Below are positions 1 to 64,000 of a stretch of 64,000 nucleotides of DNA, one piece after another. The notes under the pieces were generated by a model. That model had not been told where the DNA came from, ran no database searches, and worked only from the letters and a program-made list of their open reading frames with translations. The position numbers were made by a program, and so were the translations under genes. Numbering within the stretch: position 1 is the stretch's first letter; the number at the start of each line of letters is the position of its first letter. The stretch comes from Pseudomonas sp. G2-4 (GTDB lineage: Bacteria > Pseudomonadota > Gammaproteobacteria > Pseudomonadales > Pseudomonadaceae). Location: positions 4,644,501-4,708,500 of the forward strand of contig NZ_CP125957.1 of assembly GCF_030064125.1 (NCBI RefSeq), in the 5' to 3' direction.

Positions 1-22
1 CTTTTCCTATAGCCCTGGTAAT

Positions 23-631
23 TTACTTCTCGGCACGTTCCTTCAGGGCTTTCAAGGTGTTGAACGGCGCGTCCACCACAAACTTGTTGGACAGCCAGGA
101 CGGTACACTGCCACCCGGATCAGTATGGACCTGATAGGTCACTTCGACCTGATCCGCGCCCTTGGGCGTGAACTTCCAGAAGCCTTCGACCTGGGTCACC
201 CGCACATACCCCTGTTCCTCGGGCAGGTACTTCGGCACGCCCTTGAGATTACGGGTCAGGCTGCCATCGGCGCCTTCGACGGTGGTCACTTCCAGCACCG
301 AGTCCCGGGCCGTGACCGGCCACGGCGTATTGAACTGGGTGTAGGTCCAGCTCTTATCGCCCTCGTGCTTGACCAGTTTCTGGCTCTTGCACTCATGAAT
401 CCAGGCGCAAGCACCCGGGACATCTTCCTGCAAGGCACGCAGCTTGGCCATGGTGGTTTTCATGACCGTCACGCCTTGGTAGGCCTTGTATTTGGAGCCG
501 GCCACTTCACTGAGTGAAACCTTGATGCCGTCCTGCTCCTTGACCACTTTCCAGTCTTCTGCCTGGGCAGTTGCCGTTGCCAGCAGCATGGTCAAACCAC
601 ATAACACAGCCATCCGATGCAGCGAACCCAT
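23..631 (-). CDS. START-domain periplasmic or exported protein
   Basis: This 202-residue protein looks like a START/SRPBCC lipid-binding protein of unknown ligand. The ATG at 631 is chosen because AAGGA lies 8 bases upstream; an in-frame start 21 bases earlier has no such site. The first ~25 residues form a signal peptide ending ATAQA before EDW, so export is expected. The body has the family's alternating strand pattern (WTYTQFNTPWPVTARD, then YVRVTQVEGFW and a C-terminal helix rich in K and E). Proteins of this type are common in Pseudomonas next to small metabolic genes, and the substrate is unknown. It runs in the same direction as the Cys-cluster gene upstream, with a 53-base gap. The family call is fairly sure; the function is inference only. 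Confidence 0.75.
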   Translation of the reverse strand: MGSLHRMAVLCGLTMLLATATAQAEDWKVVKEQDGIKVSLSEVAGSKYKAYQGVTVMKTTMAKLRALQEDVPGACAWIHECKSQKLVKHEGDKSWTYTQFNTPWPVTARDSVLEVTTVEGADGSLTRNLKGVPKYLPEEQGYVRVTQVEGFWKFTPKGADQVEVTYQVHTDPGGSVPSWLSNKFVVDAPFNTLKALKERAEK

Positions 632-684
632 AATTTTTTCCTTATTTTCCAAGTTCGTTCATTTCAGTTCCAATCATTGACCTA

Positions 685-939
685 TCACGCTGCCGTCACT
701 TGCTCCCACCAACCGATCAGCCGGATAGCCTCTTCACTGCTGTTGCCACAGACCTCAATGTCAGCTCCGAACGCGGAACACACCGCCGGACGCGCCGGCT
801 CACCGAAAATCCGGCACAGGTTATCAACCGACAATTGCACGCAACGTTCGCCCGCCGGCTTGCCCTGGGGCATGCCTGGGATCGGCGAGCTGATAGAAGG
901 GGCGATGCAGCAGGCGCCACAGCCTTCACGGCATTTCAT
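685..939 (-). CDS. YkgJ-type zinc/iron-chelating Cys-cluster protein
   Basis: A small 84-residue protein starting MKCREGCGACC, with the Cys pattern CxxxCGxCC near the N-terminus and further cysteines in the ERCVQL, NLCRIF and AVCSAF stretches. This is the signature of the YkgJ/UPF0153 family, thought to bind Fe-S or Zn. The ATG at 939 places the Cys motif at the very N-terminus, as in the family; the upstream extension would need a TTG start and has no ribosome-binding site. No enzymatic role is established. It precedes the START-domain gene in the same direction. Confidence 0.8.
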   Translation of the reverse strand: MKCREGCGACCIAPSISSPIPGMPQGKPAGERCVQLSVDNLCRIFGEPARPAVCSAFGADIEVCGNSSEEAIRLIGWWEQVTAA

Positions 940-1085
940 GACGACAACATCCTCACGGCAGGTAATGGTTGGTAACAAGACACAGAGTAACGGCTAAAAC
1001 ACTCGTTTTAAATTACCGTTCACGTGTTTTTTCACTCTCGGCGCGATGACCGAACAGTCAGAAGAGGAACAGGTCTGGCGAAGGT

Positions 1086-1559
1086 CTACTGCTTGAATTC
1101 GAAATCCAACGCGGCGCCTTCCACTTCATTGTGCTCCTGATTGCGCAGCGGCAACTGCATTTCATTGCTCAGCAAACGACCATTGAGTTGGAACGGTCCA
1201 GGTCTCTCTTCAAACATCGATGGCAACAGAGTCTCACGCTTGGGTAACGGCACCTTACCCCGTGGCTGCAGTTCCTCGACCATGTCATGGGGCAGGCTCA
1301 AGTCCAGTTTGGCCGGCGGCAATGGGGTCTTGGCGACCTCACGGGCAGATTTGCTCTTGGAGGCGACGGGGGCGCGTCTTTTTTTCGCAGGAGCCGCTTT
1401 TTTCGCAGGCGCCTTTTTGACCACGGCCGGTTTTTTCGGCGCATTTTTCGTGGCGCTGGCGGCGGGTTTCTCCTGTGCCGAAGCCGCGACGACACCTCCC
1501 ATATGGAAAGCGGTCAACAGACCAATCAAAACCCAGGCAGCAGGAAAAATGGCTTTCAT
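1086..1559 (-). CDS. Lys/Ala/Pro-rich exported protein of unknown function
   Basis: About 157 residues from ATG 1559. A hydrophobic signal-like segment (residues ~5-27) is followed by a low-complexity basic stretch (~30-75) of AKK, APKK and PAKK repeats. A more ordered C-terminal part follows (KLDLSLPHDMVEEL, then LLPSMFEERPGPFQLNGRLL). Such Lys/Ala tracts give spurious matches to translation initiation factor IF-2; nothing here supports that role. The basic tract could bind anionic envelope polymers or nucleic acid, but this is a guess. It is followed downstream by the YkgJ gene and preceded by the MocR gene, all on the same strand. Confidence 0.6.
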   Translation of the reverse strand: MKAIFPAAWVLIGLLTAFHMGGVVAASAQEKPAASATKNAPKKPAVVKKAPAKKAAPAKKRRAPVASKSKSAREVAKTPLPPAKLDLSLPHDMVEELQPRGKVPLPKRETLLPSMFEERPGPFQLNGRLLSNEMQLPLRNQEHNEVEGAALDFEFKQ

Positions 1560-1643
1560 AGACACAACGGCACTTGCGGCAGAGCCCCCATGCTCGCCTG
1601 ATAATGAGGCGCTGACAAGCACATCAGGTTAAGCCGCTGATTC

Positions 1644-3086
1644 CTATAAAAATCCGCTCGCGGTCTCTTGGCATAACTGTGTGGCCAACAGTCCCAGCGT
1701 CATCAAGGCCCGCTCTGCCTCGCGGTTCCAGGGCATGCCACAGTTCAGTCGGATACAGTGATTGAACTGCTCGGTGTTACTGAAGATCAGCCCGGGCGCG
1801 ATACTGATGCCTTGCTGCAATGCCCGCACATGCAACTCCTGGGTGTTGACCCGCCCCGGCAGGCTGACCCACAGGATGAAGCCTCCGGTGGGGCGACTCA
1901 TTTGCGTGCCTTCGGGGAAGTACTGTTGCACCGCCAGCTGAAAGGCACTGAGATTCTTGCGGTACTCCTGGCGGATATAGCGCAGGTGGCGGTCATAGCC
2001 GCCATTTTCCAGGTACGCCGCAATGCCCATCTGCGTGACGCTGCACGCCGAGTGGGTACTGAAAGTCTGGAGCCGCTGGATTTCCTGCTGGAATTTCCCG
2101 GCGATCATCCAGCCGATACGCACCCCCGGCGACAACGTCTTGGAAAAGCTCGAACAGTAGATGACCCGGTCCAACCGATCATAGGCTTTGAGCGCTTTGG
2201 TGCGACCTTGCTCGAACATCAGCTCGCCATAGATATCGTCCTCGACGATCTGGATGTCGAAGTCCGACGCCAGGCGCAACAGTTGCTTTTGCCGCTCCTC
2301 AGGCATCGTCCCACCCAGGGGGTTGCTCAAGCGCGTGGTCAGCACCAGCGCCTTGATCGACCATTGGTTGGCCGCCAGTTGCAGGGCCTCAAGACTCATG
2401 CCGGTGACCGGGTCGCTGGGGATCTCGATGACCTTGAGACCCAACAGGTCCGCCAGTTGCAGCAAGCCGTAGTAGGTGGGTGATTCGGCAGCGATCAGAT
2501 CCCCTGGCCGGGTCAGCACGCGCAAGGACATCTGCAGCGCATCGACACAGCCGTGGGTGATCACCACTTCGGAGGGATCCACCACCACACCGGCATCGCG
2601 CATGCGAATCGCCACCTGACGTCGCAACGGCTCAAAACCCGGGCTGAACATGTAGCTGAACGCCCGTGGGCTGTGGAATCGCGTGACCTTGGCCAATTGC
2701 TGATGCAGCGCCCGCACTGGCAAGTAATCGACGCTCGGCACCGCCGCCCCCAACGGGAATACCCCTTCGCGACGCGACTCGACCAATACCTGCTGGATGA
2801 TGCTGCTGCGCGTCACCAGCCCCGGACGCTCGACCCGGGCGATGTCCGGCGTCGGCGCCGTCAAGGCGGGCGTCTGGTGCACGTAGTAACCCGATTGCGG
2901 CCGCGCACGGATCAGCCCCTGGTCTTCAAGGTTGGCGTAAGCCTGCAGCACCGTCGCGTGGCTGACGTTGAGCTGCGAACTCATCTTGCGCACCGAAGGC
3001 ACACGTTCTCCGGGCTGATACACACCGCGCCGGATGTCTTCAGCCAGTTGTTGAGCAATACGTTGATAGAGCAGGAGGTTGGTCAT
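1644..3086 (-). CDS. MocR-family GntR regulator with aminotransferase domain
   Basis: A 480-residue MocR-type regulator. Residues ~1-75 form a GntR winged helix (GVYQPGERVPSVRKMSSQLNVSHATVLQAYANLEDQGLI). Residues ~110-470 form a fold-type I PLP aminotransferase-like domain. The PLP lysine is expected in SSFSKTLSPGVRIGW. The length is normal for the family, which senses PLP or amino compounds and often regulates a divergent gene. Here no divergent coding gene follows: the 200 bases upstream run into the terminator of the OmpA-like gene. The target cannot be named from context; autoregulation or a distant target is likely. Confidence 0.85.
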   Translation of the reverse strand: MTNLLLYQRIAQQLAEDIRRGVYQPGERVPSVRKMSSQLNVSHATVLQAYANLEDQGLIRARPQSGYYVHQTPALTAPTPDIARVERPGLVTRSSIIQQVLVESRREGVFPLGAAVPSVDYLPVRALHQQLAKVTRFHSPRAFSYMFSPGFEPLRRQVAIRMRDAGVVVDPSEVVITHGCVDALQMSLRVLTRPGDLIAAESPTYYGLLQLADLLGLKVIEIPSDPVTGMSLEALQLAANQWSIKALVLTTRLSNPLGGTMPEERQKQLLRLASDFDIQIVEDDIYGELMFEQGRTKALKAYDRLDRVIYCSSFSKTLSPGVRIGWMIAGKFQQEIQRLQTFSTHSACSVTQMGIAAYLENGGYDRHLRYIRQEYRKNLSAFQLAVQQYFPEGTQMSRPTGGFILWVSLPGRVNTQELHVRALQQGISIAPGLIFSNTEQFNHCIRLNCGMPWNREAERALMTLGLLATQLCQETASGFL

Positions 3087-3236
3087 GACGCAGCACTCGA
3101 TTTCACGGGCATTTTATTCTTATCGGAAACGATACCGGAACAGTTTAGAAGTGTACTGGGACAGTTGCCAGATTACTCGACAGGATAGTGGAGTGACAGC
3201 TCTAACTGTACCCCTCGTGGGGCAATCTGCGAGCCC
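3087..3236. promoter_or_regulatory. MocR promoter region with possible operator repeats
   Basis: The gap upstream of the MocR gene holds two related half-site-like strings, ACTGGGACAGT near 3152-3162 and ACTGTACCCC near 3206-3215. Both resemble ACTGT/ACAGT elements seen near MocR genes. There is no recognisable divergent gene to serve, so these would most simply be autoregulatory. Low confidence. Confidence 0.3.
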
Positions 3237-3271
3237 AAAAAAACCCGGCGCCGTTAACGGGGCCGGGGTTT
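3237..3271 (-). terminator. Rho-independent terminator after the OmpA-like gene
   Basis: A GC-rich inverted repeat around GTTAAC (arms near AAACCCGGC and GCCGGGGTTT) lies just past the stop of the OmpA-like gene. On the minus strand it ends in a run of T, as expected for a factor-independent terminator of the upstream lipoprotein operon. Confidence 0.85.
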
Positions 3272-3286
3272 CCAGTGACGCAGCCC

Positions 3287-4096
3287 TCAGCGGGCGGCGC
3301 CGAGCTGGCCTTTCTCGTCGGAGAACACAATTTCAACGCGACGGTTCTGTGCCCGGCCACGCTCGGAAGCGTTGACGTCCACCGGGAACTCATCGCCATA
3401 GCCTTCGACCTGAATGCGCTTTTCGTCCACCCCCAGGTCCACCAGCACATCCGCCACCGCCTGTGCGCGATCACGGGACAGCTTGAGGTTTTCCTGCTTG
3501 CCACCGGTGCTGTCGGTATAGCCCTCAATGCGCACCACACGCTTGGGATTGAGCTGCAAAAACTGCACGATCTTGAGCACGACGCGGTTGGCCGAGTTCT
3601 TCAACTCAGCCTCGCCGGTGTCGAACAGTACATCACCGAGGGTCATCACCAGGCCGCGATCAGTCTGGGTGGTCGCCATCGCCATGATCTGCTCTTCGAG
3701 CCATTTGCCTTGCTGCTGAACGCTCAGTAGCTTGGATTCACGCAACGCCAACTGCAGGCGCTGGCGCTCCAACTCGAGCTTCGTCGCGCGCTCTTCGTTG
3801 AGCAGCTGATTGCTGTGCTCCCGGGCGATCTGACTGTAGCGCTGGCTCAGGTAGGCGTAATGCTGCACGTCCTCACCGCTGCCCCAGTAGGAGGACAAGC
3901 GATCGGCACGGGCCAGGGATTCGCCGGCACGGATCACGTCCCGGGGGGCAGCACGCAATACGTTGGCGTCTTCCTTGACCTTCTGGAAGTCGGTGCTGGC
4001 CTGTTCAAGTGCTGCTTCGCTGCGCTGGCCGGCGCAGCCATACAAGCTGGTCAGCCCCACGAGGACCAGACCGCCTAATACATGGGACTGCTTCAT
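3287..4096 (-). CDS. OmpA-family lipoprotein with DUF4398-like N-terminal region
   Basis: A 269-residue outer-membrane-anchored lipoprotein. The signal peptide ends in the lipobox LYGC with Cys21 as lipidation site. Residues ~25-130 are helical and coiled-coil-like (DUF4398-type). Residues ~150-260 are an OmpA peptidoglycan-binding domain, including LFDTGEAELKNSA, IEGYTDSTGG and SERGRAQNRRVEIVF. The Asp/Arg of this motif bind diaminopimelate in the family. It overlaps the preceding DUF4398 lipoprotein by 4 bases (ATGA), so the two are translationally coupled and probably act together in tethering or stabilising the envelope. A terminator follows. Confidence 0.9.
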   Translation of the reverse strand: MKQSHVLGGLVLVGLTSLYGCAGQRSEAALEQASTDFQKVKEDANVLRAAPRDVIRAGESLARADRLSSYWGSGEDVQHYAYLSQRYSQIAREHSNQLLNEERATKLELERQRLQLALRESKLLSVQQQGKWLEEQIMAMATTQTDRGLVMTLGDVLFDTGEAELKNSANRVVLKIVQFLQLNPKRVVRIEGYTDSTGGKQENLKLSRDRAQAVADVLVDLGVDEKRIQVEGYGDEFPVDVNASERGRAQNRRVEIVFSDEKGQLGAAR

Positions 4097-4452
4097 TGGG
4101 CATCATCCCTCAACTGTTTGCGCAGACGCTTGATGCGGGTGTCGAGCACGTTCAGTTGCTCCTGGCTCTTGAGGGTCAGCACCTTCGCTTCGGCCAGGCG
4201 CGCATCCAGTTCGGCCTGTTCGGCACGCATGCGCGCCTTCTTGTACGATTCGTCGGTCATGTTGGATTTGGCCCGGGTGAATTTTTCTTCAGCCAGCTTC
4301 AATTCGGGCACTTCGTCGGCATTGGCGCCCACGGCCCGGGCTTGTTCCAATGCCTGTTCGGTCAGGCGGATCTGTTCATTCGGCGCCGGATCGGCTGCGC
4401 AGCCCGCCAGAGCCAGAACGGCCAGGGCAGCGAAAAGAGGTCGAATAGTCAC
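4093..4452 (-). CDS. DUF4398 small lipoprotein
   Basis: A 119-residue lipoprotein. The signal peptide ends LALAGC with Cys18 as the lipidated residue. The rest is a highly charged alpha-helical coiled coil (LTEQALEQARAVGA, LKLAEEKFTRAKSNM, ARMRAEQAELDARLAEAKV), the signature of DUF4398. Its stop overlaps the start of the OmpA-like lipoprotein gene, whose N-terminal half has the same kind of helix, so the pair may form a heteromeric helical assembly. The solute-binding protein gene ends 9 bases... upstream on the same strand, suggesting one transcript. The molecular function is unknown. Confidence 0.85.
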   Translation of the reverse strand: MTIRPLFAALAVLALAGCAADPAPNEQIRLTEQALEQARAVGANADEVPELKLAEEKFTRAKSNMTDESYKKARMRAEQAELDARLAEAKVLTLKSQEQLNVLDTRIKRLRKQLRDDAQ

Positions 4453-4461
4453 TAATATTCC

Positions 4462-5286
4462 CTACTGTTTTGGGGCACTGACAGGTGGCTGCAACTGTGT
4501 TTTCCAACGCTCGAGATTGCGCTGCAACACAGCCTCCGTCAGGCCGGACGCGGCCAATTCTGTCATCTTTTGCGCCAGCTGTCCGCGTAACCATGGGTCA
4601 TTGCAGGCAGAGTTATGGGAAACCGCGAGGAACAGGCCGGGTTTATCCACAGGTTGCGGTGCAGCCTGCAGGTCGCTCGCCATCCCCAGTGTCTGCGCCA
4701 TTGCCAGGCCCGAATAGCGCCCCGCCAGGACATACTCCACCTCCCCCAACAGCAATTTCTGAAAGGCCTGGGTCAGGTTGGGCGTGCGGGTCAGGGACAA
4801 TTTCTGCTCGGCAAAAACGCCGAATCCCTGGGTCATACGTGCCTTTTCCGACAACGCGCCGGGATGACCGTGTAGGTCTTCGGGCTGGTTGATGACCAGT
4901 GTCGAATCCTTGCGGGTCCAGACCAGGTAATCGTTTTCCAACAAGGGCGGATGAACGTAGTCCAAGGCTTCAAGCCCGGTGCTGGTCAGCGGAGCGTCGG
5001 TGAGCAGGTCCATGCGTCCGCTGCGCACTTCGTCCAGCGCCTGGGCGCGCTTGCCGGCGTAAAGCAATTCGATCTTGATGCCCAACTCCCCTGCCACTTG
5101 CTGGAGCAGGTCGGCACCGGCGCCGATCAGGTGCTTGGGGTCCTGAGGGTCTTGCCATAGATAGGGCGGCGCATCCGGGCTGCCGGTGGCGATCAGTCGT
5201 TCACACTTGCCAGCGGCGGCAGACAGACCTGGCACAGCCGTCAGGGCCCACAGCAACGACCAGCCGGCCAAACGACGAAAATCCAT
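4462..5286 (-). CDS. Family-3 extracellular solute-binding protein
   Basis: About 274 residues from ATG 5286, which follows an AGGGGAG ribosome-binding site. A signal peptide (~1-25, LSAAAG) leads to a bacterial solute-binding protein family 3 domain: TGSPDAPPYLWQ, GAGADLLQQVAGELGIKIEL, RSGRMDLLTDAPLTSTGLEALDYVHPPLLENDYLVW. No transporter genes are adjacent, so it may be an orphan binding protein, a sensor or a periplasmic scavenger. The substrate (probably an amino-acid-like compound) cannot be told. It lies just upstream of the two lipoprotein genes with a 9-base gap. Confidence 0.8.
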   Translation of the reverse strand: MDFRRLAGWSLLWALTAVPGLSAAAGKCERLIATGSPDAPPYLWQDPQDPKHLIGAGADLLQQVAGELGIKIELLYAGKRAQALDEVRSGRMDLLTDAPLTSTGLEALDYVHPPLLENDYLVWTRKDSTLVINQPEDLHGHPGALSEKARMTQGFGVFAEQKLSLTRTPNLTQAFQKLLLGEVEYVLAGRYSGLAMAQTLGMASDLQAAPQPVDKPGLFLAVSHNSACNDPWLRGQLAQKMTELAASGLTEAVLQRNLERWKTQLQPPVSAPKQ

Positions 5287-5327
5287 GGCAATACGCTCCC
5301 CTTGCAGCGAAAACAAATAGTGCGGAA

Positions 5328-5359
5328 ATAAAAAACCCGGCCAAAGGCCGGGCTCTTTA
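5328..5359 (-). terminator. Terminator of the etfBA operon
   Basis: Perfect stem AACCCGGCC-aaa-GGCCGGGCT followed on the minus strand by a T-run. It lies 20 bases past the etfA stop, on the side expected for etfBA. Confidence 0.9.
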
Positions 5360-5376
5360 TAAGTGAAGACGCCGGA

Positions 5377-6306
5377 TTAGACCAGCTTCTCCAGCTCAGG
5401 GATGGCTTCGAACAAGTCCGCTACCAGGCCGTAGTCAGCCACCTGGAAGATCGGCGCTTCTTCGTCCTTGTTGATCGCAACGATCACCTTGGAGTCTTTC
5501 ATGCCGGCCAGGTGCTGGATCGCGCCGGAGATACCGACGGCGATGTACAGCTGTGGCGCAACGATCTTGCCGGTCTGACCGACCTGCATGTCGTTGGGTA
5601 CGAAACCTGCGTCGACCGCGGCGCGGGAAGCGCCGACGGCAGCGCCCAGCTTGTCGGCCAGGGCGTACAGGTGCTTGAAGTTGTCACCGTTCTGCATGCC
5701 TCGGCCGCCGGAAACGACGATCTTGGCAGCGGTCAGTTCAGGACGATCGGACTTGGCCAGCTCTTCGCCAACGAAGCTGGAAATGCCAGCATCGTGGGCA
5801 GCAGCAACGGCTTCAACGGCAGCCGAGCCACCTTCAGCGGCAACCGGGTCGAAACCGGTGGCGCGCACGGTGATGACCTTGACCGACGCGTTCGATTGCA
5901 CAGTGGCAATGGCGTTACCGGCGTAGATCGGACGCTTGAAGGTGTCGGCGCTTTCTACCGAGATGATCTCGGAGATCTGGTCGACGTCCAGCGCAGCAGC
6001 AACGCGGGGCAGGATGTTTTTGCCGTTGGAAGTGGCGGCTGCCAGGATGTGGCTATAGCCCTTGCCAAGCTCGGCTACCAGCGGCGCGACGTTTTCCGGC
6101 AACTGGTGCGCGTAGGCGGCGTTGTCGGCCGACAGCACTTTTGCCACGCCAGCGATTTTCGTAGCGGCTTCGGCAACGGCGCCAGCGCCCTGCCCGGCTA
6201 CCAGGACGTGGACATCGCCACCGATTTTGACAGCGGCAGCAACGGTGTTCAACGTGGCCGGAGCCAGCGCTTTGTTATCGTGTTCGGCGATTACCAAGAT
6301 AGTCAT
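5377..6306 (-). CDS. etfA: Electron transfer flavoprotein alpha subunit
   Basis: A 309-residue ETF alpha subunit, which carries FAD and passes electrons from acyl-CoA dehydrogenases and other flavin dehydrogenases to ETF:ubiquinone oxidoreductase. The N-terminal ETF domain starts [21 protein letters not shown]. The C-terminal FAD-binding domain (~190-305) holds [85 protein letters not shown] and the [15 protein letters not shown] tail, all diagnostic. It lies two bases behind etfB and is closed by a terminator. Confidence 0.97.
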
Positions 6307-6308
6307 GA

Positions 6309-7058
6309 TTAGATTACCTTCGCTTCGTTTTTCAGTTTCTCGACCAGTTCAGCCACCGACTTGACCTTGATGCCCGCGCTGCGTGCAGCCGGCGCTTCGA
6401 CTTTGAGGGTCTTGTTGGTGGAGGCGGTGGAAACGCCCAAAGCGTCAGGCGTCAGCACTTCAAGCGGCTTCTTCTTGGCTTTCATGATGTTTGGCAGGGA
6501 CGCATAGCGCGGCTCGTTCAAACGCAGGTCGGTGGTGACGATGGCCGGTAGTTTCAGGGAAACCGTCTGCGCGCCGCCATCGATTTCGCGGGTCACGGCA
6601 ACGCTGTCACCGCTGACTTCGACCTTGGACGCGAACGTGCCCTGACCGTAGCCGCTCAATGCGGCGAGCATCTGGCCGGTCTGGTTGTTGTCGCTGTCGA
6701 TGGCCTGCTTGCCGAGGATCACCAGCGAAGGCTGTTCCTTGTCGACAACGGCCTTGAGCAGCTTGGCCACGGCCAGGGAGGTCAGGTCTTCGGCGGATTC
6801 GACGAGGATGGCGCGGTCGGCACCCAGTGCCAGCGCTGTGCGCAGTTGTTCCTGGGCGGTGGTCGGGCCGATGGAGACGACGACGATCTCAGTCGCCACG
6901 CCTTTTTCTTTCAGGCGTACGGCTTCTTCTACGGCGATTTCGCAGAAGGGGTTCATCGACATCTTGACGTTGGCGAGGTCGACGCCGGAGTTGTCCGCTT
7001 TGACGCGAACCTTGACGTTATAGTCGACCACTCGTTTGACAGCTACAAGAACCTTCAT
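6309..7058 (-). CDS. etfB: Electron transfer flavoprotein beta subunit
   Basis: A 249-residue ETF beta subunit, partner of EtfA, binding AMP and docking the dehydrogenases. The start [20 protein letters not shown] and the segments [32 protein letters not shown] and [30 protein letters not shown] are classic for the family. The ADP/AMP loop and the late recognition loop ([18 protein letters not shown]) are intact. First gene of etfBA, transcribed away from the ETF:ubiquinone oxidoreductase gene across a 547-base regulatory gap. Confidence 0.97.
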
Positions 7059-7219
7059 GGATTCCTCGTTACTCTCCGGTGAAAAGAAAGTCGCCTAGGC
7101 GAACCTGGCGGTTGATGCTCATGGGCGCAAGGGCACCTCTAAAAACGCCGGCATGAACCACACATGACCTTGCACACGGGAGTGAAGACCGTTCGTCAGT
7201 GATGACCGATGAGTCATTC

Positions 7220-7248
7220 ATTATCGCGGCGTGTAAACTGCGCGTCAG
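7220..7248 (-). promoter_or_regulatory. Possible etfB sigma-70 promoter
   Basis: On the minus strand CTGACG and GATAAT are separated by 17 bases, about 160 bases before the etfB start. The -35 match is modest. Confidence 0.4.
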
Positions 7249-7340
7249 AGCCACGCAATACGTCACTTTGTGCTGCCTTCGCCCTGTCTTTAGAGGTGCT
7301 CTTGAAACCAACAGTCAGCCTACGGCGAGCGCAAAACCGC

Positions 7341-7378
7341 CCGTATCTTGACCGGAACGCCTATTCCGGTCAATACGG
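7341..7378. repeat. Long inverted repeat in the ETF control region
   Basis: Perfect 10-base arms TTGACCGGAA and TTCCGGTCAA with a 6-base loop are extended outward by CCGTA and TACGG after a two-base bulge. No T-run follows on either strand, so it is not a normal terminator. It could be a regulator site or an RNA hairpin. Confidence 0.7.
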
Positions 7379-7433
7379 CAAAATGGTCAGTCATAAGCCG
7401 TACGTCAGTGATTTATCTGGGCTGCGACAATTT

Positions 7434-7447
7434 CAAACGAACGTTTG
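7434..7447. promoter_or_regulatory. PsrA-type operator
   Basis: CAAACGAACGTTTG matches the Pseudomonas PsrA consensus of CAAAC and GTTTG arms 4 bases apart. It sits 2 bases upstream of the -35 box of the ETF:ubiquinone oxidoreductase promoter. PsrA responds to long-chain fatty acids and is known to control ETF and beta-oxidation genes in Pseudomonas. Confidence 0.75.
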
Positions 7448-7449
7448 TA

Positions 7450-7478
7450 TTGGACCCTGAGAGTGGTGTAGATATAAT
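7450..7478 (+). promoter_or_regulatory. Sigma-70 promoter of the ETF:ubiquinone oxidoreductase gene
   Basis: TTGGAC, a 17-base spacer and a perfect TATAAT. Transcription should start near 7485, giving a leader of about 120 bases. Confidence 0.8.
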
Positions 7479-7605
7479 GCGCCGCTTAAGAGAGAACCGC
7501 GTGTCATCCCTTGTCGCTTTCGTCGCTTTTCGCGAAGGAAACAACGGATGCAACGCCAAACCTCCAATTAGAAAAAACTGTAGAGCCTTGAGTAGGAGAT
7601 AGCCT

Positions 7606-9270
7606 GTGGAACGCGAATACATGGAATTCGACGTGGTCATCGTCGGTGCCGGCCCCGCTGGCCTGTCTGCCGCTTGCCGGCTGAAACAGAAGGCCGCCGA
7701 AGCCGGTAAGGAAATCAGCGTCTGCGTGGTCGAAAAAGGCTCCGAAGTCGGTGCGCACATCCTCTCCGGTGCGGTGTTCGAACCCCGCGCCCTGAACGAA
7801 CTGTTCCCGGACTGGAAAGAACTCGGCGCACCGCTGAATACACCCGTCAAACGCGATGACATTTATGTCCTGAAAAACGCCGAGACCGCGAGCAGAATCC
7901 CTGACTTCTTTGTGCCCAAGACCATGCACAACGAAGGCAACTATATTATTTCCCTGGGCAACCTGTGCCGCTGGCTGGCCCAGCAGGCCGAGAACCTGGG
8001 CGTGGAGATCTACCCGGGCTTCGCCGCTCAGGAAGCGCTGTTCGACGAGAACGGTGTAGTGCGCGGGATCATCACCGGCGACCTGGGTGTCGACCGTGAA
8101 GGTCAGCCTAAGGAAGGTCTCTACACCCCTGGCATGGAACTGCGTGGCAAGTACACGCTGTTCGCCGAAGGCTGCCGTGGCCACATCGGCAAGCAGTTGA
8201 TCAAGCGTTTCAACCTCGACAGCGAGGCCGACGCCCAGCACTACGGCATCGGCCTGAAGGAAATCTGGGAAATCGACCCGGCCAAGCACCAACCTGGCCT
8301 GGTGGTGCACACCGCCGGCTGGCCGCTGGACATCATGGGCACCGAGAACACCGGCGGCTCGTTCCTTTATCACCTGGAAAACAACCAGGTGGTGGTCGGC
8401 CTGATCGTCGACCTGTCCTACAGCAACACCTACCTGTCGCCGTTCGACGAGTTCCAGCGCCTCAAGCATCACCCGGTGCTCAAGCAGTATCTGGAAGGCG
8501 GCAAGCGGATCAGCTACGGCGCTCGCGCCATTTGCAAGGGCGGTCTGAATTCGCTGCCTAAAATGGTCTTCAAGGGCGGTGCGTTGATCGGTTGCGACCT
8601 CGGCACCCTGAACTTCGCCAAGATCAAAGGCAGCCACACCGCGATGAAGTCCGGCATGCTCGCCGCCGACGCCGTGGCCGATGCGCTGTTCGCAGGTTCC
8701 GAAGGCGCGGACGAACTGACCACCTACGTCGACGCTTTCAAGGCCAGCTGGCTGTATGAAGAGCTGTTCGCCAGCCGCAACTTCGGCGCCGCAATCCACA
8801 AGTACGGCGCCATCATCGGCGGTGGCTTCAACTGGCTCGACCAGAACATCTTCGGCGGCAAGCTGCCGTTCACCCTGCATGACAACAAGCCGGACTATGC
8901 CTGTCTGAAACTGGCGGCCGATTGCAAGAAGATCGACTACCCGAAACCGGACGGCAAGATCAGCTTCGACAAACTCAGCTCGGTGTTCATCTCCGGTACC
9001 AACCATGAAGAGGAACAGCCTTGCCACCTGAAGCTGACTGATCCGAGCATCCCGATCAGCAAGAACCTGCCGCTGTACGACGAACCGGCCCAACGCTACT
9101 GCCCGGCCGGCGTGTATGAGGTGGTGACCAAGGAAGACGGCGAGAAGCGCTTCCAGATCAACGCCCAGAACTGCGTCCACTGCAAGACCTGCGACATCAA
9201 GGACCCTGCACAGAACATCACCTGGGTGTCTCCGGAAGGCGCCGGTGGGCCGACTTACCCGAACATGTAA
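7606..9270 (+). CDS. Electron transfer flavoprotein-ubiquinone oxidoreductase
   Basis: A 554-residue membrane-associated flavo-iron-sulfur enzyme that takes electrons from reduced ETF and reduces ubiquinone. It starts at a GTG with AGGAG 7 bases upstream. The dinucleotide-binding motif DVVIVGAGPAGLSAACRL is at the N-terminus. The C-terminal ferredoxin-like domain holds the 4Fe-4S ligands CPAGVYEV and NCVHCKTCDIKDPAQNITW, and the protein ends GGPTYPNM. Length and motifs are normal for the family. It is divergent from etfBA, its electron donor, and is probably under PsrA control; a terminator follows. Confidence 0.97.
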   Translation: MEREYMEFDVVIVGAGPAGLSAACRLKQKAAEAGKEISVCVVEKGSEVGAHILSGAVFEPRALNELFPDWKELGAPLNTPVKRDDIYVLKNAETASRIPDFFVPKTMHNEGNYIISLGNLCRWLAQQAENLGVEIYPGFAAQEALFDENGVVRGIITGDLGVDREGQPKEGLYTPGMELRGKYTLFAEGCRGHIGKQLIKRFNLDSEADAQHYGIGLKEIWEIDPAKHQPGLVVHTAGWPLDIMGTENTGGSFLYHLENNQVVVGLIVDLSYSNTYLSPFDEFQRLKHHPVLKQYLEGGKRISYGARAICKGGLNSLPKMVFKGGALIGCDLGTLNFAKIKGSHTAMKSGMLAADAVADALFAGSEGADELTTYVDAFKASWLYEELFASRNFGAAIHKYGAIIGGGFNWLDQNIFGGKLPFTLHDNKPDYACLKLAADCKKIDYPKPDGKISFDKLSSVFISGTNHEEEQPCHLKLTDPSIPISKNLPLYDEPAQRYCPAGVYEVVTKEDGEKRFQINAQNCVHCKTCDIKDPAQNITWVSPEGAGGPTYPNM

Positions 9271-9288
9271 GCCGATTCGCTGAACATC

Positions 9289-9314
9289 AAGGCTCCCGCA
9301 ATGGGGGCCTTTTT
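9289..9314 (+). terminator. Terminator after the ETF:ubiquinone oxidoreductase gene
   Basis: AAGGCTCCC and GGGGGCCTT arms with a 5-base loop, followed by T5, 18 bases past the stop codon. Confidence 0.85.
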
Positions 9315-9347
9315 GTTGCCTGCTATTCAAGGAACACCGCAACCCAA

Positions 9348-9437
9348 TGTGGGAGCGAGCTTGCTCGCGATAGCGATTTTTCATTCAACACAGATGTCGA
9401 CTGACCCACCGCTATCGCGAGCAAGCTCGCTCCCACA
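9348..9437. repeat. REP pair, type A (REPIN)
   Basis: Inverted pair of the Pseudomonas REP with core GTGGGAGCGAGC-ttg-CTCGCGATAG. The two copies are head to head, separated by about 35 unrelated bases. Each copy is itself a small hairpin. Confidence 0.9.
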
Positions 9438-9453
9438 GGGGAAAATCGCAGGA

Positions 9454-10344
9454 TCAGGCGGCGCGCTCTTCCCCGGGGTTACGCTCGAAGTAGCGTTTGT
9501 ACTCCCGGCTGAACTGCGACGAGCTCTGATACCCCACCTGATGCGCGACCTGGGCCACGCCCAAGCCTTCGCTGAGCAGCAGCCGCTGAGCCTTGAGCAG
9601 CCGCAAGCGCTTGAGGTACTGCACCGGCGACAGCAGCGTGCTGCGCTTGAAATGCTCATGAAAGGTCGAGGCGCTCATGTTCGCGCAACTGGCCAGCGTC
9701 TCGACGTTCAGCGGCTCGGTGAAATGTGCATGCAGATGGCTCAGGGCCGCGGCAATCCGGGCGAACTGCCCTTGCTGCTCCACCAGCGCGCGCAGTACAT
9801 CGGCCTGGGGCCCGCGCAAGGCGACGAACAGCAATTCCCGCAACCGCGCCTGACCCATGACCTGGCATTCCAACGGATCGTGCAGACAGTGCAACAAGCG
9901 CTCGACACACCCACGCATGTCGTGATCGAGCACGGCACACGTCATCGACTCCGGCGTCTGGGGCGCCAGGCTGCGCCCCGCCACCAGTCCCATGGCCAGT
10001 ACCAGTTCGCCGAGCATCACCCGATCGATCGCGACGGAAATCCCCAGCAGCGGTGCATTGGGCATGGCATAGGTTTCGCACTCGAACGGCACCGGCAACG
10101 CCTGGATCAGATAATGCCCGGCACCATATTCCAGGGTGCGAGGCCCCAGGTAGGCCAACTTGCTGCCTTGGGCAATGATCACCAGGCTCGGCTCGTAGAG
10201 CTGCGGGCCACGGGCGATGTCCTCGCTGCACCGCAGCACTTGTACGCCAGGCAACGGGGTCGGAATAAAACCGTCACGGGTCGCCAGGGGTTCGATCAGC
10301 GAAACCAGCGCCGCGTTGGCATCGAGATGACGGGTCAGCAACAT
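9454..10344 (-). CDS. AraC-family transcriptional regulator
   Basis: A 296-residue regulator. The N-terminal ~190 residues form a cupin-like AraC-type sensor domain (PSLVIIAQGSKLAYLG, GAGHYLIQALPVPFECET). The C-terminal ~100 residues have the two helix-turn-helix motifs: VETLASCANMSASTFHEHFKRSTLLSPVQYLKRLRLLKAQRLL and VAQVAHQVGYQSSSQFSREYKRYFERNPGE. It is divergent from the zinc alcohol dehydrogenase gene with a 182-base shared promoter region. In related Pseudomonas such pairs are regulator and target, so control of that gene is likely. The inducer is unknown. Confidence 0.9.
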   Translation of the reverse strand: MLLTRHLDANAALVSLIEPLATRDGFIPTPLPGVQVLRCSEDIARGPQLYEPSLVIIAQGSKLAYLGPRTLEYGAGHYLIQALPVPFECETYAMPNAPLLGISVAIDRVMLGELVLAMGLVAGRSLAPQTPESMTCAVLDHDMRGCVERLLHCLHDPLECQVMGQARLRELLFVALRGPQADVLRALVEQQGQFARIAAALSHLHAHFTEPLNVETLASCANMSASTFHEHFKRSTLLSPVQYLKRLRLLKAQRLLLSEGLGVAQVAHQVGYQSSSQFSREYKRYFERNPGEERAA

Positions 10345-10526
10345 GGGAAAAACTTCACGAAAAAAGGGATGGGAACATCATCGCAGGTCTGGTGCTCCAT
10401 AGGATCAATCCACGGCCAAGGTCGGAGGATTAGGCATGACACCCGTAGGAATCGTCATCGCCGAATGCCGCCATGGCTCCCAGAATAGATCACCTCACCA
10501 CTGTTCACTGCTTAGCGAGGTCCATT

Positions 10527-11579
10527 ATGTACACCGCCATCGGATATGCCGCCCAGTCGCCCACCACCCCCCTCGCCCCCATGAAGTTCGAGCGCCGCAG
10601 CCCGCGAGCTGACGATGTGGCGATCGAGATTCTTTACTGCGGCGTCTGCCACTCCGACATCCACCAGGCTCGCAACGAATGGGGCATCGCGGTCTACCCG
10701 CTGATGCCCGGCCATGAGATCGTCGGCAAAGTTACCGCCGTCGGTGCGGACGTCACCCGCTATAAGGTTGGCGACCTGGTGGGCGTTGGCTGCATGGTCG
10801 ACTCCTGCCGCGAGTGCGAAGCCTGTCATGCTGACCTGGAGCAATACTGCTATCAGGGCATGACCCAGACCTATGCCAGCCCGGACCGTATCAGCGGCGG
10901 GCACACCATGGGCGGTTACTCCAACAGCATCGTGGTCAAAGAACACTTTGTCCTACGCATCCCGGAAGCACTCGACCCGGCCAGCGCCGCGCCGATTCTC
11001 TGTGCCGGCATCACCACCTACTCGCCCCTCAAGCACTACGGCGTGAAGGCCGGCGACAAAGTCGGCGTGCTGGGCATGGGCGGTCTCGGTCACATGGGCA
11101 TCAAGTTCGCCAAAGCCATGGGCGCGGAAGTAACGCTGTTCACTCGCTCGGCCAGCAAGGCTGACGAGGCCCGTCGCCAGGGCGCCGACCATGTGATCGT
11201 GTCCACCGACGCCGAGCAGATGGCCGCTGCCGCCGGGCGCTTCCACTTCCTGCTGGACACCATTCCGGTGCAACACGACCTCAACCCCTACCTCAACACG
11301 TTGCATTTCGACGGTGTACACATTCTGGTGGGCCTGGTCGAGCCGATTGATCCGCCGGTCCATGCGGCCAATTTGATCATGGGCCGTCGGGTCCTGGCCG
11401 GCTCGTTGATTGGCGGTATCGCAGAGACCCAGGAAGTGCTGGATTTTTGCGCCGAACACAACATCAGCTGCAACATTGAAATGCTCGACATCCGTCAGAT
11501 CAACGAGGCCTACAGCCGCATGATCGCCGGGGACGTGAAGTACCGCTTCGTCATCGACATGGCGACGCTCAAGGCCTGA
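10527..11579 (+). CDS. Zinc-dependent NAD(P) alcohol/aldehyde dehydrogenase (YahK/CAD type)
   Basis: A 350-residue medium-chain dehydrogenase. ATG 10527 is chosen because GCGAGG lies just upstream. Catalytic zinc ligands are in CGVCHSDIH (Cys41) and GHEIVG (His63, Glu64). The structural zinc lobe is the Cys cluster CRECEACHADLEQYC. The Rossmann motif GVLGMGGLGHMGIKFAKAMGAEV follows, with NADP preference suggested by the following FTRSASK. This is the YahK/cinnamyl alcohol dehydrogenase subgroup, which mainly reduces aldehydes to alcohols. Probably induced through the divergent AraC regulator. Confidence 0.9.
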   Translation: MYTAIGYAAQSPTTPLAPMKFERRSPRADDVAIEILYCGVCHSDIHQARNEWGIAVYPLMPGHEIVGKVTAVGADVTRYKVGDLVGVGCMVDSCRECEACHADLEQYCYQGMTQTYASPDRISGGHTMGGYSNSIVVKEHFVLRIPEALDPASAAPILCAGITTYSPLKHYGVKAGDKVGVLGMGGLGHMGIKFAKAMGAEVTLFTRSASKADEARRQGADHVIVSTDAEQMAAAAGRFHFLLDTIPVQHDLNPYLNTLHFDGVHILVGLVEPIDPPVHAANLIMGRRVLAGSLIGGIAETQEVLDFCAEHNISCNIEMLDIRQINEAYSRMIAGDVKYRFVIDMATLKA

Positions 11580-11585
11580 CTTTCG

Positions 11586-12389
11586 TCAGACTTTGGCCCC
11601 CAGCTCCGCCGACAACCGGGCTGTGACCCCTTTGACCAGGGGAATCAGCTCGGCCATTTTTTCCAGCGGCATGTACGGCACGGTGCTGGCGATGCTGATG
11701 CCAGCGACAATGCGCTTGCCGGCGTCACGAATCGGCGCCGCCACGCAACGAATCGACGGTTCGTTGTCTTCCAGGTCAAACGCATAGCCCCCCGCCACAT
11801 ACTCCACCATCCGTTGCTGGAACTGTTCCCAGGATTGCTCCTGATGCAGGGGCCAGAACTGATTCTTCCCACCGGCCGGTAGGCTGATTTCGTATAGCCT
11901 CTTCCATTGTTCCTGCGAGTCATCGAGCATCAGCGCCTTGCCAATCCCCGTGCGTGCCAGCGGCATGCGATGGCCGACGCGCGAGCGCATTTCCGGGCCG
12001 TTACGCCCCGGATTCTTCAGCAGGTACAAGACCTCGTCGCCCTCGCGAATCGCCAGGTGAACAGTGTCCCCAGTGAGCGCCGACAGTTCGTCCAGGTACG
12101 GCCCCGCCAGGCTCACCAGTGGCAGTTCTTCCCGAGCCTGGAAACCCAGCTCGATCAGCTTCGGCCCCAGCAGGTAGCCCACTTGCGGCACCACACGCAG
12201 GTAACGTTCGTCCACCAGGCAACTGGCGAGGCGATGGGTGGTGCTGCGGGTGGTGCCGATCAGCCGGGCGATTTCCTTCAAGTCACGGGCGCCGCTGGCA
12301 ACCGCCTGCACAACACCCAGGCCGCGCAGCAATGTCTGGGTGCCTGTAGGCGCGGCGTCCTTGGTGATTTTTGGATCGTCTTGCTGCAT
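11586..12389 (-). CDS. IclR-family regulator at the end of the dgo operon
   Basis: A 267-residue IclR regulator. The N-terminal winged helix includes LLRGLGVVQAVASGARDLKEIARLIGTTRSTTHRLASCLVDERYL. The C-terminal effector domain (~100-260) includes DTVHLAIREGDEVLYL, SRVGHRMPLARTGIGKALML and GGYAFDLEDNEPSIRCVAAPI. It follows the MFS gene by 60 bases on the same strand, so it may be co-transcribed with the galactonate genes. It is a candidate to bind the TCCCA-N5-TGGGA element found in front of dgoK and the SDR gene, but the GntR regulator is an alternative. Confidence 0.9.
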   Translation of the reverse strand: MQQDDPKITKDAAPTGTQTLLRGLGVVQAVASGARDLKEIARLIGTTRSTTHRLASCLVDERYLRVVPQVGYLLGPKLIELGFQAREELPLVSLAGPYLDELSALTGDTVHLAIREGDEVLYLLKNPGRNGPEMRSRVGHRMPLARTGIGKALMLDDSQEQWKRLYEISLPAGGKNQFWPLHQEQSWEQFQQRMVEYVAGGYAFDLEDNEPSIRCVAAPIRDAGKRIVAGISIASTVPYMPLEKMAELIPLVKGVTARLSAELGAKV

Positions 12390-12448
12390 ATCCGGCCTTC
12401 AACAGTGAGCGGGGAACGGGCGGCATTATGGTCGCCCGCCCCGTCGGA

Positions 12449-13759
12449 CTACAACTCGATGCGCTCGACCTTCCCCACCAGCAGGATGTAGGACAGCGCG
12501 CCAGCCAATGCCAGAACGGCGATATAGGTGATGGCCGGGGCAAACGAATCGCCGCTGGCGAGAAAACCGATGACGATCGGCGTGGCGATGGCCGCCAGGT
12601 TACCGATGAAGTTGAACACCCCGCCCGTCAGCCCGAGCAACCGCGCCGGGGCCAGTGTCGAGACCAGCGACCAAGTGATCGACGCCAGGCCGTTGCCGAA
12701 GAACGCCAGCGCCAGGAAGGCAATCACCAGCGGCGTCGATTCAACAAAGTTGGCACCGATGATCGCGGTGGAAATCAACAGACCGCCAATGATCGGCAGC
12801 TTGCGGGCAAACCCCACCGTGGCACCGCGACGGATCAGCCAGTCGGAGAAGAACCCGGAACACAACACGCCCACGAACGCTGCGAGAAATGGCAGCGACG
12901 CCAACAGCCCAGACTTGATGAAGTCCATGCCGCGATATTTCACCAGGTAGGTCGGGAACCACGTCAGGAAAAACCACAGCGTGGAGTTGAGGCAGAACTG
13001 GCCCAGGTAAATGCCCCACAACTTGCGTTGGGTCAGGACAATACCCAGGTCGGTCCAGCTGAATTTTGCCTTGGCCTTCGCCGTATCGGCCTGGATATCC
13101 ACCAGCCCGCCGCCTTCGCGAATCAGCTCGATTTCGGCGGCATTGGCGCCTTTGAAATCCCGTGGCTCGCGATACACCGCGTACCAGATCACCGCCCAGA
13201 GAATGCCCACCGCGCCGGTGGCGACAAACACCATGTGCCAACCGAACGCGTGTTGCAGCCACGCCAGTACCGGCGTCAGGAAGGCCAACCCGACGAACTG
13301 CCCGGAGGTGTAGAAACCGATGGCCGTGGCCCGCTCGCGCTCAGGAAACCAAGTGGTAACCACACGGCTGTTGATCGGGTACGCCGGCGCTTCCAGGGCA
13401 CCGACCGCCATGCGCAACACGAATAGCGCAATGAAACTGGCGGCGAACCCCAGCATCACCGTGGCCACCGACCACAACAGCAGTGCCACGCTGTACAGAA
13501 TGCGCGGCGGCACTCGGTCCACCAGCCAGCCACCGGGGATCTGCATGGCGGCGTAGGTCCAGCCGAATGCCGAGAAGATCAGCCCGACATGGATAGGATC
13601 AATACCCAGTTCGCTGGTCAGCGCGGGGGCGGCGATCGAGAGGTTGCTGCGGTCAAGGTAGTTGATCACCACGGTGATGAACAGCAGGACCATGATGAAA
13701 AAACGCTTGCGGCTGGGCGTCACCAACGACGCCTGCGCGCTCAGGGTGTGCGCTTGCAT
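12449..13759 (-). CDS. MFS transporter, galactonate/hexuronate (ACS) type
   Basis: A 436-residue major facilitator with about 12 membrane segments. It starts after a short cytoplasmic N-terminus (SRKRFFIMVLLFITVVINYLDRSNLSIAAPAL). The NYLDRSNLS motif is typical of the anion:cation symporter family that includes the galactonate carrier DgoT and glucarate carrier GudP. Position after dgoD in the same direction makes D-galactonate the likely substrate. A REP pair and a perfect inverted repeat separate it from dgoD and may lower or stabilise expression of the distal part of the transcript. Confidence 0.88.
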   Translation of the reverse strand: MQAHTLSAQASLVTPSRKRFFIMVLLFITVVINYLDRSNLSIAAPALTSELGIDPIHVGLIFSAFGWTYAAMQIPGGWLVDRVPPRILYSVALLLWSVATVMLGFAASFIALFVLRMAVGALEAPAYPINSRVVTTWFPERERATAIGFYTSGQFVGLAFLTPVLAWLQHAFGWHMVFVATGAVGILWAVIWYAVYREPRDFKGANAAEIELIREGGGLVDIQADTAKAKAKFSWTDLGIVLTQRKLWGIYLGQFCLNSTLWFFLTWFPTYLVKYRGMDFIKSGLLASLPFLAAFVGVLCSGFFSDWLIRRGATVGFARKLPIIGGLLISTAIIGANFVESTPLVIAFLALAFFGNGLASITWSLVSTLAPARLLGLTGGVFNFIGNLAAIATPIVIGFLASGDSFAPAITYIAVLALAGALSYILLVGKVERIEL

Positions 13760-13834
13760 GTGCGGTGCCTCTTTTTATGGTTATTGAGGAATCGGGCGAA
13801 TCGAAGAAGATCTTCCTGCTTGCGAAGATCAAAT

Positions 13835-13920
13835 TGTGGGAGCGAGCTTGCTCGCGATGACGGTGTGTCAGTTGGCGAAGGTGTGACTGTCACACCTTCG
13901 CGAGCAGGCTCGCTCCCACA
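13835..13920. repeat. REP pair, type A, between dgoD and the MFS gene
   Basis: Head-to-head copies of the GTGGGAGCGAGC REP. The interior holds a separate perfect inverted repeat at 13875-13901. Confidence 0.9.
13875..13901. repeat. Perfect 12-base inverted repeat inside the REP pair
   Basis: GCGAAGGTGTGA, a 3-base loop CTG, then TCACACCTTCGC. Its right arm runs into the second REP copy. No T-run follows, so it is not a canonical terminator, but the RNA should fold strongly between dgoD and the MFS gene. Confidence 0.8.
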
Positions 13921-13946
13921 AGGGAACCTAATGAGTCAGCGCTGCC

Positions 13947-15095
13947 TCACCACTCGGCAAAACTGCCATCGGCATGGCGCCAGATCGGGTTGCGCCAGCG
14001 GTGGCCGATGGCCGCGCGTTCGATGACGTATTCCTCGTTGATCTCAATGCCCAGGCCCGGGCCATTGGGGATTTTCACGAAGCCTTTGTCGTAGTCGAAT
14101 ACCTGCGGATCCTTGATGTAATCCAACAGGTCGTTGCTCTCGTTGTAATGGATGCCCAGGCTCTGCTCCTGGATGAACGCGTTGTAGCAGACCGCATCCA
14201 GTTGCAGGCACGCCGCCAGGGCGATAGGGCCCAACGGGCAGTGCAGCGCCAGCGCCACGTCGTAGGCCTCGGCCATGTTGGCGATCTTGCGGGTTTCGGT
14301 GATGCCACCGGCGTGGGATGCATCCGGCTGGATGATGTCCACGTAGCCTTCGCTCAGCACGCGCTTGAAATCCCAACGGGAGAACAACCGCTCGCCCAGG
14401 GCAATCGGGGTGCTGGTCAGCGGCGCCAGTTCCTTGAGGGCTTCGTAGTTTTCGCTGAGCACCGGCTCTTCGATGAACATCAGCTTGAAGGGATCGAGTT
14501 CCTTCATCAGCACCTTGGCCATCGGCTTATGGACCCGGCCGTGGAAGTCCACGCCAATGCCGACGTTTGGTCCTACCGCGTCCCGCACCGCTGCCACGTT
14601 GGCCAGGGCCAGGTCGACTTTTTCAAAGGTGTCAAGGAACTGCAGCTCTTCGGTGCCGTTCATCTTCACTGCCGTAAAGCCCCGCGCCACGGCCTCTTTC
14701 GCCGCTCGGGCGGTGTCCGCTGGCCGGTCGCCACCGATCCACGAATACACGCGGATCTTGTCGCGCACCTGACCACCGAGCAAATCGCTGACCGACACGC
14801 CCAAGGCCTTGCCCTTGATATCCCACAACGCCTGGTCGATGCCGGCCAGGGCGCTCATGTGAATGGCGCCACCCCGGTAGAAGCCGCCGCGATAGAGCAC
14901 GGTCCAGATGTCTTCGATGTTGCGTGGGTCTTTGCCGATCAGGTAGTCGGATAGTTCTTCAACGGCAGCCGCCACCGTGTGGGCACGCCCTTCGACCACG
15001 GGCTCGCCCCAACCGGTCACGCCCTCGTCGGTTTCGACCTTGAGGAAGCACCAGCGCGGCGGAACGATAAACGTGGTCAGTTTGGTGATTTTCAT
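13947..15095 (-). CDS. dgoD: D-galactonate dehydratase
   Basis: A 382-residue enolase-superfamily enzyme that converts D-galactonate to 2-dehydro-3-deoxy-D-galactonate. The metal ligands fall at the positions known for E. coli DgoD: Asp183, Glu209 and Glu235. The catalytic His185 and His285 and Glu310 also align ([37 protein letters not shown]). This numbering match gives strong support for galactonate rather than another sugar acid. Third gene of dgoK-dgoA-dgoD-MFS-iclR. Confidence 0.96.
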
Positions 15096-15144
15096 CTTGT
15101 TGTCTCTCTTATCAGATGCAGCGCACAGGGCGCTGGAAAAGTCT

Positions 15145-15765
15145 TCAGTTCAGGGCATTCCACGCGGCCACGTAGGCCTTGGCGCGCACCGCCACCTCAT
15201 CTGCCGTCAGGCCCGGCTTGAACAGCCCGGAGCCCAGGCCGAAACCCTTGACCCCAGCCTCGACGAACACCGCCATGTTGTCCGGGGTAATCCCGCCCAC
15301 CGGTACCAGCACGGTCCCGGCCGGCAGTACCGCAAGCCAGGCCTTGACCACTGCGGGCCCCATTTGCTCGGCCGGGAACATCTTCAGTACATGAGCACCT
15401 TCGGCCAGCGCGGCAAACGCTTCGGTGGGTGTGGCGACGCCTGGCGACAAGTACAGCCCCGCCGCTTTCGCCGCCCGCAATACCTTCGGGTCGCTGTGGG
15501 GCATGACGATCACTTGGCCACCAGCGGCTTTCACCCGTTCGACCTGTTCCGGCGTGAGCACCGTACCGGCACCGATCAGGCAATCGGCGGGCAAGGTACT
15601 GCGCAGGATGCGGATACTTTCGTACGGCTCAGGGGAATTGAGCGGTACTTCGATGACGCGAAATCCGGCGCTGTAAAGGACGTCGCCGATGGCGGCCGCC
15701 TCTTCGGGACGCAAACCGCGCAGGATCGCGATCAGCCCGTTGTGCGCCAGTGCTTGTGTGAGCAT
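15145..15765 (-). CDS. dgoA: 2-dehydro-3-deoxy-6-phosphogalactonate aldolase
   Basis: A 206-residue class I aldolase of the KDPG/KDPGal type that cleaves 2-dehydro-3-deoxy-6-phosphogalactonate to pyruvate and glyceraldehyde 3-phosphate. Family residues are visible: [11 protein letters not shown] (Arg16), [16 protein letters not shown] (Glu39), [21 protein letters not shown], and the Schiff-base lysine Lys128 in [13 protein letters not shown]. The NSPEP stretch and full length fit DgoA rather than Eda. It sits between dgoK and dgoD in one operon. Confidence 0.95.
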
Positions 15766-15784
15766 GTCAGACCTCCAGTCAGGG

Positions 15785-16768
15785 TTAACGCGATGCGGTG
15801 GAGTCGAGCAGCCCGGCCGCCACGGCCAGTTGCCACAAACCCCGTTCGGTGGCCTGTTCGGCCAGGGTCACGCGGGCGAAACCGCAGGCGTCGAGAGCCC
15901 GTTGATAACGGGCGCAGAGTTGGGAATTGCCGATCAGCACCACCGTCGGCAGGTGGATGCTGTCGCGCCGGCGGCGCTGTACCGTGGCCAGCGCCGTCAG
16001 CTCATGGCCGATCAACAGGCCAGAGAGGTAATCCGCCTGGGCGCTGGCACCGAGTTCGCCGGTCAAGCCCAGGCTGCGGGCGCTGAACACGGTGGATAAC
16101 GGACCGATCTGGCCGTCCACCGACAACGCCACCTGGACACCACGATCAAAGGCCTGAGCGTCGAACGCCGCGCCGCGCTGCTGGGTACGGCCGAGAATGC
16201 TGTGGTCGCTGAGCACGGCGAAAATTTCGCCGGTCATGAAGGTGTCGAAATGCACGATGCAGCCACCGGCGACTTCCACCCATTTGGAATGACTACCGGG
16301 CAGACCGATCAGCACCGCTTCGTTCGGCAGGCTGTGCAAGGCGCCGAGCACCTGGGTCTCTTCGCCGCGCATCACGTTGGGTAAGCGCGAACGCTGGATG
16401 ACCCCCGGCACGATGTGCACATCGACACCGCGAAGACTGCGCACGGTTTGTAGGGAATGTCCGAGATTGGCGACGTTGGCGGGCGTGTCGCAGTAAGGCG
16501 CTTCGCGCCAGCCTTGGGCGCTACCGACCATGCCGCAGGCAATGACGGGCAGGCCTGGCTGTGCATCGAGCCAATCGCCGCAGGCCTCGTCGAAGGCCAG
16601 TTCGAAGCCGTCGATGCACACGCGACCGGCCAGGGTTCGCGGCCCGGAGGGCAACTGCATGATCCCCGAGGACAGCGAGCGCTGTTCGAGCACCTCGCCC
16701 CCAGCGGCGAGTTTGTAAGCCCGTAATGAGGTGGTCCCCCAATCGAGCGCAATCAATTGCGCCTGCAT
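15785..16768 (-). CDS. dgoK: 2-dehydro-3-deoxygalactonokinase
   Basis: About 327 residues. DgoK phosphorylates 2-dehydro-3-deoxygalactonate at the 6-hydroxyl. The N-terminal phosphate-binding motif IALDWGTTSLRAYKL, then SSGIMQL, PVIACGMVGSAQGW, VHIVPGV and MRGEETQVLGAL are family signatures; LPGSHSKWVEV is near the middle. The ATG at 16768 is preferred: the upstream GTG at 16777 lies inside the AGGTG ribosome-binding site that serves the ATG at a 6-base spacing. First gene of the galactonate operon, with a clear promoter and operator in front. Confidence 0.95.
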   Translation of the reverse strand: MQAQLIALDWGTTSLRAYKLAAGGEVLEQRSLSSGIMQLPSGPRTLAGRVCIDGFELAFDEACGDWLDAQPGLPVIACGMVGSAQGWREAPYCDTPANVANLGHSLQTVRSLRGVDVHIVPGVIQRSRLPNVMRGEETQVLGALHSLPNEAVLIGLPGSHSKWVEVAGGCIVHFDTFMTGEIFAVLSDHSILGRTQQRGAAFDAQAFDRGVQVALSVDGQIGPLSTVFSARSLGLTGELGASAQADYLSGLLIGHELTALATVQRRRRDSIHLPTVVLIGNSQLCARYQRALDACGFARVTLAEQATERGLWQLAVAAGLLDSTASR

Positions 16769-16808
16769 CCGTTTCACCTGTTCTGTTTATTGGCAGTGAG
16801 TGAGACGG

Positions 16809-16838
16809 ACTATAAACCTGGGCGCAGAAAAATCTCAA
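16809..16838 (-). promoter_or_regulatory. Sigma-70 promoter of the dgoK operon
   Basis: On the minus strand TTGAGA, an 18-base spacer and TATAGT. The same two boxes with the same spacer occur in front of the SDR gene. Transcription should begin near 16802, about 34 bases before dgoK. Confidence 0.75.
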
Positions 16839-16852
16839 TATATAAATATCAC

Positions 16853-16867
16853 TCCCATATATTGGGA
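16853..16867. promoter_or_regulatory. Operator TCCCA-N5-TGGGA upstream of the dgoK promoter
   Basis: TCCCATATATTGGGA, a palindrome with 5-base arms, centred about 58 bases upstream of the predicted dgoK start of transcription. That position suits an activator. A near-identical copy at the same distance lies in front of the SDR gene (23966-23980). It also lies 90 bases before the divergent GST gene. Confidence 0.7.
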
Positions 16868-16957
16868 CTACAAAAACAACAATATAAAGCCAATCGCCAT
16901 TCGCCCGCGACCCTGCTACTTTTTCTGATCGGACGCCTCAGCACTCAGGGAAACGTT

Positions 16958-17590
16958 ATGGGACAACTGTTGAAAATCCTCGGCCGCACTTCCTCTATCA
17001 ACGTCAGAAAAGTCTTGTGGACCTGCCAGGAACTGGAAATCGCCTACGAACGCGAAGACTGGGGCATTGGTTTTTCCTCTACCCATGACCCGGCATTCCT
17101 GGCGCTCAACCCCAACGCCCAGGTGCCGGTGATCATTGATGAAAACGGTGTGCTCTGGGAATCAAATACGATCTGCCGTTATCTGGTGGGCAAGCACGGG
17201 CGCAACGATTTGTTGCCCGCCGAGCCAGCCGCCCGGGCACGTATCGAACAGTGGATGGATTGGCAGGCGACGGAGCTCAACCCGTCATGGGGTTATCCTT
17301 TTTACGCGCTGGTGCGCAAGGATCCGGATTGCCAGGACCCACAGCGAATAGCCGCCGGGATCAAAGGCTGGAACGAGAAGATGGGCCTGCTGGAGCAGCA
17401 GTTGACCCGCACCGGCGCCTACGTGGCCGGCGCGGACTTTTCCCTCGCGGACGTGCTCATCGGCCTGTCCGTACACCGCTGGCGCCAGACGCCCATGGAG
17501 CGTCCCGACTACCCAGCCGTGGCCGCCTACTGCAAACGCCTCGAACAACGGCCGGGGTTTGCCGAGTACGCATCCGCCGCGCACTCATGA
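16958..17590 (+). CDS. Glutathione S-transferase
   Basis: A 210-residue GST. ATG 16958 has AGGGA at a 7-base spacing. The thioredoxin-fold N-terminal domain (MGQLLKILGRTSSINVRKVLWTCQELEIAYERED, NAQVPVIIDENGVLWESNTICRYL) includes the cis-Pro and the ESNTI glutathione-binding motif. The helical C-terminal domain follows (~90-205, FSLADVLIGLSVHRW). It is divergent from dgoK and may share its control region. The substrate is unknown; a second GST of similar type is at 61340-61963. Confidence 0.9.
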   Translation: MGQLLKILGRTSSINVRKVLWTCQELEIAYEREDWGIGFSSTHDPAFLALNPNAQVPVIIDENGVLWESNTICRYLVGKHGRNDLLPAEPAARARIEQWMDWQATELNPSWGYPFYALVRKDPDCQDPQRIAAGIKGWNEKMGLLEQQLTRTGAYVAGADFSLADVLIGLSVHRWRQTPMERPDYPAVAAYCKRLEQRPGFAEYASAAHS

Positions 17591-17595
17591 ACGAC

Positions 17596-18078
17596 TCAGT
17601 TGCCTTGGGCGAAATCCCGTAGCACCTTGCCATCCATTCGGTAGCGCACCCACTCTTCCTGGGGTTGCGCACCGAGGGATTTATAGAACTCGATAGCCGG
17701 TGTGTTCCAGTCCAGCACGCTCCACTCGAAGCGACCGCAATCGTTGTCGCAGGCCACTTTCGCCAGATGGCGCAACAAGGTCTTGCCCGCCCCGCCGCCG
17801 CGCTGTTCAGGCGTGATGTACAGGTCCTCGAGGTACAGGCAGTTGCTGCCCAGCCAAGTGGAATAACTGAAGAAAAATACCGCGAAACCGATCGGCACGC
17901 CGTCACGCAGGCAGATCAACCCGTGGGCGGTCGCGCCCTCGCTGAACAGGCTGCGCTCGATGTCCGCCACACTGGCGATGACTTCGTGGCGGGCCTTTTC
18001 GTAATCGGCCAGCTCAGTGATGAAGGCAAGGATTTGAGGCGCATCGCTGGGTTGCGCAGGACGGATCTCGATCGACAT
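17596..18078 (-). CDS. GNAT-family N-acetyltransferase
   Basis: A 160-residue acetyltransferase of the diamine/amine type. It has the family pattern: RPAQPSDAPQILAFITELADYEK at the start, IGFAVFFFSYSTWLGSNCLYLEDLYITPEQRGGGAGKTLLRHLAKVA in the middle (acetyl-CoA loop Q/RGxGxGK), and a C-terminal IEFYKSLGAQPQEEWVRYRM. This resembles spermidine/spermine or thialysine N-acetyltransferase homologues. It is convergent with the GST gene. Confidence 0.88.
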   Translation of the reverse strand: MSIEIRPAQPSDAPQILAFITELADYEKARHEVIASVADIERSLFSEGATAHGLICLRDGVPIGFAVFFFSYSTWLGSNCLYLEDLYITPEQRGGGAGKTLLRHLAKVACDNDCGRFEWSVLDWNTPAIEFYKSLGAQPQEEWVRYRMDGKVLRDFAQGN

Positions 18079-18255
18079 GAACGGGCCTTGTAGCCAATTG
18101 AAAGCGCCATACTAAGCCGCCAGAGGGCGCTCGTCACACCTCAAGGCAAATTTGAGGGCCGAGCCAACAAGCACCATTCGTCGCCCCCCAGGCACCAACC
18201 CAAATCCAGCGAGGCCCAAGATCAGGCAAGCACTCTAAAAAATGGAGGCGACACC

Positions 18256-18597
18256 ATGATCACTTCAAGGCTGACTGCATTCACATTCGCCACGCTGCTG
18301 TCTTCAATCGCTTTCGCGGCTTCCACCTCCGGCACCGGGCCAACCGACCCGGTGGAGGCGCCCAATTCCCCCGCTACGCAGGGGATGCCCAAGTTGAACA
18401 CCGACGGTACCGGCGGCGGCCTGAACAGTGGCCAGCCACCCGCTACCGGCACCGATCCGCGGGTGCAGGGCAATGACATGGGGCGTCAGGGCGGCTTGAA
18501 TACGCCGGACTCTACAACCCCTGACAATGCCGAGACCGGTGTGGACTCGAAAACCACGACCGGGGGTTCGGGTTCGGAAGGTGGCGCCAGCCAGTAG
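18256..18597 (+). CDS. Small exported Gly/Thr/Pro-rich protein
   Basis: A 113-residue protein with a good ribosome-binding site (GGAGG) and a signal peptide (~1-21, cut after AFAA). The mature part is disordered, low in hydrophobic residues and rich in Gly, Thr, Pro, Asp and Asn (TGGGLNSGQPPATGTDPRV, TTGGSGSEGGASQ). No domain is recognised. It lies 32 bases in front of the Rho-N-like gene in the same direction, probably in one transcript. Function unknown. Confidence 0.65.
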   Translation: MITSRLTAFTFATLLSSIAFAASTSGTGPTDPVEAPNSPATQGMPKLNTDGTGGGLNSGQPPATGTDPRVQGNDMGRQGGLNTPDSTTPDNAETGVDSKTTTGGSGSEGGASQ

Positions 18598-18629
18598 CCT
18601 CTGCTCAGACACTTGAGGAGGAAGATCCC

Positions 18630-19010
18630 ATGCCTCGTGGAAGCAAAGACAAATACTCCGCCGAGCAAAAGCGCAAGGCCGAACACATCGAAGAGAGTTA
18701 TGAGAAGAAAGGCCTGTCCGAGGCCAAGGCCGAGGCACGCGCTTGGGCGACGGTCAACAAACAGTCCGGCGGCGGCGAACGTTCCGGCGGTTCGGGGAAG
18801 GCGAAACCGGCCGTGGAAAAGAAAACCGACCGCAAGGAATCAGCCCGACGCGCCGCCAAGACCCGCGAAGGTCATCCGCGCGCCAGCAAGGCCTCTCATG
18901 AGGCCCAGACGGTGGACAGCCTGATGAAGGAAGCCCGGGCGAAGAATATTTCCGGGCGCTCGAAGATGCGTAAACAAGAGCTGATCGAAGCCCTGCGTAA
19001 GGCGGGATGA
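18630..19010 (+). CDS. Small basic protein with C-terminal Rho-N/SAP-like motif
   Basis: A 126-residue highly charged protein. The start MPRGSKDKYSAEQKRKAEHIEESYEKKGLSEAKAEARAWATVNK resembles a ChaB/KGG-like helical module common in Pseudomonas. A flexible basic linker (~47-90) follows. The C-terminal VDSLMKEARAKNISGRSKMRKQELIEALRKAG is a Rho N-terminal-like helix-extended-loop-helix that binds nucleic acid in relatives. It is often labelled plasmid stabilisation protein without proof. It may bind DNA or RNA under stress. The GGAGGA site sits 7 bases before the ATG. Confidence 0.75.
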   Translation: MPRGSKDKYSAEQKRKAEHIEESYEKKGLSEAKAEARAWATVNKQSGGGERSGGSGKAKPAVEKKTDRKESARRAAKTREGHPRASKASHEAQTVDSLMKEARAKNISGRSKMRKQELIEALRKAG

Positions 19011-19032
19011 TCCTCGGCGTCAGGGAGGACGC

Positions 19033-19128
19033 CATCGCGAGCAAGCTCGCTCCCACAGGGGATCTGCGCTGTGCCGAAGCTCTGGCGCCTGGCACAAAAT
19101 CCTGTGGGAGCGAGCTTGCTCGCGATGG
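19033..19128. repeat. REP pair, type A, in the opposite arrangement
   Basis: Two type A REPs as in other pairs, but with the CCCACAGGGG ends facing inward (tail to tail) rather than outward. It lies between the Rho-N-like gene and araH, which are convergent. Confidence 0.85.
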
Positions 19129-19158
19129 CGGTAGCTCAGTCGCCAGTGATCTCTGTTT

Positions 19159-20127
19159 TCAGCGTTGCTTCAACCGGTCGATCACCACTGCCAGCAGCAG
19201 GATCGAGCCACGGATGACGTACTGGTAGAAGGTGTCAATGTTCTTCAGGTTCATCGCGTTTTCGATGATCGCCAGAATCAACACCCCGGCAATGACGTGG
19301 CGAATCATGCCGATGCCACCGCTCAGCGAAACCCCACCCAGGACACACGCCGAGATCACGGTGAGCTCAAAGCCCTGGCCGATCATCGGTTGGCCCGAGG
19401 TCATGCGCGATGCCAGGATCACACCCGCCAGGGCACCGATCACGCCATGCACGGCGAAGATGATGATCTTGGTGCGATCAACGTTCACCCCCGCCAACAA
19501 CGCCGCTTCCTGGTTGCCACCGATGGCCATGGTATTGCGCCCGTAGGTGGTGTAGTTCAGCAGCCAGCCGAAGAACAGAAAGCACACGATGGTGATCAGG
19601 ATCGGCACCGGCACACCAAACATCTGCCCGTTGCCGAACACGAAGAACGACTCCTGGGACACACCCACCGCTTTGCCGTTGGCAAAGATGTAGGCCAGGC
19701 CGCGGACAATCTGCATGGTCGCCAGTGTGGTAATCAACGCATTGACCCGCAGCTTGGCAATGACGATGCCGTTGATCAAGCCGACGATCAATCCCATCAC
19801 CAGCGCGGCACTGATACCTAGGAATACGCTGTTGGTGTCACGCATTACTACCGCTGCGACCACGCCGGCACAGGCAATCACCGAGCCTACCGACAAGTCG
19901 AAGTGCCCCGACGCCAGGCAATACAACATGGTGCAGGCCGCGATGCCAGTGGTGGAAATCGCCAGGCCCAGGCCGCGCATGTTCAGCGGTGACAGGAAGT
20001 TGTCGATCATCAAGGTGCAGAGCACGAAGATACCGACAGCCGCCAGCAGCATGACCCAGTCGTCCAGGAAACGGCGCAGGTCCAGGGGTTTGCGTGCCGT
20101 TGGCAGTGCATTATTTTGAATGGTCAT
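19159..20127 (-). CDS. araH: Pentose/hexose ABC transporter permease (AraH type)
   Basis: A 322-residue inner-membrane permease with about 9-10 hydrophobic segments, of the AraH/RbsC/MglC family. Characteristic loops are GLGLAISTTGIAACTMLYCLASGHFDLSVGSVIACAGVVAAVV, GLINGIVIAKLRVNALITTLATMQIVRGLAYIFANG and GGVSLSGGIGMIRHVIAGVLIL. It is the last gene of araF-araG-araH on the minus strand, 9 bases after araG. The sugar is L-arabinose by homology to the named family, but D-galactose is equally plausible from the neighbouring dgo genes. Confidence 0.88.
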   Translation of the reverse strand: MTIQNNALPTARKPLDLRRFLDDWVMLLAAVGIFVLCTLMIDNFLSPLNMRGLGLAISTTGIAACTMLYCLASGHFDLSVGSVIACAGVVAAVVMRDTNSVFLGISAALVMGLIVGLINGIVIAKLRVNALITTLATMQIVRGLAYIFANGKAVGVSQESFFVFGNGQMFGVPVPILITIVCFLFFGWLLNYTTYGRNTMAIGGNQEAALLAGVNVDRTKIIIFAVHGVIGALAGVILASRMTSGQPMIGQGFELTVISACVLGGVSLSGGIGMIRHVIAGVLILAIIENAMNLKNIDTFYQYVIRGSILLLAVVIDRLKQR

Positions 20128-20136
20128 GATTACCTC

Positions 20137-21681
20137 TCAGTTCGCCGCGTCGGCAACGCGTTGGCGTGGCAGCGCCAGTTGCAGCAGGTTGGATTCGTTG
20201 GCCTGGTCACGCGGCAATTCGCCACGCATGGTCCCTTCGCAGAGCACCAGGATTCGGTCGGAAATGCCCATCACTTCCATCAGGTCGCTGGACACCACAA
20301 TCACCGCGATACCGTCGGCCGCCAGGTTGTGGATGATCTGGTAGATCTCGGCCTTGGCGCCGATGTCGATGCCGCGGGTGGGCTCATCCAGCAGCAGGAC
20401 CTTCATCGGCATCGACAGCCAGCGACCCAGAATCGCCTTCTGCTGGTTGCCGCCGGACAGGTACATGATTTTCTGCCCCGCCGTCGGGGTCTTCACTTTC
20501 AATGCCTTGATCTGTTTATCGGCGTTGCCCCGCTCCCAATCGCCGCGCAACAGGCAGCCGAGGGCGGAATGAGTCGGACGGGCACTGATGTTGATGTTCT
20601 CGCCCACGCTGCCCAGCGGGATGATGCCTTCCTTCTTGCGATCTTCCGGGCACAGCAGCACGCCAGCCGCGATGGCATCCCGTGGCGAACGCAGCTTCAA
20701 TTCCTTGTCGTGCAGCACCAGGCTTCCCTCGCTCTGGCGCTCCAGGCCACTGAGCAAGCGAAACAGCTCGGTACGACCGGCACCGACCAGCCCGAACAAT
20801 CCAAGGATTTCACCCTTGTGCACCTGGAAACTCACCGGTTCGCGCAAGCCTGGCCCCAGCAGGCCTTTCACCTGCAGCGCCACCTCACCGCGCTCCCGAG
20901 GACGGTAATCATAGATGTCCTGGATATCGCGACCGACCATGCAGGTGACCAACTGGTCGTGGGTCAATTCGCTCATGTCCTCGAAGGTCCGTACGTAGCG
21001 GCCGTCCTTGAACACCGTCACCGCATTACAGATGCGGAACACCTCTTCCATCCGGTGACTGACGTACAGCACCACTTTGCCCTCGTCCCGCAGACGGGCA
21101 ATGATCGCCATCAAGCGGTCGATTTCCCGCGCCGAAAGGCTGCTGGTGGGTTCGTCGAAGGCAATGACATGGGCGCCGCGGGACAAGGCCTTGGCGATTT
21201 CCACCAGTTGACGCTGGCCGAGGGACAGGCGACCGACTTTCTCTAGCGGGTCGATTTCGTCGGCCAGGCCTTTGAGCAGCTTCAACGCCCGCTGGCGCAG
21301 CAGCCCTCGATTGACCAGGCCGAAACGGGCCGGCAAATGCCCAAGGAACAGGTTTTCGGCAACGGTCATTTCCGGCACCAGGTGCAACTCCTGGTGGATC
21401 ACCGCCACGCCGCTGGCAATGCTGTCGGCGGTGGATTTGAAGGCCATCGTCTGCTCGCCGATCTGCAAATCGCCGCTGCTCGGGATGTACGCACCGCCGA
21501 GGATCTTCAACAACGTGGACTTGCCCGCGCCGTTCTCGCCCATCAAGGCATGGACCTGCCCCGGATGAGCCACAAAACTGATATTGGCCAGCGCCTGCAC
21601 GCCGGGAAAGGATTTGCCGATCCCGTTGAACCGCAAGCTGCCACCGATATTGTGTTGCTGTGTCGCTGTTTGCGCTTGCAT
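20137..21681 (-). CDS. araG: Sugar ABC transporter ATP-binding protein (AraG type)
   Basis: A 514-residue ATPase with two ABC domains. The first has Walker A GENGAGKSTLLKILGG, signature LSLGQRQLVEIAKAL and Walker B VIAFDEPTSSLS. The second has the degenerate Walker A GLVGAGRTELFRLLSG, signature LSGGNQQKAILGRWL and VLLLDEPTRGID. The double-ATPase layout is standard for carbohydrate uptake class 2 transporters. ATG 21681 follows a GAGGTGG site; an upstream GTG lies within that site. It lies between araF and araH. Confidence 0.93.
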   Translation of the reverse strand: MQAQTATQQHNIGGSLRFNGIGKSFPGVQALANISFVAHPGQVHALMGENGAGKSTLLKILGGAYIPSSGDLQIGEQTMAFKSTADSIASGVAVIHQELHLVPEMTVAENLFLGHLPARFGLVNRGLLRQRALKLLKGLADEIDPLEKVGRLSLGQRQLVEIAKALSRGAHVIAFDEPTSSLSAREIDRLMAIIARLRDEGKVVLYVSHRMEEVFRICNAVTVFKDGRYVRTFEDMSELTHDQLVTCMVGRDIQDIYDYRPRERGEVALQVKGLLGPGLREPVSFQVHKGEILGLFGLVGAGRTELFRLLSGLERQSEGSLVLHDKELKLRSPRDAIAAGVLLCPEDRKKEGIIPLGSVGENINISARPTHSALGCLLRGDWERGNADKQIKALKVKTPTAGQKIMYLSGGNQQKAILGRWLSMPMKVLLLDEPTRGIDIGAKAEIYQIIHNLAADGIAVIVVSSDLMEVMGISDRILVLCEGTMRGELPRDQANESNLLQLALPRQRVADAAN

Positions 21682-21746
21682 AACCACCTCGAACTCACAG
21701 AGATCAGCGGCCCCGTCGCCAGGGCCGCTTTTGACTCAACCAGCCG

Positions 21747-22751
21747 TCAGTTCCACAGGCCGATTTTTTCCAGCTCTTGCTTGAAGTTCTCCCGAGTGAT
21801 CAGCGTCACCTCGTCCATGGCGGTGTACTTCGGCGGTTCCTTGCCGGTGGTGACCCACTCGAACATCATTTCGGCGGTCTTGTAGCCTTCGATGTGCGGG
21901 CTAGGCAGCATCGAACCGAAGAAACCGCTGTTGGGCTTTTTCAGTTCGCCGATGGCGTCGGTGCCGTTGATGCCGATACCGATCACGTTGGTCGCCGCAA
22001 AACCGGCACTTTCAGTGGCGCGCACACCACCCAGTACCGTGTTGTCATTCATGCCGCCGATGATCAGGTTTTTCGCCGCGCTCGGCAGCTTGACCAAGGC
22101 CGAGTTGGTGGCATCCATGCTGCCGGGTACATCGAGGGTTTTCAGCGCGGTGAAAAGGATGTGATCGTCCGGCATGCCGGCTTTCTTCAGGGCGTCGACC
22201 GAACCGTCGGTGCGTTTCTTGCCAGTGTCCAGTTCGTTGTAGGTGTTGATCACAGCGTAGGTGTCTTTCCAGTCCCAGCCGCGTTTTTTCGCTTCAGCCG
22301 CCATGGCGCCGCCCTGCTTCTGGCCCACTTCAAAGGCAGCCATGCCCAGGTACGGCACGTCTTCCATGAACTTGCCATCGGAACCGACGAAGCGGTCATC
22401 GACGGCGATCACTTTCATGTCGTTGAGTTTGGCCTTGGCCATGATGGCTGGGCCGAGAGACACGTCCGGCGGGCAGATCACAAAGCCCTTGGCGCCGTTG
22501 GCGGCGAGGCTGTCGATGGCCGAGAGGGTCTTCTCGCCGTCGGGCACGGCGATCTTGATCACCTTGAAGCCCCTGTCCTTTCCCGCCTTTTCGGCGAACG
22601 CCCATTCGGTCTGGAACCAGGGTTCCTCGGCCTGCTTGACCAGAAAACCGATTTTCACTTCTTCAGCCGCCAGCAAGCTGCTGCTGAGGCTGACCGCGGT
22701 AACCGCCAGAGCGGCACGGCACAGGGAACGGATCCCACGACGATGATTCAT
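21747..22751 (-). CDS. araF: Sugar ABC transporter periplasmic binding protein (AraF type)
   Basis: A 334-residue binding protein. ATG 22751 is preceded by AAGGAG. An upstream in-frame extension would run through the control region and is rejected. A signal peptide (~1-31, SSSLLAAEE) is followed by the periplasmic binding fold: VKIGFLVKQAEEPWFQTEWAFAEKAGKDRGF, GAKGFVICPPDVSLGPAIMAKAKLNDMKVIAVDDRFV and GGMNDNTVLGGVRATES. This is the L-arabinose/D-galactose/D-fucose binding protein group. It has its own control region and an A-rich Crc-type motif next to the ribosome-binding site. Confidence 0.92.
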   Translation of the reverse strand: MNHRRGIRSLCRAALAVTAVSLSSSLLAAEEVKIGFLVKQAEEPWFQTEWAFAEKAGKDRGFKVIKIAVPDGEKTLSAIDSLAANGAKGFVICPPDVSLGPAIMAKAKLNDMKVIAVDDRFVGSDGKFMEDVPYLGMAAFEVGQKQGGAMAAEAKKRGWDWKDTYAVINTYNELDTGKKRTDGSVDALKKAGMPDDHILFTALKTLDVPGSMDATNSALVKLPSAAKNLIIGGMNDNTVLGGVRATESAGFAATNVIGIGINGTDAIGELKKPNSGFFGSMLPSPHIEGYKTAEMMFEWVTTGKEPPKYTAMDEVTLITRENFKQELEKIGLWN

Positions 22752-22761
22752 AGTTGACTCC

Positions 22762-22769
22762 TTGTTTTT
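22762..22769 (-). promoter_or_regulatory. Crc/Hfq-type A-rich motif beside the araF ribosome-binding site
   Basis: On the transcript AAAAACAA stands directly before AAGGAG of araF, inside a longer A-run. It fits the AANAANAA motif that Hfq and Crc bind in Pseudomonas to repress translation of secondary carbon-source genes. Confidence 0.55.
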
Positions 22770-22869
22770 TTTATTGAAAGCCAAACGACCAGGGTTCTGC
22801 TCCACCGTCGGTGGAAATGCGCAGGCTGGGCGGTCACAGCAAGTTGCTACACAGCATAGGCCTAAATAG

Positions 22870-22882
22870 TCATATCGTATGA
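22870..22882. promoter_or_regulatory. GntR-type operator upstream of araF
   Basis: TCATATCGTATGA, arms TCATA and TATGA 3 bases apart, 119 bases before araF and inside the gap after the SDR stop. Read on the minus strand it lies in AATCATCATACGAT, matching AATCATCATATGAT in front of gntR. Confidence 0.6.
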
Positions 22883-22926
22883 TGATTGGATTACAGGCGA
22901 AGTTTCCGACTGCAACCCAGAAATAT

Positions 22927-23745
22927 TCAGTCGTGGTACATGACCGAACGTCCACCATCGATGGTGATGCATGAGGCATTGATAAAAGGTGCTTCATCGC
23001 TGGCCAGGAACACGGCCGTCATTGCCACTTCGATCGGTTGCCCGATTCGCCGTGGCGGGTGCAGATCCAGCGCACGCTGACGTTCGGCATGGGGATCGGC
23101 AAAGCCGTTCCAGTAGTCGACGTTCAGTTGGGTTTCGATATAACCCGGTGCGATGGCGTTGACGCGTACCCCTTTGGGCGCGTATTCGATGCCCAGGGCG
23201 CGGGTCAGGCCGAGCAGGCCGTGCTTGGCCACCGGGTAAGGGAAACATCCGGGAATGATGTGGGACGAATGGGTCGACGCGATGTTGATAATGCTGCCCA
23301 CGCCCTGCTCGAGCATCTGCGGCAATACCGCCTTGCAGCCGTACCAGGCGCCATCCAGGTCGATGGCGAAGCAACGACGCCAGTCTTCTTCGGTCATTTC
23401 CAGCGGGTCACGGAATACATTGACGCCAGCACAGTTCACCAACACGTCGATGCGACCGTGCAGCTCGATGGCAAGCCGGGCCATCGCGTGCAGGTCCTGC
23501 TGGTTCGACACATCGGCTTTCAGCGCTTGCACATCCGCGCCGCGCTCACGCCACTGGACAGCCACCGTTTCGACCTTTTCGGCCTGAATGTCACTGATCA
23601 CCAGCCGTGCCTGTTGCGAAGCGAACGCGGCGACGATCGCCTCGCCAATACCCTGGGCAGCGCCGGTCAGCAACACCACCTTGTTTTTCAGGCGCTCGCC
23701 CTTCGGTGGCTCGGGCACCGGCTGCAAGACAAGAGGCTCAGCCAT
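22927..23745 (-). CDS. SDR sugar 1-dehydrogenase (galactose/arabinose dehydrogenase type)
   Basis: A 272-residue short-chain dehydrogenase. It has the cofactor motif LTGAAQGIGEA with Asp in VISDIQAEK (NAD preference), NCAG, the Ser in NIASTHSSH and the catalytic Tyr-x-x-x-Lys in YPVAKHG. The C-terminal half (GYIETQLNVDYWNGFADPHAERQRALDLHPPRRIG) is like bacterial galactose, arabinose or fucose 1-dehydrogenases. It most likely oxidises the imported aldose to the 1,4- or 1,5-lactone for the SMP-30 lactonase. The start overlaps the stop of a 43-codon leader ORF. The dgoK-like promoter is in front. Substrate specificity is inferred. Confidence 0.87.
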   Translation of the reverse strand: MAEPLVLQPVPEPPKGERLKNKVVLLTGAAQGIGEAIVAAFASQQARLVISDIQAEKVETVAVQWRERGADVQALKADVSNQQDLHAMARLAIELHGRIDVLVNCAGVNVFRDPLEMTEEDWRRCFAIDLDGAWYGCKAVLPQMLEQGVGSIINIASTHSSHIIPGCFPYPVAKHGLLGLTRALGIEYAPKGVRVNAIAPGYIETQLNVDYWNGFADPHAERQRALDLHPPRRIGQPIEVAMTAVFLASDEAPFINASCITIDGGRSVMYHD

Positions 23746-23869
23746 GGATCAAGATTCCTGTTCGCAGGCACGACGAAAACCGGGCATCCAGGGATGACCG
23801 GTCAAAAGGCGTCGCGGAAAACAGTGAATCGCGTACGCCGCCAGGGCGTACGGGGGAAGATCGTTGCAT
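23738..23869 (-). CDS. Possible 43-codon leader ORF coupled to the SDR gene
   Basis: An open frame begins at ATG 23869 behind AACAGGTGAAG, nearly the same ribosome-binding site as dgoK, and ends with a TGA inside the first three codons of the SDR gene (ATGGCTGA). It is in a different frame from the SDR gene. The predicted 43 residues begin MQRSSPVRPGG and have no known domain. It could be a leader peptide that couples translation to the SDR gene, a relic of dgoK-type translation signals, or chance. No independent coding evidence beyond the start signals. Confidence 0.4.
   Translation of the reverse strand: MQRSSPVRPGGVRDSLFSATPFDRSSLDARFSSCLRTGILIHG
23832..23852. repeat. Perfect hairpin within the SDR leader
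   Basis: CGTACGCC, a 5-base loop, then GGCGTACG. It lies early in the 43-codon ORF. No T-run follows, so attenuation by termination is not indicated. Confidence 0.7.
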
Positions 23870-23882
23870 CACTTCACCTGTT

Positions 23883-23890
23883 TTGTTTTT
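23883..23890 (-). promoter_or_regulatory. Crc/Hfq-type A-rich motif beside the SDR leader start
   Basis: On the transcript AAAAACAA lies 3 bases before the CAGGTG ribosome-binding site of the leader ORF, within an A-rich run. It fits AANAANAA. The same motif is at araF. Confidence 0.55.
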
Positions 23891-23921
23891 TTAGTGTGAG
23901 TGCGTATTGCTGATGGAGCCG

Positions 23922-23951
23922 ACTATAAACCCGACCGCCGAACAATCTCAA
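23922..23951 (-). promoter_or_regulatory. Sigma-70 promoter of the SDR gene
   Basis: TTGAGA, 18-base spacer, TATAGT on the minus strand, identical boxes and spacing to the dgoK promoter. Start of transcription near 23915. Confidence 0.75.
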
Positions 23952-23965
23952 TATATATATTTACA

Positions 23966-23980
23966 TCCCATATTTTGGGA
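23966..23980. promoter_or_regulatory. Operator TCCCA-N5-TGGGA upstream of the SDR promoter
   Basis: TCCCATATTTTGGGA, one base different from the dgoK operator, at the same 45-base distance from GACTATAAAC. It touches the stop codon of the SMP-30 lactonase gene. Confidence 0.7.
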
Positions 23981-23981
23981 T

Positions 23982-24857
23982 TTAACCCGCAAACCGGGTA
24001 CACGCCACACCCGGCACATCAACCCGCATCGACAGCACCGCGCCGTCCAGTGGATGACCCAACGGGCTCGCCGCACTGGTGATGTACAAGGTCTTGAGGT
24101 CTTCGCCACCGAACACACAACTGGTAGGCCGGCTGACGGGCAATTCGATCACCCGGTCGACCTGGCCTTGCGGATTCAATCGCAGCAGGCAGCTGCCATC
24201 CCAGCGCGCGTTCCAGATGTAACCTCGGGCATCCATCGCCGAACCATCCGGGCCGCCACGAGGGTGGGGACCGAACCAGGCCTCGGCCGGCGCCAGATGG
24301 CCTTCAGGGTAGATAAAGTGCCGGTACAACGTGCCATCAAGGCTTTCGCCGAAATACACCGTGGTGCCATCGGGGCTCCACAGCAAGGTGTTCGGGATGC
24401 CCAGCCCGCGTAACAACGGCATGACACGGCCATCGCCCCCGACGCGAAACAGGCCACCGGACCGCCGCTCGACAGGCAAGTCTTCGCCCTCTTCACCGAT
24501 ATTGTTCTGCATGGTGCCGAGCCAGAGCTGGCCCAGGGCATCACAACGGGCTTCGTTGGGACGATTGCCGGGTTGCGGATCGGCCATGCACAGCAGGGAC
24601 AGGCGCGGTTCCAGGCCCGGCGAATCCAGGTCCAGACGGTAGACACCACTGCTCAGCGTCACCAGTGCATCACCACTCTGCGTCGGGATGAAAGCGGACA
24701 CGTGCTCGGGCATCTGCCAGATCTGCACATTGGCGCCGATCAACCGCAGCGCCTGCTTGCCGGCGATATCGACCCAGTACAAGGCCTGGGTCGGCTCATC
24801 CCAGAACGGCCCCTCACCCAATGTCGCCCGATGTTCCGTAACAGCCGTCCACTTCAT
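23982..24857 (-). CDS. SMP-30/gluconolactonase family sugar lactonase
   Basis: A 291-residue beta-propeller lactonase. Metal-ligand motifs are visible: LGEGPFWDEPTQALYWVDI (the first Glu is a metal ligand), RPNEARCDALGQLWLGTM, SPDGTTVYFGESLDG and GGPDGSAMDARGYIWNARWDG (Asp ligand). It should hydrolyse the galactono- or arabinono-lactone made by the SDR enzyme to the aldonate used by DgoD. Its start overlaps the stop of gntR by 4 bases, so the regulator and lactonase are translationally coupled. Confidence 0.9.
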   Translation of the reverse strand: MKWTAVTEHRATLGEGPFWDEPTQALYWVDIAGKQALRLIGANVQIWQMPEHVSAFIPTQSGDALVTLSSGVYRLDLDSPGLEPRLSLLCMADPQPGNRPNEARCDALGQLWLGTMQNNIGEEGEDLPVERRSGGLFRVGGDGRVMPLLRGLGIPNTLLWSPDGTTVYFGESLDGTLYRHFIYPEGHLAPAEAWFGPHPRGGPDGSAMDARGYIWNARWDGSCLLRLNPQGQVDRVIELPVSRPTSCVFGGEDLKTLYITSAASPLGHPLDGAVLSMRVDVPGVACTRFAG

Positions 24858-25600
24858 TGAAACCTCCCGTTCCCAGTTTGCCCGGTGGCGTCTGTTCGAC
24901 CGGCCATGACATTAGGGTAAAAGCGCTTGATGGCCAGGTCAGCATTATCGATCAAAGTCATGCAGGCCCATACGCCCCGCGCCGCATCTCGGGCCGCGAT
25001 GGCGTCGGCGATATCCTTGTGGATAGGCAAGGTACGGCGCAGTTCATCCGGGTCGGCAGCCGACACCTCGAACGATACCGCCAGCAGCGCGCCCAGGGCC
25101 GGGACCATTTGTTCGATGAATTGATTATGGCTGGCGGCGAGGATGCACTCGTGGAAGAACTGGTCGGCGCGGTTGTAATCGGCGCCGCTGTCCACGGCCC
25201 GCTCCAGCGCATGGTAGGCCAGGCGGATCGCCTGCACCTGATCGGCCGTGGCCCGTTCGCAGGCCCAGCGCACCGCCATCGGCTCGATGGTACGGCGCAG
25301 GTCCAGCAGGTCATCGACAAAGTTTTCCGGCAGGCCGTTGCGTGACAGCCAGCCGACCACCTGTGGATCGAACAGGTTCCAGCGCCGCACCGGCAACACA
25401 CGAGTGCCGACTTTTGGTCCGACTTCCAGCATGCCTTTGGCCACCAGGGTCTTGATCGCCTCGCGAATGACCGTGCGGCTGACGCCCAGTTGCTGGCCCA
25501 GGTCCGCCTCAACCTTGATGGTCTGCCCAGGCTTGACCCCGCCGGCGGCTATCCAGCCCCCCAGCCAATCGACGGTCGATGCATGAAAACTGCTGGACAT
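24854..25600 (-). CDS. GntR/FadR-family sugar-acid regulator (DgoR-like)
   Basis: A 248-residue regulator. The N-terminal winged helix includes VEADLGQQLGVSRTVIREAIKTLVAKGMLEVGPKVGTRVLP. The C-terminal FCD effector domain (~90-230) includes LLDLRRTIEPMAVRWACERA, NRADQFFHECILAASHNQF and LPIHKDIADAI with the usual Asp/His metal-site positions. The group includes E. coli DgoR, the galactonate repressor. ATG 25600 is preferred over GTG 25606. Its promoter carries an operator-like palindrome between -35 and -10, suggesting self-repression released by a sugar acid. Confidence 0.88.
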   Translation of the reverse strand: MSSSFHASTVDWLGGWIAAGGVKPGQTIKVEADLGQQLGVSRTVIREAIKTLVAKGMLEVGPKVGTRVLPVRRWNLFDPQVVGWLSRNGLPENFVDDLLDLRRTIEPMAVRWACERATADQVQAIRLAYHALERAVDSGADYNRADQFFHECILAASHNQFIEQMVPALGALLAVSFEVSAADPDELRRTLPIHKDIADAIAARDAARGVWACMTLIDNADLAIKRFYPNVMAGRTDATGQTGNGRFQ

Positions 25601-25632
25601 GAACACCCCTGGGCCACTCTTATTGGAGGCCC

Positions 25633-25661
25633 ACGCTAATCATCATATGATTGGGTGTCAA
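25633..25661 (-). promoter_or_regulatory. gntR promoter
   Basis: On the minus strand a perfect TTGACA is followed after 17 bases by TAGCGT, a weak -10. The palindrome ATCATATGAT lies in the spacer. Confidence 0.55.
25642..25651. promoter_or_regulatory. GntR-type operator in its own promoter
   Basis: ATCATATGAT, a perfect 10-base palindrome between the -35 and -10 boxes. Its extended form AATCATCATATGAT matches the araF site. Confidence 0.65.
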
Positions 25662-25685
25662 TTTGAATTTTTGCGGCATCACACC

Positions 25686-25774
25686 TGTGGGAGCGAGCCT
25701 GCTCGCGATAACGGTGTGTCAGTTAAGGCTAGGTTGACGATGCTGCCGTCATCGCGAGCAAGCTCGCTCCCACA
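25686..25774. repeat. REP pair, type A
   Basis: Head-to-head GTGGGAGCGAGC copies between the gntR promoter and the convergent-side end of the DUF1285 gene. Confidence 0.9.
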
Positions 25775-25779
25775 AAGGC

Positions 25780-26340
25780 TCAGGGTTCCAGGCCGATAGG
25801 GAAGAACACGCCGCCACTCCACACGCCCAACCAGCGCTGCCCATTGATCTCGCGCCTGACCGCCAGCTCCACCAGTTGGTAGAACACATTGCGATGGATC
25901 AGCGCTTCGAGATTGCTGCGCACATGCACGTAGGGTGCAGGTTCCTGGGTCTGGGGATCGATCACCACCCGCATCGGATGGTCGCCGCCGGCCTCAGTGG
26001 TTTCCTCGACATTCGTCGTGAAGCGCAACAACTGCCCTTCCCCCTCGCCTTCAACCTCAAGGGTCACGGCCACGAACGGCGCATCGTCGACCTTGATGCC
26101 GACTTTTTCCACAGGGGTAATCAGGAAGTAATCATCGCCGTCGCGGCGGATGATGGTAGAGAACAGCTTGACCATCGGCTTACGCCCGATGGGCGTGCCC
26201 AGGTAGTACCAGGTGCCGTCCCGGGCGATGCGCATGTCGATGTCGCCGCAGAAGTCAGGGTTCCACAAGTGCACCGGCGGCAGCCCTTTGGTCTTGGGGA
26301 TCTGCCCCAGCAAGTCATTGGCTTTTTGCGGTCCGCTCAT
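25780..26340 (-). CDS. DUF1285 protein
   Basis: A 186-residue cytoplasmic protein of the DUF1285 family. It is recognisable by PPVHLWNPDFCGDIDMRIARDGTWYYLGTPIGRKPMVKLFSTIIRRDGDDYFLITPVEKVGI and the C-terminal NVFYQLVELAVRREINGQRWLGVWSGGVFFPIG. Family structures have a double beta-barrel-like fold; the function is not established. It runs 15 bases behind the DUF4823 lipoprotein gene, so the two are probably one transcript. Confidence 0.9.
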   Translation of the reverse strand: MSGPQKANDLLGQIPKTKGLPPVHLWNPDFCGDIDMRIARDGTWYYLGTPIGRKPMVKLFSTIIRRDGDDYFLITPVEKVGIKVDDAPFVAVTLEVEGEGEGQLLRFTTNVEETTEAGGDHPMRVVIDPQTQEPAPYVHVRSNLEALIHRNVFYQLVELAVRREINGQRWLGVWSGGVFFPIGLEP

Positions 26341-26355
26341 GGTGACTCCTTGAAT

Positions 26356-26961
26356 TTATTCGTCGCTCATCCCCAGCAGGCTGCGGGCATATTCACGCAA
26401 CGGCGTGGCGATGAGGTCTTGTGGCTGCTTGTCGTGCAACGTCAGTAAACCGCCACGACTCTTGATACGAGCAGTATCAATCAAATACTGGGTGCTGGTC
26501 TCGATCAACATGATTTGAATCACGCTGGTGTCGACACCCAGGCGATCCACGGCCTCTTCATCCTGCCATTCGTCGGTGTTGCCGATGCGGTTGTCCGCCT
26601 TGGCAAACCGGGTGTAGAGCAAATAATGGGCACCGGCGGCACGGGCTTCGCCCATGGCTTGGTCGAGACCTTCGGGAACCCGGGCGCGACGGACCATGGG
26701 GAAATACTCGATAAAGCCATTGAAGGCTTCCTCGGCCACCACATTGGGACGCGGATAGGCACTGCCTGGCGGAGCGAAGGCTCCTTGGGCGATGTAGATG
26801 AAAGAATCCGGCTGAATACGCAGATTGTTCACTCGACGGCTGTCGCTATGATCCAGCAGACCGGCATCGCTCATGTGATAACGAACGCCCTCTCCCATGT
26901 CGCTGACATTCATGCAGCCACCAAGCGCCAAAATGGCCAGCAGCAAAACCAGGCTACGCAT
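26356..26961 (-). CDS. DUF4823 lipoprotein
   Basis: About 201 residues from ATG 26961. The signal peptide ends ALGGC with Cys16 in the lipobox. The rest fits DUF4823: VRYHMSDAGLLDHSDSRRVNNLRIQPDSFIYIAQGAFAPPGSAYPRPNVVAEEAFNGFIEYFPMVRRA. Outer- or inner-membrane lipoprotein of unknown role. No clear partner apart from the DUF1285 gene behind it. Confidence 0.85.
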   Translation of the reverse strand: MRSLVLLLAILALGGCMNVSDMGEGVRYHMSDAGLLDHSDSRRVNNLRIQPDSFIYIAQGAFAPPGSAYPRPNVVAEEAFNGFIEYFPMVRRARVPEGLDQAMGEARAAGAHYLLYTRFAKADNRIGNTDEWQDEEAVDRLGVDTSVIQIMLIETSTQYLIDTARIKSRGGLLTLHDKQPQDLIATPLREYARSLLGMSDE

Positions 26962-27064
26962 CCTACCCTCCAAAAACCGGTGTCGGAAAACCGGCGAATG
27001 GCCAGTGGATGCAGCTTTTGCGCCAGACCAGGAGATTGACTGGATTTTCAGCCTGGAATGCAGT

Positions 27065-27171
27065 TGTGGCGAGGGAGCTTGCTCCCGCTGGGCAGCGAAG
27101 CGGCCCCCGCTTGGCTTTGCAAAGGCTTACGACTGCTGCGCAGACGAGCAAGAGCAAGCTCCCTCACCACA
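27065..27171. repeat. REP pair, type B
   Basis: The GTGGCGAGGGAGCTTGCTCCCGC REP and an inverted, slightly diverged copy, with a GC-rich middle. It lies between the DUF4823 gene and moaA. Confidence 0.85.
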
Positions 27172-27180
27172 AAGGGCTCG

Positions 27181-28149
27181 TCAGCCGCCAATGATCTTCA
27201 TGATGGTCGCGCCGCCGGAGAACGCCACTTCCTGCTTGTCCCCCAAAGCCTTGACCAGCAACCGCTGAAGCGCCGGCAATGCCTGATGCCGGGGTTTGTC
27301 CAGGAGATCGCCGACAAAGTGACGATTGCTCGACGACAGGCAGCCATGCAACCAACCCGTAGAGGACAGCCGCAACCGCGAACAAGTACGGCAGAAAGGC
27401 ACGCTTTCATTGGCGATCACGCCGAAATGCCCCAGCCCCGGGATTTCATAGCGCACCGCGGTAGCGTCCACCGGTGCATCGGCTTGCAGGTATTCGTACT
27501 GATCACCGATCAGACTCAACAACTGTTGGAGACTGACGAACTGCTGCAAAAATGCGTTCGAATCGCTGGCCAAATGCCCCATGCGCATCAACTCGATAAA
27601 ACGCAGTTCATAACCGCGCTCCAGGCAGTATTCGAGCAGGGGCATCACCTGATCCAGGTTTTGCCCGCGCAATGGCACCATGTTGACCTTGATCTTCAGG
27701 CCTGCCGCCCGGGCCTGATCCATACCGTCGAGCACCGTCGCCAAATCACCGCCGCGGGCGATGCTGCGAAACGCGTCGGGGTCCAAGGTATCGAGGGAAA
27801 CGTTGATGCGGCGGATGCCTGCATCCACGAGCAAGGGCAGTTTTTTCGCCAGCAGTTGACCGTTGGTGGTCAGACTGATGTCTTCCAGGCCCATCTGCCC
27901 CACCGCCATCATGAAACTTTCAAGCTTGGGACTGACCAGCGGCTCGCCACCGGTAATGCGCAACCGCTCGATTCCGGCAGCTTCAATCAGATAAGCCACA
28001 CCCCGCGCCATCGCCTCGGCCGACAGTTCATCCTGCGCAGCCACCAGCCGCTTGCCGTTGGGCACGCAGTAGGTACAAGCGTAATTGCAGGCGGAAGTCA
28101 GGCTGATCCGCAAATTGCGAAAACGCCTGCCTTGACGGTCAACGATCAT
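27181..28149 (-). CDS. moaA: GTP 3',8-cyclase MoaA
   Basis: A 322-residue radical SAM enzyme for the first step of molybdopterin synthesis. The N-terminal SAM cluster has Cys21, Cys25 and Cys28 (CNYACTYC) with GGEP after it. The second cluster has Cys253, Cys256 and Cys270. The chain ends in the conserved Gly-Gly. All catalytic features are intact. No other moa genes are adjacent, so this is probably a second, solitary moaA copy, as seen in several Pseudomonas. A molybdenum hydroxylase operon lies 20 kb away in the same window. Confidence 0.95.
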   Translation of the reverse strand: MIVDRQGRRFRNLRISLTSACNYACTYCVPNGKRLVAAQDELSAEAMARGVAYLIEAAGIERLRITGGEPLVSPKLESFMMAVGQMGLEDISLTTNGQLLAKKLPLLVDAGIRRINVSLDTLDPDAFRSIARGGDLATVLDGMDQARAAGLKIKVNMVPLRGQNLDQVMPLLEYCLERGYELRFIELMRMGHLASDSNAFLQQFVSLQQLLSLIGDQYEYLQADAPVDATAVRYEIPGLGHFGVIANESVPFCRTCSRLRLSSTGWLHGCLSSSNRHFVGDLLDKPRHQALPALQRLLVKALGDKQEVAFSGGATIMKIIGG

Positions 28150-28243
28150 GGATCACTCCGGCGAAAGAAAAATCGGACTCGCGAAACTTGACCTAGAAAT
28201 CAAGTATGCGCAAGGTCCAAGCCTGAGTATATTCCTGGGGCAC

Positions 28244-28269
28244 TGCGCCATGTAAGCGGACATGGCGCA
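28244..28269. repeat. Perfect 10-base inverted repeat between TetR and moaA
   Basis: TGCGCCATGT, a 6-base loop, then ACATGGCGCA. It lies after the TetR gene stop and before moaA. No T-run follows, so it may be an operator or RNA stem rather than a terminator. Confidence 0.75.
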
Positions 28270-28285
28270 ATAAGGCATCTGAATG

Positions 28286-28924
28286 TCAGGTGCTAGGAAC
28301 GTCGGTATCGCGCTTGCGCTTGTTGCCCATGCGCACGCCAATATCCATCAGGAACTGGAAAAAGCCTTCCTGGTCTTCCAGCACATTGCTCCAGAACGGC
28401 GAGTGATACAGCGCCACCGCGCCGTGCACCAACGCCCAGGCGGCGCAGTAATGGAAATAAGGCGGCACGTCTTCGAGCTTGCCTTCGCTGATCCGGCCCT
28501 TGATCAGCAGCGTCAGGCGTTCGAAGTTCGAGGCGCGGATCTTGTGCAGCTCCTCGACCATCTCCGGCACCTGGTTGCCCTTGACCACCTTCTCTTCCAG
28601 GCGATCGAACAAACGGTAACGCTGCGGGTCGCGCATGCGGAACTCGAAGTAGGCCCGGGACAGGGCCTCCTTGTCCTTGTCCACGTCGGCCGAATGCAGC
28701 AGCTCGTTCAAATCGCGCTCGTAATCGAGCATCAGGCGCAGGTAGATCTCCGCCTTGGACTTGAAATGTTTATAGATCGTGCCTTTGCCGATACCCACGG
28801 CATCCGCAATCATCTCGACGGTGACACTGTCTTCACCTTGGTCGAGGAACAACTTGAGCGCGGTGTCGAGAATTTCCTGCTCGCGGCGGCGAAACTCACG
28901 GACCTTACGGGGTTCTTTGTGCAT
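28286..28924 (-). CDS. TetR/AcrR-family regulator
   Basis: A 212-residue TetR regulator with an N-terminal helix-turn-helix (LDTALKLFLDQGEDSVTVEMIADAVGIGKGTIYKHFKSKAEIYLRLML) and a C-terminal helical ligand domain. It belongs to a group conserved in Pseudomonas near tatD and rgsA. The effector and target are unknown. The inverted repeat behind it (28244-28269) is not at its own promoter, so it cannot be assigned to this regulator. Confidence 0.9.
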   Translation of the reverse strand: MHKEPRKVREFRRREQEILDTALKLFLDQGEDSVTVEMIADAVGIGKGTIYKHFKSKAEIYLRLMLDYERDLNELLHSADVDKDKEALSRAYFEFRMRDPQRYRLFDRLEEKVVKGNQVPEMVEELHKIRASNFERLTLLIKGRISEGKLEDVPPYFHYCAAWALVHGAVALYHSPFWSNVLEDQEGFFQFLMDIGVRMGNKRKRDTDVPST

Positions 28925-29171
28925 AAGAAAAAGGTCTGAAGGGTCAAAATTCGAAGCCCGGTATTATGCCTAACTTACGCAAAAATGCACGGATCATCCG
29001 TTCTCCGCCACAGTTCTTCCGAAAACCTTGCAAGCCCGACTCCACTCTTTTCACCCCGACACGCCTTACCGGCAAGCTTTGGCGACAGTGAGAACTTATC
29101 CGAAGCGAGCGTATTCCAAATATGTTTAAAAACCGCCTCGGCCCGACTGGACGCGCTGGGATACTGATCAA

Positions 29172-29299
29172 TACTTGAACTGTCAGTGCGACATCTCCCC
29201 CAAGTGACGCGCTGATAAAGGTACCAATGGACCGTGTGCCTTTGTTTTACTCCTAATGGTCTTAACCCGGATTCACCCCCCAGAACCCGGGTTTTTTTT
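29172..29299 (+). ncRNA. rgsA: Probable RgsA small RNA (boundaries approximate)
   Basis: Between the TetR gene and tatD on the plus strand, about 130 bases end in a Rho-independent terminator: arms AACCCGG and CCGGGTT plus T8. There is no gene in this direction that could need it. In P. aeruginosa the sRNA RgsA lies exactly between the TetR-side genes and tatD. A GATACT box at 29160-29165 could be a sigma-S-like -10. The sequence was not compared with a database, and the longer 5' form is also possible. Confidence 0.6.
29264..29299 (+). terminator. Terminator of the plus-strand RNA in front of tatD
   Basis: AACCCGG and CCGGGTT arms, a ~16-base loop and a run of T8. Confidence 0.85.
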
Positions 29300-29308
29300 G
29301 CATGAAAT

Positions 29309-30103
29309 TCAGACTTGCCCCGGACGGACATGGGCTAGCGGAAACAATTGCTTAAAGTTTTCCGTCGTCTGCTCAGCGAATCGCTCGTAGGACTCGCCCC
29401 GCAACATCGCCAGGAACTCCGCCACTTCTCGTACGTATTGCGGAAGGTTCGGCTTGCCACGATACGGAATCGGCGCCAGGTACGGCGAGTCGGTCTCCAC
29501 CAGCAGGCGATCGGCCGGCACTTTACTGGCGACGTCGCGCAGGGCGTCAGCGTTGCGGAACGTGACAATCCCAGACAAGGAAATGTAGTAACCCATGTCC
29601 AGCGCGGCCTTGGCCATGTCCCAGTCTTCGGTGAAGCAATGCAGCACTCCGGCCTGGGGCAGCGCCGCGTCACGCAGCAAGGCCAGGGTGTCGGCCCGGG
29701 CGCCACGGGTGTGGATGATCACCGGCTTACCGGTCTGTTGCGCAGCCTCCAGGTGCAGTCGAAACGAGGCTTGCTGCACCTCGGCGGCTTCTGGTTCGTA
29801 GTGATAGTCCAGACCGGTTTCGCCAATGGCTACTACCCGCGGGTGGTCCAGCTCACGCAGCAGCCAGTCCAAGGCCGGCGTGGCATCGGGCTGGACATCC
29901 AGCGGATGGATACCGACCGAACAATCGACATCCTCATAGCGTTCAGCCAGCGCCTTGACGTCAGCGGCGTTGTCGGCGCTGACACCGATGCACAGGAAGT
30001 GGCCGACACCCCGTTGGCGGGCGGCGTCCAGTGCGGCATCCAGGGAGCCGTCATGGGCAGCGAGGTCGAGGCGGTCAAGGTGGCAATGGGAATCTACAAG
30101 CAT
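29309..30103 (-). CDS. tatD: TatD-family metal-dependent DNase/hydrolase
   Basis: A 264-residue TIM-barrel hydrolase. It starts MLVDSHCHLDRLDLAAHDGSL with the first metal histidines (HCH). Further ligand motifs are VAIGETGLDYHY, KPVIIHTRGA, VLHCFTEDW and LLVETDSPYLAPIPYRGKPN. Members are 3'-5' DNases acting in DNA repair or apoptosis-like degradation. This is the ycfH-like paralogue always found beside pilZ and holB. Last gene of the rpmF-to-tatD run. Confidence 0.93.
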   Translation of the reverse strand: MLVDSHCHLDRLDLAAHDGSLDAALDAARQRGVGHFLCIGVSADNAADVKALAERYEDVDCSVGIHPLDVQPDATPALDWLLRELDHPRVVAIGETGLDYHYEPEAAEVQQASFRLHLEAAQQTGKPVIIHTRGARADTLALLRDAALPQAGVLHCFTEDWDMAKAALDMGYYISLSGIVTFRNADALRDVASKVPADRLLVETDSPYLAPIPYRGKPNLPQYVREVAEFLAMLRGESYERFAEQTTENFKQLFPLAHVRPGQV

Positions 30104-30114
30104 AAAGGGCTGGG

Positions 30115-30471
30115 CTACATCGTATGGGTGGGACGGTCGGACTTCAGGGTTCCGGCCAGGTGGGTTTCGATCTGATTACGGGCCGAACTGTCGCCTTCAT
30201 TGAACTGCACGCCAACGCCGGCGGCCCGGTTGCCTTGCGCGCCTTTGGGAGTCATCCAGATTACCTTGCCGGCGACCGGGACCTTCTCCGGCTCATCCAT
30301 CAGGCTCAACAGCATGAACACCTCATCGCCCAAGCGATAATTCTTGTTGGTAGGAATGAACAGGCCGCCATTTTTGATGAAGGGCATATAGGCGGCGTAA
30401 AGCACCGACTTGTCCTTGATGGTCAGGGACAGGATGCCGTTGCGTGGCCCGGGGCTGACAGGTTCGTTCAT
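30115..30471 (-). CDS. pilZ: PilZ, type IV pilus assembly protein
   Basis: A 118-residue PilZ-domain protein of the original PilZ type. It has MNEPVSPGPRNGILSLTIKDKSVLYAAYMPFIKNGGLFIPTNKNYRLGDEVFMLLSLMDEPEKVPVAGKVIWMTPKG. It lacks the RxxxR ring motif that binds c-di-GMP, as in true PilZ, which instead binds PilB and FimX. It is between tatD and holB, its usual place. Confidence 0.94.
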   Translation of the reverse strand: MNEPVSPGPRNGILSLTIKDKSVLYAAYMPFIKNGGLFIPTNKNYRLGDEVFMLLSLMDEPEKVPVAGKVIWMTPKGAQGNRAAGVGVQFNEGDSSARNQIETHLAGTLKSDRPTHTM

Positions 30472-30513
30472 ACTGATCTCCGCTGCGATTGAGCTGAGTT
30501 TAGGCCGTGTCTG

Positions 30514-32134
<1,621 letters not shown>

Positions 32135-32144
32135 TTAATCAAAG

Positions 32145-33305
32145 TCATTGCGGGCTCGGCGGCTCGCTGGCATTCGGTTCGGGGGCAGGTTGCTGTGCGG
32201 GTACTGGGGGCACGGCTTCAGGCGCCGTATCAGGCGAAGCCGCGGGAATCGGCACCTGTTCGTCCGGTGTGGCCGGGGCCGGGCTGGACCGGTAATCGGC
32301 GCGACGCTTGAGCTGGAACTCACGCACCGCGTTGTTGTGCGACTCCAGATCATCGGAGAACACATGACTGCCATCACCGCGAGCGACAAAGTAGAGGCTA
32401 TTGCCCTGCACCGGGTTCAACGCGGCGTGAATCGCCTCGCGTCCCACCATCGCAATCGGCGTTGGCGGCAGGCCCGGAATCAGATAGGTGTTATACGGAT
32501 TTTCTTCTTTCAAATGGGCACGGGTAAGTTTGCCGGTGTAGCGCTCGCCCAGCCCGTAGATCACCGTGGGGTCGGTTTGCAGCAGCATGCCCAAGCGCAT
32601 GCGGCGCACGAACACACCGGCAATCTGCCCGCGCTCCTGGGGCACGCCGGTTTCCTTTTCCACCAGGGAGGCCATGATCAGCGCTTGATAGGGCTGGGTG
32701 TAAGGCACATCGGCGGCCCGCTGTGCCCACTCCTTGGCAAGTACATCTTCCAGCCGGTCATAGGCTTTTTTCAGCAGATCGGCATCCGACGTACCGCGTA
32801 CAAAACGATAGGTGTCCGGGAAAAACCGACCTTCGGGAAATACCCCGGAATGGCCAAGGCGCTCCATCACCTGGCTATCGCTCAACCCGGTGAGGGTCTT
32901 CTGGAGTTTTTCATCCTTGGCCAGCGCCGCGCGGACCTGACGGAAATTCCAGCCTTCCACCAACGTCACGCTGTACTGCACCACTTCACCGCGCTTCCAG
33001 ACACCGATGAGGTTTTCCATCGTCATGCCCGGCACCATCCGATACTCACCGGAGTGCAGCGGCTGGCCGGCCAGATTGAAGCGCCAATAGACCCGCAGCC
33101 AGAAAGCGTCCTTGATCAGGCCGTCGGTTTCGAGGCGCTTGAGGGTTCCAGTCGGGGTGGTCCCGTTGGGCACGTCCAGCATCTCTTCCTGGGTAATGTT
33201 CAGCGGCTGTTGCAACGCCGAATGAATCTTCCAGGCCGAAACGCCCAACAACAGCCCTGCCAGAACCAGTCCGGTTTCCAGCAGCAGCAAGAATTTACGT
33301 CTCAC
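32145..33305 (-). CDS. mltG: Endolytic murein transglycosylase
   Basis: A 386-residue inner-membrane protein with one N-terminal membrane segment (FLLLLETGLVLAGLLLGV). It has a LysM-like region and the YceG catalytic domain (SLVEKETGVPQERGQIAGVFVRRMRLGMLLQTDPTVIYGLG, PYNTYLIPGLPPTPI). The Glu of VEKETG is the catalytic acid. It cuts nascent peptidoglycan glycans. The C-terminal Pro-rich tail (~345-386) is an extra extension. GTG start, 3 bases after pabC. Confidence 0.94.
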   Translation of the reverse strand: MRRKFLLLLETGLVLAGLLLGVSAWKIHSALQQPLNITQEEMLDVPNGTTPTGTLKRLETDGLIKDAFWLRVYWRFNLAGQPLHSGEYRMVPGMTMENLIGVWKRGEVVQYSVTLVEGWNFRQVRAALAKDEKLQKTLTGLSDSQVMERLGHSGVFPEGRFFPDTYRFVRGTSDADLLKKAYDRLEDVLAKEWAQRAADVPYTQPYQALIMASLVEKETGVPQERGQIAGVFVRRMRLGMLLQTDPTVIYGLGERYTGKLTRAHLKEENPYNTYLIPGLPPTPIAMVGREAIHAALNPVQGNSLYFVARGDGSHVFSDDLESHNNAVREFQLKRRADYRSSPAPATPDEQVPIPAASPDTAPEAVPPVPAQQPAPEPNASEPPSPQ

Positions 33306-33308
33306 GAA

Positions 33309-34124
33309 TCAAACATCCAATAGCGCACGGGCAAGGGCCTGCAGTTTACGGGTGAGCGGCCCAACCGACCAGCGCGCCGAACCACATGCCTGCACTGGCC
33401 ACACGCCATAAACACTGTTGCAGACGAAGACTTCATCAGCCTGGTGCAGCTGTTCGAGGCGAATGTCGGTGATTTGCGTGGCGATGCCTTGAGACTCGGC
33501 TTGAAACAATAATTCTGCGCGCATCACGCCGGCCACACCGCAACGGCTCAGATCCGCTGTGACCAAGACGCCATCGCGCACCAGGAACAGGTTGCTGAAG
33601 ACGCCTTCGATCACCCGCCCGGACGTGTCCAGCATCAAGCCTTCGGCGTATTGAGCATCGGTCCATTCGGCGCGAGCCAGCACTTGTTCAAGGCGATTGA
33701 GGTGCTTGAGGCCTGCGAGCAAAGGCTGCTCGGACAAGCGTACGGTGCAAGGGAACAGATGAACGCCGCGTTCGGCATGCGCAGCGGGATAAGCGGGCGG
33801 CGAGCTCCCTTGCAGGATCCTGCGCCCCCGTGCAGAGGGATCGGCGGCATAACCGCGCAAGCTGTCACCGCGGGTCACGATCAGCTTCAACACCCCGTCA
33901 CCCAGGCGTTGCGCATAGGTATTCAGCTCGGCGCTCAACTCGGTCATGTCAACCTTGAGCGCCAATCGCTGGCAACCCAACCCCAGGCGTTGCAGATGAC
34001 GCTCCAGCAACACGGGCTCGCCATCGCTTACGGCGATGGTTTCGAACAGTCCATCGCCATAAGCCAGGCCGCGATCTTTCAGCGACAGAACGTCGGCCGG
34101 TAGACCGTCGACCCAGCTTTCCAT
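33309..34124 (-). CDS. pabC: 4-amino-4-deoxychorismate lyase
   Basis: About 271 residues of the fold-type IV PLP enzymes. It releases 4-aminobenzoate and pyruvate for folate. The motifs are LSLKDRGLAYGDGLFETIAV, LKHLNRLEQVLARAEW (PLP lysine in this stretch), YAEGLMLDTSGRVIEGVFSNLFLV and VTADLSRCGVAGVMRAELL. ATG 34124 shares one base with the fabF stop (TGATG), so translation is coupled. Confidence 0.92.
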   Translation of the reverse strand: MESWVDGLPADVLSLKDRGLAYGDGLFETIAVSDGEPVLLERHLQRLGLGCQRLALKVDMTELSAELNTYAQRLGDGVLKLIVTRGDSLRGYAADPSARGRRILQGSSPPAYPAAHAERGVHLFPCTVRLSEQPLLAGLKHLNRLEQVLARAEWTDAQYAEGLMLDTSGRVIEGVFSNLFLVRDGVLVTADLSRCGVAGVMRAELLFQAESQGIATQITDIRLEQLHQADEVFVCNSVYGVWPVQACGSARWSVGPLTRKLQALARALLDV

Positions 34125-35368
34125 CAACCAGCGAACCGGCGGAACACCAGCGAGCCGTTGGTCCCGCCGAAACCGAAGGAGTTGGACAACACCACATCGA
34201 TGTCCATGCCGCGGGCCGTGTGCGGAACGAAGTCCAGGTCGCAGCCTTCATCTGGCTCATCGAGGTTGATGGTCGGCGGCGCCACCTGGCTGTTGATCGC
34301 CAATACGCTGAAGATCGCCTCCACCGCCCCTGCCGCACCCAGCAGGTGACCGGTCATGGACTTGGTCGAGCTGACCGCCAGTTTATAGGCGTGCTCGCCG
34401 AACACGGTCTTGATCGCCTGGGCTTCAGCCAAGTCGCCAGCCGGGGTCGAAGTACCATGGGCGTTGATGTACTGCACCTGCTCGCCGTTGATTTTCGCGT
34501 CACGCAAGGCATTGGCGATGCAACGGGCTGCCCCGGCGCCATCGGCGGGTGGCGACGTCATGTGGTACGCGTCGCCGCTGGTCCCAAAGCCGATCAGTTC
34601 GGCATAGATGGTCGCGCCGCGCGCCTTGGCGTGCTCCAGCTCCTCGAGCACCAGTGCACCGGCGCCGTCGGACAGCACGAAGCCGTCGCGCCCCTTGTCC
34701 CACGGCCGACTCGCGCGGGCCGGTTCGTCGTTGCGGGTCGACAGCGCACGAGAAGCACCGAAGCCACCCATACCCAGGCCGCAAGCCGCCATTTCGGCGC
34801 CCCCGGCAATCATCACGTCGGCTTCGTCGTACATGATATTACGCGCGGCCATGCCGATGCAGTGGGTACCGGTGGTGCACGCCGTGGCGATGGCGTAGTT
34901 AGGTCCCTGGGCACCCAAGTGGATGGACAGGAAACCGGAAATCATATTGATGATCGAGCCCGGCACGAAGAACGGAGAAATCCGTCGCGGCCCCGATTCG
35001 TGCAGCGTGCGGCTGGTTTCTTCGATATTGGTCAAACCGCCAATACCCGACCCCATGGCCACGCCGATGCGTTCACGGTTGGCGTCGGTGACTTCCAGAC
35101 CGGCGTTACGCACCGCCTGGAAACCGGCTGCCAAGCCGTATTGAATGAACAGGTCAAGTTTGCGGGCTTCCTTGACCGACAGATATTCCTCGACATTGAA
35201 ACCCTTTACCGAGCCGCCAAAACGGGTGGAATAGGCAGAAAGGTCGGTGTGTTCGATCAGACCAATGCCACTACGGCCAGCCAGAATGCCCTGCCAGCTG
35301 CTCGGCACATCCGTGCCCAGTGGCGACAACATACCCATACCGGTGACTACGACGCGTCTACGCGACAC
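34124..35368 (-). CDS. fabF: Beta-ketoacyl-ACP synthase II
   Basis: A 414-residue KASII. The catalytic triad is visible: Cys164 in TACTTGTHC, His304 in [11 protein letters not shown] and His341 in [11 protein letters not shown]. It extends fatty-acyl chains with malonyl-ACP. The gene follows acpP by about 108 bases with an intervening terminator. pabC follows by overlap. Confidence 0.97.
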
Positions 35369-35412
35369 AGCACTCTCCTTTTTCTAATGACGACTTTGCA
35401 TCAGGCCTAAAG

Positions 35413-35447
35413 AAAAAACCGCACGCCGTGATGGCAGTGCGGTTTTT
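35413..35447 (-). terminator. Hairpin terminator between acpP and fabF
   Basis: AAAAACCGCAC and GTGCGGTTTTT arms, 12-base loop, T-run on both strands. It should cut most acpP transcripts and let a fraction read into fabF. Confidence 0.85.
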
Positions 35448-35476
35448 CCATGACAGCTAGCGACGACTAAAAACGA

Positions 35477-35713
35477 TTACGCCTGATGGTTGGTAACGTA
35501 GTCGATAGCAGCTTGTACAGTAGTGATCTTCTCAGCTTCTTCGTCAGGGATTTCGGTCTCGAATTCCTCTTCCAGAGCCATCACCAGCTCAACGGTGTCA
35601 AGGGAGTCGGCACCCAGGTCCTCAACGAAGGAAGCGGTGTTCACAACTTCTTCTTCTTTGACGCCCAGTTGCTCGGCAACGATTTTCTTGACGCGCTCTT
35701 CGATGGTGCTCAT
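35477..35713 (-). CDS. acpP: Acyl carrier protein
   Basis: A 78-residue acidic ACP. The 4'-phosphopantetheine Ser37 is in [21 protein letters not shown]. Ideal length. It has its own 191-base upstream region. Confidence 0.98.
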
Positions 35714-35904
35714 ACCTTGTTTTCACTCCTAATGGACAAATCCAGGCAGCTGGCCGGTGGGTAAGTGTATAGAAGAACTTTTCGATTTTTCAACCGAAAG
35801 CTTCACTCCTCAAACCCCGCAGCCCGCCGTCTATAAATTGATTGCAGCTTTATAACGGATTTTAGACAGCTCGTATGACATTTTTTTGAAGCAATCCGTC
35901 ACAT

Positions 35905-36648
35905 TTAACTCATGTACATCCCGCCGTTTACCGGGATTGTAGCCCCGGTCACGTATGCCGCACCGTCCGAGGCAAGAAAAGCGACCACAGACGCGATTTC
36001 TTGAGCTTGCCCCAGGCGACCCAGCGGAATTTGGGTCAACAACGCTTCACGCTGCGCTTCTGGCAGTTCGCGGGTCATGTCGGTGTCGATAAAACCCGGG
36101 GCTACCGAGTTTACCGTAATCGAGCGCGAACCCACTTCACGGGCCAGTGCACGGCTGAAACCTTCCAGACCGGCCTTTGCCGCAGCATAGTTTACTTGGC
36201 CTGCGTTGCCCATGGCACCCACAACCGAGCCGATACTGATAATTCGCCCCCAACGCGCCTTGGTCATGCCACGCAGAACGCCCTTGGACAGCCGATACAG
36301 GCTGTTCAGGTTGGTGTCGATCACATCGAACCATTCGTCATCTTTCATGCGCATCATCAGGTTATCGCGGGTGATACCGGCATTATTGACCAGGATCGCC
36401 GGCGCGCCGAACTGCTCCTGGATGCTTGCCAACACCGCCGCGACGGATTCGTCGCTGGTGACATTCAGCTCAAGGCCGGTGCCTTGAATGTCATTTTCCT
36501 TGAGGGTCGCGGCGATGCGCTCAGCGCCCGAAGCGGACGTCGCGGTACCCACGACGATGGCGCCTTGACGACCCAGTTCCAGGGCAATGGCCTGGCCGAT
36601 GCCACGGCTTGCACCGGTCACCAGTGCAACTTTACCTTGCAGACTCAT
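35905..36648 (-). CDS. fabG: 3-ketoacyl-ACP reductase
   Basis: A 247-residue NADPH-dependent SDR. GASRGIGQAIALELGRQGA is the cofactor loop; Ser141, Tyr154 and Lys158 form the catalytic set (IGSVVGAMGNAGQVNYAAAKAG). It reduces 3-ketoacyl-ACP. Between fabD and acpP. Confidence 0.97.
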   Translation of the reverse strand: MSLQGKVALVTGASRGIGQAIALELGRQGAIVVGTATSASGAERIAATLKENDIQGTGLELNVTSDESVAAVLASIQEQFGAPAILVNNAGITRDNLMMRMKDDEWFDVIDTNLNSLYRLSKGVLRGMTKARWGRIISIGSVVGAMGNAGQVNYAAAKAGLEGFSRALAREVGSRSITVNSVAPGFIDTDMTRELPEAQREALLTQIPLGRLGQAQEIASVVAFLASDGAAYVTGATIPVNGGMYMS

Positions 36649-36663
36649 GCAAGCTTCTCCTGT

Positions 36664-37602
36664 TCAGGCCTGCGCTGCACGGGTGGCAGCGAAAGCGTCT
36701 GGGGTATTGAGATTGGAAGTCGACACGCCTTCGGCGCAGCGTTTGTTCAGACCGGCCAGCACTTTACCAGGGCCGCACTCGACCAGCTCGGTCGCGCCCT
36801 TGGCCGCCAGGGCCTGCACCGATTCGACCCAGCGAACCGGCTTGTAGAGTTGTTCCAGCAAATCGCGCTTGAGGGTCTCGAGATCCGGCGCCACGTTGGC
36901 GCTGACGTTCTGTACCACGGGAATCTGCGGCGCCTGCCAATCGATGGCGGCGATGGATTCGGCAAAACGCTCGGCAGCCGGGCGCATCAGCTCGCAGTGT
37001 GACGGCACGCTGACCGGCAGCGGCATCGCCCGCTTGGCGCCACGGGCCTTGCAACCTTCGATGGCGCGCTCGACAGCCGCCTTGGCTCCGGCAATCACCA
37101 CCTGGCCCGGCGAGTTGAAGTTCACCGCACTGACCACATCACCTTGCGCCGCTTCGGCACAGGCCGCCAGTACATCGGCATCGTCCAGGCCGAGGATCGC
37201 GGCCATCCCACCCTGCCCGGCCGGAACAGCCTCCTGCATCAACTGGCCACGACGCTCCACCAACTTCACCGCATCGCCCAGGCCCAGGCTGCCGGCCGCC
37301 ACGAGGGCGCTGTACTCACCCAGGCTGTGCCCAGCGACGAACGCCGGACGCGCACCACCTTCGGCCAGCCAGAGGCGCCATAGCGCGATAGAGGCGGTCA
37401 GGATCGCCGGTTGGGTTTTATCGGTTTGATTGAGCTGCTCTTCCGGCCCTTGCTGGGTCAGTGCCCACAGGTCGTAGCCAAGTGCATCGGAAGCTTCTTT
37501 GAATGTTTCGAGGACCAACGGGTATTGCGCGCCCAGCTCGGCCAGCATGCCGAGGGACTGCGAGCCCTGTCCTGGAAAGACGAATGCGAGGGAAGCAGAC
37601 AT
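36664..37602 (-). CDS. fabD: Malonyl-CoA-ACP transacylase
   Basis: A 312-residue acyltransferase. Nucleophile Ser93 is in GHSLGEYSALVAAG and the catalytic His202 in VPSHCELM. FPGQGSQSLGML at the start is typical. It loads malonyl onto AcpP. Confidence 0.97.
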   Translation of the reverse strand: MSASLAFVFPGQGSQSLGMLAELGAQYPLVLETFKEASDALGYDLWALTQQGPEEQLNQTDKTQPAILTASIALWRLWLAEGGARPAFVAGHSLGEYSALVAAGSLGLGDAVKLVERRGQLMQEAVPAGQGGMAAILGLDDADVLAACAEAAQGDVVSAVNFNSPGQVVIAGAKAAVERAIEGCKARGAKRAMPLPVSVPSHCELMRPAAERFAESIAAIDWQAPQIPVVQNVSANVAPDLETLKRDLLEQLYKPVRWVESVQALAAKGATELVECGPGKVLAGLNKRCAEGVSTSNLNTPDAFAATRAAQA

Positions 37603-37725
37603 GAAAACAAAGCCCCTAATGATCTTGTCGTCAAAAATTGACGCCCCTGGGGGCGCTAGGAAACTGACAGTTGGATGGCGGGTTGAACCGACCGGTCACA
37701 TTTAAGCATTGTCGGACGAAAACGC

Positions 37726-38736
37726 CTAAGTTAACAAATCTTCGAGGCGACCATGAAGGCGCTCGGGCAGGTTTTCCTGGATTTCGATCACCGCCCGGTT
37801 AATCGCGCTTTGAAAACCCAGCACGCCCGCCGAGCCGTGGCTCTTGATCACGATCCCCTGCAGCCCGAGGAAACTCGCACCGTTATGCCGCGCCGGGGCC
37901 AGGTCCGCCTGCAGTCGACGCATCAACGGCAGCGCCAGGGCACCGACCACTCGCGACGCCAGGTTTTGCTTGAACAGGGTCTCGATGCGCTGGCCAATCA
38001 TGGTCGCCAGGCCCTCGCTGGACTTGAGCAGAATATTGCCGACGAAGCCATCACACACCACCACATCCGCCTCGCCGCGGTACACGCCATCGCCCTCGAC
38101 AAAGCCGATGTAGTTGATACCACGCGCGCCCTGCAACAACGTCGCCGCCAGTTTGACCTGCTGGTTGCCCTTGATGTCTTCGGTGCCGATGTTCAGCAGC
38201 GCCACGCGAGGGCGCACGATGCCCAGGGTTTCAGCTGCCACCGAGCCCATCACCGCAAACTGCAGGAGGTGCTCGGCACTGCAATCGACGTTGGCGCCCA
38301 GGTCGAGCAACTGACAAAAACCCCGCTGGGTCGGAATCGCCGCGACCATCGCGGGTCGGTCGATCCCCGGCAATGTCTTGAGCACGTAGCGCGACAACGC
38401 CATCAACGCCCCCGTATTGCCCGCACTGACACATGCCTGGACTTTGCCGTCACGCAGTAGCTCGAGGGCCACCCGCATCGAAGCATCAGGCTTGCCGCGC
38501 AGGGCCTGGGCCGGCTTTTCGTCCATAGTGATGATTTCAGACGCAGGCGCAATGGTCAGGCGCGAGCGATCCATAGCCGATTGGCCGCTGAGCATGTCTT
38601 CAAGAAGGGAGGGTTGACCGACAAGGGTCAGGTGCAGCGAGGGCGTAGCATTCAGACAAGCAAGACTGGCCTGAACAATGCTGCGGGGACCGAAGTCCCC
38701 GCCCATTGCGTCAATCGCGATGACTTGAGCGGACAA
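37726..38736 (-). CDS. plsX: Phosphate acyltransferase PlsX
   Basis: A 336-residue enzyme that makes acyl-phosphate from acyl-ACP for phospholipid synthesis. [11 protein letters not shown] at the start, [49 protein letters not shown] and [16 protein letters not shown] are diagnostic. The first codon is a TTG, 3 bases after the rpmF stop. Such a start is uncommon but keeps the family's N-terminus. A 123-base gap separates it from fabD. Confidence 0.95.
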
Positions 38737-38739
38737 GGA

Positions 38740-38922
38740 TTACTCGTCAGCGCCCTTGTCGATCACTTTACGACCACGGTATACGCCTTCTGGCGATACG
38801 TGGTGACGCAGGTGAACTTCACCAGTGGTTTTTTCTACGGACAGGGTGCTAGCCTCGAGAGCGTCGTGCGAACGGCGCATGTCACGGGCAGAGCGGGATT
38901 TTTTGTTCTGCTGAACAGCCAT
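38740..38922 (-). CDS. rpmF: 50S ribosomal protein L32
   Basis: 60 residues: [40 protein letters not shown]. It lacks the zinc-binding cysteines, as in the Cys-free L32 form of gamma-proteobacteria. Between the DUF177 gene and plsX. Confidence 0.97.
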
Positions 38923-38935
38923 AATTGATTAACTC

Positions 38936-39463
38936 CTAAACGTTTGGGTCACGCTTTAACTGCGCCAATACACTGAACGGGTTGGACCGCGTTACCTCGT
39001 CCTCGCTCGGTTCGGGCTCACCTGCTCCCGCCGGCTGCTGGCATTCTTCCGGATGATGAGCAGGCACAATGGGCAAGGCGAGCAGAAGCTCCTCCTCGAT
39101 CAGTGACTGCAGATCCAATGGATCTTCGCCCAGTTCCAGCACGTCATAACCTTTCGGCAACGACTGGGTATTCGCACCCTCCTTCACCACGGCGTAACTG
39201 CATTCGCTGTGGATCGGCAGGGTGACCAGCTCAAGACAACGCTGGCAAACCATTTTGACTTCAGTGTCGATAAAGCTGTGGATTACCACAGATTTACGTT
39301 CATCTCGTTCAAAAACGAATTTGGCCTGGACCGTACCGACATCGTCGGAAAGCGGGTCGCAGAGTCTCTTCAAATCGGCCAGCAGCAGCTCACCTTGAAG
39401 GGTGGTGCCACGGTCAGCCAATTTGCGCGGGTCAACGTGAGGTGGAATCGGGTCATTCAACAT
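38936..39463 (-). CDS. yceD: YceD/DUF177 23S rRNA accumulation protein
   Basis: About 175 residues. ATG 39463 gives MLNDPIPPHVDPRKLADRGTTLQGELLLADL. The CQRCLELVTLPIHSECSYAVV part and DVLELGEDPLDLQSLIEEELLLALPIVPAHHPEEC are diagnostic. It helps ribosome assembly in E. coli. 13 bases before rpmF. Confidence 0.93.
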   Translation of the reverse strand: MLNDPIPPHVDPRKLADRGTTLQGELLLADLKRLCDPLSDDVGTVQAKFVFERDERKSVVIHSFIDTEVKMVCQRCLELVTLPIHSECSYAVVKEGANTQSLPKGYDVLELGEDPLDLQSLIEEELLLALPIVPAHHPEECQQPAGAGEPEPSEDEVTRSNPFSVLAQLKRDPNV

Positions 39464-39568
39464 AGGCGCAGCATTATAGGGATGCACCCGGCCATGTCAA
39501 AGGAAATTCAGCCCTGTCCGTCACTTGCGCGCCTCGCTAGAATTCGATCCTGTCTTTTGGAGATGCCC

Positions 39569-40147
39569 ATGCTGCCTTTATTACTCGCCTCAAGCTCCGT
39601 CTATCGCCGGGAATTGCTCGCCCGCCTGAGGCTACCGTTCGTCTGCAGCTCCCCGGACATCGACGAAAGCCATCGGCCCGGCGAACCCGCCCTCGAACTG
39701 GTCAAGCGCCTGGCCCGGGAAAAAGCCCTGGCGCTGGCAGGCAACCACCCGGCACACCTGATCATCGGCTCGGATCAAGTGGCCGTGCTCGGCGAGCGCA
39801 TCCTGGGCAAACCTCATACCTTCGAGAATGCCCGCGAACAACTGTTGGCCGCCAGCGGCGCCAGGGTCACTTTCCTGACGGGCCTGGCGCTGCTCAACAG
39901 CCACACCGGCACCTGCCAGGTCGACTGCATTCCGTTTACCGTGAACATGCGCGTACTGGATCCAGAGCGTATTGAACGCTACCTGCGGGCCGAGCAGCCC
40001 TACGACTGCGCTGGCAGCTTCAAGGCCGAAGGGCTTGGCGTCAGCCTGTTCCAGAGCACAGATGGCCCGGACGCAACCAGCCTGATTGGCCTGCCATTGA
40101 TTCGCCTTGTGGATATGTTGCTGGTCGAGGGTGTGCAGATCCCCTGA
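39569..40147 (+). CDS. yceF: Maf/YceF nucleotide pyrophosphatase
   Basis: A 192-residue Maf protein: LLLASSSVYRRELLARLRLPFVCSSPDIDE, IIGSDQVAVLGERILGKP, and AGSFKAEGLGVSLFQSTDGPDATSLIGLPL. It hydrolyses 7-methyl-GTP-type nucleotides in the YceF subgroup. ATG 39569 is chosen because GGAG is 6 bases before it; an in-frame ATG two codons earlier overlaps the site. It is divergent from yceD by about 105 bases. Confidence 0.93.
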   Translation: MLPLLLASSSVYRRELLARLRLPFVCSSPDIDESHRPGEPALELVKRLAREKALALAGNHPAHLIIGSDQVAVLGERILGKPHTFENAREQLLAASGARVTFLTGLALLNSHTGTCQVDCIPFTVNMRVLDPERIERYLRAEQPYDCAGSFKAEGLGVSLFQSTDGPDATSLIGLPLIRLVDMLLVEGVQIP

Positions 40148-40169
40148 AACATGGGCTTGCACACCTGCG

Positions 40170-40257
40170 CGGCGAGGGAGCTTGCTCCCGCCTGGTTGCG
40201 CAGCGACCGCAAAAAAGGGCTGCTGCGCAGCCCAGCGGGAGCAAGCTCCCTCGCCAC
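40170..40257. repeat. REP pair, type B
   Basis: GGCGAGGGAGCTTGCTCCCG and inverse copy GCGGGAGCAAGCTCCCTCGC with a pair-internal GC hairpin, between the convergent yceF and sppA genes. Confidence 0.9.
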
Positions 40258-40281
40258 GGGGGGCCGGTGCGATCTTTCAGA

Positions 40282-41271
40282 TCAGCGCAACGCCGGCCCC
40301 TGGAACCCCATCCACATCGCCAGATGCTCAGCGATGCTGGCCCCCAGTTTTTTCGAGAAGCGGTCAATCGGCGACTCTTCGATGGTGAAATCCACCAACT
40401 CCTTCTCGCCAATCACATCACGAGCCACCGAACTGGCACTGCCCAAGCCGTCGATCAAGCCCAACGGCAACGCCTGCTCTCCCGACCAGACCAGGCCGGA
40501 AAACAGCTCCGGATGCTCCTTGTCTTTCAGCCGCTCACCCCTGCCCTTCTTGACGCTGGCAATGAACTGTTTGTGGGTAGTGTCGAGTACGCCCTGCCAG
40601 AACAGCGTTTCCTCAGGCTTTTGCGGCTGAAACGGATCGAGGAAGGATTTGTGTTCGCCAGCGGTGTAGACCCTGCGCTCCACTCCGAGCTTGCCCAGCG
40701 TCTCGACAAAACCATACCCCGCAGCGGTCACACCAATGGAACCGACCAGACTCGCCTTATCGGCATAGATCTGGTCCGCCGCACTGGCAATGTAATACGC
40801 ACCAGAGGCGCCGAGATCGGAAATGACCGCATAGAGCTTGATATCCGGATGCGCCGCACGCAAACGCACGATTTCGTCATAAACGTAACCCGCCTGCACC
40901 GGACTACCGCCCGGACTGTTGATGCGCAGCACGACCCCTTTGACCTTCGAATCTTCGAACGCAGCCCGCAGGCTACCGATGATGTTGTCTGCGCTGGCGG
41001 TTTCCTTGTCGGCAATCATGCCCTCGATGTCGATGACCGCCGTATAGGCCGAACCACCCCCAGGAACCTTTTTCATATCCACTGCCTGGAAGATCAACGC
41101 CAGGCCGACAAACAGATAGATGAAAACCAGGGACTTGAAGAAGATCCCCCAGCGACGCGCACGACGCTGTTCTTCCACCCCGGCAAGCAGGGTCTTTTCC
41201 AGCAATTTCCAGCTTTTATCATCACCGTTGTCAGCGCTCGCTTTGGCCGGTGCCTTCCATTCATCGGTCAT
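40282..41271 (-). CDS. sppA: Signal peptide peptidase SppA, short form
   Basis: A 329-residue membrane-anchored serine protease with a membrane segment at ~42-62. Ser156 in SDLGASGAYYIASAAD and Lys208 in GEHKSFLDPF form the Ser-Lys dyad. It degrades cleaved signal peptides. About half the length of E. coli SppA, as is normal in Pseudomonas. It is 20 bases behind a HAD hydrolase gene. Confidence 0.93.
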   Translation of the reverse strand: MTDEWKAPAKASADNGDDKSWKLLEKTLLAGVEEQRRARRWGIFFKSLVFIYLFVGLALIFQAVDMKKVPGGGSAYTAVIDIEGMIADKETASADNIIGSLRAAFEDSKVKGVVLRINSPGGSPVQAGYVYDEIVRLRAAHPDIKLYAVISDLGASGAYYIASAADQIYADKASLVGSIGVTAAGYGFVETLGKLGVERRVYTAGEHKSFLDPFQPQKPEETLFWQGVLDTTHKQFIASVKKGRGERLKDKEHPELFSGLVWSGEQALPLGLIDGLGSASSVARDVIGEKELVDFTIEESPIDRFSKKLGASIAEHLAMWMGFQGPALR

Positions 41272-41291
41272 ACATGCATCCTCAACAGATT

Positions 41292-41954
41292 TTAATCGGT
41301 ACGCCGGCTCAGCCAGGCGTGCAATTCAGGAAAATGGTCAATCGCCAGTCGTGGTTCGAATGCCCGCAGCGCCTCGATGGACTGCGCGCCATAGCTGACA
41401 GCGACAGACCCCATACCGGCGTTGCGGGCCATTTGCAGATCAAATGAGGAATCCCCCACCATCAACGCTTGATCCGCCCGCACCTCACAATGAGCCAGTA
41501 TCTGCTCAAGCATCAACGGATGCGGCTTGCTGGCGGTTTCATCCGCAGCGCGGGTGATATCGAAGTAATCTTCCCAGCCATGGGATTTCAAGACCCGATC
41601 CAACCCTCGGCGAGCCTTGCCGGTAGCAACCGCCAGGTGATAGCCCTCGCCCCGCAAAGCATGGAGCGTATCCACCACGCCATCGAACAACGGCGAAGGC
41701 TCGGCTTCCAGCGCAATGTAGTGATCGGCGTAATGCTGACGAAAAACCACCAACTCATCGTCATCGATCTCCGGATACAAGCTGCGAATCGCTTCCGGCA
41801 AGCCGAGACCGATGATGCCTTTTACCGCGAAGTCATCACACCGGGCAAAGCCCGTACGGTCCGACGCAACATGCATCGACTCCACGATACGACCAATGGA
41901 ATTGGCCAGAGTGCCGTCCCAATCAAAGATCAGCAGTTTGTAATCAGGATGCAC
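41292..41954 (-). CDS. HAD-superfamily hydrolase (phosphoglycolate phosphatase-like)
   Basis: A 220-residue HAD-IA hydrolase. [15 protein letters not shown] holds nucleophile Asp11 and Asp13. The Lys and Asp motifs are in [39 protein letters not shown]. It starts at GTG 41954, overlapping rluC by 11 bases. Substrate unknown; a role in clearing a phosphorylated side product is possible. Confidence 0.88.
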
Positions 41955-42900
41955 TCAACCGCTCCACGGTCTTGGCCCACATGTCATCCACAGGGGCCTG
42001 CAATTTCAGCTCGCCGCCATCGGGCAGCGGCACGGTGAGCATGTAAGCATGGAGAAACAGGCGCTTGCCGCCCAGGTCGCGGATTTCCTTGGTGAAATCG
42101 TCATCGCCGTATTTGCTGTCACCGGCAATGCAATGCCCGGCATGTAGGGTATGGACGCGGATCTGATGGGTGCGACCCGTCACCGGCTTGGCCTCGACCA
42201 GGGTGGCGAAGTCACCGAAGCGGCGCAGCACCTTGAAGACCGTCAGTGCCTCCTTGCCCTCCTCGTTGACTTCCACCATGCGCTCGCCGGAACGCAGGTT
42301 GCTCTTGAGCAACGGCGCACGGACTTGCTTGATGGAGGTATCCCAACGACCCCGCACCAGCGCCATGTAGCGCTTGTCGACGCCATCGCCGCGCAGTTGC
42401 TCGTGCAAGTGGCGCAACATGCTGCGCTTCTTGGCGATCATCAGCAGGCCGGAGGTGTCGCGGTCCAGGCGATGGACCAGCTCCAGCTCCTTGGCATCGG
42501 GGCGCAACTGACGAAAGGCTTCGATCACGCCAAAATTCAGGCCGCTGCCGCCATGAACTGCAATGCCCGCGGGCTTGTTGATCACGATCAGCGCCTTGTC
42601 TTCATGGACAATCGACGCTTCCAGGCGCTGCAACAGACCTTGGGCCAGGGGCACCGGCTCATCGCGCTCGGGCACGCGAACCGGCGGCACGCGCACGATA
42701 TCGCCGGCCTGGAGCTTGTATTCGGGCTTGATCCGACCTTTGTTCACCCGCACTTCGCCTTTACGCAAAATGCGGTAAATCAAAGTCTTGGGCACGCCTT
42801 TGAGCCGGGCTAGCAGGAAATTATCGATTCGTTGGCCGGCATATTCCGGCGAGACCTCGAGCAGTTGAACGGCAGGGGTCGAAGGGGCAGTAGTTGTCAT
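41944..42900 (-). CDS. rluC: 23S rRNA pseudouridine(955/2504/2580) synthase
   Basis: About 318 residues from ATG 42900. S4 RNA-binding domain at ~20-80 ([46 protein letters not shown]), then the RluA-type catalytic domain with nucleophile Asp146 in [11 protein letters not shown]. It is divergent from rne, as in other Pseudomonas and enterics. Confidence 0.95.
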
Positions 42901-43599
42901 GGCCGCGATCATAACAATTTTTTATGGAATTGAAGCACTTAATCATTGCTGCTATAGTCGCGAACGCCGCCAAAAGTGGCTGGACAGCGGACTAACGGTC
43001 AAAAACCGGCCCTGACCAACGCAATTCACGAGGACGAGAGGCCGTCCTACGGGGCTTTCGCGACGTAACGGTAGAGTTTGCAGGTGTAACGAGCGCAGGT
43101 GACATGAGGCCTGAAATACGCGGCAAAGCAGAGTTTTGACTCGCCTTGCGCGCCACATTCACGGCCAGTTCACAAAGTGCAGTCAGCTACGAACGAACCC
43201 GAGCGAGAGCTTCGGAAACAACGCCTAAATTAGCCATGATGCGTGACCTCCCCTTTCGGAGCTCACGGTAAATGCCAACCCGCTGCGGATTCTGCGCGCG
43301 GCAGCACCCGATTATCAGGGATACGTGTAGGGTGGAGATGTACAACCGTCGGACTGTGTAGCACTAGGCTTATATATAGACGCTTCATCTCGTCCACAGA
43401 CGCCGGTTGATTCCTCCTCCTGACTGAGTGCTTGAATAGCCAGCAAGCAGGACGCGTCCGTCGCGACTTCGCCATCATTGGGTCGAACTCGCTGGACACT
43501 GGAATGGCCCGGCCACTTCCATGACGCACCTGACACCGACCGTGAGAAGTCGTGTGTGCCGAACGCCGTTTCCGGCAGCCCGGAAACCGACGGTACTAC
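42901..43599. other. Long gap between rluC and rne holding the rne leader
   Basis: 699 bases without a credible gene. A sigma-70 promoter at 42930-42958 points to rne, so most of the gap is 5' untranslated RNA (~635 bases). Small stems are visible, for example GGACG and CGTCC near 43032-43047. No ORF in it has a ribosome-binding site worth calling. Confidence 0.8.
42930..42958 (+). promoter_or_regulatory. rne promoter
   Basis: TTGAAG, 17-base spacer, TATAGT. Start near 42965. Good match to sigma-70. Confidence 0.8.
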
Positions 43600-46500
43600 A
43601 TGAAAAGAATGCTGATTAACGCAACTCAACCCGAAGAGTTGCGTGTTGCACTGGTAGACGGCCAGCGCCTCTACGACCTGGATATCGAATCCGGTGCACG
43701 CGAGCAGAAGAAGGCCAACATCTATAAAGGCCGGATTACTCGCATCGAACCAAGCCTTGAGGCTGCCTTTGTCGATTTCGGCTCCGAGCGCCACGGCTTC
43801 CTGCCCCTCAAAGAAATCTCCCGCGAGTACTTCAAGAAAGCCCCGGAAGGCCGCGTCAACATCAAGGACGTCCTGAGCGAAGGCCAGGAAGTCATCGTCC
43901 AGGTCGAAAAAGAAGAACGTGGCAACAAGGGCGCCGCCCTGACCACCTTCATCAGCCTGGCCGGCCGTTACCTGGTCCTGATGCCGAACAACCCGCGTGC
44001 CGGCGGCATCTCCCGCCGCATCGAAGGCGAAGAGCGCAACGAACTGCGTGAAGCCCTGAACGGCTTGGTTGCACCGGCCGACATGGGCCTGATCGTTCGC
44101 ACCGCCGGCCTTGGCCGCAGCAGCGAAGAAATGCAGTGGGACCTCGACTACCTGCTGCAACTGTGGACCGCCATCAAAGAAGCCTCGCTGGATCGCTCCG
44201 CGCCATTCCTGATCTACCAGGAAAGCAACGTGATCATCCGCGCCATCCGCGATTACCTGCGCCAGGACATCGGCGAAGTGCTGATCGACAGCGTCGAAGC
44301 CCAGGACGAAGCCCTGACCTTCATTCGCCAGGTGATGCCGCAGTACGCCAGCAAGATCAAGCTCTACGAAGACAGCGTTCCGCTGTTCAACCGTTTCCAG
44401 ATCGAAAGCCAGATCGAGACCGCCTTCCAGCGCGTCGTCGAACTGCCGTCCGGCGGCTCCATCGTCATCGATCCGACCGAAGCCCTGGTGTCCATCGACA
44501 TCAACTCGGCGCGCGCCACCAAAGGCAGCGACATCGAAGAAACCGCCCTGCAGACCAACCTTGAAGCGGCCGAAGAAATCGCCCGTCAGTTGCGCCTGCG
44601 TGACATCGGCGGCCTGATCGTCATCGACTTCATCGACATGACCCCGGCCAAGAACCAGCGCGCCGTGGAAGAAAAAGTCCGCGAATGCCTCGAAGCCGAC
44701 CGCGCTCGCGTACAGGTCGGTCGCATCTCGCGCTTCGGCCTGCTGGAAATGTCCCGTCAGCGCCTGCGTCCGTCCCTGGGCGAAAGCAGCGGCATCGTCT
44801 GCCCGCGCTGCAACGGCACCGGCATTATTCGTGACGTCGAGTCGCTGTCCCTCGCGATCCTGCGCCTGATCGAAGAAGAAGCCCTGAAAGACCGCACCGC
44901 CGAAGTTCGCGCCCAAGTGCCGATCCCGGTGGCCGCATTCCTGCTCAACGAAAAACGCAATTCGATCACCAAGATCGAACTGCGCACCCGGGCCCGTATC
45001 GTCATCCTGCCGAACGACCACCTCGAGACGCCGCACTTCGAAGTGCAGCGCCTGCGCGATGACAGCCCGGAAGCCCACACCAACCAGTCCAGCTACGAAA
45101 TCGCTGCAGCCGCTGCCGAAGTCGAAGAAGTCCAGCCAGCTGCCGCTGCCACCCGCACCCTGGTTCGCCAGGAAGCAGCGGTCAAGACTGCCCCGGCCCG
45201 CGCCAACGCTCCGGTCCCGACCGAAGTGGCCGCCCCGGTTGCCGCCCCGGCCTCTGCACCTGAGCCAAGCCTGTTCAAAGGCCTGGTGAAGTCGCTGGTC
45301 AGCCTGTTCGCCACCAAGGAAGAGCCTGCAGCGCCAGCCGTTGTCGCCAAGCCAGCCGCTACCGAGCGCCCTGCCCGCAACGAGGAACGCCGCAACGGTC
45401 GTCAGCAGACCCGCAACCGTAACGGTCGCCGTGATGAAGAGCGCAAGCCGCGCGAAGAACGTGCACCGCGTGAAGAGCGCGCGCCACGTGAGCCGCGTGA
45501 AGAGCGCCAACCTCGTGAAGCCCGTGAGGAAGCGCCAGCCGTAGCCCGCGAAGAACGTGCACCGCGTGCACCGCGTGAAGAACGTCAACCACGCGCCCCT
45601 CGCGAAGATCGCAAGCCACGTGGCGAGCGTGAAGAGCGAGTGCGTGAACTGCGCGAGCCACTGGATGCCGCCCCGGCCGTCGCTGCCGCCACCGCTGAAG
45701 AGCGTCCAGCTCGCCAGCCTCGTGAAGAGCGCGCACCGCGTCCTCCACGCGAAGAGCGCCAGCCACGCGCCGAGCAGGCAGCCGCCGCTGCCAGCGAAGA
45801 AGAAGTGCTGAACGCTGAAGAGCAACTGCAGGAAGACGGTCAGGACGGCGCCGAAGGCGATCGTCCACGCCGCCGCTCCCGTGGCCAGCGTCGTCGCAGC
45901 AACCGTCGTGAGCGCCAGCGTGACGCCAATGGCAACGTGATCGAAGGTTCGGAAGAATCCGAATCCGCCGAGAACGCTGAAGCACCAAGCGCTGCGGACC
46001 TGGCTGCGGGCCTGGCCGTAACGGCGGCAGTTGCCAGCAGCACCATCAGCGCCCCTGCCGAAGCCGAGGCCAATGAGCAAGCCGAACGTGCTACCGCTAC
46101 GGTGGAAAACGCGCCGGTTGAAGCGCCCGTGGTCGAAGCCACCACCCCGGTAGACGCCACCGCGTCGCCAGAAGTGGAACTCGCACCGACTCGTGAAGCC
46201 GAGCCTGAAGCCGAAGCCGTCGTGGAGCCTGCACCGGTCGTCGAACAGCCAGCGATGATCGCCGAGCCTGCCGTCGAAGCCGTGTTCGATACACCCGCTG
46301 AGGAAATGGCTCCAGAACCTGCCCGTGAGGAGCAGACTGCGTTCAACTGGACCGCGGAGCCCGTCACATCGACGCCCGTTGTCGAGCCAGAGCCGACGCC
46401 AGAACCCGTGAAAGCGGCCGAACCAGAAGTGGTCGAGCCGGCTCCATTGGTCGAAGCACCGGTGGTTGTCGAAGCACCGGCTCCGGTGGAAGAGCCTGCA

Positions 46501-46818
46501 CCTGCCAGCGCCCTGACCGCGAACGGCCGCGCGCCGAACGATCCGCGTGAAGTGCGCCGTCGCAAGCGTGAAGCCGAGCGTCTGCAGAAGGAAGCCGAAC
46601 AAGCTGCCGCTGCCGCCCCTCAAGCGCCTGTGGTCGAAGCCGCTCCAATCGTGGAAGCCGTCGAGGAAACACCTGCCCCGGTCGCGGAAACGGCTGCCGA
46701 ACCTGCCCCGGCAGAATCGGCTCCAGTGGCCGACGAACCTCAGCACTCCGCTGAAGAAGTCGCACCGCGTCACATTGAAGCCCTGGAAAAACAGCACGAG
46801 CCTAAACCTCACGCCTGA
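43600..46818 (+). CDS. rne: Ribonuclease E
   Basis: A 1072-residue endoribonuclease and degradosome scaffold. The catalytic half has the S1 domain (~35-120), the 5' sensor, and the DNase I-like site with Asp300 ([14 protein letters not shown]) and Asp343 (VIDFIDM), equivalent to D303 and D346 of E. coli. The zinc-link is Cys401 and Cys404 (CPRCNGTG). The C-terminal half (~500-1072) is disordered: Arg/Glu/Pro repeats such as EERAPR (~600-740), an Arg-rich RNA-binding patch ([18 protein letters not shown]) and a long Pro/Ala/Glu/Val tail. [10 protein letters not shown] is the canonical start. The upstream 16 codons and the antisense ORF are not genes. Confidence 0.96.
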
Positions 46819-46832
46819 TTCCATCGCCCAGT

Positions 46833-46871
46833 AAAAAGCCCCGCCTGGTTAACCCCAGGCGGGGCTTTTTT
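46833..46871 (+). terminator. rne terminator
   Basis: AAAAGCCCCGCCTGG, TTAA loop, CCAGGCGGGGCTTTTTT. Strong. Confidence 0.93.
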
Positions 46872-46937
46872 ATGCCCTCATACTTATCCACAGGAGGACT
46901 GGGACCAGGTACAAGACTTATGCCACTGAAGATCCAA

Positions 46938-47027
46938 TGTGGGAGCGAGCTTGCTCGCGATGGCGCCGGGTCAGCTTGCATCAATGCTGAATGTCAGACC
47001 GCTTTCGCGAGCAAGCTCGCTCCCACA
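46938..47027. repeat. REP pair, type A
   Basis: Head-to-head copies of GTGGGAGCGAGC, between rne and the MobA-like gene. Confidence 0.9.
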
Positions 47028-47045
47028 GGGGTTCTGCGTCGCCTG

Positions 47046-47633
47046 TTATTTGAAGGCCAGTGCCTCCGGCACATCGACATCCCACGTCACGCCAGCGTCA
47101 TCCACCGGCACTTCGACCACTTGCGCCCCGGCAAACAATACCTTGGCCCCCCGATCGCCGGTCAATGCCATCAGTTTCGGCCCAAACCCACGACCAAATC
47201 CCACCGGATGCCCGTACTCACCGGCCAGGACCGGCACGCTGATGTCATCCTCGCGAATCCCCGCCGCCACCTGCTCGATACTCGACGGCAAGATGAACGG
47301 CATGTCGCCCAACACAATCAACCATCCATCCAGGTCCGGGCAGGCCTGGACACCGGCCGCGATGCTGTCCCCCAAACCGGGCGAGTCCAGCTCCACAAAA
47401 TCACAGCCATAGGCTTGGGCCATGCGAATGACTTGCGGACGATGCTTGCTCGTTACCAAGACGCGCTTTTCCAGGGACGTAGGCAAATTCACCAGCACTT
47501 GCTCGATCACCGAGCGGACGGCACCGTCGCGTCCTGTGCAATCTGCCAGCAACTTATCCTTATCGAGGCCTGCCACCTGACGGAAACGGCTGCCCGATCC
47601 GGCCGCGAGAATGATCACGCCTATCGCACTCAT
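47046..47633 (-). CDS. MobA-like nucleotidyltransferase (MocA type)
   Basis: A 195-residue NTP-transferase: VIILAAGSGSRFRQVAGLDKDKLLAD, DGWLIVLGDMPFILPSSIEQVAAGI, GHPVGFGRGFGPKLMALTGDRGAK. It should attach CMP to molybdopterin for the adjacent molybdenum hydroxylase. Last gene of the operon after the XdhC gene. GTP-specific MobA is the alternative; context with XdhC and a hydroxylase favours CTP. Confidence 0.85.
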   Translation of the reverse strand: MSAIGVIILAAGSGSRFRQVAGLDKDKLLADCTGRDGAVRSVIEQVLVNLPTSLEKRVLVTSKHRPQVIRMAQAYGCDFVELDSPGLGDSIAAGVQACPDLDGWLIVLGDMPFILPSSIEQVAAGIREDDISVPVLAGEYGHPVGFGRGFGPKLMALTGDRGAKVLFAGAQVVEVPVDDAGVTWDVDVPEALAFK

Positions 47634-47653
47634 ACGCCCTCCTCACCTTGGGC

Positions 47654-48625
47654 TTACAGCGGCTTTTTCTGACGCAGTTCAACGCCATTTTTGATCGCCA
47701 CGATTTCGGCCAGCAGCGACAGGGCGATTTCCGCCGGCGTGTGGCTGCCGATGTGCAAGCCGATCGGCCCGTGCAGCCGCTCGATGGCCTGTGCTGACAA
47801 GCCTAGCTGAGCCAGATTGTCCCGGCGCTTTTGACTGTTAACCCGCGAGCCCAGGGCTCCAACATAGAAGGCCTGGGAATCCAGGGCAGTCAGCAATGCC
47901 ATGTCGTCCAGGCGTGGATCGTGAGTCAGGGCCACGATGGCCGTGCGCTCGTCGGTCTGGATGCTCAGCACCGCTTCGTCGGGCATACCCGAGACGAAAC
48001 GGCCATGTTGTTCTTCCCAGCCGTAGACAAACTCCTTGCGTGGATCGCAGATCAGCACTTCGAAATCCAGCAACCGGGCCATTTCCGCCACGTAACGCGA
48101 CAGCTGCCCGGCGCCGATCAGCAAAAGCCGCCAACGCGGACCGTAGATGGCCCGCAGGACGTGGCCATCGAACACTAGGGCGTCGGTTTTGCTGGCCGGA
48201 GTCAGAACTACCTGACCTGTGCTGACCGTCAGCTCACGGGCGACAATCTCATGGGCGTCGCAGCGCTCCAACAGTTCAGCGACCCACTGGGGATCGCCAA
48301 CCCGCTCTTCGGTCAGACGCAAGGTACCGCCGCACGGCAGGCCGAAGCGCGCCGCCTCCTCACGGGTCACGCCGTAGGTGATCAGTTGCACCGGCGGACC
48401 GTCCGCCGGGATGCGACCGTCGTGCAGCCGGGCGATCAAGTCATCCTCGACACAACCGCCCGACACCGAGCCAATCACCACGCCATCTTCGCGCAGGGCC
48501 AGCATCGCCCCCGGCGGCCTCGGTGCAGTGCCCCAGGTCTGGACCACGGTGAACAACACCACCCGCTGTCCGGCGCGGCGCCATTGAAGCACGCTGCGCA
48601 GGACGTTCAGATCAACGCTGTCCAT
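47654..48625 (-). CDS. XdhC-family molybdenum cofactor insertion chaperone
   Basis: A 323-residue XdhC/CoxI protein. GSVSGGCVEDDLIARL is the N-terminal signature. The C-terminal Rossmann part has LLLIGAGQLSRYVAEMARLLDFEVLICDPRKEF and FYVGALGSRVNSQKRRDNLAQLGL. It binds MCD cofactor, guides sulfuration and insertion. Its start overlaps the stop of the hydroxylase gene (TGATG). Confidence 0.92.
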   Translation of the reverse strand: MDSVDLNVLRSVLQWRRAGQRVVLFTVVQTWGTAPRPPGAMLALREDGVVIGSVSGGCVEDDLIARLHDGRIPADGPPVQLITYGVTREEAARFGLPCGGTLRLTEERVGDPQWVAELLERCDAHEIVARELTVSTGQVVLTPASKTDALVFDGHVLRAIYGPRWRLLLIGAGQLSRYVAEMARLLDFEVLICDPRKEFVYGWEEQHGRFVSGMPDEAVLSIQTDERTAIVALTHDPRLDDMALLTALDSQAFYVGALGSRVNSQKRRDNLAQLGLSAQAIERLHGPIGLHIGSHTPAEIALSLLAEIVAIKNGVELRQKKPL

Positions 48626-50940
48626 CAGGCTTTGGCCTGCTGCCAGCCCTGCAGCTGATAGCGCACCGGCAGGTTACGAATGCGCTTGCCGGTGGCAGCG
48701 AAAATCGCGTTGCACAGCGCCGGCGCAATCGGCGGTACGCCCGGCTCGCCGACACCGCCCAACGGCACCTCACCGGGTGGAGTGACCAAATGCACCGCCA
48801 CTTCCTTGGGCGCCAGGGACATGCGTGCCACTTCGTACATGTGGAAGTTGTCCTGCTGCACTTTGCCGTCCTTGAAGCTGATTTCCCCCACCATGGCATT
48901 GCCCAAGCCCATGACGCAGGCACCTTCGAATTGCGAACGGATGCGCTCAGGGTTGATCTGTGGGCCGCAGTCCACCGCAATGTCCGCCTTGTGCACGATC
49001 ACCGTGCCATCGTCCTTGACCTCCACCTCGAGCACCGCCGCCACGTAGGTGACGAAGCTGTAGTGCACCGCCAGCCCCAGGCCACGGCCCTTGGGCAGTT
49101 CCCTGCCCCAACCGGCGGCCTTCGCGGCGGTTTCCAGCACCGTGCGGATCCGCGCCGTATCAATCGGGTAACGCTCGGGGGATTCGCCGTAGTTCCATTC
49201 TTCGCTCAAGGTACGCGGATCGATCTTACGGTCCGGCCCGAGCAATTTGAGCTGGTACTTCAGCGGATCCTGACCGGCCTTGTGGGCCAATTCGTCGATG
49301 AAGCTCTGAATCGCAAAACCGTGAGGAATGTTCGACACCGAGCGATACCAGCCTACCCGGGCATGGGCCACCGCTTCGGGGTTTTCCAGACGCAGGTTGG
49401 GAATGGCGTAGGCCATGTTGGTCACGCCCATGCCTATTTCGAACGGCGCCTCGTGAGTCATGCCCGGTGCAAACAGTGCGGTGATGCTCGGGGCGACGGT
49501 GCGGTGTAGCCAACCGGACGGCATACCGTCCTGGTTCAGGCCAGCCTTCAGGTATTCGGCCGATACGGTGTGGAAATACGAGTGATGAATGTCGTCCTCG
49601 CGGGTCCATTGCACCCGTACCGCCTGGCCAGGAAACTCCTTGGCCAGCACCGCCGCTTCGACGACGAAATCGGGCTTGGACTTGCGCCCGAAACCGCCGC
49701 CCAGCAACGTGATGTTCACCGTGACCTTCTCGAAAGGAATACCCAGGCGTTCGGCGACACGTTCACGGGTCACCTGCGGCGCCTGGCTCGGCGCCCAAGC
49801 CTCGCATTGACCGTCCTTGAACCGGGCAACGGCGACCATCGGTTCCATGGGGGACTGGGACAGATGCGGCAAGTAATACGACGCCTCCAAGGTCGAATCA
49901 GCCTTGGCCAGCGCATCGTCGAGATCACCGCTGCTGCGCACGACTTTTCCGGGCTTGAGGGCAGCCGCTTCCAGTTCCTTGCGATAGGCAATGGAGTCAT
50001 AACCGGCATTCGGGCCGTCGTCCCACTGGATTTTCAGCGCCTCGCGGCCCTTGATCGCCGCCCAGGTGTTTTTCGCCAGCACCGCCACACCGCCCAGGGG
50101 TTGGAATTCCGAGGGCAGCGGACGCCCTTCGATCTGCACCACCTTGACCACGCCCGGTACTTTCAGCGCCGCGCTGCTGTCCACGCTCTTGACCTTGCCG
50201 CCATAGACCGGCGGGCGGGCGATAACGGCATAGAGCATGCCGTCGAAATGCACATCAGCACCAAACACGGCACGACCATTGACGATGTCATCGCCATCGA
50301 TGGCCCGGGTCGCTTCCTTGCCGATGTAGCGGAATTCAGAAGGCTGCTTGAGACGCAGGCTGTCACGGGCCGGCACCGGCAAGGCACTGGCGGCGGCAGC
50401 CAATTCGCCATAGCCCAATTCGCGGCCGGAAGGCTGGTGCAGCACTTTGTGCAATTGCGCACGGCACTCACCTACGGGGACGTTCCACTGCGCGGCGGCG
50501 GCCTGTTCCAGCATGGTCCGGGCAGCGGCACCGCAACGGCGCATCGGCTCGTACCAGTGACGCATGCTGCGCGAACCGTCGGTGTCCTGGTTGCCAAAAC
50601 GCGCTTCATCGGCCGGCGCCTGCTTGACCAAGACCCTGGCCCAATCGGCCTCCAATTCATCGGCCACCACCATGCTCAGGCTGGTACGTACACCCTGGCC
50701 CATTTCCGAACGGTTGCAGATCACCGTCACAGTGCCATCGGCGGCGATGCTCACGTATACCTTCGGGTCGTCGACCGCACCATGGGGCATGCCCTCGGCG
50801 CCGTATTTCTTGTCCTCGGCAAAGGCATCCTGCAGGCCCCAACTGGCAGCCAGCACCAGCACACCGGTGGCGCTGGCGCCTTTGAGAAAGCCCCGGCGGC
50901 TAAGGTTGCTCAGCACAAAATCATCGGGCAAACGGCTCAT
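48625..50940 (-). CDS. Periplasmic molybdenum hydroxylase large subunit (IorB/aldehyde oxidase type)
   Basis: A 771-residue xanthine dehydrogenase-family Mo-binding subunit. A Tat signal (SRRGFLKG followed by a hydrophobic run, ~12-42) directs it to the periplasm. Substrate and cofactor loops include QRSEMGQG-type [52 protein letters not shown] and the GVGEPGVPP motif whose Glu is the expected catalytic base. It pairs with the small 2Fe-2S subunit by a 4-base overlap. Relatives oxidise aldehydes or N-heterocycles; the substrate here is unknown. No cytochrome c subunit is adjacent. Confidence 0.9.
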
Positions 50941-51407
50941 GCCTTGGCCTCCTTCAGGTGGGTGGAGGCCTGGCGGATCGCGGTCTTGATCCGGTTATAG
51001 GTGCCACAGCGGCAGAGGTTGCCGACCATGGCTTCTTCAATCTGCTCATCGCTCGGGTTGGGGTTGGTCTTGAGCAAGGCCGTCGCAGACATGATCTGCC
51101 CGCCCTGGCAGTAACCACACTGGGCGACTGCGGTATCGAGCCAGGCTTTCTGGACGACTTGCCCGACCGGGTCGGTATGAAGCGCGTCGATAGTGCTGAT
51201 GTCCTGCCCTTTCACAGAACCGATCGGCGTAATGCAACTGCGCGCCGGGGCGCCGTCGATGTGGATGGTGCACGCGCCGCACAAGCCCATGCCGCAGCCG
51301 AATTTGGTGCCGTTATAACCGGCCACATCCCGGATGGCCCACAGCAGCGGCATGTCCTCGGTCACATCCAGTTGGTGGTCTTTTCCATTGAGTTTCAGGG
51401 TAATCAT
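50937..51407 (-). CDS. 2Fe-2S small subunit of the molybdenum hydroxylase
   Basis: About 156 residues. A ferredoxin-like domain has the cysteines of CGMGLCGACTIHIDGAPARSC. The C-terminal helical domain has CGYCQGGQ and GNLCRCGTYNRI. It carries electrons from the Mo site. No signal of its own, so it is probably carried out with the Tat partner. First gene of hydroxylase-XdhC-MobA operon; ATG 51407 preferred, a GTG lies 2 codons earlier. Confidence 0.92.
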   Translation of the reverse strand: MITLKLNGKDHQLDVTEDMPLLWAIRDVAGYNGTKFGCGMGLCGACTIHIDGAPARSCITPIGSVKGQDISTIDALHTDPVGQVVQKAWLDTAVAQCGYCQGGQIMSATALLKTNPNPSDEQIEEAMVGNLCRCGTYNRIKTAIRQASTHLKEAKA

Positions 51408-51674
51408 GGGCACGCCCGCATAGTATTGGAGTTATGGGGTCGAGCAATCTGCCGCTTGGTTCACGGTTGGTTTGTCGCAGACTGGCTCAGGCTGATCGGG
51501 CTCTCTTATGCACACGCTCGCAAGCGTCTGCACCGGGCCTTCAGGATGTCGATGGTGACATCGTTAGCGAGCTAAATTAACCCATGATTAAGCAAAACGC
51601 CCTGCACAATCCTGCACAAATGATCGTGTGCAGGGTGTACAGGGCGTTTTTTCAGCCGGTGGCAAAAGCGCGTT
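51408..51674. other. Gap between the hydroxylase operon and murB
   Basis: 267 bases without a gene. It holds the promoter region of the minus-strand hydroxylase operon and, at its right end, a large nested hairpin behind murB. No short ORF here has a start signal. Confidence 0.7.
51594..51654. terminator. Large nested hairpin after murB, probably a terminator
   Basis: Outer arms AAAACGCCCTG and CAGGGCGTTTT enclose inner arms CCTGCACA and TGTGCAGG. On the plus strand a T-run follows; on the minus strand (murB side) the tail is TTTTGCTT. Likely bidirectional. Confidence 0.7.
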
Positions 51675-52694
51675 TCAGTACCGATTGGGTTCCATTTCCA
51701 GCTCGACCTCGAAACGTTCGGCGATGTCTTTCTGGATGCGCTGGGCCAGGTCCAACAGTTGCGGACCCGTGGCATTGCCATAGTTGACCAGCACCAGCGC
51801 CTGCAACTTGTGCACCCCGGCATCACCTTCTCGAAAGCCCTTCCAACCAGCTCGTTCGATCAGCCAGCCAGCGGCGACTTTCATCTGCCCTTCAGGCTGT
51901 GGATAAGCCACCAGGTCCGGGTACTGCTCTTTGAGTTGCGCCACCTGCGAGGCCGGCACCAGCGGATTTTTGAAGAAACTGCCAGCGTTGCCCAGCACGG
52001 CCGGGTCGGGGAGTTTTTCGCTGCGGATGCTGCAAATGGCCCGGCTGACATCGGTAGGCGTCGCCTGCTCGATGCCCTGCTCGGTCAACCGTTGGCGCAC
52101 CGGGCCGTACTCCAGGTGTAGATGCGCAGCGCGACTGAGGGCAAAGCGCACCCGCAGGATCAGCCAGCGCCCCACCTGTTGTTTGAACAGGCTGTCGCGG
52201 TAGGCAAAACGGCATTCTTCGAGGGTGAAGTCGCGTAGCTCACCGGTCTGGCGATCCAGGGCAGTGAGGCCGGCGAAGACGTCCTTGATCTCGACACCGT
52301 AGGCGCCGATATTTTGCATCGGCGCCGCCCCTACGGTGCCGGGGATCAGGCTGAGGTTTTCCAACCCCGACCAGCCTTGCGCCAACGTGTGCTGGACGAA
52401 AGGATGCCACGGTTCGCCGGCTTCGGCTTCGATCACTACGTGTTCGCCGTCATCACTGAGCAGGCGAATCCCGTGGCTGGCCATGCGCAACACCAGCGCA
52501 TCGATGTCGCCGGTCAGCAGCAGGTTGCTGCCGCCGCCGATCACCAGCAGTGGCACCTCATGTTCGGTGGCATAGGCCAGCGCTTCGTGAACATCCTCGT
52601 CGCTGTGGGCTTCGGCGAACAACCGGGCCGCCACGTCCACACCGAAACTGTTGAAGGGCCTGAGGCTGACCCCCGCCTGTACTTGCAAGGTCAT
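51675..52694 (-). CDS. murB: UDP-N-acetylenolpyruvoylglucosamine reductase
   Basis: A 339-residue FAD enzyme of peptidoglycan synthesis, type I. NSFGVDVAARLFAEAHSDEDVHEAL, VIGGGSNLLLTGD, GVEIKDVFAGL, YRDSLFKQQ (Arg and Ser active residues), GSFFKNPLVP and the C-terminal GNATGPQLLDLAQRI are all there. It overlaps the ptp gene by 4 bases. Confidence 0.95.
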   Translation of the reverse strand: MTLQVQAGVSLRPFNSFGVDVAARLFAEAHSDEDVHEALAYATEHEVPLLVIGGGSNLLLTGDIDALVLRMASHGIRLLSDDGEHVVIEAEAGEPWHPFVQHTLAQGWSGLENLSLIPGTVGAAPMQNIGAYGVEIKDVFAGLTALDRQTGELRDFTLEECRFAYRDSLFKQQVGRWLILRVRFALSRAAHLHLEYGPVRQRLTEQGIEQATPTDVSRAICSIRSEKLPDPAVLGNAGSFFKNPLVPASQVAQLKEQYPDLVAYPQPEGQMKVAAGWLIERAGWKGFREGDAGVHKLQALVLVNYGNATGPQLLDLAQRIQKDIAERFEVELEMEPNRY

Positions 52695-53155
52695 AGCCGG
52701 CCCTTCAATTCGTTCACCAGGCGATCGGTGGCAAGTTCGATCAGGTCCAGCACTTGTTCGAAGCCCTGGTCGCCGTCGTAGTACGGGTCCGGCACGTCAT
52801 CGAATTCAGCCTCGTAGCGCCGCAGGAACAGGTCCAGCTCGGCCCTGCCGTTGGCCGGTTGCAGGGCCTTGAGGTTGCGCAGGTTGCTGCTGTCCATCGC
52901 CAGGATCAGGTCGTAGGCGGCGAAGTCGGCGCGGGTCACCTGCTGCGCGCGCTGGGCCGACAAATCGTAGCCACGCCTCAGGGCCGCCGCCTGGCTGCGC
53001 TTGTCCGGGGCCTTGCCCACATGCCAGTCACCGGTGCCGGCGGAAGCGACTTCCACTTGCCCGGCCAGCCCAGCCTCGCGCAGCTTGTGCCGCAAGATGC
53101 CTTCGGCGGTGGGCGAACGGCAGATGTTGCCGAGGCAGACGAACAGAACCCGCAT
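52691..53155 (-). CDS. Low-molecular-weight protein tyrosine phosphatase
   Basis: A 154-residue LMW-PTP. P-loop VCLGNICRSPTAEG with Cys7 and Arg13; the general acid Asp123 is in DVPDPYYDG. ATG 53155 overlaps the kdsB stop; the longer in-frame extension lies within kdsB and is dropped. Substrate unknown, often an exopolysaccharide kinase. Confidence 0.93.
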   Translation of the reverse strand: MRVLFVCLGNICRSPTAEGILRHKLREAGLAGQVEVASAGTGDWHVGKAPDKRSQAAALRRGYDLSAQRAQQVTRADFAAYDLILAMDSSNLRNLKALQPANGRAELDLFLRRYEAEFDDVPDPYYDGDQGFEQVLDLIELATDRLVNELKGRL

Positions 53156-53919
53156 CAGGCCTCCAGCAGGCGACGAACGCGCTCGAGGTCTTCGGCGGTG
53201 TCGACGCCCGTCGGCGGGGCGATCAGCGCATCGGCGACATGGATACGCACGCCATGCCACAGGGCACGCAGTTGCTCCAGGGATTCGGTGTTTTCCAACC
53301 AGCACGGGCCCCATGCAACGAAGTCATGGAGGAAGCCGGCGCGGTAGGCATAGATGCCGATGTGGCGGCGGTACGGCACGCCTTCCGGCAGCACGTCCTG
53401 GCTTTGGGCGAACGCATCCCGGGCCCAAGGCAATGTCGCGCGGCTGAAGGTCAGCGCCAGGCCGTTGAGGTCACTGACGACCTTGACCACGCTGGGGTTG
53501 AACAGGGTTTGCACGTCTTCGATCGGCTCGGCCAGAGTGGCCATGCGCGCCTCGGTGTGGGCCGCCAGGTTGGCCGCGACCTGATCGATCACGCTGGGCG
53601 GGATCAACGGCTCGTCGCCCTGGACATTGACCACGATGGCATCAGGTTCCAGACCGAGTTTCTCTGCGACCTCCGCCAGGCGATCGGTACCGGAGTTGTG
53701 GTCCTCGCGGGTCAGGATCACCTCGGCGCCAAAGCCTTTGCAGGCCTCCACGATGCGCCCATCGTCCGTCGCTACCACCACGCGCTGGGCGCTGCTCTTG
53801 CAGGCCTGCTCCCAGACGTGCTGGATCATCGGTTTGCCAGCGATCAACAGCAGCGGTTTGCCGGGCAGGCGCGTCGAGGCGAAGCGCGACGGAATGACAA
53901 CGGTAAAGGCGGTGGTCAT
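53155..53919 (-). CDS. kdsB: CMP-KDO synthetase
   Basis: A 254-residue cytidylyltransferase. [65 protein letters not shown], and the [15 protein letters not shown] segment. Activates KDO for lipid A core. Follows trm112 by overlap. Confidence 0.96.
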
Positions 53920-54101
53920 TTATCCAGGCGCTCATCGGTGGTCAGGGTACGGGCTTCGCTTTCGAGCATGACCGGGATGCCATCACGAATCGGGTAGGCC
54001 AGGCCGGCGCCCTTGCTGATCAGTTCGGTCTTGTCGGCGCTGAGCTTGAGCGGGCCTTTGCAGACTGGGCAGGCCAGAATGTCGAGCAATTTGGTGTCCA
54101 T
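53916..54101 (-). CDS. Trm112-family zinc-ribbon-like small protein
   Basis: 61 residues: [51 protein letters not shown]. The CPVC pair is intact and a second Cys pair is absent, as in the YcaR form. Longer in-frame extension lies in lpxK and is dropped. Between lpxK and kdsB as usual. Confidence 0.93.
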
Positions 54102-54124
54102 GAAACTCCCCTGGATAAAAGGTT

Positions 54125-55135
54125 TTAAGGCAAAAGCCGATCCGGCAACAGGCGCATCAACTGCGTATCGAACCAGTCCGCGAAGGCCGGCGATGGCGCG
54201 GCGTCTACCGCCAGGTACCACCAGTCGGGCGCGGCGAAGGCTCGGCATTTGACCGCGTCCTTTTCCGTCATGACTACTGGCAACGAAGGCGTGAAGTTCA
54301 ACGCCTGGGCGCTGTATTCGGCGTGGTCGGCAAACCCGTGCGGTATTGGCCGCCAGTGTAGCGTTTCAAGGGTCTTGAAGAAACGCTGGGGATTACCGAT
54401 GCCGGCCACGGCGTGTAAGGCCTGGCCGGGTGGAAAATGGTCGAGAGGCCGTCGTTCGCCACTGGCCAGGTTCACCAGGGAAGTGGGCCGCAGCTCAAAG
54501 GCAAAGCCGTCTTCGCGGTCGGCGCTAGCGCCGTTGTACAGCACGGCATCGACCGATTGCAGGCGCTCGACCGGTTCGCGCAACGGGCCAGCGGGTAGAC
54601 AGCGTCGATTGCCCAAGCCCCGGGCGTTGTCGATCAGCACCAGTTCAAGGTCCCGGGCCATACGGTAATGCTGCATGCCGTCATCGGACAGGATCAGGTC
54701 CAGCGGCTCGGACTCGAGCAACGCCTGCACCGCGCGGCTGCGATCGGGATCGATCATCAACGGCACGCCGGTGCGCTGGGCGATCAAAAGCGGCTCGTCG
54801 CCCGCGATGTCGGCGCCCTGCCCGGCCTCGACCCGCCACGGCAGCCGCGGCGGTTTGGCACCATAGCCCCGGCTAACCACACCGACTCGCAGGCCGCTGC
54901 GCTGGCAGTGCTGGATCATCCACAGGATCAACGGCGTCTTGCCGGTGCCGCCCACCGTGATATTGCCGACCACCACCAGCGGCACGGGTGGCTGGTAGAT
55001 CTGACCTTCACCCGCCAGGAACCGCTCGCGCTTGCCGACCACCACCCGCCGGTACAGCCATTCCAGCGGCCGTAGCAGGGTCAGGGCCGGATGGCCTTCG
55101 TACCACGCGGCTAGCAATCGATCGGACATGGCCAT
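54125..55135 (-). CDS. lpxK: Tetraacyldisaccharide 4'-kinase
   Basis: A 336-residue membrane-bound lipid A kinase. The P-loop [32 protein letters not shown] and [22 protein letters not shown] are diagnostic. ATG 55135 shares one base with the exbD stop. Confidence 0.96.
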
Positions 55136-55563
55136 CAGGGTGCCGGTGCCGCCTCGACCGTGGTCATGCGCAGATGGCTGAAACCGAGCTTGCCGGCCGC
55201 ATCCATGGCGGTGATGACCGATTGATGAGGGGTCTTGCCATCGGCACTGATGGACAGCGGCAGCGTGGTGTCACCGCCGGACTCCTTCTGCAGGGCCTCG
55301 ATCAGGCTCGCCAGGTCACTCTTGGGCAGCAGCTGGTTGTTCACTGAGAAGGCCCCTTCGGCGCTGATGGTGACTTCCAGGTTCTTCAATTGCTGGTCTT
55401 CAGCCGGTGAACCACTGACAGCTTGCGGCAATTCAACCTTGAGCTGGGTTTCCCGGGTGAACGTGGTGGTCACGACAAAAAACAACAACAGGATGAACAC
55501 CACGTCGATCAGCGACGCGAGGTTGATCTCGATGGTTTCCCGTGGTTTGCGGCGGAATTTCAC
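55135..55563 (-). CDS. exbD: ExbD/TolR-family biopolymer transport protein
   Basis: A 142-residue inner-membrane protein with one membrane segment near the N-terminus holding the conserved Asp ([23 protein letters not shown]). GTG start overlapping the exbB stop (GTGA). It is the stator partner of the ExbB-like protein. This pair beside lpxK is not next to a tonB gene. Confidence 0.9.
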
Positions 55564-56195
55564 TGCTTGCCCCCGGCCAGGTCCACGTCACGGTCGCCTT
55601 GCACCACCTCCACCAGCTTGATGGCTTCCTGCTCCATGCCCACCACCAACTCGTCGATGCGTCGTTGCAGGAATCGATGGAAAAAGACCGAAGGGATCCC
55701 CACCATCAGGCCCGCAGCGGTGGTGATCAGGGCCTTGGAAATACCACCAGCCAATACCGAGGCGTTGGTGGTCATGCCGGATCCGGTGAACGCGCTGAAA
55801 ATGTCGATCATGCCCAGCACCGTCCCCAGCAGGCCCAGCAATGGGGCCATGGCGGCGATGGTGCCCAAGGCGTTGATATAGCGCTCCAGTTCATGGATGA
55901 CTCGAGCGGCAGCCTCCTCGATGCACTCCTTCATGATCTCGCGACCATGCTTGGAGTTGGCCAGGCCCGCCGCCAGGATTTCCCCCAAGGGCGAACTGGC
56001 CCGCAGTTCCTTGAGCTTGTCCTTGTTCAGTTGCTTATCCTTGATCCAGACCCACACCTGCCCTAGCAGATGCTCCGGGGTCACGCGGCTGGCCCGCAGG
56101 GTCCACAGGCGTTCGGCAACGATACCCAGTGCCGCGATGGAACTCAGAATGATCGGCAACATCATCCAGCCGCCGGATTTGACCAATTCCCACAC
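55560..56195 (-). CDS. exbB: ExbB/TolQ/MotA-family proton channel
   Basis: About 211 residues from GTG 56195 (WELVKSGGWMMLPIIL), which follows GAGGGGG. Three membrane segments: ~10-30, ~110-130 and ~155-175. The ALGTIAAMAPLLGLLGTVLGMIDIF and ALITTAAGLMVGIPSVFFHRF stretches are signature. Proton channel energising an unknown envelope process with ExbD. Confidence 0.9.
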   Translation of the reverse strand: MWELVKSGGWMMLPIILSSIAALGIVAERLWTLRASRVTPEHLLGQVWVWIKDKQLNKDKLKELRASSPLGEILAAGLANSKHGREIMKECIEEAAARVIHELERYINALGTIAAMAPLLGLLGTVLGMIDIFSAFTGSGMTTNASVLAGGISKALITTAAGLMVGIPSVFFHRFLQRRIDELVVGMEQEAIKLVEVVQGDRDVDLAGGKQ

Positions 56196-56291
56196 AGTGA
56201 CAGCCCCCTCGAAAAAGTGCGCCACTTTATCATACAGACTCGCCTTGGAGGCCCGACCTCCCGATAAGTCCGTCGCGCAAGCTGACCCGAG

Positions 56292-58538
56292 TCAATGTTC
56301 GGCCTTTGGCCCCACGGGCGACGGACTGCGCCAGTAGCGTCGCTGCCCGACCTGGGTGAAAGGTGGTTCATGGGCGCCCAGCTGCAGACGAATGGCGCCT
56401 TGCTCGGCACTGTCGTAAATCGCCATGCCCAGCCGTCGGTATCGAGCGAGCACCCGGGGATGCGGATGACCAAACGCGTTGCCTTGCCCCCGGGAGATCA
56501 GCACCGAATGAGGTTTCAAGCGTGACAACAGCGCCATCGACGAGGAACTGCGGCTGCCATGATGCGGAGCAGCCAGCCATTGGATCGGTGTCGCCAGAGG
56601 CCCGTCGAGCAAGGCGCGTTCGGCATGGATATCGACATCGCCGGTCAGCAGCAAGCGCTCGCCGCCAGCCTCGACCAGCAAGACGCAGGACTTCTGGTTG
56701 CTTTCAACAGCTGCGGACCACTGCCACAGTTCGAACCTGACCCCATCCCATTCCCAACGCTCGCCGCTGTCGCACTCTCCAGCTTGCAGCCCGACAGGCA
56801 GGGCGGCAGGATCGCCACTGATGACCCGCGTCGTTGGCAAGCCGTTACGTACGGCTTGGGCGCCGCCGGCGTGATCGGCGTCGGCATGGCTGAGCAGCAT
56901 CAGGTCCAGGGCCTGCACCCCCAGCTTGCGCAAGGTGGGCAACACCACGCGCTTACCCATGTCGGCGTCACCAAAGCGCGGCCCGGCATCGTAAAGCAGG
57001 GTATGGCGATGGGTACGCACAAGCACCGCAAGCCCTTGGCCTACGTCCAGATGCCAGATTTCGGCGCGGCCTGGCGGCACACTTTCTCGCGGCGGAAAAA
57101 CCATCAACAGCAACATCGGCCACCCCAGCACCCGCAGCGGCAGCCCCCTGGGCAACAACAGTAAAAAAGCACCGAGGACGGCGATGCTCCAGGCCCAGGG
57201 CGGAATCGAAGCAGGCACCCAAGCAGGCATTCGCCCGGCTACCCATGCCAGCCCCTTGAACAACAAGTCGAGCAAGCCGCCCGCGATCCACAGCAGCCCT
57301 TCACCGATGAACGGCACCGGTAACAACGCCGTGCCGAGCAGCGCCGGCGGCAACACCAACAGGCTGATCCAAGGCACCGCCAGCAGGTTTACCAGTGGCC
57401 CGCTGAGGCTGACCGGCAAGCCCAATATCAACAGCAGCGGACACAGACCGACCGCAACCAGCCATTGGGCACGGGTCCAGGTCTGCCACCAGCGCCAGGG
57501 GCCCAAGCGCCCGCCAAAGGTGAACATCAATATCGCCACCGCCGCAAACGACAGCCAGAACCCTGGTCGCAGGCTGGCCAGCGGATCGAACAGCAACACG
57601 CCATTAAAGGCCAGCAGCCATGCCCACCAGGGGTCCGGATGCTTGAAGCGCAAGCGCCACAGCAGCACCAGCCCAATCATCGCGCAGGCTCGCCGCACCG
57701 GCACCTCGAAGCCGGCGAGCAAGCCGTAGCCCAAGGCTGCGCTGAAGGCCAGCGCGCAAGCCCAAGGCAACCATGGCAGACGCTCCGGCCACACACCATA
57801 GCGTGCCGCACCGGCCACAAGCAGGTACACCAGGCCGGCGAGCAACCCGATGTGCTGCCCGGAGATCACTAGCAAATGGACAGTGCCCGTGTCTTGCAGC
57901 ACTTGCCAATCATCGCGGCTCAACCCGCTGCCGTCACCAAGCACCAAGGCCGCCAACGCACCGGAACGACCCTGGGCGTCGACCTGGGCCAGCGCCTGTC
58001 GCACGCTGTCGCGCCAAGCGCCCTGGGCCGCCTGGAGGCGACGGCCATCCTTCACCGTGCCAGTCGCGCCGACGCCCCGGCTCAACAACCAGGCTTCATA
58101 GTCAAATCCGTGCGGGTTCAGCAACCCGGCGGGCCGTTTGAGTTTCACTGCCAGTCGCCATTGCTCGCCGCTGCTGACGGGCGGACCGCCGAACCAAGCC
58201 AGGCGCATCGACGTCGGCAGCCGGGTACGACGTGACTGGGCCTCGGCCAGCTCGAAGCGCACCACGCCGTCGCTGTACTGCGGCAAGCCGACGACGCGCC
58301 CTTCGACCCAGCGCGTCTCTCCCTCCAGCGTGGCGGGCAATCGGTCGTCCAGCGCAAACTGCGCCGAAAGGCAAGCCCAGGCCAACCCGAACAGGAAAAA
58401 ACCCAGCGGATAGGTTCGAAACGGCAAAACCATCAGCGCCAGCACCGGCATGACGACAATCAGCCATAGCGGTGGCAGTGCCGGTAAAAAAACCGGGGCC
58501 AACAGCCCCAGTGCAAGCGCGACTAATCCTGTGCGCAT
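56292..58538 (-). CDS. comEC: ComEC/Rec2 DNA uptake channel
   Basis: A 748-residue inner-membrane protein (ATG 58538, AAGGA upstream). It has an N-terminal DUF4131/OB-like region, a competence domain with many membrane segments (LLVISGQHIGLLAGLVYLLV, ACAMIGLVLLWRLRFK) and a C-terminal metallo-beta-lactamase domain with SHADADHAGG, LDVGQGLAVLVRT and APHHGSRSSSS. It imports single-stranded DNA in competent bacteria. Full length and motifs intact. Divergent from the DUF2062 gene. Confidence 0.94.
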   Translation of the reverse strand: MRTGLVALALGLLAPVFLPALPPLWLIVVMPVLALMVLPFRTYPLGFFLFGLAWACLSAQFALDDRLPATLEGETRWVEGRVVGLPQYSDGVVRFELAEAQSRRTRLPTSMRLAWFGGPPVSSGEQWRLAVKLKRPAGLLNPHGFDYEAWLLSRGVGATGTVKDGRRLQAAQGAWRDSVRQALAQVDAQGRSGALAALVLGDGSGLSRDDWQVLQDTGTVHLLVISGQHIGLLAGLVYLLVAGAARYGVWPERLPWLPWACALAFSAALGYGLLAGFEVPVRRACAMIGLVLLWRLRFKHPDPWWAWLLAFNGVLLFDPLASLRPGFWLSFAAVAILMFTFGGRLGPWRWWQTWTRAQWLVAVGLCPLLLILGLPVSLSGPLVNLLAVPWISLLVLPPALLGTALLPVPFIGEGLLWIAGGLLDLLFKGLAWVAGRMPAWVPASIPPWAWSIAVLGAFLLLLPRGLPLRVLGWPMLLLMVFPPRESVPPGRAEIWHLDVGQGLAVLVRTHRHTLLYDAGPRFGDADMGKRVVLPTLRKLGVQALDLMLLSHADADHAGGAQAVRNGLPTTRVISGDPAALPVGLQAGECDSGERWEWDGVRFELWQWSAAVESNQKSCVLLVEAGGERLLLTGDVDIHAERALLDGPLATPIQWLAAPHHGSRSSSSMALLSRLKPHSVLISRGQGNAFGHPHPRVLARYRRLGMAIYDSAEQGAIRLQLGAHEPPFTQVGQRRYWRSPSPVGPKAEH

Positions 58539-58683
58539 AACCCCGTCCTTGAGAGTCCCCTCATCAGGCATAGTCGGTCATGGGCACCGTGGGCGATATC
58601 AATTGTCACAAAGTCTGAATCTGCCAGCCGTAGAATACGGACATACTTGCGGCTTTATTGCTTTGAACCGACCGAGAAGCCTT

Positions 58684-59199
58684 ATGCCCCGGCGCCTATT
58701 CAAACGTTACATGCCAGACCCAGAGAGCATTCGGGAACACAAATCCTTACGTTTTCTCGGCACCCTGCTGCACGATCCCAACCTTTGGCACCTCAACCGG
58801 CATTCCGTGGCACGGGCGATGGCTGTCGGTCTGTTTGCCGCTTTCCTGCCGATCCCTTTGCAAATGTTGCTGGCCGCGGCGCTGGCTATCACGGTGCGCG
58901 GCAATATACCGATCGCGGTGAGCCTGGTCTGGCTGACCAATCCGATCACGATGCCGGCGGTATTTTTCTGCACCTATCAGACCGGCGCCTGGCTGATGGA
59001 TGTGCCGCCCCGTACGTTGCCTGAGGAACTGACTTGGGAATGGATCAGCGGCCAGTTGTCCACTTTATGGCAACCGTTTCTGTTGGGGTCGGTGGTGACT
59101 GGCCTGGTGCTTGGTGCCCTCGCCTACTTCGTCACCATGAGCTATTGGCGTTGGTGGGTGACTCGGCAGTGGAAGCGGCGTAAGAAAAGTCGGATGTGA
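58684..59199 (+). CDS. DUF2062 membrane protein
   Basis: A 171-residue protein. MPRRLFKRYMPDPESIREHKSLRFLGTLLHDPNLWHLNRHSVARAMAVGLFAAFLPIPLQMLLAAALAITVRGNIPIAVSLVWLTNPITMPAVFFCTYQTGAWL is the typical DUF2062 start. Two or three membrane segments. Function unknown. ATG 58684 is the family start; the longer ORF overlaps comEC. Confidence 0.9.
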   Translation: MPRRLFKRYMPDPESIREHKSLRFLGTLLHDPNLWHLNRHSVARAMAVGLFAAFLPIPLQMLLAAALAITVRGNIPIAVSLVWLTNPITMPAVFFCTYQTGAWLMDVPPRTLPEELTWEWISGQLSTLWQPFLLGSVVTGLVLGALAYFVTMSYWRWWVTRQWKRRKKSRM

Positions 59200-59258
59200 G
59201 ATGCGAAAAAGCCTCCTGGGAATGGTAATGCTGTTCCCTTAAGGCAATCGACAAACCC

Positions 59259-59391
59259 GTGGCGAGGGAGCTTGCTCCCGCTGGGCCGCGAAGCGGCCCC
59301 AAAACCTGCCAAATGCGGAGCATCAGACACACCGCACCCGCCGGTTTTACGACTGCTTCGCAGCCGAGCGGGAGCAAGCTCCCTCGCCACA
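59259..59391. repeat. REP pair, type B
   Basis: GTGGCGAGGGAGCTTGCTCCCGC at the left and its inverse GCGGGAGCAAGCTCCCTCGCCAC at the right, with a longer middle than other pairs. A lone type A REP follows. Confidence 0.9.
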
Positions 59392-59463
59392 GGTCCATCA
59401 TTTCTCTTGAATGAACCGCATTGTCTTGGGAATGGAGGCCTTTTTTGTAGTGTTCATACTGGT

Positions 59464-59490
59464 GCTATCGCGAGCAGGCTCGCTCCCGCA
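59464..59490. repeat. Single type A REP
   Basis: GCTATCGCGAGCAGGCTCGC followed by TCCCGCA. No inverted partner within reach. Confidence 0.8.
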
Positions 59491-59497
59491 AGGAATG

Positions 59498-60277
59498 TCA
59501 GGTACGCATCCCCCGCCCACTCACCAACAACCGCGCACAACCAATATAAAGCGCCAAGGTCGCCACCACCATGAAGGTAATCGCGACGCTGATCTTGATG
59601 TCCGAAACCCCAAGAATCCCATAGCGGAAAGCGTTAACCATGTGCAGCACCGGGTTGGCCAGCGACACAGTCTGCCAAAACGGCGGCAGCAGCGAGATCG
59701 AGTAGAACACCCCACCCAGGTAGGTCAGCGGCGTCAGCACAAACGTCGGGATAATGGAAATGTCATCAAAGTTGCGCGCAAACACCGCATTGATGAAACC
59801 CAGCAGCGAAAAGATCGTCGCCGTGAATACCACCACCAATATCGTCACCCCCAAGTGATGCACCTGCAGATCGGTGAAGAACAGCGACAGCAAGGTCACG
59901 ATCAAGCCCACCGCCAAGCCGCGCAATACACCGCCCAAGGTGTAGCCGATCAGGATGATATGAGGCGAAACCGGCGAGACCATCAGTTCCTCGATCGAAC
60001 GCTGGAACTTGGCACCGAAGAAACTCGACACCACGTTGCCGTAGGCATTGGTGATCACCGACATCATGATCAGCCCCGGCACGATGTAGTCCATATACGT
60101 GAAACCACCCATGTCGCCGATCTGCCGGCCGATCAGGTTGCCGAAAATGACGAAGTACAAAACCATGGTGATGGCCGGCGGCAGCAGGGTCTGCGGCCAG
60201 ATCCGCATAAAGCGCCGGACTTCGCGGTAAACGATGGTATTGAGGGCGATGAGGTTGGGGCGCAGTTCGGAACTCAT
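59498..60277 (-). CDS. ABC-2 type transporter permease (YadH type)
   Basis: A 259-residue membrane protein with about six segments: FMRIWPQTLLPPAITMVLYFVIFG, YIVPGLIMMSVITNAYGNVVSSFFGAKFQRSIEELMVSPVSPHIILIGY, VLTPLTYLGGVFYSISLLPPFWQTVS. Partner of the ATPase gene by a 4-base overlap. Substrate unknown. Confidence 0.92.
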   Translation of the reverse strand: MSSELRPNLIALNTIVYREVRRFMRIWPQTLLPPAITMVLYFVIFGNLIGRQIGDMGGFTYMDYIVPGLIMMSVITNAYGNVVSSFFGAKFQRSIEELMVSPVSPHIILIGYTLGGVLRGLAVGLIVTLLSLFFTDLQVHHLGVTILVVVFTATIFSLLGFINAVFARNFDDISIIPTFVLTPLTYLGGVFYSISLLPPFWQTVSLANPVLHMVNAFRYGILGVSDIKISVAITFMVVATLALYIGCARLLVSGRGMRT

Positions 60278-61206
60278 ACCGCCACCTTCGCCAGATTTTT
60301 CTCCACCAGGGACACGAACAACTCCTCAAGGCGATTGGTTTTGTTACGCAGGCTCAACACTTCAATGTTTTGCAGCGCCAGTTGGCTGAACAACCCGGTA
60401 ATGCCAACGGCTTTATCCACTTGGACTTCCAAGGTGTGGCTGTCCACCAGTCGGGCCGGATAACCGATGAGCTGCGGCGCGACCTGCAGATCGTTTTTAA
60501 GGTCCAGCAGAAAGGTTTCCACATGCAGTTGGCTGAGCAACTGCCGCATGCTGGTGTTTTCGACAATGGTGCCGTGGTCGATGATGCCGATGTTGCGGCA
60601 CAGCTGCTCGGCCTCTTCCAGGTAATGCGTGGTGAGGATGATGGTGATGCCTTTCTGGTTCAGTTCAGTCAGAAAGGTCCACATCGAACGGCGCAGTTCG
60701 ATGTCCACGCCCGCGGTCGGTTCGTCGAGGATCAACAGGCGCGGTTCGTGCACCAGTGCGCGGGCAATCATCAGTCGGCGCTTCATGCCGCCGGACAATG
60801 AACGGGACGGCACGTCACGCTTGTCCCACAACCCCAACTGAGTCAGGTACTGCTCGGCGCGCTCGTTGGCGATCTTCGGCGGAATACCGTAGTAACCGGC
60901 CTGGGTCACGACGATGTCGAAGGTTTTCTCGAACTGGTTGAAGTTGAACTCCTGGGGCACCACGCCTATACAGCGCTTGAGGGCGGCGGGCTCGCGGTCC
61001 AGGTCATGGCCGAAGATATTCACCGTGCCGCTGGTTTTGTTCACCAGGGTGGAAAGAATACCGATGGTGGTGGATTTGCCGGCGCCGTTGGGGCCGAGCA
61101 AGGCGAAGAAGTCACCTTCAGCGACGTCCAGATCGATACCACTCAGGGCCTGGAAACCGTTGCCGTAGGTTTTGGTTAACTGCCGGATGGACAGAGCGGA
61201 ACTCAT
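60274..61206 (-). CDS. ABC transporter ATP-binding protein (YadG type)
   Basis: About 310 residues from ATG 61206. Walker A LLGPNGAGKSTTIGIL, Q-loop VPQEFNFNQFEKTFDIV, signature LSGGMKRRLMIARAL, Walker B LLILDEPTAGVD, and the H-loop HYLEEAEQ. Exporter with the next gene. The N-terminal extension of the ORF is dropped. Confidence 0.93.
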   Translation of the reverse strand: MSSALSIRQLTKTYGNGFQALSGIDLDVAEGDFFALLGPNGAGKSTTIGILSTLVNKTSGTVNIFGHDLDREPAALKRCIGVVPQEFNFNQFEKTFDIVVTQAGYYGIPPKIANERAEQYLTQLGLWDKRDVPSRSLSGGMKRRLMIARALVHEPRLLILDEPTAGVDIELRRSMWTFLTELNQKGITIILTTHYLEEAEQLCRNIGIIDHGTIVENTSMRQLLSQLHVETFLLDLKNDLQVAPQLIGYPARLVDSHTLEVQVDKAVGITGLFSQLALQNIEVLSLRNKTNRLEELFVSLVEKNLAKVAV

Positions 61207-61339
61207 ATCGGATTTACGCACCAAGAAGGGAAGAAACAATGAAATAAGGGCGGGCGACGCGTAATGCAACCACGGCGCACGAAGGCAATGGTGCGTGGCG
61301 TCGCCGCACAAGTACAGTCACGAGTGTCGATAGTAAGTA

Positions 61340-61963
61340 TTAAGTCAACGCTGTCATGACGGCCTTACGGTAAGCCGGACGCTGTTGCAACCGGGTGTAC
61401 CAAGCCTGCACGTGAGGCAATGCAGCCCGCTCGATGGGCATCTCTAACCAGGCATAAATGAAACTGCCCAGGGGAATATCGCCCATGCCGATTTCATCAC
61501 CCGAGAGATAGGGCTGTTCGCTCAACGTCTGCTCCACCATCGCCAGCAAGTCGTTACACTCCTGGATCGCCGCCTGGATGGCCACCCAGTCCTGCTGCTC
61601 GGCCGGGGTACGCAAGACACCCCAGAACACGGTGCGAAACGGTCCGGCAAAACTGGACGTGGTCCAGTCCATCCATTTTTCAGCCTTGGCCCGTGCCTGT
61701 AGGTCAGCGGGATACCACGATGAACCCGACGCATGGCGGGCGGCCAGGTAACGCACGATGGTGTTGGACTCCCAGAGCACGAAACCGTCGTCTTCGATCA
61801 TTGGCACGCGGCCGTTGGGGTTTTTTGCACGGTATTCGGGGGTATCCACCACGCCGAATGCCCCACCGGCGTCGATGGCCTCATAGGCCAGCCCCAGCTC
61901 CTCGGCGCACCACAGCGCCTTGCGCACGTTGGAAGAATTTTTCCGGCCCCAGATCTTCAGCAT
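61340..61963 (-). CDS. Glutathione S-transferase
   Basis: About 207 residues from ATG 61963. Thioredoxin-fold N-terminus: MLKIWGRKNSSNVRKALWCAEELGLAYEAIDAGGAFG; NPNGRVPMIEDDGFVLWESNTIVRYLAARH; C-terminal helical domain with YLSGDEIGMGDIPLGSFIYAWLEMPIE. The longer ORF start lies in a type B REP and is rejected. Similar in plan to the GST at 16958-17590. Confidence 0.9.
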   Translation of the reverse strand: MLKIWGRKNSSNVRKALWCAEELGLAYEAIDAGGAFGVVDTPEYRAKNPNGRVPMIEDDGFVLWESNTIVRYLAARHASGSSWYPADLQARAKAEKWMDWTTSSFAGPFRTVFWGVLRTPAEQQDWVAIQAAIQECNDLLAMVEQTLSEQPYLSGDEIGMGDIPLGSFIYAWLEMPIERAALPHVQAWYTRLQQRPAYRKAVMTALT

Positions 61964-62349
61964 CACGGCTTCCTCGATGGATAAATGCCGCAGCAGCATA
62001 CGCCGGATCAGTGTGGCGAGGGAGCTTGCTCCCGCTGGGCTGCGCAGCGGCCCCGGCTTTATGCGGTTGCTGCGCAACCGAGCGGGAGCAAGCTCCCTCG
62101 CCACAGGACATCGGTTCGCAAATTGCTGAGCCTATCCACAGCACTGGCCCGGCAATAACGGCATTTGCGCCAAACAACGGCGTTTTCTCACTTTGTTAAC
62201 GAACGATTTCCCACGGCTGTTGCCAACCAGACTGGCGCAATGCATCCCGGGTTTCCCACGAAATCAATCACATCGCGCTGACCGCCGGTTTTGCAGATGC
62301 CGTCTAAGCTCTGAGGGTCGGTTTTGCCCTGGTTCACGGAGGATTACAT
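61964..62349. other. Gap between the GST gene and fadE
   Basis: 386 bases. Left part is GST upstream sequence and a type B REP pair (62012-62105). The rest is the fadE upstream region with ribosome-binding site ACGGAGGA at 62336-62343. A CAAAC and GTTTT pair near 62171-62185 has a 6-base spacer and is not a good PsrA site. Confidence 0.65.
62012..62105. repeat. REP pair, type B
   Basis: Left copy TGTGGCGAGGGAGCTTGCTC and inverse right copy ending CTCCCTCGCCACA. Confidence 0.9.
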
Positions 62350-64000
62350 ATGCTGTTGTTGTGGATACTGGTTCTGGTCGTCGGGATAGCCTGGTTGGCG
62401 CATCGGCGCACTGCCCCGCTGCCCGCGCTGGGTATCGTCGCGGTCTACCTGCTGGCCATGGGCATTTTCAGCCACGCCCCCGGCTGGCTGATGCTGATCC
62501 TCTGGGTGATGCTCGCTGCTGTCGCGGCGCCCCTGCTGCTGCCAGACCTGCGCCGCAAGTATTTCAGTGCGCCGATGTTCGACTGGTTCCAGAAAACCCT
62601 GCCGCCCATGTCCCAAACCGAACGCGACGCTATCGACGCGGGCACAGTCTGGTGGGATGGAGAACTGTTCAGCGGACGCCCGGACTGGGACATGCTGCTG
62701 GCCTACCCCAAAATACAACTGACCGAGGAGGAGCAGGCTTTCCTCGACGGTCCCACCGAAGCGCTCTGCGCCATGGTCAGTGACTGGCAGATCGGCCAGG
62801 CCATGGACCTGCCCGCCGAAGCGTGGGCCCACATCAAGGAGCATGGCTTCTTCGCGCTGATCATTCCTAAGGAATACGGCGGTAAAGGTTTTTCCGCCTA
62901 CGCCCACTCCCAGGTGGCGATGAAACTGGCCACTCGCAGTGGCGACCTGGCATCCACCGTAATGGTCCCCAACTCCCTCGGCCCGGCGGAATTGTTGCTG
63001 CATTACGGCACTGACGAACAACGCGACCATTACCTGCCGCGCCTGGCCCGTGGCGACGATATTCCCTGCTTCGCCCTGACCGGGCCGCTGGCCGGCTCCG
63101 ACGCCGGAGCAATGCCCGACACGGGCATCATCTGCAAGGGTGAATGGGAAGGCCAGGAAACCCTCGGCCTGCGCCTGAACTGGGAAAAGCGCTACATCAC
63201 CCTTGGCCCGGTAGCCACCCTCCTCGGCCTGGCCTTCAAGGCTTATGACCCCGACCATCTGCTGGGCGATGAAGAAGACCTGGGCATCAGCCTCGCCTTG
63301 ATTCCCACCGATACCCCAGGCGTCAATATCGGGCGTCGCCACCTGCCCCTCGGCGCCGCGTTCATGAACGGACCGAACTGGGGCAAGGACGTGTTCATCC
63401 CGCTGGACTTCCTCATCGGCGGACAGGCGATGCTCGGCAAGGGCTGGATGATGTTGATGAACTGCCTGTCGGTCGGACGCTCGATTTCCCTGCCGGCAGT
63501 CGGCACCGGTGCGGCGAAGTTCACCAGCCTGGTGACCGGCCAGTACACCCAGGTGCGCGAGCAATTCAACGTGCCGTTGTCGGCCTTCGAGGGCATCCAG
63601 GAAGCCATGGCGCGTATCGGCGGCAATGCCTGGATGATGGATGCCGCTCGCATGTTGACCGCCAACGCGGTGGACCTGGGGGAAAAACCTTCGGTCCTGT
63701 CGGCGATCCTCAAATACCACCTGACCGAACGTGGCCGCGAGTGCATCAGCCATGCCATGGACGTGCACGGCGGCAAGGGCATCATCATGGGCCCGAACAA
63801 TTACCTGGGGCGCAGCTGGCAAGGTGCACCGATCTTCATCACCGTTGAAGGCGCGAATATTCTGTCGCGCAACCTGATGATCTTCGGCCAGGGCGCGATC
63901 CGCTGCCATCCGTTCGTGCTCAAGGAAATGGCCCTGGCAACCCGTGAAGACAAAGACCAGGCGCTGATCGAGTTCGATGGGTTGTTACTCAAGCACATTG
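62350..64000 (+). CDS. fadE: Acyl-CoA dehydrogenase FadE, 3' end cut by the window
   Basis: The first 550 codons of a long acyl-CoA dehydrogenase run off the window without a stop. ACGGAGGA precedes the ATG by 6 bases. It starts with two membrane segments (~1-20 and ~26-65), the form of E. coli-type FadE (about 815 residues). Then EYGGKGFSAYAHSQVAMKLATRSGDLASTVMVPNSLGPAELLLHYGTDEQRDHYLPRLARGDDIPCFALTGPLAGSDAG fits the catalytic domain. Later: LGKGWMMLMNCLSVGRSISLPA and HGGKGIIMGPNNYLGR. First step of beta-oxidation, passing electrons to ETF; its donor-side genes are at 5.4-9.3 kb. Confidence 0.93.
   Translation, partial: MLLLWILVLVVGIAWLAHRRTAPLPALGIVAVYLLAMGIFSHAPGWLMLILWVMLAAVAAPLLLPDLRRKYFSAPMFDWFQKTLPPMSQTERDAIDAGTVWWDGELFSGRPDWDMLLAYPKIQLTEEEQAFLDGPTEALCAMVSDWQIGQAMDLPAEAWAHIKEHGFFALIIPKEYGGKGFSAYAHSQVAMKLATRSGDLASTVMVPNSLGPAELLLHYGTDEQRDHYLPRLARGDDIPCFALTGPLAGSDAGAMPDTGIICKGEWEGQETLGLRLNWEKRYITLGPVATLLGLAFKAYDPDHLLGDEEDLGISLALIPTDTPGVNIGRRHLPLGAAFMNGPNWGKDVFIPLDFLIGGQAMLGKGWMMLMNCLSVGRSISLPAVGTGAAKFTSLVTGQYTQVREQFNVPLSAFEGIQEAMARIGGNAWMMDAARMLTANAVDLGEKPSVLSAILKYHLTERGRECISHAMDVHGGKGIIMGPNNYLGRSWQGAPIFITVEGANILSRNLMIFGQGAIRCHPFVLKEMALATREDKDQALIEFDGLLLKHI

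Follow-up and report, generated by a model that had tools for sequence, protein, structure and literature searches.

Two Pseudomonas sugar operons share one promoter-operator module: a probable D-galactose regulon with an IclR-family protein as candidate regulator

The closest described system is the dgo locus of Escherichia coli, in which the genes lie in the order dgoRKADT and the functions of dgoK, dgoA, dgoD and dgoT stand under a local regulator, DgoR. The same four functions, again with a local regulator, are present in the window, the 64,000-nucleotide stretch of Pseudomonas sp. G2-4 analyzed in the present study (Table 1). The DgoR operator consists of inverted repeats at the promoter, as here (available text of PMC7674646). 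In contrast to DgoR, which is a repressor of the GntR/FadR family, the candidate regulator here belongs to the IclR family and its proposed operator differs; moreover, the same module also precedes an operon that serves to take up and oxidize sugar. FadR-type sites are TKGT/ACMA boxes according to the accessible part of PMC4494728, whereas the motif observed herein is TCCCA/TGGGA. The HTH_IclR and IclR_C domains are common to this IclR protein, KdgR, IclR, PcaR/PcaU/PobR and BhcR. With regard to the De Ley-Doudoroff pathway, the dgoD, dgoK and dgoA genes were all found, together with a sugar transporter and with a dehydrogenase (SDR) and a lactonase-family protein (SMP-30) that were assigned by family only. 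The available text of PMC6927180 calls galactose dehydrogenase and galactonolactonase not yet identified, and its reference list includes a galactose dehydrogenase of P. fluorescens whose sequence dates from 1989. The SDR and the SMP-30 protein might be considered candidates for these two enzymes. The dehydrogenase of 1989 reportedly belongs to a different family from the SDR. In the available text of the literature searched, outside subscription journals and regulon databases, no description of this IclR regulator or its operator was found; the regulon thus appears to be new, although of a known kind, and the operator half-site in the -35 box described below appears to be newly noticed.

Table 1. 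Positions of the features in the window
Feature	Position	Strand	Description
IclR-family regulator	11586..12389	-	ends the dgo cluster; proposed to bind the two modules
dgoT-like D-galactonate MFS transporter	12449..13759	-	TIGR00893 above cut-off
dgoD, galactonate dehydratase	13947..15095	-	NF010624, 708.9 bits, cut-off 311
dgoA position in dgoKADT	15145..15765	-	between dgoK and dgoD; NF006600 above cut-off
dgoK, 2-keto-3-deoxygalactonokinase	15785..16768	-	PF05035, 329.8 bits
dgoK leader and ribosome-site block	16773..16802	-	
Promoter-operator module 1	16808..16867	-	5' of dgoK; TCCCAATATATGGGA-N14-TTGAGA-N18-TATAGT-C
-10 box TATAGT, module 1	16809..16814	-	
-35 box TTGAGA, module 1	16833..16838	-	TGAGA within, proposed operator half-site
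Operator palindrome, module 1	16853..16867	-	TCCCATATWTTGGGA; putative operator
araH-like sugar ABC permease	19159..20127	-	named from its place next to araG, no domain scan
araG, sugar ABC ATPase	20137..21687	-	NF008442, 812.8 bits, cut-off 689
araF-like sugar-binding protein	21747..22751	-	start approximate, set by eye inside a longer ORF
Second GntR-type dyad	22873..22887	.	2 mismatches; SDR-araF gap
SDR dehydrogenase	22927..23745	-	proposed D-galactose (and/or L-arabinose) 1-dehydrogenase; substrate inferred
SDR leader and ribosome-site block	23873..23902	-	
Promoter-operator module 2	23921..23980	-	5' of SDR gene; TCCCAAAATATGGGA-N14-TTGAGA-N18-TATAGT-C
-10 box TATAGT, module 2	23922..23927	-	
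-35 box TTGAGA, module 2	23946..23951	-	TGAGA within, proposed operator half-site
Operator palindrome, module 2	23966..23980	-	TCCCATATWTTGGGA; putative operator
SMP-30 family lactonase	23982..24857	-	gntR unit; lactonase role inferred
GntR/FCD regulator	24854..25606	-	on present evidence not a binder of the modules
Proposed GntR operator AATCAT-N3-ATGATT	25638..25652	.	5' of gntR

Several findings concern the module itself. First, the 60-base stretches upstream of dgoK and of the SDR gene, the latter separated by one base from the SMP-30 stop codon, were identical at 49 of 60 ungapped positions, as the sequence-only reading had counted by eye, and the runner-up match to either copy on both strands of the whole window reached 30/60. 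The minus-strand TTGAGA and TATAGT boxes with an 18-base spacer, and the palindrome placed exactly 45 bases from GACTATAAAC, were likewise confirmed at both loci. If transcription starts 7 nt past the -10 box, the palindrome of module 1 would be centered at about -58. Second, the promoter core TATTGAGA-N14-GGTTTATAGTC, allowing up to 3 mismatches, occurred in the genome only at the two modules (control, 0), and no third regulon member was observed in this search. Chance or a common repeat might be suggested by the bare motif TCCCAN5TGGGA, which is at chance level in this genome (4 exact sites against 3 for the reversed control; the two extra sites, at 1230487 and 6483748, were absent from the promoter-core matches); this explanation is scarcely credible and was rejected on the uniqueness of the promoter core and the 49/60 against 30/60 likeness, and conservation across the genus also stands against it. 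Third, the surroundings of the modules, previously described as unrelated, are not wholly so, since the 30-base leader and ribosome-site blocks of dgoK and the SDR gene are alike at 24/30 positions (next best in the window, 18/30), their distance from the module differing between the two loci. This extended likeness is what a duplicated promoter cassette, kept without shared regulation, might leave behind; such an origin is nevertheless highly improbable, because the dyad also precedes iclR in distant relatives and because the dyad, the half-site and the -10 box are kept among 113 distinct module sequences while the flanks and about 13 bases between the -35 and -10 boxes vary. An Rfam scan of 11000-26000 gave no match reaching the gathering score.

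The conservation of the module was observed in a set of 119 Pseudomonas genomes. Because these genomes are related, the following counts are not independent events: the module lies at fixed spacing upstream of dgoK in 73 of 74 genomes with dgoK (dyad mismatches: 0 in 41, 1 in 27, 2 in 4 and 3 in 1) and upstream of the SDR gene in 49 of 54, and in 4 of the 5 other SDR genomes the SDR gene is downstream of a module-bearing dgoK. As a single regulon would predict, both operons carry the same putative operator, and it is kept where the regulator occurs; the sequence-only reading had named a lack of conservation in relatives as grounds for abandoning the shared regulator, and the outcome is in its favor. 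An SDR cluster without the module ahead of SDR was found in G018, and a dgoK homologue (45%) without the module in G001. The module was upstream of none of 42 gntR, 46 SMP-30 and 62 araF genes (one araF having no upstream sequence). Where a dgoK match was absent (45 genomes), an IclR match was absent too, and the module was sought there by dyad search only. Beyond the window's genome, 14 of 98 dyad matches with at most 1 mismatch were far from the compared genes, 2 of these being exact, and thus the dyad by itself is not specific. A scan of a species-wide genome set for half of the dyad with TTGAGA gave at least 120 loci; among the matches listed, 63 were upstream of dgoK, 44 upstream of SDR and 13 upstream of neither, one of the 13 being a complete module at the edge of its locus and the other 12 lacking the remainder of the module.

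The protein most likely to bind both modules is the IclR protein. It has HTH_IclR (43.9 bits, cut-off 22) and IclR_C (101.1 bits, cut-off 24) domains, as expected for the IclR family. Members of this family bind a short palindrome at their target promoters, and the genome comparisons suggest that this may apply here too. The best NCBIfam matches were far under their cut-offs (KdgR 102.6/275, BhcR 105/350 and PcaR 89/284.75), so that it cannot be equated with any of them, and the closest solved chain by sequence, 5w1e, is annotated as a "putative transcriptional regulator". An IclR match (E<=1e-50) co-occurred with the module in 72 of 73 module genomes, and in the remaining one, G080, the iclR copy is split between frames; an IclR match without a dgoK match was observed in 0 of 119 genomes. 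The gene is found beside either operon, depending on the genome: in nine genomes (G017, G030, G048, G059, G067, G090, G095, G099 and G101), iclR follows SDR-araFGH; in these, dgoKADT either sits on a separate contig or is over 1.5 Mb distant, and the module is retained at both operons. In four genomes of another genus or family (G710, G390, G562 and G642; IclR 49-50% identical), iclR is the first gene of iclR-dgoK-A-D and is preceded by a perfect dyad with TGAGA (one genome) or TGGGA (three) 20 bp on, and a 2-mismatch dyad with the half-site precedes iclR in G001 (IclR 55%). The putative recognition helix TRSTTHRL was identical in 8 of 8 aligned IclR proteins. More widely (E<=1e-55), among 274 genomes of the class, 2 had the protein, one of them the window's own; among 341 of the order, 10 had it, counting the window's own genome and 5 others of the genus. 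The view that the two units are linked by a common regulator, for which IclR had been named as a candidate, is therefore strongly supported by comparative evidence, and IclR is very probably that regulator.

The GntR protein adjoins module 2, and dgo in E. coli is regulated by a GntR/FadR-type protein, DgoR (available text of PMC7674646); nevertheless, it is very unlikely to regulate the two modules, because a match (E<=1e-50) was present in only 44 of 73 module genomes and missing in 29, 7 genomes carry gntR-SMP30-araFGH but lack the module there, and the protein has a dyad of its own, AATCAT-N3-ATGATT, distinct from the module palindrome. This dyad, derived from gntR upstream regions, was found with at most 1 mismatch upstream of 38 of 42 gntR genes and of 0 of 73 dgoK genes. 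With up to 3 mismatches, it was observed 5' of araF in all 43 genomes that have GntR and in 1 of the 18 that lack it, namely G021, where the contig breaks off inside the SMP-30 gene; the corresponding counts for other genes were 5 of 73 dgoK, 1 of 54 SDR, 2 of 46 SMP-30 and 0 of 68 iclR genes. GntR as the binder of the modules was rejected on its absence, its dissociation from the module and its own motif, and a DgoR-like control of dgo by GntR was not supported, given the 29 genomes without it and the 0 of 73 dgoK genes with the close dyad. The GntR-family model of E. coli seems inapplicable in many pseudomonads, and the arrangement, if it holds, illustrates how two regulators, each with its own motif, can converge on a single transporter operon.

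Herein, we propose the following mechanism. One IclR dimer would occupy the perfect dyad TCCCA-N5-TGGGA, centered near -58, and another subunit or dimer would contact TGAGA, which lies 20 bp (exactly two helical turns) further downstream and inside the -35 hexamer; the protein would thereby govern the access of RNA polymerase to dgoKADT-iclR and SDR-araFGH together and, since the first includes iclR, would also control its own gene. Repression might be lifted when an intermediate in the breakdown of galactose or galactonate binds the protein. Conservation of the module, its geometry and its co-occurrence with iclR are observed, and binding, sign, effector and sugar belong to the proposal. With respect to geometry, TGAGA of the -35 box lies exactly 20 bp from the TGGGA of the palindrome, the same position reads TGGGA in three distant relatives, and the spacing did not vary among 113 distinct module sequences, a set picked for TTGAGA near the expected place. 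The left part of a second dyad is not kept as TCCCA, and thus the second element is a half-site at most.

The sign of regulation is less certain. The palindrome does lie upstream of the -35 box, as previously noted, and the activation deduced therefrom is weakened because an operator half-site lies in the -35 hexamer itself. Were the same protein to activate transcription, RNA polymerase would be touched by the dimer at about -58 and by the subunit at about -38, and this possibility, though the less probable one, has considerable weight: the dyad upstream of -35 with its invariant spacing, and a strict geometry of strong distal dyad and weak proximal half-site, would also fit it. The promoters of distant relatives are, by eye, poorer matches to the sigma-70 consensus, and the PcaR/PcaU/PobR group, whose members act as activators, is among the best NCBIfam matches, far under cut-off. 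The overlap of the half-site with -35 speaks against activation. We take SBW25 to be of the genome type with iclR beside SDR-araFGH and not dgo, and therefore the dgoKAD construct probably lacked iclR. That construct, used in P. putida KT2440 on galactose, would also argue against activation if its cloned promoter held the module, although its force is reduced by long lags of 52 and 26 h (available text of PMC6927180). Repression is somewhat favored over activation, and we give about even credence to IclR as regulator and repressor jointly.

A wider reading can be drawn, although it is rather unlikely to hold as a whole. In this undescribed galactose regulon, IclR would act on the dyad and a phase-locked half-site, and araFGH would be under two unrelated regulators; the IclR module would have come with SDR between SMP-30 and araF, atop an older GntR operator, and a terminator-like hairpin in a translated leader ORF would add attenuation to the SDR-araFGH transcript. 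In 52 of 53 sequences, the SDR leader ORF continues without a stop beyond the hairpin. A conserved leader peptide was not supported, because in the remaining two frames 49 and 26 of the 53 sequences are likewise open, and openness is thus no evidence for leader translation. The hairpin in the window contains only four T, and it was not classed as a terminator.

The function is probably that of a D-galactose (De Ley-Doudoroff) regulon. The regulated set would correspond to this pathway, with uptake by AraFGH, oxidation by SDR, dehydration by DgoD, phosphorylation by DgoK and cleavage by DgoA, and with the SMP-30 lactonase supplied from the adjacent gntR unit. Galactose uptake, oxidation and breakdown are probably switched together. 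A candidate regulator and operator would thereby be named for the use of galactose and galactonate by many pseudomonads, which, if true, is useful, testable and unsurprising in kind. In G006 and G070, most of the pathway, dgoK-A-D-SMP30-SDR-araF, forms one gene run behind one module.

The two 60-base promoter-operator modules, preceding dgoK and the dehydrogenase (SDR) gene, were identical at 49 of 60 positions, and the runner-up for either in the 64-kb window reached 30 of 60; the promoter boxes, the 18-base spacer and the 45-base distance were all as described in the sequence-only reading. In the proposed genome search for palindrome plus promoter, the bare palindrome occurred at chance level (four exact places against three for the control), whereas the promoter core TATTGAGA-N14-GGTTTATAGTC, with at most three mismatches, was found only at the two modules (control, 0). 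A leader block with the ribosome site, missed by the earlier reading, is also common to both copies, and an A-rich stretch by this site in both leaders is similar to the Crc/Hfq catabolite-repression target motif. Module 1 is followed by dgoK-dgoA-dgoD-dgoT-iclR and module 2 by SDR-araF-araG-araH, with gntR-SMP30 upstream of the latter on the same strand and its palindrome just one base from the SMP-30 stop codon.

Features of the two sugar loci (window positions)
Feature	Position	Strand	Remark
Leader/ribosome-site blocks	16773-16802 and 23873-23902		matching at 24/30
Hairpin in SDR leader	23780-23801		CCGGNCATC-N4-GATGNCCGG, then T
43-codon ORF	23738-23869	minus	begins at conserved SDR-leader ribosome site; stop overlaps SDR start
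AATCAT-N3-ATGATT dyad	25638-25652		before gntR
Weaker copy of GntR-type dyad	22873-22887		SDR-araF gap

Among 119 Pseudomonas genomes, TCCCATATWTTGGGA with at most one mismatch was present in 62. We compared 94 regions around dyad matches (the window's own genome left out), 40 more around dgoK or iclR, and 20 more around outgroup, SDR and GntR genes; of the 98 dyad sites within the first 94, 14 were not close to any compared gene and are attributed to chance. Across these 119 genomes, protein searches found dgoK in 74, IclR in 73, GntR in 44 and SDR in 54. Upstream of dgoK, the module occurs in 73 of 74 genomes, the remaining genome (G001) having a 45% identical homologue, and upstream of SDR in 49 of 54. 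In four of the five exceptions (G006, G037, G044 and G070), SDR lies downstream of a module-bearing dgoK in one gene run, and G018 is a true exception, where the SMP30-SDR-araFGH cluster (region L305), lacking the module before SDR, may be under another regulator. The G023 module keeps the right geometry with a degenerate dyad.

The distribution of the regulators was also compared. First, IclR matches were observed in 72 of the 73 module genomes and GntR in 44, and none of the 119 genomes had an IclR match without dgoK. The one module genome lacking a match, G080, carries an iclR copy split between two frames; its dgoKADT module is intact (region L097) although iclR is split, through sequencing error or decay. 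Second, nine genomes have iclR behind SDR-araFGH and dgoKADT elsewhere, with the module kept at both. Third, in G710, from a sister genus, and in G390, G562 and G642, from a different family of the order, an IclR relative 49-50% identical heads iclR-dgoK-dgoA-dgoD, and a perfect TCCCAN5TGGGA lies upstream; eight aligned IclR proteins share an identical putative recognition helix, TRSTTHRL. By eye, the -10 box in G390, G562 and G642 (regions L302, L303 and L304) is very near the iclR start codon, and this transcript may be nearly leaderless.

A different conserved dyad, AATCAT-N3-ATGATT, precedes 38 of 42 gntR genes (at most one mismatch) and, with at most three mismatches, araF in 43/43 genomes with GntR versus 1/18 without; elsewhere, with the three-mismatch limit kept, it was seen before dgoK in 5/73, SDR in 1/54, SMP-30 in 2/46 and iclR in 0/68. 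In seven genomes, gntR-SMP30-araFGH came with no SDR match and lacked the module. Thus, two regulators with two motifs are indicated. The two dyads in the table are a likely GntR operator pair, which may put araFGH under double control, probably by both IclR and GntR.

Spacing was constant in 113 distinct modules, all picked for the presence of TTGAGA, and the distance between TGAGA and the dyad's TGGGA was exactly 20 bp. In the four distant relatives, judged by eye, TTGGGA (three) or TTGAGA (one) stands at this distance despite a spacer to the -10 box of 17 rather than 18, suggesting that TGAGA is more than a -35 box. Activation had been inferred from the palindrome's position, and this argument is weakened, as a proposed half-site 20 bp on lies in the -35 box; constant spacing, already produced by operator phasing and sigma-70 geometry, fits either sign. 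The reported transplant of dgoKAD and its native promoter into P. putida (PMC6927180) points to a promoter active in the absence of iclR, albeit after long lags, presuming that the cloned promoter holds the module and that KT2440 has no equivalent regulator. We therefore lean slightly towards repression by IclR.

In G006 and G070, dgoK-A-D-SMP30-SDR-araF forms one run behind one module, and in G006 iclR follows SDR-araFGH, which argues for a regulon serving D-galactose via galactonate; L-arabinose is possibly also used by this SDR and transporter. Root exudates are reported to induce AraFGH in three strains (PMC8079746).

The SDR leader hairpin was found in 53 of 60 distinct long leaders of relatives, mostly with four to seven T after it, and could be a candidate attenuator. 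It lies inside a short ORF, hardly more open than another frame, whose end falls at one of two fixed places near the SDR start in 51 of these 53 leaders; in other species, SDR itself begins directly at the conserved leader ribosome site.
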